A DNA stretch of 64,000 bases. Source: Hyphomicrobium sp. GTDB lineage: Bacteria > Pseudomonadota > Alphaproteobacteria > Rhizobiales > Hyphomicrobiaceae. A program made the translations under genes and the position numbers. The notes beneath the pieces are model-generated. The model was not told where the DNA came from. It saw only the letters and a program-made list of their open reading frames with translations, and did not search any database. Positions 1 through 64,000 of this stretch are shown piece by piece. Every line of letters begins with the position of its first letter. The first letter of the stretch is position 1. The stretch covers positions 1-64,000 of the forward strand of contig JASBSU010000036.1 of assembly GCA_030148725.1 (NCBI GenBank), in the 5' to 3' direction.

Positions 1-1
1 G

Positions 2-457
2 ACCTCAAAGACCGTCTATTTGGCGCTGCATGCGAACCACCCTCGCGAGTTCACCGCTGCTTCGCGCGCCGCTTGCGCGCGACTGGTCGATGCGGGCGTC
101 GCAATGGTGAGCCAGAGCGTGCTGCTGCGCGGCGTGAACGATGACGCCGATACGCTGGAAGCGTTGATGCGCGGCTTCGTCGAAATGCGCGTCAAGCCCT
201 ACTACCTCCACCACGGCGATCTGGCGCCGGGGACGGCCCACTTGCGGACCACCATCGCCGAGGGCCAGGCTTTGGTGCAGGAATTGCGGCGTCGGGTTTC
301 CGGCTTGGCGCTGCCGACGTACGTGCTCGACATCCCCGGCGCACATGGGAAGGTGCCCATCGGGCCGAGCTACGTGTCGGACGCGAATGGCGACGTCGTC
401 GTCAGCGACCGGACCGGAGTCCCGCATCGTTATTCGGACTGCGCGCCGCCGGTCTGA
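2..457 (+). CDS. Lysine 2,3-aminomutase-like radical SAM protein, C-terminal part (5' truncated by window)
   Basis: The reading frame is open from the first bases and ends at a TGA at 455-457, leaving the last 151 residues. It contains LALHANHPREF near the start and YYLHHGDLAPGTAHLRT, both typical of the second half of the KamA/EpmB family of PLP-dependent radical SAM aminomutases. Near the C-terminus, DIPGAHGKVPIG matches the glycine-rich segment whose lysine carries PLP in KamA, so the PLP lysine appears to be kept. The radical SAM CxxxCxxC cluster would lie upstream of the window. Whether it acts on free lysine or on lysine for modification of elongation factor P cannot be decided from this fragment. 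Confidence 0.85.
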   Translation, partial: TSKTVYLALHANHPREFTAASRAACARLVDAGVAMVSQSVLLRGVNDDADTLEALMRGFVEMRVKPYYLHHGDLAPGTAHLRTTIAEGQALVQELRRRVSGLALPTYVLDIPGAHGKVPIGPSYVSDANGDVVVSDRTGVPHRYSDCAPPV

Positions 458-498
458 GCTGATCGCCGGGCGTCCTCGGATGCCTCTCCCAAAGTGCA

Positions 499-516
499 GT
501 TGCCAGACGAGGCAAC
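499..516. other. Short inverted repeat after the aminomutase gene
   Basis: GTTGCC (499-504) and GGCAAC (511-516) form a perfect 6-bp stem with a 6-nt loop, 41 bp beyond the aminomutase stop. There is no T-run, so it is at most a weak terminator or RNA hairpin. Confidence 0.3.
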
Positions 517-523
517 GGCGCTT

Positions 524-545
524 GCACCGTTACATCGTTCGGTGC
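524..545. promoter_or_regulatory. Inverted repeat GCACCG-N10-CGGTGC upstream of the molybdopterin oxidoreductase
   Basis: A perfect 6-bp inverted repeat with a 10-bp spacer sits about 95 bp before the start of the molybdopterin enzyme. The position would suit an operator, but the motif matches no regulator consensus I can name. Confidence 0.25.
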
Positions 546-638
546 CAAACTGTCGCAACAAACCTGACCCGTATCACCGCACCGACCACCGGAGCGGAAG
601 ATCGCGGGCGATCAATATGTCCGGTGGGAGGATATTCG

Positions 639-2786
639 ATGAACGAGCAGCCTAAGCGCACGAGTTTCTTCGGGTCGTGTCCGCACGACTGCCCCGATAC
701 CTGCGCCATGATCTATGAGACCGAGAACGGCCAGCTCGTGAACGTGAAGGGCAACAAGGACCATCCGATCACGCGCGGCACGCTGTGCGTGAAGCTCAAG
801 GATTTCCACGACCATCACCGCAATCCGGACCGGCTGATGTATCCGCTGCGGCGCGTCGGGCCGAAGGGCTCAGGCCCCAACGGCGGCAACAATTTCGAGC
901 GCATCACCTGGGATGAGGCGATCTCGGAGATCGGCAAGCGCTGGCGCGAGATCATCGCCGAGCACGGCGCGCAAGCCATCATGCCCTATAGCTACCTCGG
1001 CAACATGGGGCTCGTGCAGGGCATCAACTCTGGCGACCCGTTCTTCAATCGGCTCGGCTCGACGGTGAACGAGAAGACGTTCTGCACGTCCGGCTCTTCG
1101 ACGGCTTGGCTGCTGACCAACGGTCCGACGGGCGGCGTCGACCCGGAAAGTTTCGTGCACTCGAAGTACATCGTGATCTGGGCGTGCAATACGATCTCGA
1201 CCAACCTTCACCACTGGCCGATCGTGCTCGAAGCTCAGAAGCGCGGCGCCAAGGTCGTCGTCATCGACGCGTTCCGCTCGCGCACCGCGAAGGGCGCCGA
1301 CTGGCATATCTGCCCGAAGCCGGGGACGGACGGCGCGCTGGCGATGGGCTTCATCAACTCGATGATCGAGCAGGGCCTCGTCGACCAGGAATACGTCGAC
1401 AACTACACGCTCGGATTCCCCGAACTCAAGGAACGCGCCAAGGAGTTCACGCCGGAGTACGTTGAGAAGGTCACGGGCGTCAAAGCGGCCGACGTCGTGA
1501 AGTTCGCCCGCGAATTCGCAACGTCGCAGCCCTCCGCGATCCGCATCGGCGTCGCGATCGAACGCTCGGCCGGCGGCGCGCAAGCCTCACGCGCCATCTA
1601 CTGCCTGCCGGCTCTGGCGGGCTCCTGGCGGCATGTCGGCGGCGGCGTGCTGCAGCTTCCGTTGTGGGAGTTCCCTGTCGATTGGGTGAAGGCTGCACGG
1701 CCCGACTGGATCAAGGAGGGCACGCGCGTCGTCAACAACCTGCGGCTCGGACAGGCGCTCAACGGCGAGATGAAGCTCGATCCGCCGATCAAGAGCCTGT
1801 TCGTCTTCTGCACCAACCCGATGAGCCAGTCGCCGGAAACGAACAAGATCGCCGAGGGCCTGCTTCGCGAGGATCTATTCACGGTCGTCGCGGAGCACTT
1901 CATCACCGACACGGCGAAGTACGCCGACATCATCCTTCCCGGGGCGATGGCCGCCGAGGCCGAGGACATGATGTGGTCGTGGGGTCACTTCTACCTGACC
2001 TATAACGAGAAGGCGGTCGATCCGCCGGGCGAGTGCAAGCCGACGAGCGAGCTGTGGCGCCTGCTCGCGAAGGAGATGGGCTTCGACGATCCCGTCTTCA
2101 AAATGACCGATAGCGAATTGTGCGCAGCTTATATTCAGTGGGACGATCCCAAGATGGGCGGGATCGACATGGATTACTTCAGAGAGCACGGCTACTTCCG
2201 CATCAATGTCGGCACCGCGGACGACCGTGCGCCGCACGTTGCAGGCAACTTCCCAACGCCGTCAGGCAAAGTGGAGATGCTGCTGAAGGACGCGAAGAAC
2301 TTCGTCGCGGGTCCGTTCCGCGCCATGTACGAAGGCCAGCAGGATGGCTCGCCCATCGATCCGCTCCCGGGCTATCAGCCGGTGCGCGAATCTCCGGAGA
2401 CCAACCCGGAACTGGCGAAGCGCTTCCCGCTCAACATCATCTCGCCCAAGAGCCACGCGTTCCTCAACTCCTGCTACGCGAACGAGCCGCACAAGGTTCG
2501 CATCCAGGGCGAGCAGTACGTGCTGATCTCGCCGGCCGATGCAGGCACGCGCAACATTCGCGAAGGCGATCCGGTGCGCGTTGCGAATGCGCGGGGTCAT
2601 TTCGAGGGCGTGGCGCGCGTCACCGACGACGTCAATCCGGGCATCGTCGTCGCGACGCTCGGCTACTGGCGCTCCCTCAACCGCTCGGACGGCTCGGTCA
2701 ATTCGATTTCGTCGGATGCGTGGTCCAGCATCGGCCGGGCGCCGACCTTCTCGGATAATCTCGTCGAGGTCACGCGCGTCAACTGA
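639..2786 (+). CDS. Molybdopterin-dependent oxidoreductase with N-terminal 4Fe-4S motif
   Basis: The protein has 715 residues and belongs to the bacterial molybdopterin (bis-MGD) oxidoreductase family (formate dehydrogenase / DMSO reductase superfamily). Residues 14-50 hold the four cysteines of an N-terminal 4Fe-4S site (SCPHDCPDTC at 13-22, then C50). The middle and C-terminal parts carry typical features such as FVFCTNPMSQSP, YADIILPGAM and a C-terminal MGD-binding region (ISPKSHAFLNS). The start ATG at 639 is preceded by GGGAGG at 625-630; a longer frame upstream starts inside the previous gene and lacks conservation. No twin-arginine signal is seen, so it is probably cytoplasmic. No electron-transfer subunit or cofactor gene lies next to it. 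The substrate cannot be read from sequence. Confidence 0.9.
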   Translation: MNEQPKRTSFFGSCPHDCPDTCAMIYETENGQLVNVKGNKDHPITRGTLCVKLKDFHDHHRNPDRLMYPLRRVGPKGSGPNGGNNFERITWDEAISEIGKRWREIIAEHGAQAIMPYSYLGNMGLVQGINSGDPFFNRLGSTVNEKTFCTSGSSTAWLLTNGPTGGVDPESFVHSKYIVIWACNTISTNLHHWPIVLEAQKRGAKVVVIDAFRSRTAKGADWHICPKPGTDGALAMGFINSMIEQGLVDQEYVDNYTLGFPELKERAKEFTPEYVEKVTGVKAADVVKFAREFATSQPSAIRIGVAIERSAGGAQASRAIYCLPALAGSWRHVGGGVLQLPLWEFPVDWVKAARPDWIKEGTRVVNNLRLGQALNGEMKLDPPIKSLFVFCTNPMSQSPETNKIAEGLLREDLFTVVAEHFITDTAKYADIILPGAMAAEAEDMMWSWGHFYLTYNEKAVDPPGECKPTSELWRLLAKEMGFDDPVFKMTDSELCAAYIQWDDPKMGGIDMDYFREHGYFRINVGTADDRAPHVAGNFPTPSGKVEMLLKDAKNFVAGPFRAMYEGQQDGSPIDPLPGYQPVRESPETNPELAKRFPLNIISPKSHAFLNSCYANEPHKVRIQGEQYVLISPADAGTRNIREGDPVRVANARGHFEGVARVTDDVNPGIVVATLGYWRSLNRSDGSVNSISSDAWSSIGRAPTFSDNLVEVTRVN

Positions 2787-2806
2787 CGAAAGCCTCGCCT
2801 TCTGCG

Positions 2807-2839
2807 AAAAGGCGCTGTGGCTCGGCTGCAGCGCCTTTT
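2807..2839 (+). terminator. Rho-independent terminator after the molybdopterin oxidoreductase
   Basis: An 11-bp perfect inverted repeat (AAAAGGCGCTG at 2807-2817 and CAGCGCCTTTT at 2829-2839) with an 11-nt loop begins 20 bp after the stop codon. The GC-rich stem ends in a T-run. It isolates the oxidoreductase from the next gene. Confidence 0.85.
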
Positions 2840-2967
2840 GCTTTGCCGACGGCGTTTTGTGGGATTTCCGATTGAAGTTGTTACGAATCCGAACTTATTA
2901 ACAATTCGTTAATGGATTTCTTGAGGGTGCTGTCTCGCGTCCCCGCCAGAAGATTGGGGAGCCGACG

Positions 2968-3879
2968 ATGCGTTTCGCTCAGCAAGTCGTTTTAGTCGTT
3001 GTCGCCAGCATAATGAGCGCTCTCGCGGTGACTGCCGGCGATCTGCCCGCTGTTTCTGGTCCAAACGGGAAACTCAGCGTCGAAGGTGGGACCTTCGATG
3101 ACCAAGGCGCCGGGATTGCGCTCGGGAGTTTTGCCGTTCCGCTCGGACCGTCTGTTGGTCTGCAAGCCGATGGCGCTCTGGGAAGCATCGATGGCGACGT
3201 GATGGGCGGAGGCGGACTGCACCTTTTTACCCGCGATCCGTCGAGCTATCTGCTGGGTGTCTATGGCAGCTATCACACCTGGGATTCCATCGATATCTGG
3301 CGGCTGGCTGGCGAGGGAGAGCTTTACCTCGGACGCTTCACGCTTTCGGGTCTCGCCGGCTATGAAAGCGTCGAGGTGCCGAGTACGGTGGGCGATCTCC
3401 TGGTTCTGACGCCAGACGACAAGCACTTCTTCGGGCAGTTCGATGCCAGCTATTACATCACCGATGATTTCAAGGTGACGGGTGGATATCGGTATCTCAA
3501 CGAAGCGAGCTTTGGGGCCGCCGGTGCCGAATATCTAATCCGCGGCCGAGACGTTCCGATGTCGCTTTTTGCGCGCGGCAATTTCGGTGACGGCGACTAC
3601 ACCAGCGTCACGGGCGGGTTGAAAATCTATCTCGGCAGCGATCCGAATAAATCGCTCATCGACCGCAATCGCCGCGACGATCCAGAAAACTATCTGCCGG
3701 TGTTTCCGAAGCTCGCCACGTCAGGCGGGACGAACTACTGCACTGCAGGCCCCTCTCCCATGTATCAGGTGTCCTCGCCAACGCCGTGCGTCTGCCCATC
3801 GGGCACGCCGCGATCCGGGCAGGGGCCTCAGTACATTCCGGCCCTTGGCGGCTTCTATACTTGCGGCAACCCCGTTTAA
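2968..3879 (+). CDS. Secreted beta-barrel-like outer-membrane protein with Cys-rich tail
   Basis: This 303-residue protein starts with a clear Sec signal peptide (residues 1-24, hydrophobic VVLVVVASIMSALAV, likely cleavage near A-G). The following 190 residues are glycine- and aromatic-rich with alternating short hydrophobic stretches (LLGVYGSYHTW, GRFTLSGLAGYESV, DFKVTGGYRYL), a pattern seen in outer-membrane beta-barrels. The C-terminal about 50 residues differ: they are proline-rich with four cysteines (NYCTAG, PCVCPSG, FYTCGNPV). I recognise no named family. GGGGAGC at 2957-2963 is a plausible ribosome binding site. It is monocistronic, with a terminator before it and about 180 bp after it. 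Confidence 0.7.
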   Translation: MRFAQQVVLVVVASIMSALAVTAGDLPAVSGPNGKLSVEGGTFDDQGAGIALGSFAVPLGPSVGLQADGALGSIDGDVMGGGGLHLFTRDPSSYLLGVYGSYHTWDSIDIWRLAGEGELYLGRFTLSGLAGYESVEVPSTVGDLLVLTPDDKHFFGQFDASYYITDDFKVTGGYRYLNEASFGAAGAEYLIRGRDVPMSLFARGNFGDGDYTSVTGGLKIYLGSDPNKSLIDRNRRDDPENYLPVFPKLATSGGTNYCTAGPSPMYQVSSPTPCVCPSGTPRSGQGPQYIPALGGFYTCGNPV

Positions 3880-4021
3880 CGTCGATCAGCTTCTCGTGCG
3901 AGATATCAGGGTGAACGGCGCGAAACCATATCCCGCTTTTAGACGTTACGTGCGGGTTGATCGGCGCATTCCGTCTTGACCCGACGAAGCCTCGGTCTAG
4001 CGTTCACCTCCCTGCATGTCA

Positions 4022-4063
4022 CAACATCGGGCTCACAACATCCGGCTCATAACATCCCGCTCA
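4022..4063 (+). repeat. Three tandem 14-bp repeats directly before the glucokinase start
   Basis: Units CAACATCGGGCTCA (4022-4035), CAACATCCGGCTCA (4036-4049) and TAACATCCCGCTCA (4050-4063) differ by one to three bases. The last base of the third copy is the A of the ATG start of the next gene. The period is not a multiple of three, so changes in copy number would alter the leader but not the reading frame from ATG. Confidence 0.75.
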
Positions 4064-5010
4064 TGGCGTTTGATCTCGTTGGCGACATTGGCGCTACCAA
4101 TGCACGCTTTGCACTCGTAAACGGCGAGGGCACGCTTTCGCGTCCGGCGGATTTGCTGTGCGCGGATCATTCTACTTTGGCAGACGCAATCGAAGCCTAT
4201 CTCACGGCGGCTGAGCAACGACGACCCATGCGAGCGGTTCTGGCGGTAGCCACGACGCCGCATGAGGATCGCGTCGCTTTCACCAACAATCCGTGGTCAT
4301 TTTCAAAGCTAGAGCTGGCGCGCGCCATCGGCGTTGGCGACCTGCGCATCGTCAACGACTTCCACGCCAACGCAATGGCGCTGCCGATGCTCGCCGCTGA
4401 TGACGTGCAGAAGATCGGCAGCGGGGCCATCTTCCCGGATGCGCCATCCGGCGTGCTTGGGCCCGGATCGGGCCTCGGCGTCAGTTCAGCGGTGCCGGTT
4501 GATGGCGGGCTGCACGCGATCGCGGGAGAAGGCGGGCATGTCACGATGGCGCCCGGCAATGCGCTGGAAAGCGCCGTTCTCGATCATCTTCGCGCGCAGT
4601 TTGGCCACGTGTCTGCGGAGCGCGTGCTCTCCGGGCCGGGGCTGGTCAATCTCTATCGCGCGCTGTGCGAGATCGACGGTAAAGCCCCGGCAGAACTTTC
4701 AGCCGAGCAGATCACCGAAGCTGGCGCCGCCGGATCATGTGGCTATGCCGGCGCGGCCGTGGCGATGTTCTGTGCAATGCTCGGCACCGTCGCGGGCAAC
4801 CTCGCGCTAACGCTCGGTGCGCGCGGCGGGATATATATTGCAGGCGGCATCGTGCCGAAGCTCGGGGACGCTTTCGTCCAATCGGAGTTTCGCGCGCGCT
4901 TCGAAGACAAAGGCCGGTTTCGCGATTACCTCGCGAACATCCCGACCTTCGTCATCACGCGCCGCCACGCGGCGCTGCTGGGCGCAGCTCGTCTGCTGCA
5001 GAACTTCTAA
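4063..5010 (+). CDS. glk: Glucokinase
   Basis: The 315-residue protein is an E. coli-type glucokinase (ATP:glucose 6-phosphotransferase), cytoplasmic, feeding glucose into glycolysis. The N-terminal phosphate-binding DIGATNARFALV follows the start directly. LGPGSGLGVS and GEGGHVTMAP are the phosphate/sugar-binding segments, and GGIYIAGGIVPK is the C-terminal adenosine-binding stretch. The length fits the family. The ATG at 4063 is chosen because the family signature begins six residues later. An in-frame upstream extension to 3976 would be encoded largely by the 14-bp repeats. No Shine-Dalgarno sequence precedes the ATG. The gene ends 3 bp from the convergent nadE-like gene. Glucose released by trehalose or maltodextrin breakdown could be its substrate. 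Confidence 0.93.
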   Translation: MAFDLVGDIGATNARFALVNGEGTLSRPADLLCADHSTLADAIEAYLTAAEQRRPMRAVLAVATTPHEDRVAFTNNPWSFSKLELARAIGVGDLRIVNDFHANAMALPMLAADDVQKIGSGAIFPDAPSGVLGPGSGLGVSSAVPVDGGLHAIAGEGGHVTMAPGNALESAVLDHLRAQFGHVSAERVLSGPGLVNLYRALCEIDGKAPAELSAEQITEAGAAGSCGYAGAAVAMFCAMLGTVAGNLALTLGARGGIYIAGGIVPKLGDAFVQSEFRARFEDKGRFRDYLANIPTFVITRRHAALLGAARLLQNF

Positions 5011-5013
5011 CGG

Positions 5014-6042
5014 TCAGGCGCTGAGTGCTTTCTCAGGCTCGCTGACCAATTCCTCGACGAGCAAGGGCGGTGCGTGGAGGTAGCGCGTCGCCTTGCGCTT
5101 GGAATGGATGTCCTTCCACACAAGCTCGACTTGCGCCTCGGTGAGACCGGCGGCACGCGCCACGTCGGCGGCAGGAATTCCGTGCTCCAGGCCGTAGAGG
5201 CAAAGGTCCATCTTCTGATAGGGCAGCGCGAAGTAGAACTCCTCCTGCGTCTGCGCCATGGACCACGTGTCGGTCGTCGGCGGGCGCGCGCAGATCTCGG
5301 CGGGAACGCCCAGCTCCTCGGCGAGCTGATAGACCTGCGACTTGTAGAGATGGGCGATCGGCTTGAAGTCAGCGGCGCCATCGCCGTTCTTGACGAAGAA
5401 GCCCTGGTCGTACTCGAGACGGTTGGGGGTGCCGGAGACGGCGTAGTTCAGGCAGTCGGCATGGTAATATTCGATCTGCTTGCGCGTGCGCTGCTTCATG
5501 TTCGTCGCCGCTACGACCGCCTGATAGATCGCCAGCGGCATGCGCGCTTCGCGGCGTTCCTGGGTCGGGCTTTCGACCACGAGTTTCGTCAGGTTGTAGC
5601 TGTTGCCATGCAGGGCGTTCGACAAGACGACCTTGCAGCTCCAGCCGGGGCCATAGTCGGGGAAGAGCTGGCGGATGGCCGAATCGCGACGCTCGTAGCA
5701 GCCGGACGCCGCCAGTGCGGGCGCGATGTCCTCGATCACGTGCCGGATGCCGAACGTGTCGGCCACCAGACGGCCGAGGCGCAAGCTTTCGGGATCGGAA
5801 TCCTGCTCGGGCATCAGAACGCCGAGGACGTTTGCCGGACCGAACGCGGCAACGCAGAGCGCCGCTGTGACGCTGGAATCGATGCCGCCCGAAAGTCCAA
5901 CGACCGCGCCGCGGCGGCGCAGCCGGCTCAACACCTGCTCGCGGATGCTGTCTATGATCCGCTTCGTCGCCGAGCTGCCATCAAGACGCAGGCTCTGCGC
6001 GGAGAACGTGGCGTTTGCCTCGGGTTTTGGATCTTCAAGCAT
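5014..6042 (-). CDS. NAD synthase-like ATP-dependent amide ligase
   Basis: A 342-residue protein with the N-type ATP pyrophosphatase loop SGGIDSS at residues 51-57 and the NadE signatures GTPNRLEYDQGFFVKNGDG and PPTTDTW. It lacks the N-terminal glutaminase domain of long NadE proteins, so it would use ammonia or ammonia from a partner. It is longer than single-domain NadE (about 275 residues), with an N-terminal extension of about 35 residues and a C-terminal extension. It overlaps the upstream acyl-ligase gene by 8 bp and is the last gene of a five-gene operon. It may simply make NAD from deamido-NAD. Its place beside an ACP and a second amidotransferase suggests instead a dedicated amide-forming role, which is inference. 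Confidence 0.85.
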   Translation of the reverse strand: MLEDPKPEANATFSAQSLRLDGSSATKRIIDSIREQVLSRLRRRGAVVGLSGGIDSSVTAALCVAAFGPANVLGVLMPEQDSDPESLRLGRLVADTFGIRHVIEDIAPALAASGCYERRDSAIRQLFPDYGPGWSCKVVLSNALHGNSYNLTKLVVESPTQERREARMPLAIYQAVVAATNMKQRTRKQIEYYHADCLNYAVSGTPNRLEYDQGFFVKNGDGAADFKPIAHLYKSQVYQLAEELGVPAEICARPPTTDTWSMAQTQEEFYFALPYQKMDLCLYGLEHGIPAADVARAAGLTEAQVELVWKDIHSKRKATRYLHAPPLLVEELVSEPEKALSA

Positions 6043-7597
6043 TCTGAGCGTTTCCGGCTTGGGTTTCGGCGACGAGGCGGCGGCTGATCTTTCCCGACTC
6101 CGTTTTCGGCAGCGATGGCCGGAACTCGACGAACTTCGGGATCATGTAGTCTTCCAGGAACCGCGCGCAGTGGCGCACGACATCAACCTCGGAAATGTTT
6201 GCACCCGGTTCAGTGGCGACGACCGCCTTGATCGCGCTCCCGAGGATCGCGTCCGGTACTCCGATCACAGCGACCTCTGCGATGCCGGGCAGCGCGTAGA
6301 TGATGTTCTCGACTTCCTTCGGAGCGACCTTCTCGCCGCGCGACTTGATGATGTCGTCCTTGCGGCCGACGAAGTAGAGGAAGCCTTCTTCGTCGGTGCG
6401 GAAGAGATCGCCGGTGTAGAGGACGCGCTCCCATTCGTGGGGCCCGGGCCGCAGTGCGCGGGCAGTTGCCTCAGGATTCTCCCAGTAGCCTTTCATGACA
6501 TGGGCACCGCGGATCACGAGTTCGCCGACGACGCCAGCCGGAGCGCGCTCGCCATCCTCGCCGACCACATAAGCTTCGGTGCCAGGGATCGCTATGCCGA
6601 CAGAGGAGATGCGGTTCTTCAATTCGGCGGGCGGCAGCCAGGTGCAGCGCTTGCACTCGGTGAGACCGTACATCGAATAAAGGGCGACGTGCGGGAACAA
6701 CGCCTGGAGGCGCTCGATGTGGGTCGGCGGCAAAGCTGCGGCGGTGTTCGTGATGTAGCGTAGATCCGGAAGTGCGCCGGGCTCCAGGTTGCGCTGCGCG
6801 ATGATGATTGCAGCCATGGTGGGCACCAGCGGCAGTCCGGTGACTTTCTCCTCAGCAGCGCGCGCGAGGATGACCTGCGGGAAGGCGAAAGACTTTTCGA
6901 GCACCAGCGTCGCGCCGACCTTCACAGCCATCAACACCTGATAGAGGCCGTAGTCGAAGGCAATCGGCAGCACGTTGAGGATGATGTCGTCGCTCGTGTT
7001 CTCGAGGTAGGTCGTGATCGACTTGGCCGCGGCGATGACGTTCTGATGCGTCATCATCACGCCCTTGGGGAAGCCGGTGGACCCAGAGGTGTAGACGAGC
7101 ATCGCGAGGTCGAGATCGATGCCGGGTGCTCCGACCATCAGGCGGAATGCCGGCACCGCGAGCACGTCGCCCCAGTGCGCGAACCCGGCATGCGAGGGTG
7201 CCGCGTCTCCATCGGCAACCACGGTCAAGGCGAGCGAGGGACAGGCGAGCGCGGCATCGGCAGCCACCGCCGCCGTCTTCTGCTGCGTTATGAGCGCGCG
7301 CGCCCGGCAGTTGTTGATGATGTAGGCGAGCTTATCTGCCTTGGTCGATGGGTTAACCGGGCAGAAGACTGCGCCTGCCTTCAACGTTGCAAAAATCGAG
7401 ACAACCGCTTCGGCACTGTTGTCCAGAAACAGGACGACGCGATCGCCGCGTGCGATGCCACGATTGATCAATCCCTGCGCGAGTTCGTCGGACAGGTCGT
7501 CGAGCTGAGCGTAGGTCAGCCGCTTGCCTTGCGTGACGAGCGCGGTCTTGTCAGGAAAACGCGTAGCGCTATCGCGCAGGAATTGTTCGAACCGCAT
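6035..7597 (-). CDS. AMP-forming acyl-CoA/acyl-ACP ligase
   Basis: This 520-residue member of the adenylate-forming (ANL) superfamily activates a carboxylic acid as acyl-AMP and passes it to a thiol. The P-loop TSGSTGFPKG lies at 170-179, MYGLTE forms the acyl-adenylate site, YTGDLFRTDEEGFLYFVGRKD is split over the A7/A8 hinge, and the C-terminal PKTESGKISR carries the catalytic lysine. The start at 7597 (MRFEQFLRDSA) begins at the family's normal N-terminus. The ACP gene lies 44 bp upstream and is a likely thiol partner. The arrangement resembles DltA/DltC-type carrier loading and the acyl-CoA ligases I recall from exosortase-associated polysaccharide loci. The acid substrate is unknown. Confidence 0.9.
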   Translation of the reverse strand: MRFEQFLRDSATRFPDKTALVTQGKRLTYAQLDDLSDELAQGLINRGIARGDRVVLFLDNSAEAVVSIFATLKAGAVFCPVNPSTKADKLAYIINNCRARALITQQKTAAVAADAALACPSLALTVVADGDAAPSHAGFAHWGDVLAVPAFRLMVGAPGIDLDLAMLVYTSGSTGFPKGVMMTHQNVIAAAKSITTYLENTSDDIILNVLPIAFDYGLYQVLMAVKVGATLVLEKSFAFPQVILARAAEEKVTGLPLVPTMAAIIIAQRNLEPGALPDLRYITNTAAALPPTHIERLQALFPHVALYSMYGLTECKRCTWLPPAELKNRISSVGIAIPGTEAYVVGEDGERAPAGVVGELVIRGAHVMKGYWENPEATARALRPGPHEWERVLYTGDLFRTDEEGFLYFVGRKDDIIKSRGEKVAPKEVENIIYALPGIAEVAVIGVPDAILGSAIKAVVATEPGANISEVDVVRHCARFLEDYMIPKFVEFRPSLPKTESGKISRRLVAETQAGNAQNA

Positions 7598-7641
7598 CCC
7601 TCGGCTCCCTCTCAGTTCGGCACGCAAGCGCGACGCTTGGC

Positions 7642-7914
7642 TCAGACGGCTACGGCAGTGATGCCCGACGTCTTTCCTGCAACGTAAGCAGCGATCTGGT
7701 TTACGGAATCGAGGTTCTCCGGGACGATCTCCTGGTCCTCGACGATGATGCCGAACTCGGCTTCGATGAACGATACGAGTTCGAGGATGCCGGTTGAATC
7801 GATAAGGCCTTCGGCGAGAAGCGACTGCCCGTCCGCCAGACCTTCGCGGCCTTCGCGGAAGAGAAAGCTCGTTTCGACGAACTCGCGAACCTTGTGCTTG
7901 ATGGTGTTGGTCAT
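7642..7914 (-). CDS. Acyl carrier protein
   Basis: A 90-residue acidic protein with the phosphopantetheine attachment motif GLIDSTGILEL; Ser40 is the modified residue. The length and the helix around FIEAEFGIIVEDQEIVPENLDSV fit the ACP fold. It is not next to fatty-acid synthesis genes. It sits between an asparagine-synthase-like gene (32 bp upstream) and the acyl ligase (44 bp downstream), so it is probably a dedicated carrier on which an acyl group is loaded, modified or handed to the GNAT-type transferase of the same operon. Confidence 0.93.
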   Translation of the reverse strand: MTNTIKHKVREFVETSFLFREGREGLADGQSLLAEGLIDSTGILELVSFIEAEFGIIVEDQEIVPENLDSVNQIAAYVAGKTSGITAVAV

Positions 7915-7946
7915 GCCCTGCTCTCAGTCTCAGCTTTTGCGATTTA

Positions 7947-9959
7947 CTATGGACTTCCCGGTGTCGCCGCGGATGTTCCGCTGCGCCAGTCATTCATCAT
8001 CTGTCTAGCAACGGCCATGCCACGTTTGCCCGTGAGGCCGTTGACGAAAGTCTCATGCCAGACCTGGGTGGACAGGATTCCGACGAAGGCGAGGTTGTCT
8101 CTGAAGCCGGTCGAGGAGAGTTTGTCGCATTTGGTGACGAGCTTCTGGACGAGGGTGCTGTCGAAGTAGCCGGCGGCCTCGACGTTGGCCGGCGACATGT
8201 GATCCAGCACGGCGGCGCCAACGCGCGAGCGCAGGAAAGCCCTGCTCTCAGGTGCGCGGTATGGCTGCTTGGTGCGCTTTGCAATTCCCTCGGGCAGCAG
8301 GTCTTCGATACTACGCCGCAGGATGTGCTTCTCGGTGAGTCCTTTGAGCTTGAGGCGCGGCGGTATGCGCGCGGCGAGTTCAATCAGACGGTGGTCAAGG
8401 AACGGGAAGCGTCCCTCGACGGCGTTCGCCATTCCAACGCGATCACCCTGCGAGGACAGAATATAGCCGGGCAGCAGATAGGCGCTTTCCAGATACTGCG
8501 ATTGAGACAGCGGGTGCCAGCGCGTGAAGTCAGCGGGCAGCCTGTCACGCAGATCCGCTACGGCGTCATAGTCGCCTATCGACGCGCGAAGATCAGCGGA
8601 GAAGAAGCCCTTGGCGGCGGAGCTGGTCCGGAAGCGTGGCAGGTGGGAATACAGCGGGTCATCGAGCGATGCCTGCCCGCCAAAGAATGCTTCGAGGTAG
8701 CGTTGCGACTGGCCCTGCATGCGCGGCATGTACGGGTACAGCTTGCGCAGCAGCAGCGGCCGCAGACGCGAGCCCGGCTGGGCGGCGCAGAAGCGCCGGA
8801 CCTTGGCTTCCTTGAACACGTCGTATCCGGCGAAAACTTCGTCAGCGCCTTCGCCGGTCATCACCACCTTGGTGCCGTTCTCACGCACGAGGCGCGACAG
8901 CAGCATCATGGGTGCGGGCGCGGTGCGCATGATTGGACGTTCGGTGTGCTGGATCAGCTCGGGCAGGATGCCGGCGATGTCCTCGTCACGGCAGACGGTC
9001 ACGGAATGCCTGAGGCCCAGCGCGGCGACCATCTCCTCCTGAAAGACGCTTTCGTCGTACTCGGCGGTCTCGAACGCGACTGAGAATGAGTGCAGCTGCT
9101 CGGGCACGAACTCACGGATGGCTGCCGTGGTGATCGAGGAATCGAGGCCGCCGCTCAAGTACGCCCCGATGGGAACGTCAGCGCGCAGGCGAATGCGTAC
9201 GGCGTCGAGCAGCAGTGTGCGCACTTCTTCGGTGAGGCGCGCTTCCTCGGCGGCCGAAACCGGGCGATCTTGAGCAGCGTCAGGGTATGTGAAGTCCCAA
9301 TAACGCCGCGTCGTGACGCCGTGCGTACTCGCAATCAGGACATGTGCGGGCGGCAGCTCACTGATGTCCTTGAAAGGCGTGCGCGGAGCGAGCGGAAACC
9401 AGAATGTGAACATCTGGTCGAGCGCGATCGGATCGACTTCGGCTTCGACGCCGGGGACCTCGAGCAGCGCTTTTACCTCGGAGGCGAATGCGAGCGCTCC
9501 GTCGCGCTCAGCATAGTAGATCGGGCGGACGCCGGCGCGATCACGCGCCAGCATGAGACGCTGGCGGTTACGGTCCCAGATCGCGAATGCAAAGTCGCCG
9601 TTCAGAAGCTCGACGCAGTCCGGGCCGCGCTCCTCGTAGAGGTGAACGATGACCTCGGTATCGGATCGCGTCTTGAAGACGTGGCCGCGAGCGATCAGCT
9701 CCTCGCGAAGCTCGACGTAGTTGAAGATCTCACCGTTGAAGGTGATCCAGACGCTGCCGTCCTCATTGCACAACGGCTGGCGGCCGCCCTCGACGTCGAT
9801 GATGCTGAGGCGTGAGTGCGCCAATCCCACGTCGCCGTCGATGTACGTTCCGTTCCCGTCGGGCCCGCGATGCGCCAGCGTGCCGATCATGCGCTGGAGC
9901 AGCGGACGGCTTTCCTCGGGCGCTACGGGCAGTCGGTAGTATCCGGCAATTCCACACAT
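7947..9959 (-). CDS. asnB: Asparagine synthase-like glutamine amidotransferase
   Basis: A 670-residue protein that starts MCGIAGYY, with the N-terminal nucleophile Cys2 of class II glutaminases. HRGPDGNG (30-37) and FNGEIFN (74-80) complete the glutaminase site. The C-terminal synthetase domain has the ATP-pyrophosphatase loop SGGLDSS at 269-275. Such proteins transfer ammonia from glutamine to an ATP-activated carboxylate. Many copies in polysaccharide clusters do not make asparagine but amidate another acid. The longer frame upstream is rejected because Cys2 must be N-terminal. It is 26 bp after the GNAT gene and 32 bp before the ACP. The context favours amidation of a sugar acid or ACP-bound acid, as inference. 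Confidence 0.9.
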   Translation of the reverse strand: MCGIAGYYRLPVAPEESRPLLQRMIGTLAHRGPDGNGTYIDGDVGLAHSRLSIIDVEGGRQPLCNEDGSVWITFNGEIFNYVELREELIARGHVFKTRSDTEVIVHLYEERGPDCVELLNGDFAFAIWDRNRQRLMLARDRAGVRPIYYAERDGALAFASEVKALLEVPGVEAEVDPIALDQMFTFWFPLAPRTPFKDISELPPAHVLIASTHGVTTRRYWDFTYPDAAQDRPVSAAEEARLTEEVRTLLLDAVRIRLRADVPIGAYLSGGLDSSITTAAIREFVPEQLHSFSVAFETAEYDESVFQEEMVAALGLRHSVTVCRDEDIAGILPELIQHTERPIMRTAPAPMMLLSRLVRENGTKVVMTGEGADEVFAGYDVFKEAKVRRFCAAQPGSRLRPLLLRKLYPYMPRMQGQSQRYLEAFFGGQASLDDPLYSHLPRFRTSSAAKGFFSADLRASIGDYDAVADLRDRLPADFTRWHPLSQSQYLESAYLLPGYILSSQGDRVGMANAVEGRFPFLDHRLIELAARIPPRLKLKGLTEKHILRRSIEDLLPEGIAKRTKQPYRAPESRAFLRSRVGAAVLDHMSPANVEAAGYFDSTLVQKLVTKCDKLSSTGFRDNLAFVGILSTQVWHETFVNGLTGKRGMAVARQMMNDWRSGTSAATPGSP

Positions 9960-9985
9960 GTTCGAACTCCGGCGCGTGGCGCCCG

Positions 9986-11089
9986 TTACGCAAAGCTTCC
10001 GCCAATGAGACGATTCCAGGATTCTCCCGCGAGCCCCGTCAGCAGCGCACGAGCGCCGCGAACGTCTCGCAGGAGTGATTTGTCGCGCGCGTGCACGACC
10101 ATTGCCGAGCCGTGGTAGAAGAGGCACCGATGTGCGACGAGCGCATCGAAGAGCACCGGGTCGGTGCGGCCGCGGACGCCGACGCAGCCAACGGATGCCG
10201 CGTGACGAAACAGCATGTTCAGCGCTGGCCCAGCGGTTCCGGGGCGGGCGAGCAGCTGAAGAACGCGGGCGACATCACCCCGACGGGCGTAATAGAGGTA
10301 GCAGCCAACAGGCTCGCCGCGACGCGAGTAGACGATGCGCTGGCGCAAGTCGCCGTAGCGTTCCTTCGACTGCGCGTGCGCGAGGAGTACAGAGAGGGTG
10401 GGCGACTGCCAGTCCGGCCGCAGCTCGTAGCTCTCACTGAGCTGGGGTATGACGGCCTCGATCTCAGCTGACGATGCATCGACGTCGGTGTAGCCGGCGC
10501 TGTCTCCAAGTTGCAGCGCCTTGACGCCAGCCGCATCGATGAGCCGATCCAGTCCAGCCGCGACCGGCCGTAAAACCGCCACCGGCCGGAACGCTCTCGC
10601 CGCTGTCGCGACACAGAAGCCGCTGGGGCGCAGCACCCGCATCCAATCGAGGCTGGTTGTGGGCAGACGCTCGCCGCCCACCCGCTGCCACATGCCTTGC
10701 GAAAGCTCGTTGGCCGTTTCGCTGAAAGAAAGCTCCTGAGGACCTGCGAGGAAGGAGCGAAGGAGGCGCGCGCCGGCGGTTGGATGTTCTTCCGGTCGGT
10801 CCACCATGAGCGATCCGGCCGCTGCGGCTTCGATGGTGCGTGCGCCAAGGACCATGCGGCGCGGCCACACACCGATGAACCCGCGCACGGCGCCGTTCGC
10901 GTCGATGAAGACACGCGATCGTGGTTCTTCGCTTTCGTTGGCGAAGCCTCGGCGAGGAAGAACGATCTCCTCGATGTAACTCGGCAGAAGGGCGCCGGGC
11001 GCCGCCCGGCTCTTCATGAAGATGCGGGAGAACATCTCGGCCACGGCCGGAACATCCTCGCGACGGACGGCGCGAATGGTCTCACCCAT
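9986..11089 (-). CDS. GNAT-family acyltransferase
   Basis: A 367-residue protein whose first 140 residues (IRAVRREDVPAVAEMF, VRGFIGVWPRRMVLG, AAAAGSLMVD, AGARLLRSF) follow the GNAT acetyltransferase pattern. The second half, with YSRRGEPVGCYLYY and AASVGCVGVRGR, resembles a second GNAT-like lobe, as in FemAB or double-GNAT enzymes. The ATG at 11089 is chosen because the GNAT fold starts five residues later. It is the first gene of the five-gene operon running to 5014. In this setting it may transfer an acyl group from the operon's ACP to a sugar or amine. Substrate and acyl donor are unknown. Confidence 0.75.
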   Translation of the reverse strand: MGETIRAVRREDVPAVAEMFSRIFMKSRAAPGALLPSYIEEIVLPRRGFANESEEPRSRVFIDANGAVRGFIGVWPRRMVLGARTIEAAAAGSLMVDRPEEHPTAGARLLRSFLAGPQELSFSETANELSQGMWQRVGGERLPTTSLDWMRVLRPSGFCVATAARAFRPVAVLRPVAAGLDRLIDAAGVKALQLGDSAGYTDVDASSAEIEAVIPQLSESYELRPDWQSPTLSVLLAHAQSKERYGDLRQRIVYSRRGEPVGCYLYYARRGDVARVLQLLARPGTAGPALNMLFRHAASVGCVGVRGRTDPVLFDALVAHRCLFYHGSAMVVHARDKSLLRDVRGARALLTGLAGESWNRLIGGSFA

Positions 11090-11510
11090 GGACACGTTAC
11101 TCAGCCTGCCTACTCGACATACCACCCCGACCGCCCCCGTCCTCGCGGCGCGTGTCAAACCGGGACGCCTTCTGTCCCAGTTCCAGTGCGCCTAAGGTTC
11201 GGCCAGCAGCCTTTGAACATGAGCTGCATAAGTCGGACCATCTGCCTGGCCGGCATCTAAGGGCGCGCCGCGAAGCCGTCAGCGCAGTCGAAAGTGGAGC
11301 GGCAATCGTTGATAATTAGAGTACGCGCGTTAACGTTCAGGGACGCGCCAAGCCGGCGAGCTCAGCCAGTAAGGCACCGCTTTTGCTGGTGTTTTTGACA
11401 AGCCGGCAGCTCGGCGAAAGCTTTCCGCGGCAGCCGCTCGCGCATCGGGGCGACAGCGATTTTAGAACGCAGGATTAGCGGACAATGAATGCCGACGTCG
11501 AAAGTCGGGC
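11090..11510. other. Intergenic region between the GNAT operon and the SH3-domain gene
   Basis: These 421 bp hold no convincing gene. The region must contain the promoter of the GNAT operon (reading minus) and the 3' end of the SH3-domain gene. A weak hairpin (CCGAC/GTCGG around 11490-11508) lies just after the SH3 gene stop but has no T-run. Confidence 0.5.
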
Positions 11511-12563
11511 CTATCGGGAGGCGCGATACTGACCGGTGGAGGTCGCCTGACCGACGTCCTCTGCAAGGTAGTACCGGTTGACCCAGCCCTTGAGGGCGCC
11601 GTGGCGGATGGGGCACCAGAGGTCGCGGCATTCGCCGACGATCTGGACGCCGCGACCCCGGGCCGGGATAGCACCGACCGCGTCGTGATACTCGGAGGGC
11701 CCGCTGCGGACGTTGAGCATATCGCCATCGACGACGCGCGAAACGCGGAACGATGCGAGGGTCATCGAGGACGACGAAATCGCAGCGGGAGAATTGGGAC
11801 GCCGAAGCGCTTTGGCCGCCGAGGCGGCCGCTGTCTTTGTTGCAGCGCTCGTCTTTGCAACAGGGGCTTGAGTTGGCGCTGTCTTCTGCGTCGTCTTTGC
11901 GGGAGCGGCACGCGGCAGAGGCGGCTTGCTCGGCGCCACGGGTATCGGCTCGAACGCGGACTCTTCTCGCGCGATGGGCGCATCGCTTCCCGCTTCGTCG
12001 GCGAGCGCTCTGGAGATGATATCGACAGGTTGCCGGCGCGCCTCGATGGCTGCAACCTCGACCGGCGTTTCGCCTCTCGGCTCGGAAACACGCGGCTGCG
12101 GCGCACGGGCGTCGGCTCGGTGTTGTTCAGCCCGCTGCTTGATTGCAGCGGGGGCGGCGCTGGCGACCGCGGTCACAGGCGCCTCGGTGATTGTTGCGGT
12201 ACCGGTCTCGCCGCTGTTTTCCTGCCAGTAGACCTTGCTGCCATCCCGCTGCAAAGAAATGCACCGAGCCTTGGCGTCGAACCAGCGGAACCACTTCATG
12301 CAGAGCTGGTCGCCTTCGGTCCACCAGCGACCGCGGTCCTTCATGGCGCCGAGCGTGAGGCCCAGCGCGCCGGCTTCGCCGGACACCAGGCCGTTCGGGG
12401 CAACCTTGACGGGAATCGAAATGCGCAGCGGCGTATCTACCGCCAGGATGGCGCCGGGCTGCATGACGCGCTTGATGTCATCGGCGGTCATGCGGACTGG
12501 TGCAGCCGTCGCTGCCGCGCCAACACCCCCCAACATACCCGCCACAGCAAGCCAACGCAGCAT
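11511..12563 (-). CDS. Secreted protein with C-terminal bacterial SH3 domain
   Basis: A 350-residue protein with a signal peptide (MLRWLAVAGMLGGVGAAATAAP) that fixes the start at 12563. Residues 22-115 form a conserved-looking region (ADDIKRVMQPGAIL, GRWWTEGDQLCMKWFRWFDAKARC) with two cysteines. A long Ala/Pro/Lys/Thr-rich linker of about 150 residues follows, likely disordered and periplasmic. The C-terminal 70 residues (MLNVRSGPSEYHDAVGAI, ALKGWVNRYYLAE) match SH3b domains, which often bind peptidoglycan. It is probably periplasmic and cell-wall associated. It has no obvious operon partner. Confidence 0.75.
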   Translation of the reverse strand: MLRWLAVAGMLGGVGAAATAAPVRMTADDIKRVMQPGAILAVDTPLRISIPVKVAPNGLVSGEAGALGLTLGAMKDRGRWWTEGDQLCMKWFRWFDAKARCISLQRDGSKVYWQENSGETGTATITEAPVTAVASAAPAAIKQRAEQHRADARAPQPRVSEPRGETPVEVAAIEARRQPVDIISRALADEAGSDAPIAREESAFEPIPVAPSKPPLPRAAPAKTTQKTAPTQAPVAKTSAATKTAAASAAKALRRPNSPAAISSSSMTLASFRVSRVVDGDMLNVRSGPSEYHDAVGAIPARGRGVQIVGECRDLWCPIRHGALKGWVNRYYLAEDVGQATSTGQYRASR

Positions 12564-12957
12564 CACTACTCCTAAAGCGCTCAGCCGAACGCCCTTAATG
12601 AAAGGAGAAAGTGGCGAGAAGCCGGTTGGCTTCGCCCTCGATTCTCCCAACAAAAGGCATGTCTGTGCTCTGCCCGCTCGCCGGTCCTCGCGGGCCGCGC
12701 CTGTCGGCCGAAGGACGAGAGCAAAATGGTCCCGGCCCGGTCTCATAGGCGCGCCTTTTGCTTAAATGCTAGCATCGCCGGGAAGCATTAAGGAGTGGTG
12801 GAATCTGCGCTGCTCAGCGCGTCCGCCTACGATACTCTTGCCATGTGCTATGCACCGGACTAACTGTACTTTTTTGGTATATTTTTAGCCGATACGGGTG
12901 TCGAGCGCTCCACGGCGCCTGGTTGTATCCGCACGGGCATCATTGGGGGATGAGATC
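12564..12957. other. Intergenic region, divergent promoters of the SH3-domain and heme oxygenase genes
   Basis: These 394 bp separate two divergent genes. A 10-bp palindrome ATGCTAGCAT lies at 12766-12775, and a related AGCATTAA follows at 12784-12791. An AT-rich stretch at 12864-12890 probably holds the heme oxygenase promoter. No Fur or Irr box could be assigned. No gene is seen. Confidence 0.45.
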
Positions 12958-13575
12958 ATGACTGCCGACATCATCGCAGCGCCAGAAACGGGTGACCGCT
13001 GGCGGCGGCTGAAGGCGGCGACCACGGAGGCGCATGAGCGCCTCGACAAGCGCATCATGGCCGCCGAGCCTTTCGCCTCGCTCGAGCGTTACCGGCTGTT
13101 CCTCAAAGTGCAGCACGCGTTTCATCGGGATATCGAGAGCCTCTACGCCCGGCCCGAGTTGCAGCGGCTATTCCCTGACATTGCGACGCGCCCTCGCCTT
13201 ACGGCTGTTGCGCAAGACCTTGCCGATGTCGGTGTCGAGGCTTCACCCCTCGATCCCAGCGCCTCGGCTGCCGAAGCGGATACGCCCACTGCTATCGGTT
13301 GGATCTACGTCGCTGAAGGGTCGAACCTTGGAGCCGCATTCCTGCTCAAGGCCGCTAGCGGATTGGGCTTCAGCGAAACGTTCGGAGCCCGCCATCTCGC
13401 AGGCGCCCCTGAGGGACGTGGACTGAGCTGGAAAACCTTCACCACCGCACTCAACGCTATATCGTTCTCGGACGCCGAAGAGGAGCGCCTGTTCGCCGGC
13501 GCTCGGAGCGCATTCAATCGGGTCCATGCGCTGGTCGAGGCTACGATGCCGGCAGCGGCAAAGGTTTCCGGTTAG
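12958..13575 (+). CDS. Biliverdin-producing heme oxygenase
   Basis: A 205-residue protein of the bacterial HemO/BphO family. RLKAATTEAHERLDKRI places the likely heme-ligating histidine at position 26, and GWIYVAEGSNLGAAFLLK matches the distal-helix glycine-rich motif (YVxEGSxLGG). It would open heme to biliverdin, CO and iron, for iron recovery or to supply a phytochrome chromophore. The ATG at 12958 is preceded by GGGGGATGAG, a good ribosome binding site; the longer frame from 12898 lacks support. No phytochrome gene lies beside it. The hybrid kinase at 43.9 kb lacks a clear bilin-binding signature. Confidence 0.88.
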   Translation: MTADIIAAPETGDRWRRLKAATTEAHERLDKRIMAAEPFASLERYRLFLKVQHAFHRDIESLYARPELQRLFPDIATRPRLTAVAQDLADVGVEASPLDPSASAAEADTPTAIGWIYVAEGSNLGAAFLLKAASGLGFSETFGARHLAGAPEGRGLSWKTFTTALNAISFSDAEEERLFAGARSAFNRVHALVEATMPAAAKVSG

Positions 13576-13603
13576 CTCTCGCAGCCTTCGCTCGATCCGC
13601 CGC

Positions 13604-14428
13604 CTAGCGCATCCTCGCGACGACGATGTCCTGGAAATCGTGGATCGCGCCCTGCACGACATCCACGATCTCGAAATACCGGTACCACACGTCCTCGACA
13701 TAGACTTTGGGGACGAAGGCAATGCCGTACTTGTAGGCGCGTGTCGTCAGATGGCTGGCCGACTGGAAGATGAATGCGTGCTTGCCCTTCTCCATGTCGG
13801 TCTGTGCGCGCCTGAGCCCGCGGTGGGGAATCTGCAGCATCTTGAAGATGCGCTCTTCATTGAGCGCGCGCTCCAAGGCGCGATCCCCGTGCACGGTCAG
13901 AAAGAGATAGCCTCCCGGCTGCATACACCGCGCCAGCTCCTGCAGATAAGCGAGCTGCGATGCCTCGTTGAGATGACTGAAGACCGAGATGCTGATGATG
14001 CAGTCGAACGATGCATCTGCGAACGGCAGCGGCTTGTCAGGCAACGTTTGGACTGCCCGCATATACGGAAGATTGGCGTTGATCCATTCGACATGGCGCT
14101 GATCAATATCGCATCCGGTGATCGTTCCGGGGTGTCCCTTGAACATGCGGGCGAGCCGGCCACAGCCGCAGCCGAAATCCAACATGTTCTTGAAGTCGGT
14201 CAGAGGGATCGGACTTGCGCGCTGGAGCGCGTCGAAGATTGCAACGCCGTGCGCCGCAAAATCGGCCTCTGATGTCAGCCCGGACACGCTCCGCATGAGC
14301 GGAAGTGGGGGAAACGGCGCGACATGGTGTGTTAGTCCGCTGTCCTCGAATACTCGCCGCCCGTTCAAGTCCAGCCAGTCGGCGGTCGGCATTCTTACCC
14401 CAAGATCCAACTGGTCGAGACTGTGCAT
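13604..14428 (-). CDS. Class I SAM-dependent methyltransferase
   Basis: A 274-residue Rossmann-type methyltransferase. Motif I is MLDFGCGCGRLARMF at about 82-96, followed by GCDIDQRHVEW (acidic residue that binds the SAM ribose), FDCIISISVFSHLNEA and a motif GGYLFLTVHG. The C-terminal region is long enough for a substrate cap. No substrate can be named. It stands alone between heme oxygenase (convergent, 28 bp apart) and a divergent sulfotransferase. Its location near polysaccharide genes makes sugar methylation possible, but this is a guess. Confidence 0.85.
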   Translation of the reverse strand: MHSLDQLDLGVRMPTADWLDLNGRRVFEDSGLTHHVAPFPPLPLMRSVSGLTSEADFAAHGVAIFDALQRASPIPLTDFKNMLDFGCGCGRLARMFKGHPGTITGCDIDQRHVEWINANLPYMRAVQTLPDKPLPFADASFDCIISISVFSHLNEASQLAYLQELARCMQPGGYLFLTVHGDRALERALNEERIFKMLQIPHRGLRRAQTDMEKGKHAFIFQSASHLTTRAYKYGIAFVPKVYVEDVWYRYFEIVDVVQGAIHDFQDIVVARMR

Positions 14429-14624
14429 CTGATGTCGATCCTTCGAGGCGTTTGAGCTTGGACTCGAGTTTCACCCTATACGGATCAATAGGGGCGGTCA
14501 CGATATCCTGAGCCCATCCCCCCAGCTGTGCACAGAAGCGTCGGATCTGTGGAACATAGCGGACGCAACACAGCGCTCGGCGCTTGCAACGGTACGCTTT
14601 CTCATTGATTCGAATGAGGCCAGC

Positions 14625-15677
14625 GTGTCGATCATCCTACACATCGGAATGCCGAAGACCGGAAGCACGTTTCTTCAGGACTGGCTGCGGCTGAACAGGG
14701 GGGTGCTAGCGCGCAGCGGGCTTGCCGCACTCAACAACTCGCTGGCTCATCGCGTTGGTATCGAAGCCATCACGGATGCGGCTACGCTCGAACGTCGGGA
14801 CGTTCGCGAAATACGTCAGGCACGCTCGTGGGAGCATGCCATCACACGACTACGTGCCGAGCCAGGACGTTGTGTCGTCTCATCGGAATACATGGCCATC
14901 AGCGATCCCAAGTTTCTGGCCGCCAAGCTGAGTTCGCATGGACTGAAGGTGTCTGCGATCGTTGCCTATCTGCGGCGTCAGGATCGGCTCTGCGCTTCCG
15001 GCTATGCGCAGGAGGTCAAATCTCTCGGGCTGAGCACGATCCCCTCCGATGTCAGTTACACCCCGGTGCTGGATTGGAACCTGCAGTACGCCAGCTGGGC
15101 GGAGGCTTTTCCAAGCGCCGAGATGACCTTCCTCAACTACGAAAGACATTGCGCAGACGACACGCTGGCGGCCTCTTTCAAGACGGCGCTCGGCGTTGGG
15201 CATGTGAGAACGAGCGAGCCGCGGTCGCGCGCCAACATCAGTCTTTCGGCGGAGATGACCGAAGTTGCGAGGCTTCTGAACGACCGCGGCAGCGCGTTCA
15301 GTCTGGAATCCTTGCTCGTGCTGCAGCGCCGCTACCCGGGCGCGCCGTTTTGCTTCTCGCAGCAGCTCATCTCCCACTTTGAGGCGGTGTTCCGACCGTC
15401 CAACGAAATGTTCGCGCAGCGCTTTCCCCATGAATTTTCTGAGTTCGCGGCGCCTGGATGGAAGCCGTCTGGTGTCGATATGACTGGCCGTGTGAGCGCG
15501 GAGCGCCTCGCCGAGCTGATGCCGCACATTCGGCGCGCGGACAGCCTTGTGAATTCCGTCGTCGCGGCCGCGAGACGGGTGGCGTCGCTGGCCAAGCAGC
15601 ATCTCGAGGATGCGACAGCTGCCCCTTTCGCACCCCGGGTGCTGGACCAGTCCCGGGCGCCGACCGACCGGCAGTGA
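14625..15677 (+). CDS. Sulfotransferase family protein
   Basis: A 350-residue protein with the PAPS 5'-phosphosulfate-binding loop GMPKTGSTFLQ at residues 8-18, followed by the sulfotransferase-like pattern RCVVSSEYMA and IVAYLRRQDRLCASGYAQEV, which holds the 3'-phosphate-binding Arg/Ser region. The start is GTG at 14625, seven residues before the loop, with ATGAGG upstream; no ATG gives a sensible N-terminus. It probably transfers sulfate from PAPS to a glycan or other acceptor. It lies 2.5 kb from the surface-polysaccharide block. No PAPS synthesis genes are in the window. Confidence 0.8.
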   Translation: MSIILHIGMPKTGSTFLQDWLRLNRGVLARSGLAALNNSLAHRVGIEAITDAATLERRDVREIRQARSWEHAITRLRAEPGRCVVSSEYMAISDPKFLAAKLSSHGLKVSAIVAYLRRQDRLCASGYAQEVKSLGLSTIPSDVSYTPVLDWNLQYASWAEAFPSAEMTFLNYERHCADDTLAASFKTALGVGHVRTSEPRSRANISLSAEMTEVARLLNDRGSAFSLESLLVLQRRYPGAPFCFSQQLISHFEAVFRPSNEMFAQRFPHEFSEFAAPGWKPSGVDMTGRVSAERLAELMPHIRRADSLVNSVVAAARRVASLAKQHLEDATAAPFAPRVLDQSRAPTDRQ

Positions 15678-15898
15678 CGCTCGTCCGCTTGGCGCATCCG
15701 GGGCCGTAGGAAACCCGTTCGTTGCTCCGGCCGCTCTCAGCAGCTTTGGTCGTTGAGCTTAGCCCTGAGTGCGGCCACAGGCAGCAGCGCCAAAAGCCTT
15801 CAACGTGGTACTCGTCACAACCGGTTCGCCGACCCGAGTGAACTTTAGGCGGGCGGCTCCGGATCAGGCAGACGGAATTACCAGGCGACTTGCTCGTA

Positions 15899-17062
15899 AT
15901 GCGCACCCCGACAGAAGCAACTTCCCAAAGCCGGCTATTGAGCCTCAGCGCCGTTATCGCGACGTCGTTCGGCGTCGGCCTGCTTTTCGGCATCGGCTAC
16001 CCGCTCACCGCGCTGACTTTCGAACTCTGGCGACAGCCCAACTGGATGACGGGGTTGGCGAGCGCCGTCCCGGCGCTCGGCGTCCTGCTTGCGCTGCCGC
16101 TGGTGCCGCGGCTCGTCGCGACGTTCGGTCCGGTCCTGGCAATGGTTCTCGGCTGCCTTGTCAGCGCGCTCGGTTTCCTTGCACTCTACGTGTTGCAGTC
16201 ACCGTGGGCGTGGATCGTCATACGGTTCGCCATGAGCGCGGGACTGGCTGTGCCGTGGCTCGCCGGAGAGACCTGGATCAACTCGGTATCCAAGGATGAC
16301 ACGCGAGGCCGCGTGATCGCCGCTTATGCGATCGCTTTCTTCCTCGGGTTCCTGTTCGGCCCGGTCATATTGCAACTGGTCGGTCTGACGGGCCCGTTGC
16401 CATTTCTCTCCGCGGCTGTCGCTATCATTCTTGCGGTGGTGCCCATCGTACTTGCACGCAAGCTGGCCCCGCCGTTCGAACACGACGGCACGCACAATAT
16501 GCTCGCGGCGATGCGCCTTGCGCCGACGGCGATGGCTGGCGGCTTTGTTGCCGGAATTGCCGAGATCACGTGCCTGTCGTTGATCCCCAACGTGGGCTTG
16601 GCCTCCGGGCTGCAACAGGCGCAAGCGCTGTCGCTCGTCAGCATCATGACTGCGGGCGGGATCATTCTGCAGGTTCCGTTCGGATGGCTCGCAGACAAAG
16701 TTCCGCGCGTTCCGCTCATGGTTGCGATCGCCACCGCGTTTGTCCTCACCTCGCTCGTCCTGCCGCTGGCACTTACCATTCCGCTGGCGTCGAGCGTGCT
16801 GGTTTTTGCGCTCGGTGGGCTCGTGCTCGCTTTCTATACGCTGTCGCTCGCAATCATCGGGGAACGGGTTCCAGCTGGTGCCCTGGCGGCGGCGAATGTC
16901 GCCTTTCTGGTGATGTATCAGCTCGGCGCGATCGTCGGACCGATCATCGCCGGACTTGCGATGACAGCGTCACCCGTGGCGGGGTTCGTCGGCACGATTG
17001 CCGGACTGGTGGTCGTATGCATCGCCGGAGTCGCGTACCTGGAGCGTACGCGCAAAATCTGA
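15899..17062 (+). CDS. Major facilitator superfamily transporter
   Basis: A 387-residue inner-membrane protein with about 12 hydrophobic segments in two halves. The loop between segments 2 and 3 (PRLVATFGPVLAMVLG) and GWLADKVPRVPLM in the second half match the MFS loop motif. WLAGETWINSVSKDDTRGRVIAAYA is typical of the YcaD-like branch of small-molecule exporters. The ATG at 15899 is preferred over a TTG three codons earlier. The substrate is unknown. It converges with the 4,6-dehydratase gene, 59 bp away. Confidence 0.88.
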   Translation: MRTPTEATSQSRLLSLSAVIATSFGVGLLFGIGYPLTALTFELWRQPNWMTGLASAVPALGVLLALPLVPRLVATFGPVLAMVLGCLVSALGFLALYVLQSPWAWIVIRFAMSAGLAVPWLAGETWINSVSKDDTRGRVIAAYAIAFFLGFLFGPVILQLVGLTGPLPFLSAAVAIILAVVPIVLARKLAPPFEHDGTHNMLAAMRLAPTAMAGGFVAGIAEITCLSLIPNVGLASGLQQAQALSLVSIMTAGGIILQVPFGWLADKVPRVPLMVAIATAFVLTSLVLPLALTIPLASSVLVFALGGLVLAFYTLSLAIIGERVPAGALAAANVAFLVMYQLGAIVGPIIAGLAMTASPVAGFVGTIAGLVVVCIAGVAYLERTRKI

Positions 17063-17121
17063 GCTGGTGTTGTGCGTGGGAATGGCGAAGGCCGCGCTGC
17101 CGATGGTGACGCGCACTTTCG

Positions 17122-18177
17122 TCAAGCCACTTCTCTCGTGGCTCGAGGCGTCTCCGCGAGCGGCCTCTTGAACATGCTCAGCTTGAGAAGCAATTCCTGC
17201 ATGCCGCGAACGTCGAGCCGTGTGGTGTTCAGCGAGCTATAGTCGTCGTCGTGGAGCGCGTCGGTGAGCCTTGCCTCGCCCTTCTCGACAAACTTTGCAT
17301 AGTTCAGGTCGCGTGCGTCGGATGGCACCCGGTAATAGCGCGGCAGCTCCTCGGCACGCGCGCGCTCTTCCCGGCTCAGCAGGCACTCGTGCAGCTTTTC
17401 TCCGTGCCGCGATCCTATAATGCGAACCGGATGCGACGGCTTGCCGAGAAGTTCGAGCATAGCGCGCGTCAGGGTCCCCACGGTCGCCGCGGGCGCCTTC
17501 TGGACGAAGATGTCGCCATTTCGACCATGCGCGAATGCATAGAGGACCAGATCGACTGCATCCTCGATCGTCATCATGAAGCGGGTCATCGCTGGATCGG
17601 TAATCGTGATCTGGCTGCCTTGGAGGACCTGCTCCAGGAACAGTGGAATGACGGAGCCGCGCGATGCCATGACATTGCCGTAGCGCGTGGCGCAGATGAC
17701 GGTACCGGTCCCTTCAAGATTGCGGCTCGCGGCCACCATCACCTTTTCCATCATGGCCTTGCTGAGGCCCATGGCATTGATGGGGTACACCGCCTTGTCG
17801 GTACTCAGGCACACAATTCGCTGGACGCCGGCCGCGACGGCGCTGTTGATCACATTGTCCGTGCCGATCACGTTGGTGAGCACCGCTTCCATCGGGTAGA
17901 ATTCGCAGGACGGCACCTGCTTCAGTGCGGCGGCGTGAAAGACGAAATTGACGCCACGCATGGCGGAGGCGAGACTTTTCTCGCTTCGCACGTCGCCAAT
18001 ATAGAACTTCAGCTTCTCGCTTTTGAACTTTTTCCGCATATCATCTTGCTTCTTCTCATCACGGCTGAATATCCGGATCTCGCGGATATCCGTGTTGAGG
18101 AGCGGGTGAATGATTGCGTTGCCGAACGAGCCTGTTCCGCCGGTGATCAGAAGGGTCTTATTGCTGAAAGCTTCCAT
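17122..18177 (-). CDS. capE: UDP-GlcNAc 4,6-dehydratase/5-epimerase, CapE/WbjB/FnlA type
   Basis: A 351-residue extended SDR with the nucleotide motif ITGGTGSFGNAI near the N-terminus, HAAALKQVP, and STDKAVYPINAMGLSK. In this inverting dehydratase family the Asp-Lys pair of TDKA is catalytic. Here the usual Tyr is replaced by Met (AMGLSK), as in S. aureus CapE, which supports the branch that makes UDP-2-acetamido-2,6-dideoxy-L-arabino-hexulose. The C-terminal GSRHGEKLHECLLSREE is also typical. The product would be reduced and epimerised by the RmlD-like and WecB-like enzymes at 22-24 kb. It is not in their operon as read from overlaps: 345 bp separate it from the GT2 gene upstream. Confidence 0.9.
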   Translation of the reverse strand: MEAFSNKTLLITGGTGSFGNAIIHPLLNTDIREIRIFSRDEKKQDDMRKKFKSEKLKFYIGDVRSEKSLASAMRGVNFVFHAAALKQVPSCEFYPMEAVLTNVIGTDNVINSAVAAGVQRIVCLSTDKAVYPINAMGLSKAMMEKVMVAASRNLEGTGTVICATRYGNVMASRGSVIPLFLEQVLQGSQITITDPAMTRFMMTIEDAVDLVLYAFAHGRNGDIFVQKAPAATVGTLTRAMLELLGKPSHPVRIIGSRHGEKLHECLLSREERARAEELPRYYRVPSDARDLNYAKFVEKGEARLTDALHDDDYSSLNTTRLDVRGMQELLLKLSMFKRPLAETPRATREVA

Positions 18178-18522
18178 CGGAGTGCACACCAATTCCGCGT
18201 TGGATCGGCAGACAGTCACGTCAAGGGCCCAGTGGCGTCGCGTGCGGCTCGGCCTTGCGGTTCGCTCCCATCAGGCTCCACGGTCGCCTCACGATCTCGA
18301 GCGGGAACGTTGGAGCGATCGCCGAACAATGGTCGCGCGGCACAAGCCTTAGCCACTACTGATTTCGATAGGCTACTCGGAAAGATAGGTGTCGCAAAGC
18401 GCTGCGCGGAAAGATCATGTGGGCAATTGGTGCCCGCGGCGAATGAGCCGCGCGAAACTGTCCAGTGGTCATCGGGCAGGTATTCCAGCGGGCTCAGCTC
18501 AATGCCGCGAACTTGAGCCCAA
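18178..18522. other. Intergenic gap before the 4,6-dehydratase gene
   Basis: These 345 bp lie between the GT2 gene and the dehydratase, both on the minus strand. No coding pattern is convincing. The gap may hold a separate promoter for the dehydratase. Confidence 0.4.
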
Positions 18523-19455
18523 TCACGTCAGCCGCAGCCAAGCTCGCACGGCATTTCTGGCACGCATGCCAGGCAACCCCAGCAGCCCATTCGCAAGCAG
18601 CTTCAGGTTGCGGCGACTGGTCGGCCAATACCTCCAATGGCTGGTGGCCTTCTCCAGGCTTCTCCACGCGCGCCGACGCGAACCAGACAGAAGGTGCAGG
18701 CGGGCGGTGAGGACCATGGCGTTGGCATAGGCGCGATGGCGATGCCGCATCAGCGGCTCGGGAACGTCCGCGCGCGCGAAGAAACTGTTGATCGCGATTT
18801 CATACTCGGCGATGCGATCCTCGCGCGGGGCGGCGAACGTCTGCGAGGCTTCGTGCACGCGAAATCGCGCGAGGGGCACCGGGTGACGGCGGATTTCTCC
18901 GCAGAGGGCTGCTCGGAGAATGAACTCCCAATCCGGGATTTGGCGGAGATCGACGTTCCAGCCGCCAACTTGGTCCAGCACCGTGCGCCGAAACAGGGCT
19001 CCTGGACCGACAGGACATACGCCGTCGATCAGCGCGCTCGCGTGGCTGAATTCAGGTGCGCGCACCAGCTTGAGTTTTCGACCAATCGCGTCGATAAGCC
19101 AGTAGTCTGGATAGACCATGACGCATCCCGGTGAACTCCGCAGAACGTCCACCAGTTCTTCGACGGCGCGCGGTTCGAGGCGGTCATCGGCGCTGATGTA
19201 GCCGACGATGGATCCCTCAGCCTCCCGCCACGCGCGATTGAGACTAGCGGATTGCCCTCGGTTCTCTTGATCGAGCAGCGAGACCGAGCGGGTGTATCGA
19301 GATAGTAATCCGGCGGTGCCGTCGGTCGATCCGTCATCGACGACGATGACTTGTAGATTTCCGTAAGTCTGAGCCAGAACGCTGTCGAGCGTCTCGGCGA
19401 CGTACTTCTCCCCGTTGTAGACCGGCACCACAATGCTCACCCGGGGAGTGGTCAT
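18523..19455 (-). CDS. Family 2 glycosyltransferase
   Basis: A 310-residue GT-A enzyme. VSIVVPVYNGEKYVAETLDS opens the protein; VIVVDDGSTDGT and GYISADDRLEP carry the nucleotide-sugar and metal-binding acidic residues. The C-terminal part has an amphipathic, basic stretch that may touch the membrane. The start at 19455 overlaps the flippase stop as ATGA. It is the last gene of the coupled run reductase-epimerase-WbuB-flippase-GT2. It would add one sugar to the lipid-linked repeat unit at the cytoplasmic face. Donor and acceptor are unknown. Confidence 0.88.
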   Translation of the reverse strand: MTTPRVSIVVPVYNGEKYVAETLDSVLAQTYGNLQVIVVDDGSTDGTAGLLSRYTRSVSLLDQENRGQSASLNRAWREAEGSIVGYISADDRLEPRAVEELVDVLRSSPGCVMVYPDYWLIDAIGRKLKLVRAPEFSHASALIDGVCPVGPGALFRRTVLDQVGGWNVDLRQIPDWEFILRAALCGEIRRHPVPLARFRVHEASQTFAAPREDRIAEYEIAINSFFARADVPEPLMRHRHRAYANAMVLTARLHLLSGSRRRAWRSLEKATSHWRYWPTSRRNLKLLANGLLGLPGMRARNAVRAWLRLT

Positions 19456-20798
19456 GCCAGCGCCCTGAGCGTTGTAATGGGATGCAGCATCGCGACCGGG
19501 TCCGCGGACGTCAGCAGTCCCAGGTGCCGCCGAACCGTCCAGCACATGAGGAGGCTTTGTGCAGCCAGCGTCAAAGCTGAGGCGATGGCGACGCCTGGTG
19601 CACCGAAGCGCGATCCAAGCCCCCAAGCCAGAACGCTCATCGCGCAACCGCTTGCAACGGTGATCCATAGCATCTCACGTTGCCGGCCCGTCATCAGCAG
19701 GGTGTAGCCGGCCGAGCCGCAAAGCACGTTGATGCAATGTCCTGCCGCTAGAATAAGAAGCAGCCAGTACGCCTCGCGGTAGGCTGGGCCGAACAGCAGA
19801 TCGAGCAGCCAGGAACCACCGACTGCGAACGTGAATAGTGCGACGAGCGCCGGGATCGCCGCTGCGGCGGCAGACGTGCGCAGAATGCCCTCCAGTCTTC
19901 GCGTCTCGCCGAGCGCGTGCTGCTCGCTGATGATCGGAATGAGCGCGGCGTTGAGGACGAGCAGCGGCATCGTCAAGAATTGGGTCAGTCGCATGGCGGC
20001 GCCATAGAGAGAAACACTCTGGCTGTCGGCAAGCTGATTGAGAATCCACAGGTCAGCCTGGCTCAGGACGACGAGCACGACATTTGTGCCCCAGAACGGC
20101 AGCGACATCGCTGCCATATTGCGCAGCGTTGGGCCATCGCTCGACTCAACGGCGCGCATCCGGCGGTGAAGCGTAAACCCGGCGATGGCCGATGACACGA
20201 GCGCGGCCGATGCTGCTATCGCGACGATGCCTTGCAGAGACGCAGTGGTACCGAAGAAAAATACTGCAAGGCCAGCGAGGTACAACAGGCTACCGGCGAG
20301 GCCTCCGTAGATGGACGCGCGCACGATATCGTGCATCCCCCTAAATGCCTCACCAGTTGTGGCTTGCAGCGCCAGGCCAACGGCCCAAGCTAGCAGGAGA
20401 GCCAACAGCGCTGGTGACAGCGGCATCACCAGTAGGTGGGTGAGCAGTTGCTGCGCGAGCGGAAGGCACAACACGCCCGCGAAAACTAGGGAAGCGAGCG
20501 CCAACATGGTGAGTGCCGTGCGCAAGGCTTGTTTGGCGCGCCCCGGCGTATTCAACGCAAAAGCTTCCGAGATCACGCGCACCACGGTCAAATTCAAGCC
20601 ACAACCAATGACGACCGCGGCAATTGAGCAGAAGCTGTAGAGCACGAAGTAGCGGCCAACGTCGCCGGGGCTGAGCAACCGCGTGAGCCCGACGATCACA
20701 AGAAAGCTCGCGGCCGTTCCGGCAAGCCTGATGATGAGCGAGGCGCCGCTGTTGTGCAGGATACTCTTTCGTTCTGGGGAGCTCGCAAGCGCCGTCAT
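19452..20798 (-). CDS. Polysaccharide flippase, Wzx/RfbX-like
   Basis: A 448-residue membrane protein with about 12-14 hydrophobic segments. The N-terminus NSGASLIIRLAGTAASFLVIVGLTRLLSPGDVGRYF is the hallmark of oligosaccharide flippases of the MATE/MVF superfamily. It should move undecaprenyl-linked repeat units across the inner membrane. It overlaps both neighbours as ATGA (20795-20798 and 19452-19455), so translation is coupled to the WbuB-like transferase before it and the GT2 after it. Confidence 0.9.
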   Translation of the reverse strand: MTALASSPERKSILHNSGASLIIRLAGTAASFLVIVGLTRLLSPGDVGRYFVLYSFCSIAAVVIGCGLNLTVVRVISEAFALNTPGRAKQALRTALTMLALASLVFAGVLCLPLAQQLLTHLLVMPLSPALLALLLAWAVGLALQATTGEAFRGMHDIVRASIYGGLAGSLLYLAGLAVFFFGTTASLQGIVAIAASAALVSSAIAGFTLHRRMRAVESSDGPTLRNMAAMSLPFWGTNVVLVVLSQADLWILNQLADSQSVSLYGAAMRLTQFLTMPLLVLNAALIPIISEQHALGETRRLEGILRTSAAAAAIPALVALFTFAVGGSWLLDLLFGPAYREAYWLLLILAAGHCINVLCGSAGYTLLMTGRQREMLWITVASGCAMSVLAWGLGSRFGAPGVAIASALTLAAQSLLMCWTVRRHLGLLTSADPVAMLHPITTLRALA

Positions 20799-22012
20799 TT
20801 GCGCGCATCCTTGAACAGCTGCTCCAGACGATCCACGATACGATGAAAATCGAACTCGCGCTTGTTGTAGGCGCGTCCCGCCTCTCCCATCCGCTGCCGT
20901 TCGGTTGGAGATAGGTGCATCATGCGAACCACAGCGTCGGCCAGTCCCGCGCTATCGCCCGCATCGGCGACGAAACTCGCGCCGGATTGGCGCAGCACTC
21001 TCGCCGCTTCCCCATTGATCATTCCGATGATCGGCACGCCCGAAGCGAGGTACGTTTGCACCTTGCTCGGCACCGTCAGCTCGAATGCGCACTCGCCCTT
21101 CAGCGATACTAGAAGAGCATCTGCGTGCCGGTAGAGTTCCGGCATATCCTGCTGGGGGAAGCGACCCAGCAACGAGACCCGGTTGTGAAGTGCCCGCAGC
21201 GCCAACTGGCCGCGGATCCAATCCTCTTTCCGGCCATCGCCGACGAGATACCAGTGCAGATCGTCGCGGTGCGCCAGAGATTCCACCGCATCAAGAACTG
21301 CGGGGAAGTCCTGCGATTCAGCGAGATTGCCAAAGAAGTAGATGTCGAACGTAGATGCCGGATTCGCGCAGCGTCCATGGGGCGTGCTGCCGTCTTCGTC
21401 CGCTCCGGGCTGGGCCCAGTTCGGCAGGTAGGTGATCGGAATGGTGGCTTTGACCCGCTGACGCAATCGTTCGAGGAATGCGTGCGACTGTACGAGTATG
21501 TGGTCGGTGCGCGCGTAGATCGCGTGCATCATGAGCGAGACGCTGCACAAAAGCGCGGGGGAGCGAATGCCACCGGCAGCCTCGAGTGACTCCGGCCAAA
21601 GGTCCTGCACCCAGAGGAAGAGCGGGGCGCTCTTCAGATAGCGCAGAACGATACCAGGAATGGCAACCGTCGCGGGGCTCATCTGGTTTATGAGAATAGC
21701 GTCGAAGTGGCGGCGTCGCAGCCGGTGCGCCCCAAGCGTCGCTGCCGACGCTGCAAAGCTGATGTAGTTTGCAGCCAGAGATAAACGGCCTTTGCCGCGC
21801 GGAAGCAGCGGTACGCGCACTATCTCTGCGTTGCCCAACCTGGCGAAAGCGTCGGGGTTGTCGCGATACTCCGGATAGATGCCGCGCTGCGGATAATTTG
21901 GCCAACCGGTCAGCACGCAGACTTCATGGCCGCGCCGATCGAGTTCCGCCACAAGATCATTGATGCGGAATTCTTCGGGCCAGAAATACTGGGTGACGAT
22001 CAGGAGACGCAT
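20795..22012 (-). CDS. wbuB: Glycosyltransferase family 4, WbuB-like (L-FucNAc/L-QuiNAc transferase type)
   Basis: A 405-residue GT-B enzyme. MRLLIVTQYFWPEEFRINDL, VLTGWPNYPQRGIYPEY and WVQDLWPESLEAAG are characteristic of the WbuB subfamily, several members of which transfer N-acetylated 6-deoxy-L-hexosamines. The C-terminal half has the usual nucleotide-sugar region (LVSLKGECAFELTVPSK, LASGVPIIG). The start at 22012 gives a 2-bp gap after the epimerase stop; an earlier in-frame ATG at 22030 would overlap it by 16 bp. Genetic coupling to the C2-epimerase and reductase supports a matching donor sugar. Confidence 0.87.
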   Translation of the reverse strand: MRLLIVTQYFWPEEFRINDLVAELDRRGHEVCVLTGWPNYPQRGIYPEYRDNPDAFARLGNAEIVRVPLLPRGKGRLSLAANYISFAASAATLGAHRLRRRHFDAILINQMSPATVAIPGIVLRYLKSAPLFLWVQDLWPESLEAAGGIRSPALLCSVSLMMHAIYARTDHILVQSHAFLERLRQRVKATIPITYLPNWAQPGADEDGSTPHGRCANPASTFDIYFFGNLAESQDFPAVLDAVESLAHRDDLHWYLVGDGRKEDWIRGQLALRALHNRVSLLGRFPQQDMPELYRHADALLVSLKGECAFELTVPSKVQTYLASGVPIIGMINGEAARVLRQSGASFVADAGDSAGLADAVVRMMHLSPTERQRMGEAGRAYNKREFDFHRIVDRLEQLFKDARK

Positions 22013-22014
22013 GC

Positions 22015-23139
22015 CTAGCTCTTGCGCCACACTGTTCGATTTACGTAATCGGTATAGCTGTGGATGATGCGCACGACTTTCGCGGAGACGTTGTCGGCGG
22101 AATAGTCGGTCACCAGGCGCAACAGCCGGTCTTCTCCGGCCGGCTGGCGGGCGAGGATGGAAAGACCCTGCAAGACGCGCGGCAGATCCATACCGACCAT
22201 CATGACAACGCCCTCCTCCATGCCCTCGCCTCGCTCATGCGTCTGACGAAGATTAAGCGCCCGCAGATTGAGGATCGAGGATTCCTCCGTCACGGTTCCG
22301 CTGTCGGACAGCACCGCTATGGCGTTGATCTGCAGCCAGACGTAGTCGAGAAATCCAAGTGGCTTGATGAGCTGCACAGCCTCATGAAAACGGAGCCCCG
22401 CCTCCTCGACCCTTAGACGGGTGCGCGGATGGGTCGACACGATGACCGGCGCTTCCTGCGCGAGGTGATTGATGATCTCCGCGAGACCTGACAGCTGCTG
22501 ACGATCGTCGACGTTTTCCTGGCGATGCGCACTGACGAGATAGAATCCGTGCGGCCTGAGGCCGAGCGCGTCCAGAATCTGCGATGCCTCTATGCGCGTC
22601 CGATAGTGCAGGAGAACCTCGCGCAGCGGACTCCCCGTTTTGATCACGCGATCGGGTGGGCGCCCCTCTCTCAGCAGGCACTCGCGGGCGATATCACTGT
22701 AGGTGAGGTTCACGTCGGCGATATGGTCGACAATCTTTCGGTTGATCTCCTCCGGCACGCGCTCGTCGTAGCAGCGGTTGCCGGCCTCCATGTGGAAGAT
22801 CGGTATCTTGCGCCGTTTGGCTGCGATCGTGGCGAGCGCGCTGTTGGTGTCACCGAGCACCAGGATCGCATCAGGCGCCACCTGCTCCATTAGCGGATCG
22901 ATCGAGGAAATGACTTGGCCGATCGTCGCCGCAGCGCTCGGGCGTGCCGCATCGAGGAAATGATCGGGGCGTCGGACATCGAGCTCGTTGAAGAAGATTT
23001 CGTTCAGCTCGTAATCGTAGTTCTGTCCCGTATGAACGAGGCAATGATCACAGAACTCGTCCAGAACCGCGATGATGCGGGATAACCGAATGATCTCCGG
23101 GCGCGTGCCGAGGATCGTCATCACCTTTAGTCGTTTCAT
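22015..23139 (-). CDS. UDP-N-acetylglucosamine 2-epimerase family (FnlC/CapG/WbvD-like)
   Basis: A 374-residue WecB-type non-hydrolysing 2-epimerase. The N-terminus KVMTILGTRPEIIRLS, LVHTGQNYDYELNEIFF, HMEAGNRCYDERVPEE and LSDSGTVTEESSILN are diagnostic. In L-FucNAc and L-QuiNAc pathways this family inverts C2 of the reduced 6-deoxy intermediate. The neighbours (an RmlD-like reductase directly upstream with ATGA overlap, a CapE-like dehydratase at 17 kb) point to that role rather than to UDP-ManNAc for enterobacterial common antigen. Confidence 0.88.
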   Translation of the reverse strand: MKRLKVMTILGTRPEIIRLSRIIAVLDEFCDHCLVHTGQNYDYELNEIFFNELDVRRPDHFLDAARPSAAATIGQVISSIDPLMEQVAPDAILVLGDTNSALATIAAKRRKIPIFHMEAGNRCYDERVPEEINRKIVDHIADVNLTYSDIARECLLREGRPPDRVIKTGSPLREVLLHYRTRIEASQILDALGLRPHGFYLVSAHRQENVDDRQQLSGLAEIINHLAQEAPVIVSTHPRTRLRVEEAGLRFHEAVQLIKPLGFLDYVWLQINAIAVLSDSGTVTEESSILNLRALNLRQTHERGEGMEEGVVMMVGMDLPRVLQGLSILARQPAGEDRLLRLVTDYSADNVSAKVVRIIHSYTDYVNRTVWRKS

Positions 23140-24029
23140 GCTTCGTTCGCTCCGGTACGGCGCAAGGGAGCATAGTGCTCGACAAAGTCGCGGTGCATGT
23201 CTGCGATCAGGTCTTCCCAAGCAGGCGGGTCGTAGTTCAACCGTTTACGCAGCCGTCCTGAATCGAGAACACGATTCAATCTGGGTTCTTGGCAGCTCGT
23301 AATCTCGACGTCATACCCATACGCAGCGGCAACGAGGCGCAGGAGGCGGTCTTTGTCGATGGCTTCGCCGCTCAAATGATAGAGCCCGCTCAAGCTGTCG
23401 TCCGGCAGAACGAGTCGATCCATAATTCGCGCGATCTCGACGGCAGGCAGGCCCGAGAAGAACACGCCGGCATAGCCAGAGACAGGCCCGGTGCGCGCTA
23501 GAAACCAGTCGATCAGGCTATGGTGGTTGGCAAGTTCGTGGCCGATGATCGATGTGCGGAGCGTCAGGTGGCCGCCGTAGTCGACTTCGCCCAGTAGTTT
23601 CGAGCGCCCGTAAAGATCATTCGCGTCCGGCGGATCATCCTCGCGATAGTTGCCGCGTGAGCCAGAAAACACGCAGTCGGTCGAGAAGTGGACCAAACGT
23701 GCGCCTATTGCCGTGCAGCGCTCTGCGAGCTGGTGCGGGAACAGAGCGTTCATTGATATGGCTTGCTGCGGATCTTGCGCAACGGCGCGCTGCTTGATCA
23801 AGCCCACGCAATTGATGACGACGTCCGGACGAACGCTGGCGATAACTGCCTTGAGCTTCGCGCCGTCTCGCACGTCGACGCCACTGTGAATGGTGGCGCC
23901 GCGGGCTACCGGGCCAGCGATGGCACTGCGAATAGTGCCGTGAACACTGTAATCGCTGTTGGTGCTCAAGCGCCGGAGCAACGTATTGCCCAGCATGCCA
24001 CTCACACCCAGAATCAACAGTTTGCGCAT
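23136..24029 (-). CDS. RmlD-like sugar-nucleotide reductase (WbvR/CapF-like role)
   Basis: A 297-residue extended SDR of the dTDP-4-dehydrorhamnose reductase family. LLILGVSGMLGNTL is the NAD(P)-binding loop, FSTDCVFSGSRGNYREDD and the catalytic YGRSK are conserved. No RmlA, RmlB or RmlC gene is present, so dTDP-rhamnose synthesis is unlikely to be its role here. It is the first gene of a coupled run with the C2-epimerase. I infer that it reduces the 4-keto product of the CapE-like dehydratase to UDP-L-RhaNAc, as described for WbvR in L-QuiNAc synthesis. The start at 24029 gives the standard N-terminus. Confidence 0.82.
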   Translation of the reverse strand: MRKLLILGVSGMLGNTLLRRLSTNSDYSVHGTIRSAIAGPVARGATIHSGVDVRDGAKLKAVIASVRPDVVINCVGLIKQRAVAQDPQQAISMNALFPHQLAERCTAIGARLVHFSTDCVFSGSRGNYREDDPPDANDLYGRSKLLGEVDYGGHLTLRTSIIGHELANHHSLIDWFLARTGPVSGYAGVFFSGLPAVEIARIMDRLVLPDDSLSGLYHLSGEAIDKDRLLRLVAAAYGYDVEITSCQEPRLNRVLDSGRLRKRLNYDPPAWEDLIADMHRDFVEHYAPLRRTGANEA

Positions 24030-24425
24030 TCTCTGCCTACACGCCGAGAGACCCACACCGCGGCGCGGATGATGGGTCGGCCCGGCAGTCTTTTATTGGT
24101 GCCAGGCCATAGGAATGCCGGGCATTGTGCGGGTTATGGCAGTCTCTGCCGACTCTACGGCGCCCTTCGTGAAAAGCGTCTCGTCGCGAGTATCCCGCGG
24201 CGGGCTTAGCCAAGGTTGGTTTTGCGTCTTCTCTACTGAACGCATCAATGCATTCGGCACGTTGTAGCAAGCGATACGACAGAAGATCGTCGATCTGCTG
24301 TTGTATTGGAGAGTGGTCCCCAGTTTGCTTGGCAAGCGGGTTGAGTGCTTGTCCCGACTTCGCGTCCTGGTTGGCGCACTATCTCCGAGTATTGCGTCTG
24401 TAAGTCTCAGACCGGCGCAGGGAGG
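24030..24425. other. Intergenic region before the sugar-nucleotide/flippase operon
   Basis: These 396 bp hold no recognisable gene. The part next to 24030 should contain the promoter of the minus-strand operon. The other end holds the 3' flank of the sulfotransferase gene. Confidence 0.4.
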
Positions 24426-25277
24426 TCAGATGACCCCGGCTTCGAGAAGCTCCCGGTATCTGATAAGCCGATTGATGCTCCGCAGTCCATCGCTCGGCGC
24501 GATGGCGACGTTGCCATGGACGGGCACAACTCCAGACGGCGTCCAGAACTTCCCGGGAGGCTCCAATGCGCGCTCGATTTCCATACTGTATCCGAAGCGC
24601 GCGAAATCGCCGGCAAATAGCTTTTGCGTGAGCTCTATCGCCTGGCGGGAATAGAACGCCTTCAGCTTGTCGCTGGCGCCCCTCGCGTGTGGGACGCGCG
24701 ACTCCACCTCGAAGTTCGAGACGACGCCTCGCAACGCGTTCCTCAGCTCCGCGATGTTTTCGAGATAGAAGACAGCATCGTACTTTACCCCCGGAAGCCC
24801 GAGATTGATCCATTGCGGCGCGAAATGTTCGTCCAGGCGCCGGACGGGATGAGCCTCAAGTGCAAGCAGAAAGGCCTCGAAGCTTGCAGGCCTTACGCCG
24901 TGCAACTCCCGGTACAGGCTGATGTCTCCGTGCAGCGCCTTGTCGAGATATCCCGAAAGCGCCCGCGCGTATGGATTGCGCACACATGAGATGACAAGGC
25001 GCGGGCCGCCGTGACGAAGGTCCGCGTAGCCGTGCCGCGTCAAGCAATCATCGGCGTTGTGGGGATTGTCGTCGCGCCTGAAGCTGCTGCGCCCCGCACT
25101 GAGGTAGCTGTCAGCCTGCGCAAGCTTCAGACTGTTCTTGACGGTGGAGCATCCGCTTTTGGGATTGTTGACGTAGACAATCGGAAGTTGCGGCGTCCAC
25201 CAGATGTCGAGATAGCCTTTCAGGCCGCAGGCGATGGCAACGCAGCGCCTGAGCAGATGCCGAGCCCTGCTGACCAT
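24426..25277 (-). CDS. Carbohydrate sulfotransferase-like protein (Sulfotransfer_2 type)
   Basis: A 283-residue protein with a PAPS-binding loop YVNNPKSGCSTVKNSL (residues 35-50) and a 3'-phosphate-binding segment CVRNPYARALSGYLDK. Both match the family that includes animal carbohydrate sulfotransferases (HNK-1 ST type). The N-terminus is basic and hydrophobic but not a clear signal peptide, so a cytoplasmic or membrane-associated site is likely. It lies between the repeat-unit operon and further glycan genes, which supports sulfation of the surface glycan. It belongs to a different branch from the sulfotransferase at 14.6 kb. Confidence 0.8.
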   Translation of the reverse strand: MVSRARHLLRRCVAIACGLKGYLDIWWTPQLPIVYVNNPKSGCSTVKNSLKLAQADSYLSAGRSSFRRDDNPHNADDCLTRHGYADLRHGGPRLVISCVRNPYARALSGYLDKALHGDISLYRELHGVRPASFEAFLLALEAHPVRRLDEHFAPQWINLGLPGVKYDAVFYLENIAELRNALRGVVSNFEVESRVPHARGASDKLKAFYSRQAIELTQKLFAGDFARFGYSMEIERALEPPGKFWTPSGVVPVHGNVAIAPSDGLRSINRLIRYRELLEAGVI

Positions 25278-25431
25278 CCGTGAGTTCCCGTGTTGAAGCC
25301 GACACTTCTACTCTCGACGTCGAGCTGCGACCAGAAGCAACGGCGCGTCGCGACCATTCGGCTGTGAAGAATGCGCAAGCGCTACCATTATTGCTGACGG
25401 ACGAGACGGTGCCTCAAATATAGTCCCGCGC

Positions 25432-26301
25432 ATGTTTGACGATACAGCCCCCTATTCAGGCCGACCGCGGCGCGCAAATGCGCGACAACCCGTTGCGACA
25501 CACATCAGCTACGCGACGCCGAACCTGTCGCAAGCGGCCGTGCTGCTGCGGAAAAGCGCGCGGCGTCACAACCTAGACCTGAAGATATTTGGGCCGCACA
25601 CGCGTTCGATTGCCGAACTCGTTCGCCGGCATCCGGAGATCATGTCGGGTATCCCAGGAGCAGGGTATTGGCTCTGGAAGCCCTGGGTCATCCTGGAGAC
25701 GCTGCGCAGCGTGCCTGATGGGACCATCGTCCTTTATACCGACGTTGCTGTGACGATCGTGTCTGACACCAGTCCGCTGCTCTCGCTTGCGAGCGAGCAC
25801 CCGATCGTTCTCTTCGAACGGCGGCACGAAGCCTTGCAACGCACGTGTACGAAGCGCGATTGCTTCATTCTGCTCGATGCGGACACGCCGAAATATTGGA
25901 ACGTGCCTCAGCTCATGGGGGGCGTGCAGCTCTACCGTGCCGGCCCGGTGGCTTGCGACTTCGTCGCCGAAGTGTTCGAGGCCTGCACCGACCCGCGCGT
26001 GCTCACCGATATGGAGAACGTGATGGGGCAGCCGAACCTTCCCGAATTTCTGTACCATCGCCACGACCAGTCCGTCCTGACGATCCTGGCGCGGCGGCAT
26101 CAGCTTCCGGTTTTCCCCGACCCAACGCAATTTGGGCCAGCGAATGGTGCTCGCAACTGGCCGGAACGCTCCGACGGTGTCGAACGTCCACCCGTGCAGT
26201 ACCATCAGCCGCTCTACGTGCACCGGCGGCGCAACACGTATTGGCCTGTCTGGGCGTGGAGGCGGCTGCGCGGTTGTTACAGTGCCGGCCGCCCGATGTA
26301 G
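25432..26301 (+). CDS. Unrecognised protein, possible GT-A-like glycosyltransferase
   Basis: A 289-residue protein that I cannot assign to a named family with confidence. THISYATPNLSQAAVLLRKSARR, GYWLWKPWVILETL and GTIVLYTDVAVTIV resemble the start of GT-A folds in which an acidic pair (YTD) binds the nucleotide sugar. RHDQSVLTILARR resembles the late His-Asp-Gln segment of such enzymes. It has no signal peptide or membrane segment. It is divergent from the sulfotransferase and convergent with the GT10 gene, 16 bp away. The setting supports a role in the glycan pathway. Confidence 0.55.
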   Translation: MFDDTAPYSGRPRRANARQPVATHISYATPNLSQAAVLLRKSARRHNLDLKIFGPHTRSIAELVRRHPEIMSGIPGAGYWLWKPWVILETLRSVPDGTIVLYTDVAVTIVSDTSPLLSLASEHPIVLFERRHEALQRTCTKRDCFILLDADTPKYWNVPQLMGGVQLYRAGPVACDFVAEVFEACTDPRVLTDMENVMGQPNLPEFLYHRHDQSVLTILARRHQLPVFPDPTQFGPANGARNWPERSDGVERPPVQYHQPLYVHRRRNTYWPVWAWRRLRGCYSAGRPM

Positions 26302-26317
26302 GCAAATAACGCAACCG

Positions 26318-27337
26318 TCAGCGTACGCTGGTGAACAGTCGCCGCAGTGTGGTGCGGACTGCGGGGAACATCCGCACGATCTTTCGCGCGAGCCGGATGA
26401 ACCACGGACGCCTGACCTCCGCCTGCGTCAGCTGCTCGATCCAGCGAACGGGCACACGAGCTGCGCCACCCGACGACAGCAAGCCCTCGATGTTCTCGAC
26501 GGCAAATGCCGGGCTGAGTTCGTAGCGGATCTTGTTGCCTGGAAAGGGCGAGGCCGCGGCCAGTTCAGCGACTGCCTCCGGGTCATCGTCGATCGCGATC
26601 ACGTGGCGAACGAGATCGTCCAGAGAGGCAAATTCATTCGCATTGACGAACGCGGCTGCGTTGAAGTCGCCGACAGCTTCGGGTGCTCCCCAGTAGATCG
26701 GGACCGACCCAGCAAGCAATGGATTGATGAGCTTTTCAGTGACATAGCCGGGCGAGATCTGGTTCTCGAATGCAATATTGAACCGCGCTTCGCTTTGCGC
26801 CTCCAGAAGCGCGCGATGATCGGGAAGGTAGCGGCCGCGATTGTTCAAGTAGCGGCCAAGGCTGTCGATCGGGCGCACCTCATTCAGTCGCAGGAAAAAC
26901 TCAGTGCGGACCGTTGGGTTGTTCGAAGCCACAAAGGTGCAGAACCTCTGCCTGCGCGGCCTGACACGGTTGCCGGTCAATTTTGCGATCGCGTTCGGGG
27001 CCGTCGGGTCCCACCAGTCGATGCATGCGATCCAGTTCGGAACGCGCAGCCAGCGGGGGCCGAGAATGGAAGAAGGCGCGAACCCGAGGTAGAGATCGAA
27101 GATGGCAGCCTTGGGATCTTGTGCTTCGGCGGTCCACCAGACACGGAGTGGGCGGCCACCGCGCACGGAAGGGAGAGGGTCGGTGCCGAACACACCGCTG
27201 ACCTGTACGTCACGCCCCGCCGCATCGAGCGTTACGGAATAGCGCGTCGCAAGCTCGCGCACGAGGAAGCATCGAGCCGGGTCGAAGCCCTGATAGAAAT
27301 TGTGAAAGCTGATCGATAGATCCGGCTTTGCCGTCAT
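26318..27337 (-). CDS. GT10 alpha-1,3/1,4-fucosyltransferase
   Basis: A 339-residue GT-B enzyme. The segment FNIAFENQISPGYVTEKL, followed by INPLLAGSVPIYWGAP, is the GT10 donor-binding motif of bacterial and animal alpha-1,3/4-fucosyltransferases. The C-terminus is basic (RLARKIVRMFPAVRTTLRRLF), as in bacterial members that bind the membrane peripherally. ATG 27337 is chosen over a GTG four codons earlier. It would add L-fucose from GDP-fucose to the glycan. No GDP-mannose dehydratase or GDP-fucose synthase gene is in the window. The downstream gene of the fusion protein starts the same strand pair: the fusion gene (27390-29795) lies 52 bp upstream. Confidence 0.9.
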   Translation of the reverse strand: MTAKPDLSISFHNFYQGFDPARCFLVRELATRYSVTLDAAGRDVQVSGVFGTDPLPSVRGGRPLRVWWTAEAQDPKAAIFDLYLGFAPSSILGPRWLRVPNWIACIDWWDPTAPNAIAKLTGNRVRPRRQRFCTFVASNNPTVRTEFFLRLNEVRPIDSLGRYLNNRGRYLPDHRALLEAQSEARFNIAFENQISPGYVTEKLINPLLAGSVPIYWGAPEAVGDFNAAAFVNANEFASLDDLVRHVIAIDDDPEAVAELAAASPFPGNKIRYELSPAFAVENIEGLLSSGGAARVPVRWIEQLTQAEVRRPWFIRLARKIVRMFPAVRTTLRRLFTSVR

Positions 27338-27389
27338 GCCCGAACTCACACTTCCTGGGCTGCGATGATCGCGTCAATCACCCAGGGCA

Positions 27390-29795
27390 TCAGGTTTGTC
27401 GGACCTTCTGCCACTGCCGGCGCAGGGCGATTTGGACGAGCTCGATCGGCGTGAACGGACGCTGCAGTCTCCGGTTCGTCATGGTCGATGGCGTCAGCGC
27501 TTCGTCATGGTGGCGGAGCGTTGGCACGTCGAAGCTGAAGTTGGCAACTCCATGTTTGTGTGTGGCCTCCAGGTAATGATCTACCGGTTCGGTCCACCGA
27601 TCGGCTTTGGCGACCAGGCGAGACGCGTCGGTCGGCGTTATCGCGTAGCCAAACGTGCCGTAGGTCGAGCCCGTCGGGCAGAGGAATATGCGTTGCCCTT
27701 CGAGCTTCTCGGTCGTCGGGACCAACGGGCGATTGCCGCTCGGGTTGAACCCGAGGCGAACTATGCCGCGTTCGGCGAGCGACTTCGTCAGTTCGAGCTG
27801 CTCCAAGAAGCCGGGGAGCACATCGATGTCATCCTCCAAAATGACATAGGTTCGCTCGCCGGCAGCGCACCGCTGCCACAACGTGTAATGGCTCGCGAAA
27901 CAACCGATTTCGCACGGAGCCAGCACGCAGCCACCGCTGCGGCGGGATTGACCCGGATCGTGGCGTGACAGCGGAATATGTTCGCCGCGTTCGGCGTCAA
28001 CGGCTGCGAAGAACGAGAATGGGATGCCCTGCTCGTTCAGGATTTCGCTGATGCGGTCGCGTCGGAGCGTGTCCTGCTCGCGATTTACGACGACGATCTC
28101 GAGCTCCGCCGGCAAGGCGCCCTGGGGTACGTTCGGCGCGGGCGAGGAAGTGGATCCAGGTACCACCTCATTCTCATCGACTGGAACCCATCGCGCGGTT
28201 CGTCTGAAACCGACGAGAAATCTCCGCTGCGCCGGCGGATCGCCAAACAGCCCGTCACCGTAAAGGCGCCTGATGTCCTCCCGCTCGTAGCCGAAGGCGC
28301 CCAGAATGGCTGGGAACAGATCGAAATGCGTCAGCTTGTTGCGGGAGCGTCGCGATGCCTGCATGAGGTCGGTGCGCAGGGGCTCACATTCCGTCATCGC
28401 GAAGAACGGCACCATCGCCTCGCCCACAGCGATAATCGGACCCGTGCTGCCGTGGCAGCCATCGTATCCCTTGTCCATCAGGCTCTGGCCGTGATCGGAG
28501 GTGTAAAAGAGTGCCGTGGAACGGAAGTCGATCTCGGGGACGATTTTGCGAAAGAAGCAGTCGACGCTCCAGCGCACGCCATTCTTGTAATGCGCGAGCA
28601 TCTCCGCCCTTCGGGCCAAGCCAGCGGTCGCAAAATGCGCCTCGTCGCGGGGATACTTGTCGTCGTAAGGGGTGTGCAGTCCGAATTTGTCGACATAGAT
28701 CAGCGCCGGAGCCGGATCCTTGAGCGCTTCGATGAGGCGATTGGCGACCTCCATATCCCGCTGGCAGTCTTCGACGGCCGGCATCGGGATGTGCTGATCA
28801 ATGAAGCTTGCTTCGCGCAGCGACATGCCGCTGTGCAGCCACCACGTATTCGTCGAGAAGCCATCGACGTAGACCGTCTTGAACCCCGCCGCGTGCGCGT
28901 ACTGCCAGATGTTGGGCCCTGCGAAATTGAGGCCATCGAACAGCTGGTAGCGTAAGTCGTCGGGTCGTGCTCCGTAGCGGAATGTGTAGCGGGAGTAGGA
29001 CGAGCAGTTATGGCTGGATATCGCCACGCCCATGTCCATCAGCCGCTCTCCGAGGCTGGCGAGGTATGGCGTCGTCTCGTGCGACGGGTTGGCGAGGGAC
29101 AGGTAGTCTCCACGCACGCTTTCATCCATCACCACGATGACTTTGTTGATCGACGGCGTTCGGCGTGGCGCGATCGCGACGGGCGCTGGCTCTTTCGGCG
29201 GCGAGATGTCGCCGCGAAAGATATGGACGAGCAATTGAATGGGAATTCTGCAGATCGTCGGCAGCGGGGGCTGCCACCGCGTGAGGGCGATGACGAGGAT
29301 GCCGCCGAGGCCTGCGATGATGGGCAGCAGCAGCCAGTTGCTTGCGAAGGGTGCTTGGGGAGGCCAGATGAAAACAGCGGCCGCCAGGAGGCTTACCGCC
29401 AGCACGGGTACGATGTGGCGGTAGTAGCTCTTGAACGCATCGGCTGCCATATCGCGCTCGCGCCATAGCAGCTCGATGATGTCGTCATCGAAGTAGATGC
29501 GCTTGTCGATATGGTTGCCTGAAATACTGCGATACGTGACAAGAGCGACGCCGCTCAGCACGAAATAGAAGACAAAGAAGACGCGAAGGGCTGCGTTCTC
29601 GACGAAGGGCGCCAGAAACGGTGCGGCTGCGGCAGACAGATATACGCTGCGGTAGATGGCCAGCCTTATCGCGCGGCCGCTGCGGTGCGCCGGCTTGAAC
29701 CGGGAATACATCCCGAAGTCGACCTCGATAAAGCGGTAGCCAGCCCCCGCGATTGCCACGAGAGTCATCAGCTTGAGCGCCGTGACCAGATCCAT
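27390..29795 (-). CDS. Membrane sulfatase-like/phosphoethanolamine-transferase-like domain fused to GT25 glycosyltransferase
   Basis: An 801-residue protein with three parts. Residues 1-200 hold about five hydrophobic segments. Residues about 218-540 form a sulfatase/alkaline-phosphatase-superfamily domain: NKVIVVMDESVRGDYLSL (M at about 224), SSYSRYTFRYG, and TSDHGQSL with metal-ligand Asp-His. The layout recalls EptA-type transferases. Residues about 563-801 form a GT25 domain: EIVVVNREQDTLRRDRI, CFASHYTLWQRC and the acidic VILEDDID at about 650-657. There is no stop or frameshift between the domains. The start at 29795 begins a hydrophobic segment and discards an unsupported upstream extension. 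The topology is puzzling because the sulfatase part is normally periplasmic and GT25 cytoplasmic. Confidence 0.85.
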   Translation of the reverse strand: MDLVTALKLMTLVAIAGAGYRFIEVDFGMYSRFKPAHRSGRAIRLAIYRSVYLSAAAAPFLAPFVENAALRVFFVFYFVLSGVALVTYRSISGNHIDKRIYFDDDIIELLWRERDMAADAFKSYYRHIVPVLAVSLLAAAVFIWPPQAPFASNWLLLPIIAGLGGILVIALTRWQPPLPTICRIPIQLLVHIFRGDISPPKEPAPVAIAPRRTPSINKVIVVMDESVRGDYLSLANPSHETTPYLASLGERLMDMGVAISSHNCSSYSRYTFRYGARPDDLRYQLFDGLNFAGPNIWQYAHAAGFKTVYVDGFSTNTWWLHSGMSLREASFIDQHIPMPAVEDCQRDMEVANRLIEALKDPAPALIYVDKFGLHTPYDDKYPRDEAHFATAGLARRAEMLAHYKNGVRWSVDCFFRKIVPEIDFRSTALFYTSDHGQSLMDKGYDGCHGSTGPIIAVGEAMVPFFAMTECEPLRTDLMQASRRSRNKLTHFDLFPAILGAFGYEREDIRRLYGDGLFGDPPAQRRFLVGFRRTARWVPVDENEVVPGSTSSPAPNVPQGALPAELEIVVVNREQDTLRRDRISEILNEQGIPFSFFAAVDAERGEHIPLSRHDPGQSRRSGGCVLAPCEIGCFASHYTLWQRCAAGERTYVILEDDIDVLPGFLEQLELTKSLAERGIVRLGFNPSGNRPLVPTTEKLEGQRIFLCPTGSTYGTFGYAITPTDASRLVAKADRWTEPVDHYLEATHKHGVANFSFDVPTLRHHDEALTPSTMTNRRLQRPFTPIELVQIALRRQWQKVRQT

Positions 29796-30149
29796 ATTGC
29801 CTTCCCGGCACCCTATCGCTGCGGCGTTCCCACCCACGGAGCGGCCAACGTACGGACCAGCCTCCTGAGGGACAAGGCAAGCGGCCAAGCGGTTTCGTTT
29901 GGCTGGGGATTTCTGGGTACGGTTGCTCCTCCGCTACACGCGAGCCATGCACGACCGCAGCCCGCCGCCGCTTTTGCATCGGCAGATTCATTCGGAGAGA
30001 AGCGCGTTGGTTGAGTTCACACGCTGTTGCTCGCCAAAATGGTGTGAAGACCCCGCGCGCACGACCTCTCGCGCGGCGTTGTTCGCAGCCGCAGGGTCGA
30101 CAATAGTCCGGCGGATAGGGCATACGGGGCCCTACGCTCGGGAGAATGC
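29796..30149. other. Divergent promoter region between the fusion gene and a GT4 gene
   Basis: These 354 bp should hold promoters for both directions. An inverted repeat at 30016-30048 is listed separately, and GGAGAA at 30141-30146 serves the GT4 gene. No gene is seen. Confidence 0.45.
30016..30048. promoter_or_regulatory. Perfect 7-bp inverted repeat TTCACAC-N19-GTGTGAA
   Basis: TTCACAC at 30016-30022 and GTGTGAA at 30042-30048 are exact inverted copies separated by 19 bp, roughly two helical turns centre to centre plus. It sits between two divergent glycan genes, 102 bp from the GT4 start. It could be an operator for a dimeric regulator; none is identified. Confidence 0.3.
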
Positions 30150-31283
30150 ATGAAAGTCGCGGTGCTCGATCATTACAACGGGGGAACCGCGCCGCACAAG
30201 GATTCGATCACAACGCCGCTGGTTCTGCAGTCTCTCGGACATGCGGTAGAGCTTCTTTCGTGCGACCCGACTCTGGCAGCCCCGGTGAGCATTCAGGGCC
30301 TGCACATCGCGCCGATTTCGCAGTGGAGCTCTCACCTCGGCGATTTCGATTGTGCCGTCGCCATTTCCCGGTTCGATCATTCGCTCAGCAATATCCTTCG
30401 CGGAATGAAGGCGGCAGGCGTGCCGCTCATCGTCAAAGGCGATACCGATGGAACGCTCGGGTTTCCCCTGCGCCCGAACTACCTGCGCATCCGGCCGATG
30501 CTGGACGATCCTGCGAACACATTTCGGCATCTGAAATGGCGCCTGCCCGTGCGCCACTGGGTCGGGCGGAAGCTCGAGCACGTCGAGCTTGCTGACCGGG
30601 TGGTGGTCGAAAGTCCAGGCGCCGCTGCCAATCTTGGTCAGGTGCTTCACCACTGGGGCTTGGACCCGCATCTTTCCAAAGTGCGCTTCATTCCCAATCA
30701 GGTGGCTCAGGAAGTCATCGACGCGCCGATCCAGAACAGCAAGCCGAAGGCCGTGGTGTCCGTCGGCCGGTGGGACGACATGAGGTGCAAGGGTGCCGAT
30801 CTGCTGGCGCCCGTGGTACGCAACCTTCTTCAGTCGCGAAATGACTACACGGTTACGATCGTCGGAAGCGGGGTCGGTGAAGTAAAGCGCAGATTGGGCG
30901 ATCACGATGCCGGGCGCGTCAGGTTCATCGATGAGGTGGATTTCTCAGAGGTCCAGAAGCTCATTCTCGATGCCCGCGTCGTCCTCGTTCCTTCACGGCT
31001 CGAGAGCTTTTCATTCGTATCAGCCGAGGCTCTGTGTGCCGGCGCATCGCTTGTTGTCACGCCCATTGAATCGCTGAACTACCTCGCCGGCGGCGGCCTT
31101 TGGGGTACGGTTGCAAGGGACTTTTCGGCCGCGGCAATCACCGCGGCGCTGCTGAGCGAGATCGAGCGGTGGGAGACGGGACAGCAGTCATCTGAGGCGA
31201 TCGCTTCGTTCTGGCGTGGCCGACTGGCACCGAGTTCGACAGCGGTGCAATGGTCAAAGCTGCTGCGAGAGGTCATCGTCTGA
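30150..31283 (+). CDS. Family 4 glycosyltransferase
   Basis: A 377-residue GT-B enzyme. The C-terminal donor domain shows VVSVGRWDDMRCKGADLL, VTIVGSG and SRLESFSFVSAEALCAGASLV, the E-x7-E motif of GT4. The N-terminal acceptor half is less conserved. ATG 30150 has GGAGAA four bases upstream. It is the first gene of a plus-strand run of glycan genes. Donor and acceptor are unknown. Confidence 0.87.
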   Translation: MKVAVLDHYNGGTAPHKDSITTPLVLQSLGHAVELLSCDPTLAAPVSIQGLHIAPISQWSSHLGDFDCAVAISRFDHSLSNILRGMKAAGVPLIVKGDTDGTLGFPLRPNYLRIRPMLDDPANTFRHLKWRLPVRHWVGRKLEHVELADRVVVESPGAAANLGQVLHHWGLDPHLSKVRFIPNQVAQEVIDAPIQNSKPKAVVSVGRWDDMRCKGADLLAPVVRNLLQSRNDYTVTIVGSGVGEVKRRLGDHDAGRVRFIDEVDFSEVQKLILDARVVLVPSRLESFSFVSAEALCAGASLVVTPIESLNYLAGGGLWGTVARDFSAAAITAALLSEIERWETGQQSSEAIASFWRGRLAPSSTAVQWSKLLREVIV

Positions 31284-31344
31284 TACGACATTGGTCTCTC
31301 GTCCTGGATGGGCGTGAGCTTGAGGCTTCATAGGGGCATGCCTC

Positions 31345-32274
31345 GTGACAACAATCGCAGTCCTTGCAGGGACGGGTTTCATCGGTCGGCATATCGCTGA
31401 TCTGTGGACCGCGACCGCAAAGCCGGATCGCAGGCTGCGATTGCTCGTGCGACGCCCACCGCCGGATTGGGCTCCGATGCCTCACGCCGAATTCTATCCG
31501 GTCGACTTGGAGTGCAGCACGACCCTGAGGGGCGCCCTCTCGGACTGCGATGGCCTGATCAATCTATTGCGGCCGGATGGGACGGGCCGGACTCTGTCGA
31601 TTGTGCGGAATGTTCTCGCGGCACTCCCGAGCCATGCTCAGGCAGTCATTCATGCGAGCAGCATCGACGTCTACGGCAACGCCGGAGCGAGGCTTGTGAC
31701 CGAGAACAGCCCTGTCGCACCGCCTACGCCCTATGCACAGGAGCACCTGGCCATCGAGGCGGAGGTCGCTCGGGCCCCTGCTCCCGTCACCATACTTCGC
31801 CTCGGCGCTGTTTTCGGGACGGGTGGGAAGAACCTGCTGCGCATGGCCCATCAAGTTGCGAGCGAGCCGACGGCCAAACTGGCTCTCCGAAGAGCGCTGA
31901 ACGGTCGACGCCGTTTTCATCTGGTGTCCGCTGAGTTCGTTGCGACGGCCATCATCCAGCTCGCGACGCGGCAGGTCGAACTGCCGAAGCTCGTGCTCCT
32001 GACGGAGGATACCGACGAGAACAATTTTTTCGCTTTTGTGCAGTCGAGGTTTGCAGCCGCATTTGGCCGCAAAATTCCGCCGGTTGGGTTCGCCCCTCCA
32101 TGGATGCTGGCCACCGCCGGCATGCTTCTGGGACGCTCTGTCGTCGATCCGAGGCGACGATTTTCGAATGCGCGCGCTGCTGACGTCGGACTCAAAGCCC
32201 CTCGTCCATTCTCAGAGAGCGTCGATCGCTATGCGGCATCTCTGGCCGGCGATCTGAAGCGTGGCGCGTCATGA
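31345..32274 (+). CDS. NAD-dependent epimerase/dehydratase-like SDR with altered catalytic motif
   Basis: A 309-residue extended SDR. The cofactor loop AVLAGTGFIGRH begins at residue 5, HASSIDVYGNA holds the Ser region, and the Tyr position is PYAQEHLAIE. The usual YxxxK reads YAQEH, so the catalytic lysine is replaced by histidine. It may have weak or altered activity, or act as a reductase variant. The start is GTG at 31345 with TAGGGG upstream. It overlaps the next GT4 gene as ATGA (32271-32274), which suggests that it prepares a sugar nucleotide for that transferase. Confidence 0.75.
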   Translation: MTTIAVLAGTGFIGRHIADLWTATAKPDRRLRLLVRRPPPDWAPMPHAEFYPVDLECSTTLRGALSDCDGLINLLRPDGTGRTLSIVRNVLAALPSHAQAVIHASSIDVYGNAGARLVTENSPVAPPTPYAQEHLAIEAEVARAPAPVTILRLGAVFGTGGKNLLRMAHQVASEPTAKLALRRALNGRRRFHLVSAEFVATAIIQLATRQVELPKLVLLTEDTDENNFFAFVQSRFAAAFGRKIPPVGFAPPWMLATAGMLLGRSVVDPRRRFSNARAADVGLKAPRPFSESVDRYAASLAGDLKRGAS

Positions 32275-33416
32275 AAATTCTTCTCTCCAGCCTCTCTCTT
32301 CACTCCGAGAACGGCACCGGAACGGCGCAGCGGACGCGGTATCTGGCGCGATATCTTTCGCGGTCCGGCGCTGAGTGTTCGGTCGCCACAATCGAGGATG
32401 GCGATCTTGCGAGAGAGCTGCGGGATGCTGGCATCCCCGTATACGCAACGGGCCACATCCGGGCGCCGTATCACATCCCCTTTATAGATTTCCCGCGCCT
32501 TTCGAGGCTCGTTGCCGAAGCCGACGCGGTGCACATTCTCGGATATTGGAATCTTCTCTCGGTCGCCGTTGCCTGGCTCGCGCGCAAGCATTGCCGGCCA
32601 TACGTGCTTTCCGGGGCCGGAGAGTTTGCCGCCCTCGACCAACGCAGCGTTGTGAAGCGGATGTTCCATCGCCTCTTCGGTGAGAGGATGATCGATGGCG
32701 CTGTGGCTATCGTAGCGATTACGGGTCTGGAGAAGCGCCAGATATCGGCGCGTCTGGGTATCGCACCCGATCGCATCCTTGTTCTGCCGAACGGCGTCGA
32801 AATTTCAGGCTCCGCCCCCACTCACCGACGGAATGAGGAGCCAGGAGCAATTTTGTTCATGGGGCGCCTCGCCACCATCAAGGGGCCTGACCTGTTGCTG
32901 GAGGCGTTCGCAAATGTCGCCGACCGGTTTCCTGATGTAAGGCTCATCTTGGCTGGGCCGGATGGTGGCATGCTGGCGGGCCTGAAGCGGCGATGCGGAG
33001 CGCTGCGCCTGTCACAGCGTGTCTCCTTTCCGGGCTTCATGGGAGAGGCAGCGCGTGATGCTGCGTACGCCGACGCCTTGCTCGTGGCAGTTCCCTCGCG
33101 CGATGAAGCGATGAGCCTCGTTGCGCTGGAGGCCGGTGCGCACGCAAAGCCGGTGCTCATCACTGAGCGGTGTGGGTTGGAGGACATCGAGGGACTGGGC
33201 GCTGGACGCGTCGCGCCGGCGACCGTCGAGGGCTTAACGGCTGCTCTCGGGCAGCTTCTATCGGAGCGCGAGAAACTCGGTGCGGCTGGTGCGAATATGC
33301 GCGCATACGTTGCAGCACATTATAGCTGGCCGGAAATTGTGCGGCAGCTTCTGCAATTTTTCGGTGATCATATGCCTCCGGCGCGCGTCGACACGACTGT
33401 GGACGGTGCACAATAG
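32271..33416 (+). CDS. Family 4 glycosyltransferase
   Basis: A 381-residue GT-B enzyme. MKILLSSLSLHSENGTGTAQRTRYL forms the N-terminal loop; ILFMGRLATIKGPDLLLEAF and SRDEAMSLVALEAGAHAKPVL are the GT4 donor-domain motifs, including the E-x7-E pair. Translation is coupled to the upstream SDR by an ATGA overlap. It is probably one of the repeat-unit transferases. The donor is unknown. The next gene starts 162 bp later. Confidence 0.88.
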   Translation: MKILLSSLSLHSENGTGTAQRTRYLARYLSRSGAECSVATIEDGDLARELRDAGIPVYATGHIRAPYHIPFIDFPRLSRLVAEADAVHILGYWNLLSVAVAWLARKHCRPYVLSGAGEFAALDQRSVVKRMFHRLFGERMIDGAVAIVAITGLEKRQISARLGIAPDRILVLPNGVEISGSAPTHRRNEEPGAILFMGRLATIKGPDLLLEAFANVADRFPDVRLILAGPDGGMLAGLKRRCGALRLSQRVSFPGFMGEAARDAAYADALLVAVPSRDEAMSLVALEAGAHAKPVLITERCGLEDIEGLGAGRVAPATVEGLTAALGQLLSEREKLGAAGANMRAYVAAHYSWPEIVRQLLQFFGDHMPPARVDTTVDGAQ

Positions 33417-33578
33417 CCATATCGACGGAGAGGATACGGTGCGGCACGGTTCGCGATCTGAAACGTCGTCGCGTCTGCGGAGCCAAGCCTTGTTGCTCGA
33501 TGGGATGAGTGCACAGTCGGCCAGGCTCGAGGCTTTCGGGCTCGTTGCCCGGATTCCCAAACACAGCGTAGGTCAGCG

Positions 33579-35090
33579 ATGGCCGTAACCGGCGCATTTT
33601 TCGTATCCGGAGCCGGCGCCGCAGGTCCTAGACACTTCTTCCGGCTGAGAGCTTCACAGCAGCTTGCCGTCGCCATTGCGCCAGCGCTTGTGATCGGATC
33701 TCTCTACCTTTGGCTGAAGCCCGTCTATCCCGGCAGCGCGGGCGTGCTCCTAAGCTTCCTTTGCGCGAGTGTTTTCCTGCTTTCCATTGCGGCGGTCGCG
33801 CTTCCTTCATTCTTCGTCGTGACGCTTGCGGCGTTGCTGAGTCTTGGCTTCCTCGCAAAGCTCGTCGCCCACCTCGTTTTTCAAGTCGTTTTGATCGAGC
33901 CTATCGGTCATTTCAATGGCTCCGGACAAGCCTGGGATACAGCTTTGAGCTTTGCCACAGCCGGCTTAGCGGGAGCGTGCGTCGCTATGCTTTTGGCGGC
34001 CTTCGTCCCGGTCGTCGTCAATCCCGCGGCGATAAGCTCCGACCGTCGAAATGAAGCAAGGTTCGTGTCGATCGTTCTTGTCGTTCAACTCGCGCTGGCC
34101 ATTGCCGTGTATGCCATGAACTACCGGTGGAATATTCTTCGCATCGGATATCCGCTCGGGATACAGCTGCCCACTGTGGCTTACGGCGTCCTCTCGTTCA
34201 TCATTACCTGGGGTGCCTTGCTCGGGGCTCTCTTCCTCACCCAGCGCAAAATCGAACTCGGTTGCCTCTCGCATGCGGCGCTGATTTATGTCGCTGCGAT
34301 CCTGGGCGTGTTCGCTTCGATCACCATGGGTAGCCGCGTGCAACTCCTTCTGTTTGTCGGCGCGGCGAGCATGCTGGTCGCCGTCCAATGGCGCGCTGTA
34401 CAGAACTGGTGGCGGGTGGCCATTGCTTTTTGGTTCGCGGTACTCGCGTTCGGGCTGAGCATCGGGTTTGTGTCGATTGAGCGAAATTTTGCGTTTCACA
34501 AGTTGCCAGCGCCTACGGTATCGACGACGCCGTCGATCTCCGCGCCGAAATCCGCCCAGCATAAGGATAGGGTACTGACCGAGGGCCGGATCAACGGTCT
34601 CAAGTATGAGTTGGGCACGCTGTTCGTCATGCGGTGGGTCGGGCTCGAAGGTGTAATGACGACAGCCGGCGATGCAAGTTCGCTCGGCGTTCCGTTGCTC
34701 ATCAAAGCGCTGCGCGAAGAACCTTCCGCGGGAGTCGATGCGATCTACCAGCGGATGTCCGGAGACAAATATCGCGACGTCAAAGACTTCGTTTTTCTAT
34801 CGCTCCCAGGAGCGATCGGTGTTGTGAGCTATTCGGGCTCACTGTGGGTGATCGCCGGGTCGATGTTCGTGTTTGTCCTTGCGGGTCATTTCTTCGAGGT
34901 TGCAGCTGGCGGCCTAACGAAAAGCATCGCCGCCTGTTCAGTCGTCGGCGTGTCGTTGGCATACTTGGTCGTGCAGCTGAACGTCCCGTGGACATTCATT
35001 GTCTATGCTCTCGAGCTTGTGGGTGCGATTTTCAGCCTGGCCATTCTCAATTTTCTTATCGCCAGGGCGTTTTCAAACGGATCCACGTGA
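33579..35090 (+). CDS. Multi-pass membrane protein, candidate polysaccharide polymerase (Wzy-like)
   Basis: A 503-residue protein with about ten to twelve hydrophobic segments and one large polar loop (about residues 310-410, HKLPAPTVSTTPSIS through SGDKYRDVKDF). Wzy and O-antigen ligases have this plan, with a big periplasmic loop. Family-level sequence motifs were not recognised, so the call rests on topology and setting. It is followed at once by an ABC exporter whose ATG overlaps its stop (TGATG at 35088-35092), indicating a shared function. An alternative role is a membrane glycosyltransferase or acyltransferase. Confidence 0.55.
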   Translation: MAVTGAFFVSGAGAAGPRHFFRLRASQQLAVAIAPALVIGSLYLWLKPVYPGSAGVLLSFLCASVFLLSIAAVALPSFFVVTLAALLSLGFLAKLVAHLVFQVVLIEPIGHFNGSGQAWDTALSFATAGLAGACVAMLLAAFVPVVVNPAAISSDRRNEARFVSIVLVVQLALAIAVYAMNYRWNILRIGYPLGIQLPTVAYGVLSFIITWGALLGALFLTQRKIELGCLSHAALIYVAAILGVFASITMGSRVQLLLFVGAASMLVAVQWRAVQNWWRVAIAFWFAVLAFGLSIGFVSIERNFAFHKLPAPTVSTTPSISAPKSAQHKDRVLTEGRINGLKYELGTLFVMRWVGLEGVMTTAGDASSLGVPLLIKALREEPSAGVDAIYQRMSGDKYRDVKDFVFLSLPGAIGVVSYSGSLWVIAGSMFVFVLAGHFFEVAAGGLTKSIAACSVVGVSLAYLVVQLNVPWTFIVYALELVGAIFSLAILNFLIARAFSNGST

Positions 35091-36883
35091 TGGATGACAG
35101 CTCTGCCGTTCGGAACTTTTTCACCGTCGTTGGCAGAGGGCAGCGGTGGCGGTTGGCGCTGCTTGCCTTGCTCGTCGTGATGGCCGGGCTCATCGAGTTC
35201 GTAGCGGTGCTGATGCTGCCGCTCTTCGTCTACGCGTTGAGCCAGCCTAGCGAGCCTGAGGGTGTCGGTGTTCTCCGCAGCCTCCACGCATGGACAGGAA
35301 CCGAAGACGCATCCTCCTTTATTTCGCTGCTGGGTGTCGGTGTCCTGGCGATGTTCGCCTTGAGAACTGCTGCGATCCTGATGACCAGCTGGTACCGGGG
35401 CCGGGTGGTTTCTGGCCTGATGCGTGACGTCTCGCTCAGGCTGTTCGCAAACTACCTGCGGGCGCCCTACACCTTGTGCCTGTCTCGCAACACCGCGCAA
35501 TTCATCGACTTCATCATCTACGGGGCGCGGCAGGCCATCCGCGGCATTGTTCCGCCCGTGGCGGCGTTGCTGTTGAACGCTCTGCTATTCATCACGCTCA
35601 TTCCGGTGCTCCTCGCGATCGATCCAGCGATGGCCGTTTCGATCGGGCTCGTTGCGGCGGCGATGTGCTACGTGTTCATGCGCATCAATCGCGAACGGCT
35701 CACACGCTATGCGCACGCCATCAACAACGGCCGCCTGGCCCTACAGGTGAATATTTCCGAGGGGCTCGGCGCGCTGAAGCACACTCGACTGCGGGGGGCC
35801 GAGGCGCACCTCGAACAGGAGTTCTCCGAGAGCGCTACGGCTCTCGCGAACGCGGAGGCCTCTTCTGAGTTCACGCAGGAGCTGCCGCGGCCGCTTTTTG
35901 AGCTGCTGGCAGGATGCATTCTCATTCTCGCAGCACTGGTGCTGCTGCGGGAGAACTCACCCAGCACTGTTCTGCCGATGCTTGCGCTGGCCGGCGCCAT
36001 CACGCTGCGCATGCTGCCGATCATGAATGCGTTGACGGGCCATCTGAGCGTGATCCGGGCGAATGCCGTGTCGCTATCAAACGTCGCGCGGGAATTGCGA
36101 AATCTCGAATCCCAGCCATCGGCATCGCCGCAATCGACGGGCACAATTACCGGAGGCGATATTGAGTTTCGCGATATCGAGTTCCGTTATCCGGGCGAAC
36201 AAACCGCCGCTCTGAAGGGCATCGATCTGCTGATCCGCGAAGGCCAATCTGTCGCCTTCGTCGGCCCCACCGGATCTGGGAAATCGACGATCGTGGACGT
36301 GATGCTGGGCTTCCTTACGCCATCGCGCGGCGTCGTCACTGTCGGCGGACGCCCCATCACTGAAGACATTCGCGGTTGGCGCCGTCGGGTGGGCTACGTT
36401 CCGCAGTCCATTTTCCTCACCGATGCATCGATACTGAGAAACATCGCCCTTGGCCTCCCCGCGCGCGAAGTGGACGAGGGCGCGGTCTGGCGCGCGCTAG
36501 AACAGGCTCAGCTTGCCGGCTGGGTTGCCAGTCTTCCCAAAGGGCTGCATACGGAAGTCGGTGAGCGCGGCGTCCGGCTTTCAGGGGGACAACTTCAGAG
36601 GCTTGGCATCGCGCGGGCGTTGTTCTGCGAGCCGCAGGTGCTGCTGCTCGATGAAGCCACGGCGGCGCTGGACAACGCCACCGAAGCACGACTGATCGCA
36701 GATCTGCGTAAGACGGCGGGCCAGAGAACCACGATCTTCGTGGCGCACCGGCTGAGTTCCGTGCGCCACTGTGATCGCATCTTTCTGATCAAGGACGGCA
36801 GCGTCACTACCGCGGGAACCTATCAGGACCTGCTGGCCGGCAGCGCCGACTTTCGCGACCTTGCGGCCGGGGCCGCCGCTTGA
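35090..36883 (+). CDS. ABC transporter, fused permease and ATPase (MsbA-like lipid/glycan exporter)
   Basis: A 597-residue half-transporter. Residues 1-330 hold six membrane segments. The ATPase has Walker A GPTGSGKST at 392-400, the Q-loop VGYVPQSIF, the signature LSGGQLQRLGIARAL, Walker B VLLLDEATAALD and the H-loop AHRLS. All catalytic residues are present. The family exports lipids, lipid-linked glycans or peptides as homodimers. ATG 35090 shares one base with the stop of the polymerase-like gene; the longer frame from 34634 overlaps that gene and is rejected. Since a Wzx-type flippase is also encoded at 19-20 kb, the locus may have two export routes. Confidence 0.92.
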   Translation: MDDSSAVRNFFTVVGRGQRWRLALLALLVVMAGLIEFVAVLMLPLFVYALSQPSEPEGVGVLRSLHAWTGTEDASSFISLLGVGVLAMFALRTAAILMTSWYRGRVVSGLMRDVSLRLFANYLRAPYTLCLSRNTAQFIDFIIYGARQAIRGIVPPVAALLLNALLFITLIPVLLAIDPAMAVSIGLVAAAMCYVFMRINRERLTRYAHAINNGRLALQVNISEGLGALKHTRLRGAEAHLEQEFSESATALANAEASSEFTQELPRPLFELLAGCILILAALVLLRENSPSTVLPMLALAGAITLRMLPIMNALTGHLSVIRANAVSLSNVARELRNLESQPSASPQSTGTITGGDIEFRDIEFRYPGEQTAALKGIDLLIREGQSVAFVGPTGSGKSTIVDVMLGFLTPSRGVVTVGGRPITEDIRGWRRRVGYVPQSIFLTDASILRNIALGLPAREVDEGAVWRALEQAQLAGWVASLPKGLHTEVGERGVRLSGGQLQRLGIARALFCEPQVLLLDEATAALDNATEARLIADLRKTAGQRTTIFVAHRLSSVRHCDRIFLIKDGSVTTAGTYQDLLAGSADFRDLAAGAAA

Positions 36884-36905
36884 CGCATTTCTTGCCGTGC
36901 ACTTG

Positions 36906-37883
36906 CTAGCGCGCGAGCCCTCGCGAGGTCAGCCAGTCGAGCACGATGGCTGCAATCTGGTCGCTGTTCGTATCGGCCATGAGGGCGTGACTGTTCCCTG
37001 AAATGCCGCGTTGCGGCAGATCGATCTGGGTGACGTCGCATCCGGCTGCCGCAAGTGCGTCGCGCCATTTCTCTGATGCCGGGCGAGATCGCCGCCAGAA
37101 TTCGTTGTCCTGCCAGTTGTCGCCCCAGACGATGAGGTGCGGCACGCTGGCGACGTTTTTCGCATCGACCTGCGCCGGGTCGGGCGCGCCTGAAGGTTCC
37201 AGCACAACGACAGCCCGGACGCGTTCGGGAGCCTTTTGCGCGGCAGATAAAGCGAAATTGCAGCCTTGGCTGTGGGCGAGCAGTATGACGCCCGGATCAA
37301 GGCGCTGGATGAGGGCGTCGTAGGCTGATTGCGTGAGCGCGTCATTGCAGCTCCAGCGCGGGACGCCTTGAGCCAGGAACGCCTCGAACGCCGCTTGCGG
37401 AAATCGCGATCCCTCGTAGGCTCTGCGAAGCTCGGGGTTGACGTGCCAGGAGCCTGACGGACCGAAGCGGAACGTATCCTCCCACGCGTCTCTCGCCGTG
37501 CGGAAGAATGGTGCATCCGGATACATTTGCGGATACGGCGCCCAAGATGCGCGCCCGCGCTCCACGGCGTCGCAAACGTACGTATCGAAGCCCGCGCGCA
37601 GAAAGAACGTCTGCCACCCGGGCCGGCCGTCAGGCGTCGACTCCCAGCAGGCGCCGGTCATTCCACCGCCGTGCCACATGAGAAGTGGCGCAGTGGCGCG
37701 TGGCGATGCGAGCCGCACGAACTGAACGTACATTTGCCCGACGAATATCTCGCCGTTCTGATCGTCGTGATAGACGGGGCCTCCCGGAGTGCTGACGCGT
37801 TCTCGCGCGGGCATACCTTCAAGGCGGACGAGCCGCCCGCCGACGTGAAAGCTGCCGATGTCACGGACTTCTATTTCTGACAT
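36906..37883 (-). CDS. Alpha/beta hydrolase (esterase-like)
   Basis: A 325-residue alpha/beta-hydrolase. PLLMWHGGGMTGACW is the oxyanion-hole region, LLAHSQGCNFAL is the nucleophile elbow (Ser of HSQG), VVVLEPSGAPD and a late SHALM histidine complete a plausible triad. No signal peptide is seen. It is the third gene of a minus-strand run with dinB and xthA, 28 bp after xthA. The substrate is unknown. Confidence 0.82.
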   Translation of the reverse strand: MSEIEVRDIGSFHVGGRLVRLEGMPARERVSTPGGPVYHDDQNGEIFVGQMYVQFVRLASPRATAPLLMWHGGGMTGACWESTPDGRPGWQTFFLRAGFDTYVCDAVERGRASWAPYPQMYPDAPFFRTARDAWEDTFRFGPSGSWHVNPELRRAYEGSRFPQAAFEAFLAQGVPRWSCNDALTQSAYDALIQRLDPGVILLAHSQGCNFALSAAQKAPERVRAVVVLEPSGAPDPAQVDAKNVASVPHLIVWGDNWQDNEFWRRSRPASEKWRDALAAAGCDVTQIDLPQRGISGNSHALMADTNSDQIAAIVLDWLTSRGLAR

Positions 37884-37911
37884 CTCACACCTGTTCGGAA
37901 GCGGTGCCCGA

Positions 37912-38682
37912 CTATTTCAGTTCGATCCATGCCGGCGCATGATCGCTCGCACCGTCTTCGCCGCGCGCGGCCCTGTCCACGCCACCCTTCTTGAGCCGTA
38001 GCGCAAGCTCCGGGCTAAGCAGGAAATGGTCGATGCGAAGCCCGGCGTCGCGTTCCCAGCGAAGCCGTTTGTAGTCCCAGAACGTGTACATAGGTTTGCC
38101 GGGATGCAGCGCACGCAGCGCGTCGGTCCAGCCCTGCTTCAATAGCCGCTGGTAGGCGGCTCGGCTCTCAGGTTGCAGCAGCGCATCGTTGCCCCACGAC
38201 TTGGTCGGATAGATATCGAAGTCCGTCGGCACGACGTTGAAGTCGCCGATGAGCGCAACGGGAGCCCCAGTCTTCTTGAGCACGCGGGCATGACGGATCA
38301 GCCGTTCAAACCATGCCAGCTTGTAGGCGAATTTCGGTCCCGGCTGCGGGTTGCCGTTGGGGAGATAGATGCAGCCGACAACGATGCCGTTGATCGCTGC
38401 CTCGATGTAGCGGCTTTGGCGGTCGGAAGGATCGCCGGGCAGGCGTCGGCGCGTGACGTGGATCTCGTAACGGCGCGAAAGGATGGCGACACCGTTCCAG
38501 CTTTTCTGGCCCACCCATTCGGCGCGGTACCCGGCCTTTTCGATTGCTTCGACTGGGAACGCGCCCTGCTCCGCTTTCAGCTCCTGCAGGCAGACGATGT
38601 CCGGTTTCGCCGCCTTGAGCCACGCAAGCAGGTTCGGAAGGCGCTTGTTCACGTTGTTGATGTTGAAGGTGGCGAGCTTCAT
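37912..38682 (-). CDS. xthA: Exodeoxyribonuclease III
   Basis: A 256-residue AP endonuclease/3'-5' exonuclease of the XthA family for base-excision repair. MKLATFNINNVNKRLPNLL, DIVCLQELKAE (metal-binding Glu), LIGDFNVVPTDFD (catalytic Asp/Asn) and the C-terminal GASDHAPAWIEL are diagnostic. The length is that of E. coli XthA. It starts 9 bp after the dinB stop, so the two repair genes probably form one transcript. Confidence 0.95.
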   Translation of the reverse strand: MKLATFNINNVNKRLPNLLAWLKAAKPDIVCLQELKAEQGAFPVEAIEKAGYRAEWVGQKSWNGVAILSRRYEIHVTRRRLPGDPSDRQSRYIEAAINGIVVGCIYLPNGNPQPGPKFAYKLAWFERLIRHARVLKKTGAPVALIGDFNVVPTDFDIYPTKSWGNDALLQPESRAAYQRLLKQGWTDALRALHPGKPMYTFWDYKRLRWERDAGLRIDHFLLSPELALRLKKGGVDRAARGEDGASDHAPAWIELK

Positions 38683-38691
38683 GGCTGGGGT

Positions 38692-39771
38692 TCAGCGCGC
38701 CGGGCCGGTCAAGCTGAGTTCCAGCTGACTGGAGCCAGAGGCTGCGCCAAATTTCGACAGGCTCACGCCGAGCAGACGAATGCCCGTTGTAACCGGGTAG
38801 ACCGATCGCACGAGCGCAATGCAGATCTCGTCGAGCTTCTCTCGCGAACCGACGGGCGCGTCCATCGTCCTGCTCCGCGTCACAATCTGAAAGTTGGCGT
38901 ACTTGATTTTGACCGTCACGGTCTGGCCGAACGTCTGGTGCTTCTCGCACCACGACCACACATCCTCTGCCATGGCGCGAACACCGGCTTCGATATCGCT
39001 AGCGCTGGTGAGATCTACGGCGAACGTGGTCTCCGATCCTGAAGATTTACGGATTCTATCGGGCCTGACGGGCCGGTCGTCCACGCCATGCGCTATCGCG
39101 TAATACCATGCACCGGCTTTGCCGAAATGCTCCTGCAGAAACGCTACGGAACGTTCGCGAAGATCGGCACCGGTGTGAATGCCAAGAGCATTCATCTTGT
39201 CGGCGGTGACTGGCCCGATCCCGTGAAACTTGCCCACGGGGAGCCCTTCGACGAAGTCCGGCCCCATCTCGGGCGTGATCACGAACTGACCGTTGGGTTT
39301 GCGATGATCGGACGCAAGTTTTGCCAGGAGCTTGTTGTAAGAAATGCCGGCGGAGGCCGTCAGGCCGGTGTCGTCGGATATCCTGCCGCGGATTTCCTTG
39401 GCTGTCGCCGAAGCGGTGGGGATACCGCGAAGGTTCTCGGTGACGTCGAGGTAAGCTTCGTCGAGGGACAGCGGCTCTATGAGGGGCGTGTAGTCAGCGA
39501 AGATGCCTCGGATCTGCTCCGATACGGCTCGATAGACCTCGAACCGCGGCCGCACGAATACGAGGTCCGGGCATTGTCGCAACGCCGTTGTCGATGGCAT
39601 CGCCGAGCGCACGCCGAATTTGCGCGCCTCGTAGCTGGCGGCCGCCACGACACCGCGCTTGGCCGCATGCCCTACCGCGACCGGACGGCCACGCAGAGAA
39701 GGATCGTCGCGCTGCTCGACCGAGGCGTAGAACGCATCCATGTCGATGTGAATGATTTTCCGGACCGTCAT
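38692..39771 (-). CDS. dinB: DNA polymerase IV (Y-family translesion polymerase)
   Basis: A 359-residue protein. KIIHIDMDAFYASVEQRDDP is the catalytic palm start, YEARKFGVRSAMPS and YTPLIEPLSLDEAYLDVT hold the metal-binding residues, and GIGPVTADKMNALGI is the helix-hairpin-helix. The C-terminal little-finger domain ends in LGVSLSKF; no clear beta-clamp motif was picked out. It synthesises past lesions with low fidelity. It leads the dinB-xthA-hydrolase run. No LexA box (GAAC-N7-GAAC) was found directly upstream. Confidence 0.95.
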   Translation of the reverse strand: MTVRKIIHIDMDAFYASVEQRDDPSLRGRPVAVGHAAKRGVVAAASYEARKFGVRSAMPSTTALRQCPDLVFVRPRFEVYRAVSEQIRGIFADYTPLIEPLSLDEAYLDVTENLRGIPTASATAKEIRGRISDDTGLTASAGISYNKLLAKLASDHRKPNGQFVITPEMGPDFVEGLPVGKFHGIGPVTADKMNALGIHTGADLRERSVAFLQEHFGKAGAWYYAIAHGVDDRPVRPDRIRKSSGSETTFAVDLTSASDIEAGVRAMAEDVWSWCEKHQTFGQTVTVKIKYANFQIVTRSRTMDAPVGSREKLDEICIALVRSVYPVTTGIRLLGVSLSKFGAASGSSQLELSLTGPAR

Positions 39772-40144
39772 GCTCCCGTCGCCGCTCGCCGCGCCCGCTG
39801 TTCTCGAAGGTTATAAAGCAAGCTGCGCTGACGTCTAAGGTCGGCTGCATCGAGGGCCGGCCGAACTTTCGCTCGGTGTGCCGCGTTGCTTCGGCATGAC
39901 ATTCGAATCTGAACCCGCAATCACCGAATTCTCAGCCGCTCGTGTTCCCATGAGCGATTTTGTCCGCCGCCCGGAGTGGCGCAGCTTGCCCATCGCAATC
40001 AAGGTGGCAATCGTCCATATTTGGCGCAGCGAGCACGAACCGCTACCGCCGCCACCGGCCGATGAGGGAATGGCTCAGGATGCAAACTGAAGCGCCGGGC
40101 AGCCCACGCTCATCGGCGGCATGGTGTCGGACGTGCGTCTCCAG
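39772..40144. other. Region between dinB and the Crp/Fnr gene
   Basis: These 373 bp hold the dinB promoter on the minus strand, the 3' flank of the Crp/Fnr gene and a possible small plus-strand ORF (listed separately). Nothing else is recognised. Confidence 0.4.
39896..40090 (+). CDS. Small hypothetical protein
   Basis: A 64-residue frame from ATG 39896 with a sensible composition: MSDFVRRPEWRSLPIAIKVAIVHIWRS gives a short amphipathic/hydrophobic part, then a proline-rich acidic tail. There is no clear ribosome binding site and no family is recognised. It could be a chance frame. Confidence 0.3.
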   Translation: MTFESEPAITEFSAARVPMSDFVRRPEWRSLPIAIKVAIVHIWRSEHEPLPPPPADEGMAQDAN

Positions 40145-40915
40145 CTAGCGACGTTTTCTGAACGCCATGTGCGAAAGGTCTGAATCCTTGGATTGATGAA
40201 GATAAGACGGATCGAAGTCAGCGAAGCGAACCAGCGCAGAGTGATCGATGACTTCCAGCTTGCCCGAGCGCAGGTCAAGCAGCCGTTCCCTGCGCAGCTT
40301 GCGGAGGGCGCGATTGACTGAGATGTGGGAGAGGCCAAGCGCCTGACCAAGCTGCGTCTGGGTGAGCGGCAAGTCGCAGACGTTACCCTCAGCCAGGTTC
40401 ATCTCGCACGCGAGCGTGTAGCGCTCACAGCAGAAATGCGCCAGGCGCTCCGCCGGCGCTCGACTGCCATTGTTGGTGATCGCTTGCCGGAAGATCGCCG
40501 CATCAATCAGTGTGAGGCGCCAGAAGGCGAACGAAAGCCCGGGCCGATCGACGAGCACCCTTCGCACCACATCGTGACGAAAAAGAGCGATGGATGCGTC
40601 ATCGACGGCGCAGAGGGAATGGTCCATCACCTTTAGGAAAAGGGACTGCACGTCCGGCATATCGCCCTTGATATGCATGGAGATGTATTGGCGCTCTCCA
40701 CTTGAAAGTGTGTGATAGCGGGCGATCATCCCGCTCTGGACGAATATGGCGGCATCCGGCTCGTCTCCCTGGCGTACGATGTCCTGCCCAGGGCGGAACC
40801 GCCGCACGACAAACGGGAGGCTGAGTAGTGCGGCCTTGTCGGCCTGAAGGAGTGTTCCGTGCTGGCTCGCTTTGTTGATCAGAAGGTCGTGCACGGAAGA
40901 TGATTGTTTCGCCAT
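40145..40915 (-). CDS. Crp/Fnr-family transcriptional regulator
   Basis: A 256-residue protein with an N-terminal cyclic-nucleotide-binding-like barrel (RRFRPGQDIVRQGDEPDAAIFVQSG) and a C-terminal winged helix. LPLTQTQLGQALGLSHISVNRALRKLRRERLL is the recognition region (split here: LTQTQLGQALGLSHISVNR). The N-terminus lacks the cysteine cluster of oxygen-sensing FNR, and the cysteines present (CCERYTLAC) lie in the linker. Many such non-FNR members in Hyphomicrobiales respond to redox or stress. A perfect 20-bp palindrome lies 39-58 bp upstream of its start and may be its own operator. The divergent neighbour is a DNA ligase. Confidence 0.9.
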   Translation of the reverse strand: MAKQSSSVHDLLINKASQHGTLLQADKAALLSLPFVVRRFRPGQDIVRQGDEPDAAIFVQSGMIARYHTLSSGERQYISMHIKGDMPDVQSLFLKVMDHSLCAVDDASIALFRHDVVRRVLVDRPGLSFAFWRLTLIDAAIFRQAITNNGSRAPAERLAHFCCERYTLACEMNLAEGNVCDLPLTQTQLGQALGLSHISVNRALRKLRRERLLDLRSGKLEVIDHSALVRFADFDPSYLHQSKDSDLSHMAFRKRR

Positions 40916-40953
40916 GGCTATGAAACCCGCAGGGCGCAGAACCGTTCACTCCA

Positions 40954-40973
40954 AACTTATCAATTGATAAGTT
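40954..40973. promoter_or_regulatory. Perfect 20-bp palindrome between the Crp/Fnr gene and the DNA ligase gene
   Basis: AACTTATCAATTGATAAGTT is an exact palindrome. Its core TTATC-N4-GATAA has the same 5-4-5 geometry as the FNR box TTGAT-N4-ATCAA and is placed between divergent genes, so it is a good operator candidate for the adjacent Crp/Fnr regulator. Binding is inference. Confidence 0.6.
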
Positions 40974-41036
40974 CGGTTAGCGCTCCTCCCCGGGTTCAGC
41001 CTCTGCCGAGGGGGGCGCTCGGCCGCAGCCTCAATC

Positions 41037-42044
41037 GTGCTCAAGCTCAAGATGAAAAAACCATCTGCGCGCGATCCCATTCGTCTCATGGAAGCAAAGG
41101 TAGCACCCATGCTTCCGACGGGACCGGGCTGGCTCTACGAACCCAAGTGGGATGGCTTCCGGTGTCTCGCGTTGAAGGATGGTTCAGACGTCGAGCTGCA
41201 GGGTAAGTCGGGGAAATCTCTGACGCGGTACTTCCCGGAGGTCGCGAAGGCCTTCAGCGAAATCCCGTTGGCGCGCGCGGCGCTGGACGGCGAGTTGCGT
41301 ATCGAGATTGACGGCGACGCCTCGTTCGAGGCGCTGCAGATGCGACTGCACCCTGCCGCCACACGCATCCAACGGCTGTCGAAGGAGAGCCCGGCGTCCC
41401 TCGTGTTGTTCGACACGCTGCTTGACGCGAAAGGCGCGCCTATTCACGAACTACCTCTCGAGAAGCGGCGAAGCGTACTCGCACGGCTTTCGCAGAAATT
41501 CGGCGACCGCCTTTCACTGAGCGAAGCCACGCAGGACATCCGGGTCGCCAAGCGATGGCTGGCGCGCGGCTACGCTGGCACGGATGGCGTCATCGCAAAG
41601 CAGTTGGATGAGCCGTACCAATTTGGCGAGCGCGCTCTTTTGAAGGTGAAGCGGATACGCACCGCAGACTGTGTCGTCGGGGGATTCAGATATCAGGCGG
41701 GCACAAAGACAGTCGGATCGCTGCTGCTCGGGCTTTATGACCAAGATGGTCTGCTGCATCACGTCGGCTTCACATCCGCGCTCGCCAACGAGGACGAACC
41801 TCAGCTTACAGCGCAGCTCGAGAAGATCATCGCGCCGCCGGGTTTCACCGGCGATGCGCCAGGTGGTCCCAGCCGTTGGGCGAACGAGCGTTCGGCGGAT
41901 TGGAAACCTTTAAAACCGAAGCTGGTGGTCGAGGTAAGCTACGATCATGTCACTGGGGAGAGGTTCCGGCACGGGACACGACTGTTGAGATGGCGTCCCG
42001 ACAAATCGCCTCGCCAGTGCACGTTCGATCAGATTGATCCTTAG
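41037..42044 (+). CDS. ATP-dependent DNA ligase, short LigC/LigD-ligase-domain type
   Basis: A 335-residue ligase. EPKWDGFRCLAL is motif I with the adenylated lysine (KxDG); LDGELRIE, TDGVIAKQ and LLKVKRIRTADCVV are motifs III-V. The C-terminal OB domain ends with HGTRLLRWRPDKSPRQCTFDQ. It lacks the polymerase and nuclease domains of full LigD, and no Ku gene is nearby. It probably seals nicks in repair. The start is GTG 41037 or, five codons on, ATG 41052; neither has a clear ribosome binding site. Confidence 0.9.
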   Translation: MLKLKMKKPSARDPIRLMEAKVAPMLPTGPGWLYEPKWDGFRCLALKDGSDVELQGKSGKSLTRYFPEVAKAFSEIPLARAALDGELRIEIDGDASFEALQMRLHPAATRIQRLSKESPASLVLFDTLLDAKGAPIHELPLEKRRSVLARLSQKFGDRLSLSEATQDIRVAKRWLARGYAGTDGVIAKQLDEPYQFGERALLKVKRIRTADCVVGGFRYQAGTKTVGSLLLGLYDQDGLLHHVGFTSALANEDEPQLTAQLEKIIAPPGFTGDAPGGPSRWANERSADWKPLKPKLVVEVSYDHVTGERFRHGTRLLRWRPDKSPRQCTFDQIDP

Positions 42045-42062
42045 CCGACGACGTTGCGGTCG

Positions 42063-42998
42063 CTACCGGGCGTCACCGCGCACCTCAGGCGTGCGCCGCG
42101 CAATACGGCGCCCGGCGTTTCGCAGGGGTCGAACACGCGGCTTCATCAGCCAGTCCAACAGCGGCAACAGGATTTCGTACGGCATCGCGCGCGCAGACCA
42201 GGCGAGAAAGCTGTTGACGATGCCCGGGACGACGACACGCCTGCCCAGTCTGTAGGAACGCCACGCGAGCCGCGCCATCCGGTCCGCCGACGTGCTGGGC
42301 AGGACGGCCCGATAGAACGTGTTGTCGGCGTTCATCTTGCGATGGATGCGTGTCTCGACCGGGCCGCAGGCTATCGCGCAGACCCGGACGCCCTCCCCCG
42401 CGCACTCGCCACCGATGGCAGCGGTCAGCGACAACACGTAGGCCTTGCTTGCGAAGTATGGTGCCTGCCAGGGTCCTGGAGCGAATGCAGCGAGGGACGC
42501 AAGGTTCATAATCCCGCCGCGGCAGCGCGCGCGCATGGCCGGAAGGTAATGCCGCGTCAGGCGCGTGACGGCGGTGACATTGGTCTCCACCAGCTCCTCG
42601 AGCTTAGCTGGTTCGAGCTCGGTGAAATTGCCACCAAGGCCCATGCCAGCGTTGTTCACGAGGACGTCGAGATACAGTCCATGCCGCTCCAGCAACGCGT
42701 CGAGACGCGCCGGCGCATCCCTTTCACCGACATCGAGTGGTTCAGCTAAGACCGTGGCCTGCGGGTAGGCAGTGCGCAGCTCGCTTGCAGCTTCGGTCAA
42801 CGTATCCTCGGTTCTGGCAAGCAGAACGATAACACGTCCCTCGCGGGCGATACGTCGAGCCAGCGCAAACCCCAGGCCCTCGGAAGCGCCGGTAACCACC
42901 GTAGCCGGTCGCAGGCCGTCAACCGCCGCAAGGGCCGAAGGATCCGGCACTGCCCGGCGACGAACCCACAAGTCGCCCATCGTGAGTAGAATATCCAT
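42063..42998 (-). CDS. Short-chain dehydrogenase/reductase
   Basis: A 311-residue SDR. VTGASEGLGFALA is the cofactor-binding loop, LVNNAGMG the stabilising motif, MNLASLAAFAPGPWQAPYFASKAYV contains the catalytic Ser and YFASK. The C-terminal extension beyond the classical 250 residues is hydrophobic and basic (IVNSFLAWSARAMPYEILLPLLDWLMKPR), suggesting membrane association. Such SDRs often reduce long-chain or sterol-like ketones, but the substrate is not known. It converges with the ligase gene (18 bp). Confidence 0.85.
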   Translation of the reverse strand: MDILLTMGDLWVRRRAVPDPSALAAVDGLRPATVVTGASEGLGFALARRIAREGRVIVLLARTEDTLTEAASELRTAYPQATVLAEPLDVGERDAPARLDALLERHGLYLDVLVNNAGMGLGGNFTELEPAKLEELVETNVTAVTRLTRHYLPAMRARCRGGIMNLASLAAFAPGPWQAPYFASKAYVLSLTAAIGGECAGEGVRVCAIACGPVETRIHRKMNADNTFYRAVLPSTSADRMARLAWRSYRLGRRVVVPGIVNSFLAWSARAMPYEILLPLLDWLMKPRVRPLRNAGRRIARRTPEVRGDAR

Positions 42999-43025
42999 GT
43001 GATGCCACCCTGCCAACGCGCCGGA

Positions 43026-43051
43026 GAAACGCGCGAGCAGTGCAAAGCGTT
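43026..43051 (+). promoter_or_regulatory. Near-consensus EcfG-type promoter candidate upstream of the GlsB-like gene
   Basis: GAAAC at 43026-43030, a 17-bp spacer and CGTT at 43048-43051 match the alphaproteobacterial general-stress sigma consensus GGAAC-N16/17-CGTT with one mismatch. It lies 33 bp before the preferred GTG start. Confidence 0.4.
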
Positions 43052-43083
43052 CTACCGTTGCAGAACTGGTGTCGGAGGTGGCC

Positions 43084-43353
43084 GTGCTGGGGTACGAGAA
43101 TCTCGTGACGTGGGTTATCGTCGGTGGCGTATCGGGGTGGCTGGCTGGGCTGATTGTCGAGGGCTACGGGTTCGGGCTGCTCGGAAACATCGCCATCGGT
43201 TTTCTGGGGGCTGTTGTTGCCAGCTTCGGGGTGTCGCTGTTGGATATCCACATCCAGACGACGCTCGGTAACATACTCGCCGTTACGGCCGGAGCGGTCG
43301 CGCTTTTGACCGTCGCGGGGTTGCTGCGCCGGGCTACGCGTGCAGGAAGTTAA
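43084..43353 (+). CDS. GlsB/YeaQ/YmgE-family small membrane protein
   Basis: An 89-residue protein with three hydrophobic helices and glycine-rich faces: WVIVGGVSGWLAGLIVEGYGFGLLGNIAIGFLGAVV is the family signature (spread over residues 9-44). This family of transglycosylase-associated proteins is stress-induced in several bacteria; the molecular role is uncertain. GTG 43084 is chosen because GGAGG lies at 43074-43078; GTG 43069 is an in-frame alternative. A stress-type promoter candidate lies just upstream. Confidence 0.87.
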   Translation: MLGYENLVTWVIVGGVSGWLAGLIVEGYGFGLLGNIAIGFLGAVVASFGVSLLDIHIQTTLGNILAVTAGAVALLTVAGLLRRATRAGS

Positions 43354-43433
43354 GCATCCTGGTGCACGCCGCCGGGCCCCGGGTTTTCCCAAACGGGGCA
43401 GGATTTTAGTCATGCTTTTTAAGGTACCACTGA

Positions 43434-43459
43434 GGAACCGCGTCCCCTCTCGCCGCGTT
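43434..43459 (+). promoter_or_regulatory. EcfG-type (general stress sigma) promoter candidate upstream of the receiver gene
   Basis: GGAAC at 43434-43438, a 17-bp spacer and CGTT at 43456-43459 match the consensus exactly. The site is 95 bp upstream of the receiver-domain gene, in an otherwise noncoding stretch. Confidence 0.55.
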
Positions 43460-43553
43460 TCGTTCCGCACGATTGGTATGCCTGCGGACGGTTTTGGGCT
43501 AGCCATCGGGCGCCATGAAACGTCCACCGTGATTTGACCATTTTGGATAGCCT

Positions 43554-43919
43554 ATGACGCCTCGGGCCAATCGCGTTCTCATTGTCGAAGACGAGCCAAT
43601 GCTGGCGATGGATCTGGAATCCATCCTGCAAAGCCTTGGCTTCGAAGTTGCCGGGCCTGCAAGTCGGATAGATACAGCCAAGCGGCTCGCGTCCGATGTT
43701 GCATGCGACGCTGCCATCCTCGACCTCAATCTCGGGGGAGCGCGCGCGGAAGCCGTCGCCGACATACTGGCGGCACGAAAGATCCCATTCATTTTTGCTA
43801 CAGGGTACGGTGACGGTTACGTCGACGAGCGCTTCGCGTCAGTGCGCGTCGTCGAGAAGCCCTACGATCAACAGACCATTGAGGGTGCGCTGAGCGAAAT
43901 GTTGCGCACTACCCTGTAG
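43554..43919 (+). CDS. Single-domain response regulator
   Basis: A 121-residue stand-alone receiver. RVLIVEDEPMLAMDLE holds the acidic pocket (Glu12-Asp13), the phosphoacceptor is Asp57 in AAILDLNLGG, ATGYGD has the Thr switch residue and VVEKPYD the conserved lysine. There is no output domain. Its pattern (DLNLGG, FATGYG) is that of receivers paired with HWE kinases. It ends 11 bp before the hybrid kinase gene and is almost surely its partner or phosphate sink. Confidence 0.92.
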   Translation: MTPRANRVLIVEDEPMLAMDLESILQSLGFEVAGPASRIDTAKRLASDVACDAAILDLNLGGARAEAVADILAARKIPFIFATGYGDGYVDERFASVRVVEKPYDQQTIEGALSEMLRTTL

Positions 43920-43930
43920 GGCTGCAGCCG

Positions 43931-46900
43931 ATGGGTCCCAAGCTGGTAGCCGATCTCATCCAGATCATTCCGGGCAATAGCGAGATGGCCCAGCGGATGA
44001 GGGCGTTGGACTGGGCCGCGACGCCGCTGGGGGCGCCGCAGGCGTGGCCGCAAAGCCTGCGCACCGCGGTGAGGATCATGCTCACCTCACGCTACGCCAT
44101 GTGGATGGGCTGGGGCGACGAGCTGACATTCCTTTACAACGACGCGTACGCGCGGATGACACTGGGTGCCAAGCATCCTTGGGCACTCGGCAGGCCGGCC
44201 GAACAGGTATGGTCGGAGATCTGGCGCGATATCGGCCCACTCGTCGATCAGGTCCTGCAGACCGCCGAGGCGACGTGGAGCGAAGGCCTGCTTCTGCTGC
44301 TCGAACGGTCCGGATATCTTGAGGAGACGTATCACACGTTCTCCTACAGTCCGCTTTCGGACGACACCGGGGCGACCGTCGGAATGCTCTGTGTCGTGAC
44401 AGAGGAAACCGAGAGGGTCATCGGGGAGCGGCGGCTGGCAACTCTTGCGCAACTTGCTGCGCAGGTATCCTCCTGCCGTAATGAGCGAGAAGTGTGCACG
44501 GCGACGGAGCAGTCACTGCTGGCTGCGCAACGGGACCTGCCGTTCGCTGCGGTCTGCCTCTTCGATGCCAACGGCAACTGTAAGCCAGCTGCGCTTGCAG
44601 GCCTCGCGCCGGATCATCGTCTGGCGGACTTTGGTACCTCCGGCTTTTGGCACGAGCACATCTCGGGTCGGCCGACCGAGCAGAAAGTTTTCCCGCTGGC
44701 GGAGCTGGGGGCCGAAGACCTGCCGACGGGCGCCTGGCGGCAACCTCCGGGACATGTCGCATTGGTTGCAATACCCGGCCAAGCGGACGATCCGCCGGCT
44801 GGCTATCTGGTCGCGGCCATCAATCCTTTTCGGGCGTACGACGAGAGCTATGCCAGTTTTCTGAGCCTGATCGCCGGCCAGATCTCGGCGCGGCTGGCCA
44901 GTGCCTGGGCATATGAAGAGGAAAAGAAGCGGGCCCAGGCGCTCGCAGAGATCGACCGCGCCAAGACAGCGTTCTTTTCCAATGTCAGCCATGAGTTCCG
45001 CACGCCCTTGACCCTGATGATCAGCCCAATCGAGGAACTCATCGAAGCAGAGGAGGACCTGCCACCACACGCCCGAAACCTTCTCGATATCGCGCACAGG
45101 AACTCTTCGCGCCTTCTGAAGCTCGTCAACTCGTTGCTCGACTTCACGCGCATCGAAGCCGGTCGCGCGAATGCGCGCTTTGAGCCTGTCGACCTTGCAG
45201 CTCTGACCCGCGATCTGGCCTCCAACTTTCGTACTGCCACAGACAAAGCTGGTCTCGGACTGAAGCTCGGCTGCCATCCGCTGCCGCGCGTGGTGCACGT
45301 CGACCGCGACATGTGGGAGAAGATTATCCTCAACCTGCTGTCGAACGCGTTCAAGTTCACGCTCGACGGGGAAATCGCGATCGAGCTCGGGAGTTCGCCG
45401 GACGGGAAACGGGCGGTCGTGCATGTGCGGGACACAGGCGTCGGCATCCCTGCGAACCAACTGCCTCGCGTCTTTGAACGGTTCCACCGCATCGAGGGGC
45501 AGCCCAGTCGATCCTTCGAGGGCTCTGGTATTGGGCTGGCGCTCGTACAGGAGCTCGTGCGTCTCCACGGCGGCGATATTTCCGTCACGAGCGAAGTCGG
45601 CAAAGGCACCACGTTCAGCGTCTCCATTCCATATGGCGACGCGCATCTGTCGAAAGACCTCATCGCAGAGCCGGCTCAATCGGCATCGACGTCCGTGCGC
45701 GCCGGCTCGTTTGTCGAAGAAGCTGTCCGTTGGCTGCCTGGTTCGGCGTCGATACCGCGTCCTCCGGTCGAAGAAGCCGGCGAGCAACCGCATGATCTCT
45801 GGCACAGGCGCCCGCGTATTCTTGTTGTCGACGATAATGCAGATATGCGCGCCTATCTGGAGCGGCTGTTGTCGCCCTATTGGGATGTCGAAACGGCTGC
45901 AAACGGCGAGCTGGCCCTGGCTGCGGTCACTGAAAATTTGCCCGACCTCGTTCTCACCGACGCGATGATGCCTCTGCTCGACGGTTTCGGACTCATCAAG
46001 CGATTGCGTGCCGACGAGCGAACGAAATCCTTGCCGATCCTGCTGCTATCGGCACGTGCCGGCGAGGAGGCGCGCATCGACGGGCTTCAGTCCGGTGCCG
46101 ACGATTACCTGACCAAGCCGTTTTCTTCGCGCGAGCTGGTCGCGCGCATCAGCGCCAACCTCAAGCTCGCCGAAGTCCGCCGGCAGGGCGAGGCGCGCGT
46201 CGAGGGCATTCTTGAAAGCATCACCGATGGCTTCCACCTCATCGATGCTGAAGGCCGGTTTACGGCTTTCAATGCAGCCGCGAAGCTCATGTTCGCCGCC
46301 AACGGCGTTGATACCTCCGATCTCATCGGCGCTGATCTGCTGAATGAGGCGTTTCCGGAAGCACGCGACAATGAAATCGGCCAGGCTATCCGCACTGCGC
46401 TGACAGAGCGCCGCCCAACGACGGCGGAAAGCTATTATAGGCCGTGGAAACGGTGGTTCTCGACGCGCAATTACCCCACGCCCGACGGCGGCGTGGCCAC
46501 GTTCTTTCAGGACATCACGGAGCGCAAGCAGGTCGAGCAGCAGCAGCGGCTGCTGACGAACGAGCTGAACCATCGGGTCAAGAACACCATCGCGATCATT
46601 CAATCGATCGCCAACCAGACGCTGCGCGATTCAGCGAGCCCGGAAGCCTTCCAGACGACCTTCTCGCAACGGCTGATGGCGCTCGCACGGGCGCACAATC
46701 TCTTGACCAATCGCGCGTGGAGCGGTGCGAACCTGCGCGACATCGTCGATGCTGCTCTCGCGCCGTTCCAGCAGCGTCTGCGCAAATCCCGGATCGACGT
46801 TTCGGGCCCCCACTATCAGCTTGCGTCCAACCTGGCCGTCTCCATGATCCTGGCGATGCATGAGCTCGCCACGAACGCCGTCAAATACGGCGCGCTGTCC

Positions 46901-47194
46901 AATGACACCGGCCAGGTGACGCTCGCCTGGGAGATCGATACGACGAGCCGACAGATCGTGCTGACCTGGGCCGAGCAAGGGGGTCCGCCGGTTCAGGAAC
47001 CGACGCGACGGGGTTTTGGGCGGCGCCTCATCGAGGCCACCGCGGAACAGCTTGGGGGAGACATCCAGCTGGTGTTTCCGACGGATGGCGTCGTCTGCCG
47101 AATTAGGTTCCCTTTGTCGGCGAACGATGTGCTGTCGGACGACCAAGATGCTATCGGCACTGTCGGAGAAGAGAAGGCGGTTCCCGCAGGCTAA
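43931..47194 (+). CDS. Hybrid sensor kinase with two kinase cores (HisKA + receiver + PAS + HWE kinase)
   Basis: A 1087-residue protein without clear membrane segments. Residues 1-170 resemble a PAS sensor; 180-335 a GAF-like sensor. The first kinase core has His354 in SHEFRTPL and ATPase boxes DTGVGIPANQL and GSGIGLALVQEL. A receiver follows with Asp677 in LVLTDAMMP. A PAS domain (IDAEGRFTAFNAAAKLMF) leads to an HWE-type core with His881 in ELNHRVKNTIAIIQS and the N-box MHELATNAVKYGALS. Both histidines and both ATPases look intact. It is cotranscribed with the single receiver and is tail-to-tail with the NodS-like gene with no spacer. Such kinases often act in general-stress or light/redox sensing; the signal is unknown. 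Confidence 0.93.
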   Translation: MGPKLVADLIQIIPGNSEMAQRMRALDWAATPLGAPQAWPQSLRTAVRIMLTSRYAMWMGWGDELTFLYNDAYARMTLGAKHPWALGRPAEQVWSEIWRDIGPLVDQVLQTAEATWSEGLLLLLERSGYLEETYHTFSYSPLSDDTGATVGMLCVVTEETERVIGERRLATLAQLAAQVSSCRNEREVCTATEQSLLAAQRDLPFAAVCLFDANGNCKPAALAGLAPDHRLADFGTSGFWHEHISGRPTEQKVFPLAELGAEDLPTGAWRQPPGHVALVAIPGQADDPPAGYLVAAINPFRAYDESYASFLSLIAGQISARLASAWAYEEEKKRAQALAEIDRAKTAFFSNVSHEFRTPLTLMISPIEELIEAEEDLPPHARNLLDIAHRNSSRLLKLVNSLLDFTRIEAGRANARFEPVDLAALTRDLASNFRTATDKAGLGLKLGCHPLPRVVHVDRDMWEKIILNLLSNAFKFTLDGEIAIELGSSPDGKRAVVHVRDTGVGIPANQLPRVFERFHRIEGQPSRSFEGSGIGLALVQELVRLHGGDISVTSEVGKGTTFSVSIPYGDAHLSKDLIAEPAQSASTSVRAGSFVEEAVRWLPGSASIPRPPVEEAGEQPHDLWHRRPRILVVDDNADMRAYLERLLSPYWDVETAANGELALAAVTENLPDLVLTDAMMPLLDGFGLIKRLRADERTKSLPILLLSARAGEEARIDGLQSGADDYLTKPFSSRELVARISANLKLAEVRRQGEARVEGILESITDGFHLIDAEGRFTAFNAAAKLMFAANGVDTSDLIGADLLNEAFPEARDNEIGQAIRTALTERRPTTAESYYRPWKRWFSTRNYPTPDGGVATFFQDITERKQVEQQQRLLTNELNHRVKNTIAIIQSIANQTLRDSASPEAFQTTFSQRLMALARAHNLLTNRAWSGANLRDIVDAALAPFQQRLRKSRIDVSGPHYQLASNLAVSMILAMHELATNAVKYGALSNDTGQVTLAWEIDTTSRQIVLTWAEQGGPPVQEPTRRGFGRRLIEATAEQLGGDIQLVFPTDGVVCRIRFPLSANDVLSDDQDAIGTVGEEKAVPAG

Positions 47195-47791
47195 TCAACG
47201 GCGCCGAAATCTGTCCACCCGCCAAGCGCCGTATGAGAGGCTGTAGTCTGCCCTGCCAAAGCGGCGCCTCGTCATGAGCGTAAGCTGCTCGAGGGTACAT
47301 TCGGAGTCGCTGAATCTGCGAACATGATTGGCGCTCACGAGGATGCCTCCAGGTTTGAGCGCCAGCTTTGCCATGTCGAGGACATCGCGAAGGACTGCGA
47401 GCGGCAAATAATAAAGTACCTCGCTCGCAATGACGGCGTCATACGCGCCCCGGCTGAGCGTCATTGGTAACACGCCCTCGATGATGGAGACGTTGGGAAG
47501 ATCACCTGCCTCCGCGCGCGCGAGCGCCACTGCCGCGGGCGAGGCTTCTATAGCGATGAGCGATTGGAAATGGCGGGCAAGTCCGCGCGTCGTTGTTCCA
47601 TTGCCGCAGCCGAGTTCGACGCCCTTCGAGAGCTTCTGCCTGCCGAGTGCCCGTTCAACGGCGCTGCGCTTTTGGAGCTCCACCCACGACATGCGCGCAC
47701 CCCAGGGATCGTGATCGGCCCGGTAGAGAGCATCGAAATGATCGAGATGCCGTTGCAGGGCGGCGTCATCGTGCGATTTCGAAGCGCTCAT
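47195..47791 (-). CDS. NodS-like SAM-dependent methyltransferase
   Basis: A 198-residue class I methyltransferase. The N-terminus HFDALYRADHDPWGARMSWVELQKR, motif I GVELGCGNGTTTRGLA, IAIEASPAAVALA and ASEVLYYLP follow the nodulation protein S family, whose founding member N-methylates the deacetylated glucosamine of Nod factors. It overlaps the PIG-L gene by 26 bp and ends the operon. The pairing deacetylase then methyltransferase suggests N-methylation of a freed amino sugar or similar amine. No nod genes of the nodA/nodC type are present. Confidence 0.85.
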   Translation of the reverse strand: MSASKSHDDAALQRHLDHFDALYRADHDPWGARMSWVELQKRSAVERALGRQKLSKGVELGCGNGTTTRGLARHFQSLIAIEASPAAVALARAEAGDLPNVSIIEGVLPMTLSRGAYDAVIASEVLYYLPLAVLRDVLDMAKLALKPGGILVSANHVRRFSDSECTLEQLTLMTRRRFGRADYSLSYGAWRVDRFRRR

Positions 47792-48482
47792 AAGGCCCCA
47801 CCATTGAAGCGATATGACTTTCCGTCAGACAGAACCCTTGCGGATCGTCGCCGATCAATTCTCCCAGCTGGCTGGCGTGACAGCGAAGCGCTGTGCGCTT
47901 GGTCGCCAGCGTCGTTGAAACGTCGACAAACACGCTCGATGTTTCTTCAGGCGCTGGCTGATCCGCCGCGCTGCCGGTGATCGGTGTCCACACCATGTAT
48001 TCAGCCAGCGTCGCGCGGCAATCGGCTAGCGACATTGCATTTCGCACCAGCTCGAAAGCGAACCGGTGGTCGCCATGCGGTTCGCGGCGCCAGGTCGTCA
48101 AAACCACCTCGGGGCTCTCGGTACGAAAAGCCTCAAGCAACGCCTCAATCGCGCGGGCAATTGCACCAGCACCAAGAGCGCCCGTTGCAGCGTCAGGCAA
48201 ATCAAGGAACGTCGGATCGGATGTGATACCCAGCACGTCGAGCGCCTCGAGAAACTCATCCCGCCTCTGCGCAGCAACGCGCCGGCGCGGCCATTCCTGG
48301 CTGCCAGGATGCGACGCGCCGCCGTCGGTTATAAGGATCGGTTTGACCTTGATCCCGCGTTCCGCGGCCAGTGAAAGGACGCCGCCGCAGCCAAGCGTCT
48401 CATCGTCAGGATGCGGAATTGCTACCAAGAGGCTTCGGCGCAATCCGGTGAGCGCCGCGAACTCGTCGAAGCTAAGCCGCAT
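47766..48482 (-). CDS. PIG-L family deacetylase
   Basis: A 238-residue zinc-dependent de-N-acetylase of the PIG-L/LmbE family. The metal motif AIPHPDDETLGCGG has His24, Asp26-Asp27 and the second site is RREPHGDHRFAF. Family members remove acetyl from N-acetylglucosamine attached to lipids, inositol or antibiotics. It overlaps the acyl-CoA dehydrogenase gene by 11 bp upstream and the methyltransferase by 26 bp downstream, so the three are translated together. I recall annotated fusions of PIG-L and methyltransferase domains in other bacteria, which fits a sequential reaction. Confidence 0.9.
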   Translation of the reverse strand: MRLSFDEFAALTGLRRSLLVAIPHPDDETLGCGGVLSLAAERGIKVKPILITDGGASHPGSQEWPRRRVAAQRRDEFLEALDVLGITSDPTFLDLPDAATGALGAGAIARAIEALLEAFRTESPEVVLTTWRREPHGDHRFAFELVRNAMSLADCRATLAEYMVWTPITGSAADQPAPEETSSVFVDVSTTLATKRTALRCHASQLGELIGDDPQGFCLTESHIASMVGPYERFEIAR

Positions 48483-49560
48483 CGAAAGCGGCCTTGTAGC
48501 TATCTCCGGCTGCCGCCGTGCCCAAACGGACCCTCGCCATGTCCGGCGCTGGCTGGCGCACGTAGACCATCAGATCGCTCATTGCCAAGTGCAAAGGGTG
48601 CGTCTCCATCAAGCCTGCGCAACCGACCGAGCGCATTGCTCGCGGCAGCACTCGGTCGACGGTCTCCTCCAGGACTATGCGTGCTGCGTCCGCGATCAGT
48701 GGGCCGTCCGACGCGTTCGTTGCTGCCTCGCTCCACGCAATTGCAGGCGCGACACGGGCATACGCCTCTTTGACAAAGCAGAAGGCGGCTTCCAAATCGG
48801 CGACGACGGATGCCAGCCTCGCGGCCTGGTGCGGATCATCCGCGCGACCGGTCTTACTCAGGTGCATCCGCATTGCGTCCCAAACTGCCAAGGCCCCACC
48901 CAACTGCGCGGTGACAAAGCGAATAGCGCCAGCGCCGAAGAACGGCTGACGCTCATAGGCTCCGGGACTGCCGAGCAAGTCACTTTCGCTGATAGGCAAC
49001 GCGTTGAGATCGACTGCGAAGCTGCGCGTCGCCTTCATGCCCGAGGCGCGCCACCAAGCGGCGTCAAAGCGGCCTTCGAGACGCTTTGCGTCGATCAGAA
49101 GCAGCTGGTTTGTGCCTTGGCGCGTCTTGGCCGCAACGACTGCGAGCGCCACGCTGTCCGCACCTGAGGCGAATGTCTTGCGCCCTGTCAGCTGCAGCGT
49201 ATCGTCATCCAGTCGCGCGGGATTGGTGGGATCGTCAGCGCCCCAGACCCCCATGAGCTTGCCGGAGTCCGCAACCCGGAATGCCGCCTCCTTCTGCTCG
49301 TGAGATCCGAGGCGCGCGACCAATTGCACGGCATTGGCGTGGCCCTCGAAAAGCCGCGCGATGCTGAGATCGCCCCGGCCGAGGGCGACGAGCGTATCAA
49401 ACATTGACGGCACGCCTTGTTCGGGCTCGGTCGCGCGTCGCACGAACGCTGTCGCCAGCATCCTGTCGCGATTGAGCACATGGAATGCCTGCTCTAGCCG
49501 AGCGCTTTCATCCGACGTTCGCGCCTGCCGCAGAGCGGCTGTGAGGTCTGCGATTGTCAT
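48472..49560 (-). CDS. Acyl-CoA dehydrogenase family protein
   Basis: A 362-residue protein with the ACAD layout: helical N-terminus, beta domain (GKLMGVWGADDPTN, LTGRKTFASGADSVALAVV) and helical C-terminus (MRSVGCAGLMETHPLHLAMSDLMVYVRQPAPD). It is slightly shorter than typical ACADs (about 380) and I cannot place the catalytic glutamate with confidence. The start at 49560 overlaps the GT2 stop as ATGA. Placement with a glycosyltransferase, deacetylase and methyltransferase is unlike fatty-acid degradation loci and suggests desaturation of an acyl chain, or oxidation/hydroxylation, on a specialised product. Confidence 0.85.
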   Translation of the reverse strand: MTIADLTAALRQARTSDESARLEQAFHVLNRDRMLATAFVRRATEPEQGVPSMFDTLVALGRGDLSIARLFEGHANAVQLVARLGSHEQKEAAFRVADSGKLMGVWGADDPTNPARLDDDTLQLTGRKTFASGADSVALAVVAAKTRQGTNQLLLIDAKRLEGRFDAAWWRASGMKATRSFAVDLNALPISESDLLGSPGAYERQPFFGAGAIRFVTAQLGGALAVWDAMRMHLSKTGRADDPHQAARLASVVADLEAAFCFVKEAYARVAPAIAWSEAATNASDGPLIADAARIVLEETVDRVLPRAMRSVGCAGLMETHPLHLAMSDLMVYVRQPAPDMARVRLGTAAAGDSYKAAFDAA

Positions 49561-50525
49561 TTGAGATCCTGCCAAGCGCGTCGGTCACCGCTGCTGAAGT
49601 TTGCAATGGCGCGATCCAAGCCTTGGATGGCCTCCTCGGCCAGTTCCCAGTCCGTTATCGTGGTCGCGAATGCACTGGCATGACTTGGGTGGCGGGTAAT
49701 CCGCCGAGTGGTCAGCCGGTGGTTCTCCACCATGCAGGCTACGCCGTTCGCCACAGCTCTCGTGCAATTCGCGATGTCTTCGGCCATGCCGCCTGCTGCG
49801 CGTCCGACCGTGCGCGCGAGGACATCGACAGTTGCCCCCGATTGCCGATCTACGTGCAGCCCTGCGGTGTCCGCGGCACGCACGAACTGCAAGTCCTCAT
49901 TGTTCTGGATGGGCCGAAACCCCCCAAGTTGCCTGTAGGCGTTGACGGTCGCCGCAATTCCCGCCGCGCCGTAATCGTCATGAAGCGGGGGATGCGGGAT
50001 AGTTCCGGTGCGGACGGTCTCCACGAGTTGGCGCACGCGATGGCGCCACTTGGCTCTCATTGCGCCCCATGCGAGCGCTCGTTTGCAGGCCGGCTCGAAT
50101 GGATCGTCAATGCACTCGATCTTCGCGAGGACCACGTCTGCGCCTCGGTAAAAGGCATGCTCCATACGCGCGAACAAGTCAGGCCTCACTCGTGAGTCCG
50201 CGTCGGTCGTCAGTAGCAGATCGCCCGCTTCTCCGCCGAAACGTCTCAAAGCTTGCCTCACGGCGGTCAGTCGCGCGCCGCCAGCATGAGCCAGACCAGC
50301 GGGAAGTTTGCCCGCGGTCACGATCGCGCTCAGATGGCGGCAGTGGCGCAGTGCGTAATCGGCCGCTTGTGCGGTGGTGTCTGAGCAATTGTTTGCAAAC
50401 ACCAGCACATTGACATCGAATGCCGAGCATGCGGCGGCCTGATCGAGCGCCGCGAGCGCGCCTTCGATCCGCTGGACCTCATTTTTTGCCGGGAGGGCGA
50501 CGATCCATCTACGGGATGCCGACAT
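49557..50525 (-). CDS. Family 2 glycosyltransferase
   Basis: A 322-residue GT-A enzyme. WIVALPAKNEVQRIEGAL opens the fold, VLVFANNCSDTTAQAAD and LLTTDADSRVRPDLF carry the nucleotide and metal (DxD) residues, and FRPIQNNEDLQFVRAA resembles the acceptor/base region (ED). No transmembrane segment is visible, unlike NodC. It is the first gene of the four-gene coupled operon; its promoter should lie in the 119 bp before glgP's end. It may build the sugar part that the deacetylase and methyltransferase then modify. Confidence 0.87.
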   Translation of the reverse strand: MSASRRWIVALPAKNEVQRIEGALAALDQAAACSAFDVNVLVFANNCSDTTAQAADYALRHCRHLSAIVTAGKLPAGLAHAGGARLTAVRQALRRFGGEAGDLLLTTDADSRVRPDLFARMEHAFYRGADVVLAKIECIDDPFEPACKRALAWGAMRAKWRHRVRQLVETVRTGTIPHPPLHDDYGAAGIAATVNAYRQLGGFRPIQNNEDLQFVRAADTAGLHVDRQSGATVDVLARTVGRAAGGMAEDIANCTRAVANGVACMVENHRLTTRRITRHPSHASAFATTITDWELAEEAIQGLDRAIANFSSGDRRAWQDLK

Positions 50526-50644
50526 CGATACATCGGTCTCCTGTACGAACTGTCACGACCGTTTCCGATCAATCCGCCGACGGCGCAAAAGGTTCCAACC
50601 TCTGGCACCGCGTCCCGAAGCGCCATGGGCGCTGGTAAATGGAT

Positions 50645-53062
50645 TTACTGCGGGTCGCCGCATCGCCAGATGTCGCGCGCATATTCGTCGATCGCCCGGT
50701 CCGCCGAGAAATGACCCATGTGGGCGACGCTGTTGATGGTTTGCCTCGTCCATGCCTCCTGGTCTGCCCACAGCGCGTCGACGGCCCGCTGTGCGCGCCA
50801 ATAGTCAGCGAAATCCGCCAGAACCATATAGCGGTCGCCGCGATTGATCAGCGAATCGACGATCGGCTCGAAGCGGTGCGGATCCTCAGGTGAGAAGTCG
50901 CCGCGTGCGATCTGCTCAAGCACGGTACGGAGCGGTTCGTTGCTGCTGACGAAGCTCATGGGGGCGTAGCCGTCACGCTGCAACCGGGCGACATCCTCAA
51001 TCTCCAGACCGAACGGCACAATGCCACCCTCTCCGATCGCCTTTGCTATTTCGATGTTTGCGCCATCGCGCGTGCAGAGGGTGATAGCGCCATTCAGCGC
51101 AAGCTTCATATTCCCGGTGCCAGATGCCTCCGTGCCCGCGAGCGAAATCTGTTGCGACAGGTCGGCGGCGGGCATGAGACGCTCGGCTAGGGAGACGTTG
51201 TAGTTCGGAAGGAAGTGAAGCTGCAGCCGGTCCGAGGTCTCCGGGTCGTTGTTGATGCGCCGACCGACATCATGCGACAGCTTGATGATCAACTTGGCGA
51301 GCCAGTAACTCGAAGCGGCCTTGCCCGCTATCAACACGACGCGCCGGGGCCAATAGGCGTCCGGATCGGCCTTCATGGCATTCCAGCGCGCGATGACACT
51401 CAAAATGTTGAGCAACTGACGTTTGTATTCGTGGATGCGCTTGGCCTGCACATCGATCAAGGCGTCGATGGCGATTTCGGCACCCGTTCTTGCGGCAATG
51501 ACCTTCGCCAAACGCAATTTGGCGGCTCGTTTGACGGCCGTGAACTCGGCGTGGAATGTCGGATCGTCGGCCAGCGGCGCCAATCCGCTTAAGTCGAACG
51601 CCTCACGCCAGCGTGCGCCCAGCCTGCGGTCGATGAGAGCGCAAAGCTCGGGGTTCGATTGGAAAAGCCAGAGCCGCGGAGAAATTCCGTTGGTGACATT
51701 GCAGAAGAGGTCCGGCTGCAGCTTGCTGAATTCCGAGAACAGGCTGTCTCGCACGAGACGGCTATGGAGTTCGGATACGCCGTTGACCTTGTGGCTCATG
51801 ACGACCGAAAAGCGGCCCATATTCACCGCGGCGGTATTTTCGCTGACGACGGCGACACTCTCGGGCCGCACGTCGCTTCGCGCGGCGACACTGCGCAGCA
51901 GCTGGCGATTGATTTCCTCGATGATCTCGAGATGACGCGGCGCGACACGCCGCATGAGCTCGCTCTGCCAGACCTCCAGCGCTTCGGGCATGAGTGTGTG
52001 GTTGGTGTAGCTGAAGACGGCGCGCGTCAGTTCCAGAGCTTTGTCCCAGGGCTGGCGATGCTCGTCGACGAGGAGACGGACAAGCTCGGCCGGGGCAAGC
52101 GCGGGGTGCGTATCGTTGAGATGGATTGCGACCTTCTCCGGGAGGTGGTCCCAATCGGAGTGGTCCTTGAGATAGCGAGTGACCAGATCCTGCACCGAGG
52201 CGGATGCAAAGAAATGCTCCTGGCGAAGCCGCAGCTCGCGTCCCTCCGGCGTGCTGTCGTCCGGATACAGAAGCCGGGTGACGGTCTTGGAACGGATCTT
52301 GGCTGATACGGCTTCGAGATAATTGCCACGGCTGAAAGTGCTGAAGTCGAGAGCGGCAACGGGGCGAGCGCTCCACAGGCGCAGAGTGTTCACGGTGTCG
52401 TTGCGATAGCCCGGGACGAGGAGATCATGTGCAACGGCGATGACGCGTTCGGCCGGATGCCAGATTGCTCGATAGTCACGGTGCTCGACGTGGCCGCCGA
52501 AGCCTACGACGAAGGCGGGCTCCGGGCGATCAAGCTCCCACGCGTTCCTGTGATTGAGCCAGTCGTCGGGCTGTTCGACCTGCCAGCCGTCCGCGAACTC
52601 CTGGCGAAACATTCCGTATTCGTATCGGAGCCCATAGCCTATGCCGTGCAACCCCCGGCACGCCATGGACTCGAGGAAGCACGCTGCTAGCCGGCCAAGG
52701 CCTCCGTTACCCAAGGCGGGCTCGGACTCGAGCTCGATCAGATCTTCCAGAGACGCGCCGAGCTGAGACAGCGCCTTGGCGCACTCGTCTCGCAACCCCG
52801 TCGCCATCAGGGCGCCATCGAGTTGCTTGGCCACCAGGAACTCCATTGAGAGATAGCAGACCTGCTTGTTCTTGGACTCGCGCAGCCGCGCGTTCATCTG
52901 ATGGAATCGATCGACCACACGGCCGCGGATCGCGAGCGATGTCGCCTGCAGCCAATCGCGCGGCGTCGCCTCGTGCTGCGAAACGCCGACGTTGCGCGTC
53001 AGCTCGTGGACCAGTTCCTGGCGCAGCCGCTGTACTTCATCCTGGTCGGTAAATTTTTGCAC
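50645..53062 (-). CDS. glgP: Glycogen/maltodextrin phosphorylase
   Basis: An 805-residue GT35 phosphorylase that releases glucose-1-phosphate from alpha-1,4-glucans. CYLSMEFLVAKQL, ELESEPALGNGGLGRLAACF, AIHLNDTHPALAPAE and the PLP site EASGTGNMKLALNG (Schiff-base Lys) are conserved. The length fits. It is the last gene of the seven-gene operon, 18 bp after treY, the only junction without overlap. It degrades the glycogen built by glgB and partners, and its dextrin products feed malQ and glgX. Confidence 0.96.
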   Translation of the reverse strand: MQKFTDQDEVQRLRQELVHELTRNVGVSQHEATPRDWLQATSLAIRGRVVDRFHQMNARLRESKNKQVCYLSMEFLVAKQLDGALMATGLRDECAKALSQLGASLEDLIELESEPALGNGGLGRLAACFLESMACRGLHGIGYGLRYEYGMFRQEFADGWQVEQPDDWLNHRNAWELDRPEPAFVVGFGGHVEHRDYRAIWHPAERVIAVAHDLLVPGYRNDTVNTLRLWSARPVAALDFSTFSRGNYLEAVSAKIRSKTVTRLLYPDDSTPEGRELRLRQEHFFASASVQDLVTRYLKDHSDWDHLPEKVAIHLNDTHPALAPAELVRLLVDEHRQPWDKALELTRAVFSYTNHTLMPEALEVWQSELMRRVAPRHLEIIEEINRQLLRSVAARSDVRPESVAVVSENTAAVNMGRFSVVMSHKVNGVSELHSRLVRDSLFSEFSKLQPDLFCNVTNGISPRLWLFQSNPELCALIDRRLGARWREAFDLSGLAPLADDPTFHAEFTAVKRAAKLRLAKVIAARTGAEIAIDALIDVQAKRIHEYKRQLLNILSVIARWNAMKADPDAYWPRRVVLIAGKAASSYWLAKLIIKLSHDVGRRINNDPETSDRLQLHFLPNYNVSLAERLMPAADLSQQISLAGTEASGTGNMKLALNGAITLCTRDGANIEIAKAIGEGGIVPFGLEIEDVARLQRDGYAPMSFVSSNEPLRTVLEQIARGDFSPEDPHRFEPIVDSLINRGDRYMVLADFADYWRAQRAVDALWADQEAWTRQTINSVAHMGHFSADRAIDEYARDIWRCGDPQ

Positions 53063-53080
53063 GATGCCCGCCTGACCTTT

Positions 53081-55765
53081 TCACCCGCTCCTCAGCACCG
53101 CGACCGGCAGGTCACGCAACACTTCAGACATATTCAATTCTGCGACGTCGCCGAACTCTCGCCCCGTCAGGACGTCGACGAGCGGACCGCAACCGGACGG
53201 CAAATGAACACGCGTGTCTGCCCAGCGCGGGCCGGGAATACGCGGGGCTTCCGCATCGAGATGCTCGAGTGAGAGCCGCGTCCCGAGCACGACGACGCAG
53301 CCCGTCTCGTGCTTCCTCGCGAAGACTATCACATGCTTGCTCAGCGGGCCGGTCACCTTCAATGCGATATAGGTGGCGTCCAGAAGCCGTGGGCCGAGCG
53401 TGCGTCGCAGCGCCAATCCGGCGCGCAGGATGCGCTGTTTGATCGCGCCGGTCGTCCAGGTGTCGAGCAATGCATCCGAAGATATCTCCGCTTTCGCCAT
53501 GCTGTCATTCTGGACGAAATCGACGGGGCGGCGATTGTCCGGATCGACCAGCGCCAGATCCCAGATTTCCGTGCCCTGGTAGATATCGGGGACACCGGGG
53601 GCGAACAGCTTGAGCACACTCTGCGTCAAGCTATTGACGGCGCCGGCGCGTACGAAGGGCTGGATCGCAGCGCCGAAGTCGTTGAGAAACGCCTTCGAGC
53701 GTTTTGGCTCGAGCGCCGCCTCAACAAACGACGTCAGCATGTCTTCATACGCCTCGTCCGGCTGCGTCCAGGTGGTGTGCAGCTTTGCCTCTCGCGCCGC
53801 CTTGACCATGAACGCGCTCATCCGGTGGGACAGTACCTGCATTGCGTCAGCATCCGGCGGTCGCGATTGCGCCGGCCAGGCCCCGAGCAAAGCCTGATAG
53901 AACATCCATTCCGTGTCGCGATCTGGATGCGCCTCGCCCCGGCGCAGATCGGCATTCAGCTCTGCCCAACGGCGAACCGCTTCTTCCCACCTGCGCGGGG
54001 CTTCGCTGATGGCGTAGATGCGCGCGCGGGCGTCCTCTCCGCGCTTGGTATCGTGCGTGGCGGTGGCCGAGAGGGCTGCCGGATGCCTCTCCCGCGCCTG
54101 CATGGCTGCGTGAAAGTCATCGATGGAACCGCCAAGGGGATCGAGCTCGCCGCCGACCTCGTTGACGCCAATCAACCGATTATAGCGGTAGAATAGCGTG
54201 TCCTCGAAGGCCTTTGCCGTCAGCGGTCCCGTCGTCTGCTGAAAGCGCGCCGAGAAGCGCAATGCCGCGGTGCGTCGTGACGCATCGGCGAAATCGAGCT
54301 TGAACAGGCGCCGGAGAAACTCGAACGCCGCGTCGTCCTCCACTTCCCGTGCTCGCTGCGCCGCCTCAAGGGCGCTTTGCAGAATGTTGTCGTCTTCCAC
54401 GCTACTGCCGTTGGCGTCAACGTAGGTGCGGTAGACGGGCATTGCGGACGCCAGTTCGACAATGGCGCGGCGCATCGTGTCTCGACCGAGGTCCCGGGTG
54501 GCGATGTCCTCCGACGCGATGGTCGAGGCAAGATCGGCCAGATGGTCGAGTTCTCCGGCGAGATTTCGGGTGAGCGTACGGCGTTTGGTCATGACGACCT
54601 CCGCCTCGAGGTCGCGCTTCTCCTGCACAAATTCTTCGTATGCGTGCGTCAGGTCTTCCCGCGAAGCGTCGTCGACGAGCAGCTGGCCCAGTGCCGCTAT
54701 GAACTCGTATCCGGTGGTTCCGGCGACGGACCAAGATTCGCGCAACTCCTCGCCGGGTCCCAGGATTTTCTCGACGATAATGTAGAAGTCGTCGCGGCCG
54801 ACCGCAGTGCGGAGTCTGTTCAGATACCCGGCAGGGTCGGCCAGGCCGTCGATGTGATCTACGCGCAACCCATGCACCAACCCCTCACGGACGAGGTCGA
54901 GGACCGTTCGATGCACATCATCGAACACGTTGGGTTGCTCGACCCTGACGCCCACAAGCTCGGCAATCTCGAAGAAGCGACGATAGGTGAGGTTCTCGCG
55001 CGCCGTCCGCCAGTGCGCGAGACGCCAGACCTGCTGTTCGTGGACTTCGTGCAGAGCCTGCCAATCACCGTTGATCTTTTCGAGAGTGCTCTCTAGCACC
55101 TCTGACGCTTTCGCGTCGACGAGGCACTGGGCGAACGCGTCCTTCAGTTCTGCTCCCGCCGCTGCAGTGGCGGTCGCGAATTTCAGCGCCAGCGCGCCGA
55201 AGATATCCTGATCAGCCGCGGTTAAGATTCCTGCGTAACTCGGCGGGTTGAGCGGCAACCTCATGTCACCGTACTGGAGCGCGATTTCGCCGATTTCCGG
55301 TTCGGCCACCAGCTGCAGCCCGTCCGATTGCAGCACGGCGCCGTAGTGATCTCCGAGTCGAGGCACAATCAGCTTCTGCGCTGCCCAGTCGACGTCGAAG
55401 TGGTTCGCGAAGGGGCTGTTCGCACCCCATTCAAGCACGCTCCGCCACCACGGGTTTTCCGGATGCGCGCCCATATGGTTGGGCACGATATCCAGGACGA
55501 TGCCGATCCCTGCCTCCTGCATGGCGCGCGAGAGAGCGGCAAAACCATCGAACCCACCGAGTTCGGGATCGATCTCGTTGAAGTCGATGCCATCGTAGCC
55601 GTGGGTCGAGCCCGGTGCCGCGGTGAAGATCGGCGACAGGTACAAGTGCGATATGCCCAGCCCTGACAGATAGGGCGCAAGCTTTGCAGCGCATGCGAAA
55701 TCCATCCCGTTGCGCAACTGCAGCCGGTAGGTTGCCGTCGGCACGTTGGTGATCGCGGTGGTCAT
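53081..55765 (-). CDS. treY: Malto-oligosyltrehalose synthase
   Basis: An 894-residue GH13 enzyme that turns the reducing-end bond of maltodextrin into an alpha,alpha-1,1 trehalose linkage. TATYRLQL at the N-terminus, GISHLYLSPIFTAAPGSTHGYD, VPNHMGAH and HGLRVDHIDGLADP (nucleophile Asp) are diagnostic. The start at 55765 overlaps the malQ stop as ATGA; a long upstream frame to 56170 is a shadow of malQ. TreZ from the same operon then frees trehalose. Confidence 0.96.
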   Translation of the reverse strand: MTTAITNVPTATYRLQLRNGMDFACAAKLAPYLSGLGISHLYLSPIFTAAPGSTHGYDGIDFNEIDPELGGFDGFAALSRAMQEAGIGIVLDIVPNHMGAHPENPWWRSVLEWGANSPFANHFDVDWAAQKLIVPRLGDHYGAVLQSDGLQLVAEPEIGEIALQYGDMRLPLNPPSYAGILTAADQDIFGALALKFATATAAAGAELKDAFAQCLVDAKASEVLESTLEKINGDWQALHEVHEQQVWRLAHWRTARENLTYRRFFEIAELVGVRVEQPNVFDDVHRTVLDLVREGLVHGLRVDHIDGLADPAGYLNRLRTAVGRDDFYIIVEKILGPGEELRESWSVAGTTGYEFIAALGQLLVDDASREDLTHAYEEFVQEKRDLEAEVVMTKRRTLTRNLAGELDHLADLASTIASEDIATRDLGRDTMRRAIVELASAMPVYRTYVDANGSSVEDDNILQSALEAAQRAREVEDDAAFEFLRRLFKLDFADASRRTAALRFSARFQQTTGPLTAKAFEDTLFYRYNRLIGVNEVGGELDPLGGSIDDFHAAMQARERHPAALSATATHDTKRGEDARARIYAISEAPRRWEEAVRRWAELNADLRRGEAHPDRDTEWMFYQALLGAWPAQSRPPDADAMQVLSHRMSAFMVKAAREAKLHTTWTQPDEAYEDMLTSFVEAALEPKRSKAFLNDFGAAIQPFVRAGAVNSLTQSVLKLFAPGVPDIYQGTEIWDLALVDPDNRRPVDFVQNDSMAKAEISSDALLDTWTTGAIKQRILRAGLALRRTLGPRLLDATYIALKVTGPLSKHVIVFARKHETGCVVVLGTRLSLEHLDAEAPRIPGPRWADTRVHLPSGCGPLVDVLTGREFGDVAELNMSEVLRDLPVAVLRSG

Positions 55766-57576
55766 GCGTGCCGCGGTCGCTCGGCCGCGATCGCCTCCAG
55801 TGTGCGGCGGAGCAGTGGATCGAGCAGCATTTCCTCCACGGTTATGGGAAGCTTGCGCCTCCAGTTGGCGTGCTGCCTGTCCGTTCCGGGAAGGTTGACC
55901 ATCCCAGATGAGCCGGCGATGTCTTCCAGTTGAACAGCGAAGAGCCAAGCGGGCGAGCGTGCGAGGTAACGGTGGACGGCCGTAAATACGTCTTCCGGCG
56001 TACGGGCGCTCTGGTGATCGACCGCGTTTGCATCCAGCAGATGCTCGCGTGCTAAAGACGCTGAAAGCTTCTGGCGGTCGCTCGCGCGTTGTGCGCGCGC
56101 GTGGTCCACATCTCCATCGCATTCGTAAAGCTGGCAGTAGGCCCGCGCGTCGATATCCGAAGCGCACCACCAGCCATGCAACGGAGGCAGATCATGCGTC
56201 GCGACGCATGCGAGAGCTTCTTTCGGATAGCTATGGGGCGGAGCGAACATGCCGTCCCCCGTGCGCTCGAAGTAGAATACGCGGTAGCTCAGTATGTTGT
56301 GCGCCTGCATCCTCTCGCGGAACCCCGGCGGCACGGTGCCAAGGTCCTCGCCGATCACCATGCAGCGATTGGCCTCGGAGCTGCGGCCAAGCACGTCGAG
56401 CAGCGCTTCGATTGGGTAGCGGACGTAACCTCCGCTGCGGGCGTCTGATCCGGCCGGTAGCCAATAGAGCCTCGCCAGTCCCATGGCGTGGTCCAGGCGC
56501 ACGGCTCCAGCGACCTTCATCGCTGCTTGAACCTCCTGCTTCACCGGCTCGAACTGACGTGCCGCCAGCGTGGAAGGCCGCATGGGCGTGAGGCCCCAAT
56601 CCTGCCCGAGGTGATTGAACATGTCCGGGGGCGCACCCACGCGTGCGCCAGTTGCATAGAGCTCTTTGTCTGACCAAGCCGAGACACCGTCCGGTGACAC
56701 GCCGACGGCGAGATCGAGGTACAGCCCGATGCGCATTCCCGCTGTGCGCGCGCGCCGTTGGACTTCGGCGAGCTGCTCGGAAGCCACCCACTGCAGCCAC
56801 TTGTGGAAATCGACCTGCCGCTCGTGTGCAGCCGCAAATTTGGCGACGGCGCTTGAGGTCGGACCATGGAATTCCTGCGGCCAACCATGCCAGCCCGCGC
56901 CAAGCCCGTCGGCGGCGAAGTGCTCACTCAGTGCCTCGAAGACGGCGAAACGCTTCAGCGCATCGGCGCCTGCAGTGCAGAACGACACGAAGGCCGGGTC
57001 CTTCCCGCGTTGCGCGAACGCCGCTTCGAGAAGCGCGCGCTTCAGGGTTGCCACGTTCGTGTAATCCACGAGGTCGAGGCTGCGCAGCTCTTGCAGCTTG
57101 CCGCGCCAATCGTACAGATCGGCTTCCCGCACCACCCGATCAACGGCGATGTAGATCGGATTGAGAAACTGCTTGCTCGAAGGCGAATATGGGCTGGCGC
57201 GGTCCGGGTCTGCCATGAACAGCGCATGCAGCGGATTGACGCCGATGAAGTCGGCACCGAGCGGCGCGAGCAGTTCTGCCAAACGCGCGAGGTCCTCGAA
57301 GTCGCCGATGCCGCAGTTGCGCTGCGAGCGGACGCCGTAGAGCTGCACAGCGATGCCCCATGCCCGCGAGTGTCTCAGCCATTCCGGCACAAAGCACGGG
57401 GGTGCGCCTGCGGCGGCAGCGTCGATACTCGGCGACGCATCACTCTCGGGCGTGCCCAGCAGGGCTAGCAGAGCGTGCTTCACGTCATCGGAAATGACAC
57501 GAACTTCGCCGCTCTCGCTGATGTACGACGTCTCAATACCGGCACGGTCGGTCAGCTCGGCGAGGGATTTATCCAT
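55762..57576 (-). CDS. malQ: 4-alpha-glucanotransferase (amylomaltase)
   Basis: A 604-residue GH77 enzyme that transfers maltodextrin segments. AVQLYGVRSQRNCGIGDFEDL, FIGVNPLHALF, GAVRLDHAMGLARLYW (nucleophile Asp) and VIGEDLGTVPPGFRERM are conserved. The bacterial N-terminal extension is short. The start at 57576 overlaps the treZ stop by 8 bp; the earlier ATG at 57600 lacks family support. It lengthens short dextrins so that they suit glgP and treY. Confidence 0.95.
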   Translation of the reverse strand: MDKSLAELTDRAGIETSYISESGEVRVISDDVKHALLALLGTPESDASPSIDAAAAGAPPCFVPEWLRHSRAWGIAVQLYGVRSQRNCGIGDFEDLARLAELLAPLGADFIGVNPLHALFMADPDRASPYSPSSKQFLNPIYIAVDRVVREADLYDWRGKLQELRSLDLVDYTNVATLKRALLEAAFAQRGKDPAFVSFCTAGADALKRFAVFEALSEHFAADGLGAGWHGWPQEFHGPTSSAVAKFAAAHERQVDFHKWLQWVASEQLAEVQRRARTAGMRIGLYLDLAVGVSPDGVSAWSDKELYATGARVGAPPDMFNHLGQDWGLTPMRPSTLAARQFEPVKQEVQAAMKVAGAVRLDHAMGLARLYWLPAGSDARSGGYVRYPIEALLDVLGRSSEANRCMVIGEDLGTVPPGFRERMQAHNILSYRVFYFERTGDGMFAPPHSYPKEALACVATHDLPPLHGWWCASDIDARAYCQLYECDGDVDHARAQRASDRQKLSASLAREHLLDANAVDHQSARTPEDVFTAVHRYLARSPAWLFAVQLEDIAGSSGMVNLPGTDRQHANWRRKLPITVEEMLLDPLLRRTLEAIAAERPRHA

Positions 57577-59392
57577 TCTCCGCGCCTCCCTCGAAGCCAA
57601 GTATCACCGACTTCGGCGGCACTTGCCCGAGGCGCAGCGACGCGCAGGCGCCGTCCGACGACTCATAAAGAAGCGTGAGATCTGCGTGCGTCGAGGTGGC
57701 GACCGGCACCTCTCCAAGGTTCACCGCCATGCGCAGCGTCTGACCATCGGCCATCCGCCAAGCGACGCCGAATGCCTCAGCTGACCACGGCTCGGTGTTC
57801 CCTTGGCCACTCCTCATCGCGGCGAAGTGCGGCACGAGGCGCTTGCGTATCGCGAGCAGATTGCGGACCAGCGCAATGCGAGCCGCCCCAGCGGGAGTAT
57901 TCTTGAAGTTCCAGTCGATCCTCGACGCTTCGGCCGTTGCGAGTGCGTTTGGATCAGGGATTTTCAAACGGTTCGCCGGGTCGGCGAACTGAGGCCATCT
58001 TTTGAACTCCGCGCGGCGCCCGTCCCGCACCGCCGCAGCAAGGTCGCCTGTGAAATCGGTGAAGAAGCAGAACGGCCGGCGCTCGCCCCACTCCTCGCCC
58101 ATGAACAGAAGCGGTATGTGCGGCGACAACAGAAGAATCGCCGTGAGGAGATCGACTGTCTTTTCGTCCGACAGGGCGATCAGACGCTCGCCGAAGGCGC
58201 GATTACCGATCTGGTCGTGGTTCTGCAGGAAGTCGACGAAAGCGCTCGGCGGCAAGTGTTTGCTGCAAACACCGCGCTGCTCCTCTTTACTGGGCGATGT
58301 CTCGCCCTGGTAGACGTAGCCCTCCGCGAGGCATCGCGCCATCTGCGATACATCGATGTCGTAGTCGAAGTAGTAGCCGTCGCGTTCCCCTGTAGCGAGG
58401 ACATGCGCGGTATGATGAAAGTCATCGTTCCATTCTGCTGAATAGAGACGCACGACTCCATCGGAGTCGCGCTCGTGCAGGTTGACGATATTACGCTCGT
58501 CCTCGGTCGTCAGGTGCACGTGCCGGTCGGTGATCGTGCGACGGACCTCGGCGGCAAGCTCCTCCAAGATATGCGTCGGCGATGGATCATGGATCTGGTC
58601 GATGGCATCGAGGCGCAGCCCGTCCAATCGAAACTCTTCCAGCCAATAAAGGGCGTTCTCTATGAAGAACTGCCGTACCGGCTGCTTCTCATAGGCGATG
58701 GCTGCGCCCCAGGGCGTGTGGCGCTCGGGATGGAAGAAATCGGGCGCGTACAGGTGCAGGTAGTTTCCGTCGGGGCCGAAGTGATTGTAGACGACGTCCA
58801 GCAACACCATCAACTCGCGCTCGTGCGCGGCGTCGACCAGCCGCTTGAGCGCTTCGGGTCCGCCATAGACGATGTGCGGTGCATAGAGCAGCACTCCGTC
58901 GTATCCCCAGCCGCGTGTGCCGCTGAACTGGGCGATCGGCATCAGCTCGATGGCGGTTACGCCGAGCGATGCCAAATGATCGAGCTTCTGTTCTATTCCC
59001 GCGAACGTGCCATTCGGGGTGAAGGTCCCTGTGTGAAGCTCGTAAATGACAGCTTCTTCCCAAGGGCGGCCGCGCCAATGGTCGCTGCCCCATGAGAATG
59101 CAGCGCCATCGACGAGGCGCGAAGGGCCGTGGACATCACTCACCTGCTCGCGAGCGGCTGGATCGGGCACGCGTCGGCCGTCGATTTCGAATGAATACCC
59201 TCCGTTGACCGGGACCGCGTCAGTCTCGAGCTCGAACCAGCCGTCGTCCGACCGCTGCATCGGCGCGCGGATTTCTCCAACGGTTCCGACTAGCGTCACA
59301 GACCGTTGAGCAGGAGCCCACAGCCGGAAGCGCGCGCCACCATTCTTGAGCACGGTTGCGCCCCATGAGCCGGTGAACGCCGACGCCGTCAT
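57569..59392 (-). CDS. treZ: Malto-oligosyltrehalose trehalohydrolase
   Basis: A 607-residue GH13 enzyme with N-terminal beta domain (GGARFRLWAPAQRSVTLVG). AVIYELHTGTFTPNGTF, LDGLRLDAIDQIHD (nucleophile Asp), and FLQNHDQIGNRAFGER are conserved. It cuts trehalose from maltooligosyl-trehalose made by treY. Its ATG overlaps the glgX stop as ATGA. Confidence 0.96.
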   Translation of the reverse strand: MTASAFTGSWGATVLKNGGARFRLWAPAQRSVTLVGTVGEIRAPMQRSDDGWFELETDAVPVNGGYSFEIDGRRVPDPAAREQVSDVHGPSRLVDGAAFSWGSDHWRGRPWEEAVIYELHTGTFTPNGTFAGIEQKLDHLASLGVTAIELMPIAQFSGTRGWGYDGVLLYAPHIVYGGPEALKRLVDAAHERELMVLLDVVYNHFGPDGNYLHLYAPDFFHPERHTPWGAAIAYEKQPVRQFFIENALYWLEEFRLDGLRLDAIDQIHDPSPTHILEELAAEVRRTITDRHVHLTTEDERNIVNLHERDSDGVVRLYSAEWNDDFHHTAHVLATGERDGYYFDYDIDVSQMARCLAEGYVYQGETSPSKEEQRGVCSKHLPPSAFVDFLQNHDQIGNRAFGERLIALSDEKTVDLLTAILLLSPHIPLLFMGEEWGERRPFCFFTDFTGDLAAAVRDGRRAEFKRWPQFADPANRLKIPDPNALATAEASRIDWNFKNTPAGAARIALVRNLLAIRKRLVPHFAAMRSGQGNTEPWSAEAFGVAWRMADGQTLRMAVNLGEVPVATSTHADLTLLYESSDGACASLRLGQVPPKSVILGFEGGAENG

Positions 59393-61491
59393 GGGCGCGC
59401 CGCCTCATAAAGGACCAGCGAACGGCCGGATATGATCAAGTCGTCGCTGGCTGCCGCCGCGTTGCGTGGTTCGATGGTCCCGTGCTCGGTGTCGACGATC
59501 AGGCGCCAACTGCCGGTCGGCGATTTGGGGAGTTTGAAGGAAACGCCCTCGTGGTAGGCGTTGAGCAACATGAGCAACGGCTTTCCATGCCTAGCCCGCA
59601 GCAAAAGCGCGACGCTGCGATTGATGCTGTTGAGCCAGTCATCGGGCTGCATTTCCTTGCCGTCGGCACGCAGCCAAATCACGTTCTTGGCGCCGCCCAC
59701 GTCCTCACCGTGGAGAAATCGCGGCTGATTGAGAAGCGGCCGCGACCTGCGGACCCGAAGCAGACCGGTCACGAACTCGCGAAATGCCTCTTCGCGCGGA
59801 CCGATATCCTGCCAGCGCATCCAGGTGATGTCGTTGTCCTGGCAATAGGCGTTGTTGTTTCCTTGCTGCGTGCGCCCCTGCTCATCTCCCATGAGCAGCA
59901 TCGGCGTGCCCTGCGAGAGGATCAGCATGGCCATCTGATTGCGGCGCATGCGATCGCGCAGATCGAGAATCGCCTGGTCGTCCGTTGGGCCTTCGGCGCC
60001 GCAGTTCCAGCTTCGGTTATCGTCATGCCCGTCGGCGTTGCCCTCGCCGTTCGGCTCATTGTGCTTGTCGTTGTAGGCGTAGAGGTCGGCGAGCGTGAAG
60101 CCGTCGTGCGCGGTCACGAAGTTGACGCTGGACCAGGGGCGACGCCCGCCTTTGTCGAAAAGCTCGGCGGAACCGAGCAGTCCCCCGGCGATGGCGGCCA
60201 GATATCCTTCCTCGCCGCGCCAGAACCCGCGCACATCGTCGCGGAACCGACCATTCCATTCCGACCAGCCGGGTGGAAAATTGCCAACCTGATAGCCGTC
60301 GGCGCCAAGGTCCCAAGCCTCCGCGATGAGCTTCACGGACGACAGAACCGGATCCTGGCGGAGCGCTGAAAGGAAGTTGCTCGCTGGGGCGAATGCCCGC
60401 TCGTCGCGAGCCAGCGTCGAAGCCAAATCGAAGCGAAAGCCATCGATGCCGAATTCCTGCACCCAGTAGCGGAGCGAGTCCGCCACAAGCTGCAGCACGC
60501 GTGGATTGCCGAGGTTGAGCGTGTTGCCACAGCCAGTCGTGTCGAAATAGAAGCGCGGGTCATCCGCCAACTTATAGTAAGCGGCATTATCTATCCCGCG
60601 GAACGAAAGCGTCGGACCGCGTTGATTTCCCTCAGCGGTGTGATTGTAGACGACATCAAGGATGACTTCGATGCCGGCATCATGCAAGCGACCGACAGCG
60701 GTGCGGATCTCGCTCAGTTCTCCAGACGACAAATAGCGATTTGCCGGCGCGAAGAACGAGAGCGTGCTGTAGCCCCAATAATTGCTCAGGCCTTTGTCGA
60801 CGAGATAGCTGTCGTCATAGAAGGCGTGGATGGGCATCAGTTCGAGGCTGGTCACGCCGAGCTTCACCAGGTGCTCGATGACCTTTGGGTTACCAAGGCC
60901 CGCGATCGTGCCGCGCTGACGATGCTGAACCCCTGGGTGGAGCTGAGTGAAACCTTTGACGTGTGCCTCGTAGAGCACCGTATCGGCCCAGGCGACCTGC
61001 TTCCATTCGCGGCGCCGCGACGAGAAGATCGATTTCCTGCCGCCGCCCGGCTCAGTGACCACGCACTTCGGCGTGAACGGCGCGCTGTCGGTTTCGTCGA
61101 AGCTCAGATCGGCGTCGTCATTTTCATCGAGCTTGTAGCCGAAGTGCGCGGGGTTCCACTGCAAGTCACCCCGCAGCAGGCGCGCATACGGATCGACCAG
61201 CAGCTTGTTAGCATTGAAGCGATGCCCCGCGGCCGGCTCGTACGGCCCGTGCACACGATAGCCGTAGAGCTGTCCGGCGCCGATCCCATGCACGTAGCCG
61301 TGCCATACCTCGTCGGTGAACTCGGGCAGGACGATGCGGCCTGTCTCCCGCCTTCCGTCCGCCTCGAATAGCGCCACCTCGACGCGCTCGGCGTTAGGCG
61401 CATAAAGCGCGAAATTGACGCCGCCCGCATCAGCGGTCGGGCCCAGCGCCTGCGGAGATCCCTCCGATACTCTGAAGCGCGCTCGGCTCAT
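59389..61491 (-). CDS. glgX: Glycogen debranching enzyme
   Basis: A 700-residue GH13 isoamylase-type enzyme that hydrolyses alpha-1,6 branches of phosphorylase-limit glycogen. [19 protein letters not shown] (N-terminal CBM48-like), [12 protein letters not shown] as [26 protein letters not shown] (nucleophile Asp) and [16 protein letters not shown] are present. ATGA overlaps link it to glgB before and treZ after. Confidence 0.95.
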
Positions 61492-63710
61492 GCTTGATCC
61501 TCGGGAACCCAGACGGACACCGCCAGCGGCGGCAAGGTCATGACAAGGGATTGCGGCCGGCCATGCTGCGCCACGGGCTCGGTCGCCCGCACGTCATTGC
61601 GAACGTCAGACCCGCCAAATTCCGCCGCATCGGTGTTCAGCAGCTCCTTCCAGCGGCCGGAGAGCGGTGCGCCGATACGAAAGTCCTGCCGCACAACGGG
61701 CGTGAAGTTGCACGCAATGAGTGCGAGTGGCGTGCCATCAGCACCCTTGCGCAAAAAAACCAGCACGCTGTCGAGCGCATTTCCCCCATCGATCCATTCA
61801 AAGCCGGCCGGATCGCAGTCACGTTCGTGAAGCGCAGGCAGGGTGCGATAAATGGCATTGAGTTCGCGGATGAGGTTCTGGATGCCACGATGTGCCGGCT
61901 CGGCAAGGAGGTGCCAATCCAGCGAGCGATCATGGTTCCACTCGCGCTCCTGCCCGAACTCGCATCCCATGAACAGCAGCTTCTTACCGGGATGCGTCCA
62001 CATGAACCCGAGGTAAGCGCGAAGGTTCGCGAAACGTTGCCAGCGATCGCCGGGCATCTTTCCGAGCAGCGAGCCCTTCCCGTGGACGACCTCGTCGTGA
62101 CTGATCGGAAGGATGAAGTTCTCATCCCACGCGTAGAGAAGTCCGAAGGTCAGCTTGTCGTGGTGATAGCGCCGGTGAATCGGATCCTGCGCGATGTATT
62201 CGAGCGTGTCGTGCATCCAGCCCATGTTCCACTTGAAGCCGAACCCAAGCCCGCCAGTATCGACAGGGCGTGACACCTGCGGCCAGGCGGTCGACTCTTC
62301 GGCAATCATCATGATGCCGGGATGGTCGCGGTAGAGCGTCGTATTGGTGCGGCGAAGAAAGTCGATCGCCTCGAGGTTCTCGCGGCCACCGTATTGGTTC
62401 GGCTCCCACTCGCCGGGATTGCGGCTGTAGTCGAGGTAAAGCATCGAGGCCACTGCATCGACGCGCAGGCCGTCGACATGAAACTTCTCGATCCAATAAT
62501 GCGCGTTGCACTCCAGGAAGTTCGCGACCTCGCGGCGTCCATAGTTGTAGATCAGCGTGTTCCAGTCCTTATGGAACCCGCGACGAGGGTCCTCGTGCTC
62601 ATAGAGCGCGGTACCGTCGAAGCGCGCGAGGCCGTGCGGGTCGTTGGGAAAATGGCCAGGTACCCAATCGACGAGGACGCCGATTCCGGCCTGATGCAGG
62701 CGGTCGATCAGTCGCGCGAATGCGTCCGGCGAACCAAACCGGGATGTCGGCGCGAACAGCCCCGTCGGCTGGTACCCCCACGATCCTCCGAACGGGTATT
62801 CAGCAACCGGCATGAATTCGACGTGTGTGAAGCCAAGATCTTTGAGGTAGGGGATGAGGTCGTCGCCGATGCGGTCGTAATCCAGCAGGCTGTCGTTGTC
62901 GCCCCTGCGCCAGGACCCGAGGTGCATCTCGTAGATGGAAACAGGCGCAGCCAACGATTGGGCGCGCCCTCTCGTTTCCATCCAAGCTTGATCGTGCCAG
63001 GACAGTTCTGCCGGCGCCGGCACGACCGAGCTCGTTGCGGGTGGCAACTCGTGGGACTGGCCGAATGGGTCGGCTTTCGTCGGCAGAAGTTGCGCCGATG
63101 CGCCGAGCAGCTCGAATTTGTACAGATCGCCGGGCACCAATCCGGGGATGAAGATGTCCCACACACCAATCGCAGGATGCTTGCGCATGGGATGGCGGCG
63201 CCCATCCCAACCATTGAAATGTCCAACCACACTGGCGCGCGTTGCGTTGGGTGCCCAAACCGCAAAGCGCACGCCGGATACACCGTTGATCGTGTCGGCG
63301 TGAGCGCCGAGCTTGTCGTAGGCGTCGAGGTGCGTGCCTTCTCCCAGGAGATAGATGTCGATGTCGCCGAGCGTGCTCGCATAGGCATATGGGTCGGCGC
63401 TGTCCCACGCATGATTTCCGCGCGACTTTCGCAGTCGGTAGCCACCGGAAAGGTCCGTGTGCGAGAGGCCAGAAAAGAAGCCAGCGGCATGCACTTTGTC
63501 GAGCTTCGCGAGCGGCGCACCGCTTTGTGCGTCAATGACGTCGACCGCGTCGGCGTCGGGCGCAAAGACGTTGACCATCCACGAGCCATCCGGGTGGTGA
63601 TGGGGGCCCAATACGCTGAACGGATCGCCGTGGCGACCTGCGACGATGTCTTGAATGTCGCGGGCGTTTGGCATGCTCTGGCTGGGGCGCGTTTTGAGGT
63701 TGCTGCTCAC
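61488..63710 (-). CDS. glgB: 1,4-alpha-glucan branching enzyme
   Basis: A 740-residue GH13 enzyme. [14 protein letters not shown] starts the N-terminal domain, [21 protein letters not shown] is CBM48, [36 protein letters not shown] (nucleophile Asp), AEESTAWP (acid/base Glu) and [14 protein letters not shown] are conserved. GTG 63710 is preferred: it overlaps the upstream stop as GTGA (63707-63710); ATG 63674 is an alternative. It introduces alpha-1,6 branches into the glucan. Confidence 0.96.
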
Positions 63711-64000
63711 GGTGCAACTCCAATGCTGTCCAGCAGGCCAAGGATTCCGCGTGTCGGGATCGACAGCCAAGCCGGCCGGCTGCCGATTTCGTAGCGCAGT
63801 TCGTAGAGCGCCTTGCGCAACACGAAGAGCTGCAACAGGCCGTCCGCCGTTCTAGGATCGCTCGGGTAGGCGTTCGCCGCTTTGGCTATCTTCCGGTACG
63901 AGTTGATGCAGTCCTGGATTTGCCGGTCGCGCCAGCGCAGCGCCAGCGGCCCCACAAGGTCGCTCGCAACCACGCCTTTCGCTCGCACGCTATCGAGCGC
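63707..64000 (-). CDS. treS: Trehalose synthase/maltokinase fusion, C-terminal end (5' truncated by window)
   Basis: The frame is open to the window edge and gives the last 97 residues. [36 protein letters not shown] matches the extreme C-terminus of maltokinase as found alone or fused to TreS (quoted here as [17 protein letters not shown]). It is the first visible gene of the operon. TreS-maltokinase would convert trehalose to maltose and maltose-1-phosphate, feeding glucan synthesis. The TreS half cannot be confirmed from this fragment. Confidence 0.8.

Follow-up and report, generated by a model that had tools for sequence, protein, structure and literature searches.

Four overlapping genes and their neighbors

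Four overlapping genes of a Hyphomicrobium species, for a glycosyltransferase, a flavoprotein, a deacetylase and a methyltransferase, raise the question of what they make together. The window analyzed here is a stretch of 64,000 nucleotides from contig JASBSU010000036.1. A sequence-only reading had described the four genes as linked by ATGA, 11-bp and 26-bp overlaps and as flanked by a kinase and by glycogen/trehalose genes, and our coordinates and Pfam matches agree (Table 1). The ATGA at 49557-49560 is common to the GT2 stop and the flavoprotein start, which we place at the ATG at 49560, the TTG at 49575 being merely the first possible start of the open reading frame. The flavoprotein and PIG-L frames overlap by 11 bp (48472-48482), and the PIG-L and methyltransferase frames by 26 bp (47766-47791). 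The last base of the hybrid HWE histidine kinase gene (43931-47194, + strand) directly adjoins the end of the methyltransferase frame, and glgP (50645-53062), the first of the glycogen/trehalose genes, lies on the same strand as the cassette and upstream of it, at a distance of 119 bp from the start of the GT2 gene.

Table 1. The four-gene cassette, its candidate promoter and its neighborhood in the window
Feature	Position	Strand	Evidence or remark
ATP-dependent DNA ligase	41037-42044	+	PF01068 80.3 bits; neighborhood
Response regulator and hybrid HWE histidine kinase	43554-47194	+	Convergent with cassette
NodS-like SAM methyltransferase	47195-47791	-	PF05401 40.6 bits, cut-off 24
PIG-L-family N-deacetylase	47766-48482	-	PF02585 92.7 bits, cut-off 28.2
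Acyl-CoA-dehydrogenase-fold flavoprotein, probably oxygenase	48472-49560	-	Profile A2 (DszC 84 bits), model pLDDT 87.4
GT2-type glycosyltransferase (GT-A fold)	49557-50525	-	Pfam PF00535 24.7 bits, cut-off 23.3
Imperfect EcfG-type promoter, GGAAC-N17-GATT	50571-50596	-	71 bases before GT2 start
Glycogen/trehalose genes glgP, treY, malQ, treZ, glgX, glgB	50645-63770	-	Neighborhood

The cassette is inherited together and keeps stress-gene company

The flavoprotein is encoded in 33 of 398 Pseudomonadota genomes. Of these, 31 also have a gene for the PIG-L deacetylase and 32 one for the methyltransferase (hypergeometric < 1e-37). Since the partners are present in nearly every genome with the flavoprotein, the association is not due to chance: the cassette is inherited together. 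It also occurs in Deinococcus, Nostoc, Hymenobacter, a verrucomicrobial MAG and Kitasatospora, with its gene order kept across phyla, and in 16 of 20 alphaproteobacterial loci all four families fall inside one stretch. The cassette is missing from all seven genomes of the same genus as the window (7/7). The earlier proposal that the four genes are built to act together thus agrees with their co-inheritance and conserved order, and their conservation, rather than being confined to close relatives, extends to several phyla.

The neighborhood of the cassette is one of stress genes. Trehalose/glycogen, catalase or Ku/ligase genes were found in 19 of 39 genome-drawn loci vs. 1 of 60 control stretches (Fisher 1e-8). 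In Comamonas the four genes sit between otsA and otsB; elsewhere they follow otsB-otsA (locus L169) or, in a single genus, treZ-treY-glgX (loci L165, L167 and L178). Methylobacteriaceae-type loci are poor in such neighbors (trehalose/glycogen genes in 1/52, catalase in 2/52), and of 20 less biased alphaproteobacterial loci only 2 have trehalose/glycogen genes close by. The recurrence of the set in distant bacteria, often adjoining trehalose, catalase or DNA-repair genes, suggests that the four genes probably make a sugar-based compound that aids stress survival. The glycogen/trehalose neighborhood, merely mentioned in the sequence-only reading, turned out to be its informative part. The HWE kinase was dropped as a steady neighbor (1/20 less biased alphaproteobacterial loci vs. 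3/60 controls, with a query that would match other histidine kinases too).

The promoter motifs lend uneven support to control of the cassette by EcfG, the general-stress sigma factor, in some alphaproteobacteria. The window site has a matrix score of 12.9 (rank p 0.008 within the window) and its last element deviates from the GTT consensus; a perfect EcfG-type site lies 120 bases before the response regulator gene, and NepR is encoded in the same genome. A perfect motif precedes the GT2 gene in 9 of the 39 regions scored, and no significant site was found in 50/70 flavoprotein and 21/39 GT2 upstream regions, nor upstream of glgP and glgB in the window (p 0.50 and 0.63, respectively). In Sphingomonas melonis Fr1, the EcfG regulon unites a trehalose cluster with Ku, catalase and glycosyltransferase genes under a single sigma factor, and its promoter motif is similar to that near the cassette; the portion of this source available to us does not name a PIG-L or acyl-CoA dehydrogenase gene (PMC6599016).

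The glycosyltransferase, deacetylase and methyltransferase

The first enzyme is a GT2 glycosyltransferase: it scores over the PF00535 cut-off and its model (pLDDT 81.8) matches GT-A folds, best of all WrtF (Z 21.9, rmsd 2.3 over 180 residues). The deacetylase scores over the PF02585 cut-off, has diacetylchitobiose deacetylase as its best solved match, and keeps HPDDE and HxDH, which we take to be the metal-site residues of PIG-L deacetylases, invariant in 20/20 aligned sequences. Profile A5 of the methyltransferase finds 4isc at 165 bits and NodS second at 110 bits.

The sequence-only reading had likened the set to Nod-factor tailoring (NodC, NodB, NodS, NodA), with which it does share the transfer of a sugar, N-deacetylation and a methyltransferase that resembles NodS (Pfam NodS, 40.6 bits). 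However, the deacetylase belongs to PIG-L, and the methyltransferase reaches only 47 bits against the NCBIfam NodS equivalog, whose cut-off is 300; the likeness is therefore one of chemistry at most. The cassette also differs in having stress neighbors instead of nod genes and in its presence in Deinococcus, Nostoc and Gammaproteobacteria. A search for NodA gave no match in the genome of the window, but none in control genomes either. The bacillithiol and mycothiol pathways likewise combine a glycosyltransferase with a PIG-L deacetylase, but their glycosyltransferase is of a different family. Membership in the Nod factor, bacillithiol or mycothiol pathways was rejected, the scores being under the NCBIfam cut-offs.

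The flavoprotein is probably an oxygenase

The best profile matches of the flavoprotein are class-D flavin monooxygenases (DszC, TdsC, MsuC and the nitrososynthases KijD3 and DnmZ). Profile A2 gives 84 bits for DszC and 67 and 65 for the amino-sugar nitrososynthases, vs. 67 for the best true acyl-CoA dehydrogenase. The class-D enzymes share its fold (Z 34.4, rmsd 2.9 over 347 residues) but only about 17 % identity, and its family motifs, EGH in 69 of 78 rows and D[LV]...RQ in 75 of 78, are its own. It falls under the NCBIfam cut-offs for SfnB and DszC. On these profiles we consider the flavoprotein probably an oxygenase, not an acyl-CoA dehydrogenase; with the class-D monooxygenases slightly ahead by sequence profile, work on an acyl chain appears doubtful. 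Since DszC and MsuC oxidize sulfur, oxidation at nitrogen by the flavoprotein is a guess. Its Deinococcus relative carries a fused N-terminal domain of roughly 400 residues; a glycosyltransferase identity for this domain is not relied on here, as it showed no match to the GT2 of the window, to a glycosyltransferase of Novosphingobium or to any Pfam family.

A proposed pathway and its rivals

We give an even chance to the cassette being a general-stress biosynthetic pathway in which an amino sugar is glycosylated, N-deacetylated, oxidized and N-methylated. As we infer its substrates, step order, product and role, an acceptor would receive a HexNAc from the GT2 enzyme, the PIG-L protein would take the acetyl group off this sugar, and the NodS-like enzyme would N-methylate the amine thus freed. 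The flavoprotein, acting as an oxygenase, would oxidize the product, possibly at the methylated nitrogen. By this route cells under stress would produce an N-methylated amino-sugar glycoside together with trehalose and catalase. Of the two products suggested earlier, a modified amino sugar fits the PIG-L and NodS-like enzymes, while no result points to a lipid. The open-access literature (subscription journals and preprints being outside this scope) gave nothing recognizable on the four-gene set among the matches listed, in line with the earlier statement that no product is described. In the accessible part of a study of drying in an Acinetobacter, catalase was not prominently induced, acyl-CoA dehydrogenases were down-regulated and the four-gene set is not named (PMC13130816).

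A somewhat unlikely alternative is that stressed cells use the cassette to build or trim a polysaccharide or glycolipid of their surface, and not to make a free small molecule. Richer versions with GT4 and other glycosyltransferases (Novosphingobium L027, Sphingobium L162, Jiella L163), the GT1 and UDP-galactopyranose mutase added in Deinococcus (L155, L157) and an EcfG-dependent glycosyltransferase/exopolysaccharide run (3505-3509) in the part of the S. melonis study available (PMC6599016) all speak for it; however, the beta/gamma versions are mostly just four genes with a single small glycosyltransferase, and a flippase or polymerase was not recurrent among the records examined. It is improbable that the flavoprotein introduces a double bond into an acyl-CoA destined for a glycolipid, as the sequence-only reading implied by placing an acyl-CoA dehydrogenase where acyl-chain genes would stand. 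The fold comparison is a tie between DszC and butyryl-CoA dehydrogenase, and the Deinococcus member exceeds two Pfam acyl-CoA dehydrogenase cut-offs (N- and C-terminal domains), but the window protein has 19.2 bits for Acyl-CoA_dh_M, under the cut-off of 33.3. This reading is further weakened by the NCBIfam and profile results and by the C-terminal stretch, DLxxYLRQPxPD, which has no Glu and reads RQP where medium-chain enzymes presumably have their glutamate.

It is very improbable that the genes work in separate pathways and have no more in common than their regulation by the stress response: they are split in some genomes (PIG-L lies elsewhere in 4/6 records searched, and genomes G250 and G365 are likewise split), but three families co-occur near one-to-one in the 398 genomes even where split, and the order is conserved across phyla. 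A bacillithiol- or mycothiol-like thiol pathway is hardly credible. Among the NCBIfam models the PIG-L protein matches BshB1 best, but at 69.2 bits it does not reach the cut-off of 182.5; the cassette has a GT2 enzyme where BshA is a GT4 glycosyltransferase, and no cysteine ligase was seen in the conserved set.

A bolder and rather unlikely extension of the amino-sugar pathway is a widespread stress metabolite, an N-methylated and possibly N-oxygenated amino-sugar glycoside, perhaps tied to the trehalose pool. With an amino-sugar-oxidizing flavoprotein at its center, it would form a further arm, with trehalose and catalase, of the protection of several phyla against desiccation and oxidative stress. 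The regulators of general stress regulons are well mapped and their known chemistry is scarce; a set co-inherited in several phyla, repeatedly beside trehalose, catalase or end-joining genes, may point to an overlooked protectant. For these families, "acyl-CoA dehydrogenase" and "nodulation" may be misleading as database names.

A phage or defense origin was also rejected, the flavoprotein and GT2 being without PHROGs or PADLOC match at E <= 1e-5. We take the matches at this threshold, phrog_4752 and mad2 for the methyltransferase and phrog_11796 for the PIG-L protein, to reflect generic domains.

Conservation and co-inheritance of the cassette

The sequence-only reading placed four overlapping genes between a sensor kinase and a set of glycogen/trehalose genes. 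All four are present at the claimed places on the minus strand, with overlaps in gene order of 4 bp (ATGA), 11 bp and 26 bp, and the neighbours are likewise as described: a hybrid HWE histidine kinase ends at 47194, one base short of where the convergent methyltransferase frame ends, and the glycogen/trehalose genes, on the same strand as the cassette, begin 119 bp upstream of where GT2 starts. Leftward beyond the kinase lie genes for a response regulator, an SDR, an ATP-dependent DNA ligase and a Crp-type regulator. Elsewhere in the window, 17122-23220 is a polysaccharide cluster with nucleotide-sugar epimerases, a flippase-like protein, GT2 and GT4, and 27390-29888 is a single 832-residue frame matching two domains, a sulfatase and a GT25 glycosyltransferase.

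Features of the cassette, its Deinococcus relatives and EcfG-type sites
Feature	Locus	Position	Strand	p
GT2	window	49557-50525	minus	
Flavoprotein (acyl-CoA-dehydrogenase fold)	window	48472-49560	minus	
PIG-L deacetylase	window	47766-48482	minus	
Methyltransferase	window	47195-47791	minus	
EcfG-like site, GGAAC-N17-GATT	window	-71 of GT2		0.008
Perfect EcfG-type site	window	-120 of response regulator, preceding HWE kinase		0.0015
Deinococcus flavoprotein with N-terminal domain	L021	6543-8882		
Deinococcus flavoprotein with N-terminal domain	L153	5522-7894		
Deinococcus flavoprotein with N-terminal domain	L155	5603-7966		
Deinococcus flavoprotein with N-terminal domain	L156	5648-7891		
Deinococcus flavoprotein with N-terminal domain	L157	5579-7927		

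Among 398 Pseudomonadota genomes, including the window's own, profiles for the flavoprotein (E <= 1e-30), PIG-L and methyltransferase (both E <= 1e-35) matched 33, 35 and 40, respectively. The 33 flavoprotein genomes held PIG-L in 31 cases, the methyltransferase in 32 and both in 30 (hypergeometric 2e-39 for PIG-L and 1e-38 for the methyltransferase, which are not exact probabilities, the genomes being related). The exceptions lacked PIG-L (G466, G530) or the methyltransferase (G488); PIG-L occurred without the flavoprotein in four genomes and the methyltransferase in eight. The distribution is patchy, with the cassette in none of seven same-genus genomes and a cassette-level match in one of 16 others of the family (G011).

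Twenty alphaproteobacterial stretches, drawn from 29 genomes with strong matches, all pair flavoprotein and methyltransferase; 17 add PIG-L and 16 have all four families. The pair is equally constant in 19 stretches from other Pseudomonadota classes (labelled beta/gamma after relatives in Comamonas, Cupriavidus, Pandoraea and Acinetobacter), 17 of them with PIG-L, one by a weak match. Flavoprotein, PIG-L, methyltransferase is the commonest order. GT2 stands in front in the window, L020 and L158-L161, at the end in L025 and most beta/gamma loci, and at the end but convergent in 22 loci of a Methylobacterium-rich set of 95. Among six records in which PIG-L is not a neighbour, four from Methylobacteriaceae have a close one elsewhere in the genome (274-298 bits); none was found elsewhere for Arboricoccus and one plasmid record. 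The cassette also occurs, with gaps, in Deinococcus, Nostoc, Hymenobacter, a Puniceicoccaceae MAG and Kitasatospora. Two Deinococcus cassettes are interrupted by a helicase or TnpB gene, and one copy has no methyltransferase nearby. In L153 (Deinococcus wulumuqiensis), a TnpB-family gene at 7902-9254 separates flavoprotein and PIG-L genes.

A quick tree put the window flavoprotein on a long branch of its own, its placement among Sphingomonas-type, beta/gamma and main alpha groups undecided and the root unsure because the outgroup falls within the ingroup. Ten Methylobacterium loci within L029-L038 and L104 have two flavoprotein-like ORFs or ORF parts beside the methyltransferase, possibly a duplication. 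A distant flavoprotein relative (23 % identity) is encoded in two records titled Acinetobacter phage (CAKLQH020000004.1, 232 kb; CAKLQF020000002.1, 306 kb), and similar places occur in the plasmid collection, on 19 records from Acinetobacter.

Stress genes recur beside the cassette

In named records, the genes near the cassette include otsA/otsB and those for large catalases, Mn catalase, Dps, ferritin-like proteins, Ku and ligases. Using fixed reference proteins (E <= 1e-15), we found a trehalose/glycogen, catalase or Ku/ligase gene in 19 of the 39 genome-drawn stretches (alpha 8/20, beta/gamma 11/19; 19/40 with a 21st alpha stretch), compared to one of 60 hand-set 17.5-kb controls from 20 flavoprotein-carrying genomes (Fisher 1e-8). 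Trehalose/glycogen genes alone gave 9/39 vs. 1/60 (p 0.0009) and catalase alone 10/39 vs. 0/60 (p 4e-5). Four arrangements stand out as the strongest cases: Comamonas endophytica has otsA-[four genes]-otsB, L169 reads otsB-otsA-[four genes], three loci of a single genus (L165, L167, L178) read treZ-treY-glgX-[cassette], and an island in L179 holds GlgE, Ku, ligase, cassette, GlgX and TreY. The three single-genus loci also have a second PIG-L gene downstream. Counting against a stress context, 52 Methylobacteriaceae-type loci had trehalose/glycogen genes near one and catalase near two, and a trehalose link like that of the window is uncommon in alphaproteobacteria (2/20 stretches). HWE kinases were not enriched (1/20 less biased alpha loci vs. 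3/60 controls). A stress role is far more secure than the cassette's chemistry, because trehalose, catalase and end-joining genes recur beside it in distant lineages.

EcfG-type sites precede some cassette genes

In S. melonis Fr1, PMC6599016 places several sets of genes under control of EcfG, the general-stress sigma factor: catalases, Ku, a trehalose cluster (treY, malQ, treZ, glgX) and a run of glycosyltransferase genes (3505-3509). The consensus GGAAC-N16/17-CGTT occurs 45 times on both strands of 2.92 Mb of cassette loci; one 500-bp bin before convergent GT2 genes holds nine, against about 0.65 estimated, from six genus-level groups (four sites in Ancylobacter). With a matrix built on 24 S. 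melonis sites, upstream regions outscored their own opposite strands for 70 flavoprotein (p 0.0015) and 39 GT2 regions (p 0.0013), related species being counted separately; individually, 50/70 and 21/39 were not significant at 0.05. Weak sites in the window precede the SDR (p 0.05) and ligase (p 0.03) genes, and the matrix gave no significant site for glgP, treY or glgB (p 0.50, 0.06, 0.63). NepR is encoded in the window's own genome. In an A. baumannii dksA mutant, an excerpt of PMC10325922 has katE and otsA/otsB decreasing together, which bears on the cassette's neighbours, not the cassette.

Protein families and joint chemistry

The flavoprotein profile matched the class-D monooxygenase DszC best (84 bits), ahead of 5z8t (77), TdsC (75) and MsuC (73), followed by acyl-CoA dehydrogenase 4u83 (67), a nitrososynthase (67) and KijD3 (65). 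As a single query, the window protein matched TdsC alone (22 bits), and its model tied DszC/TdsC with butyryl-CoA dehydrogenase (Z 34.4). Family motifs are EGH (69/78 rows; also 1/6 outgroup rows) and D[LV]...RQ (75/78). PIG-L keeps HPDDE and HxDH in 20/20 aligned sequences, its profile matching best, among solved structures, diacetylchitobiose deacetylase and TT1542 (91 bits each), then BshB1 (70). For the methyltransferase profile the top match was the uncharacterised enzyme 4isc, also a methyltransferase (165 bits), with NodS second (110), and the window GT2 has a GT-A fold resembling WrtF (Z 21.9).

The simplest joint chemistry would be deacetylation of an amino sugar followed by its N-methylation. 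The flavoprotein might act as an oxygenase on the same amine, which would agree with its nitrososynthase resemblance. DszC and MsuC are sulfur oxidisers, and because such relatives outscore the nitrososynthases, the substrate is not fixed as an amine. Some cassette versions contain additional glycosyltransferases and UDP-galactopyranose mutase; a surface glycan as the product therefore stays a serious rival to this scheme.

Five of six Deinococcus plasmid records have an extra N-terminal domain of ~400 residues on the flavoprotein; that of L021 gave no Pfam match and is unlike both glycosyltransferases compared. Public annotations give the GO term 'nodulation' to eleven methyltransferases (L024, L026, L027, L154, L155, L157, L158, L160-L162, L164), reaching Deinococcus, Sphingomonas and Paracoccus, a term probably inherited from the NodS family.
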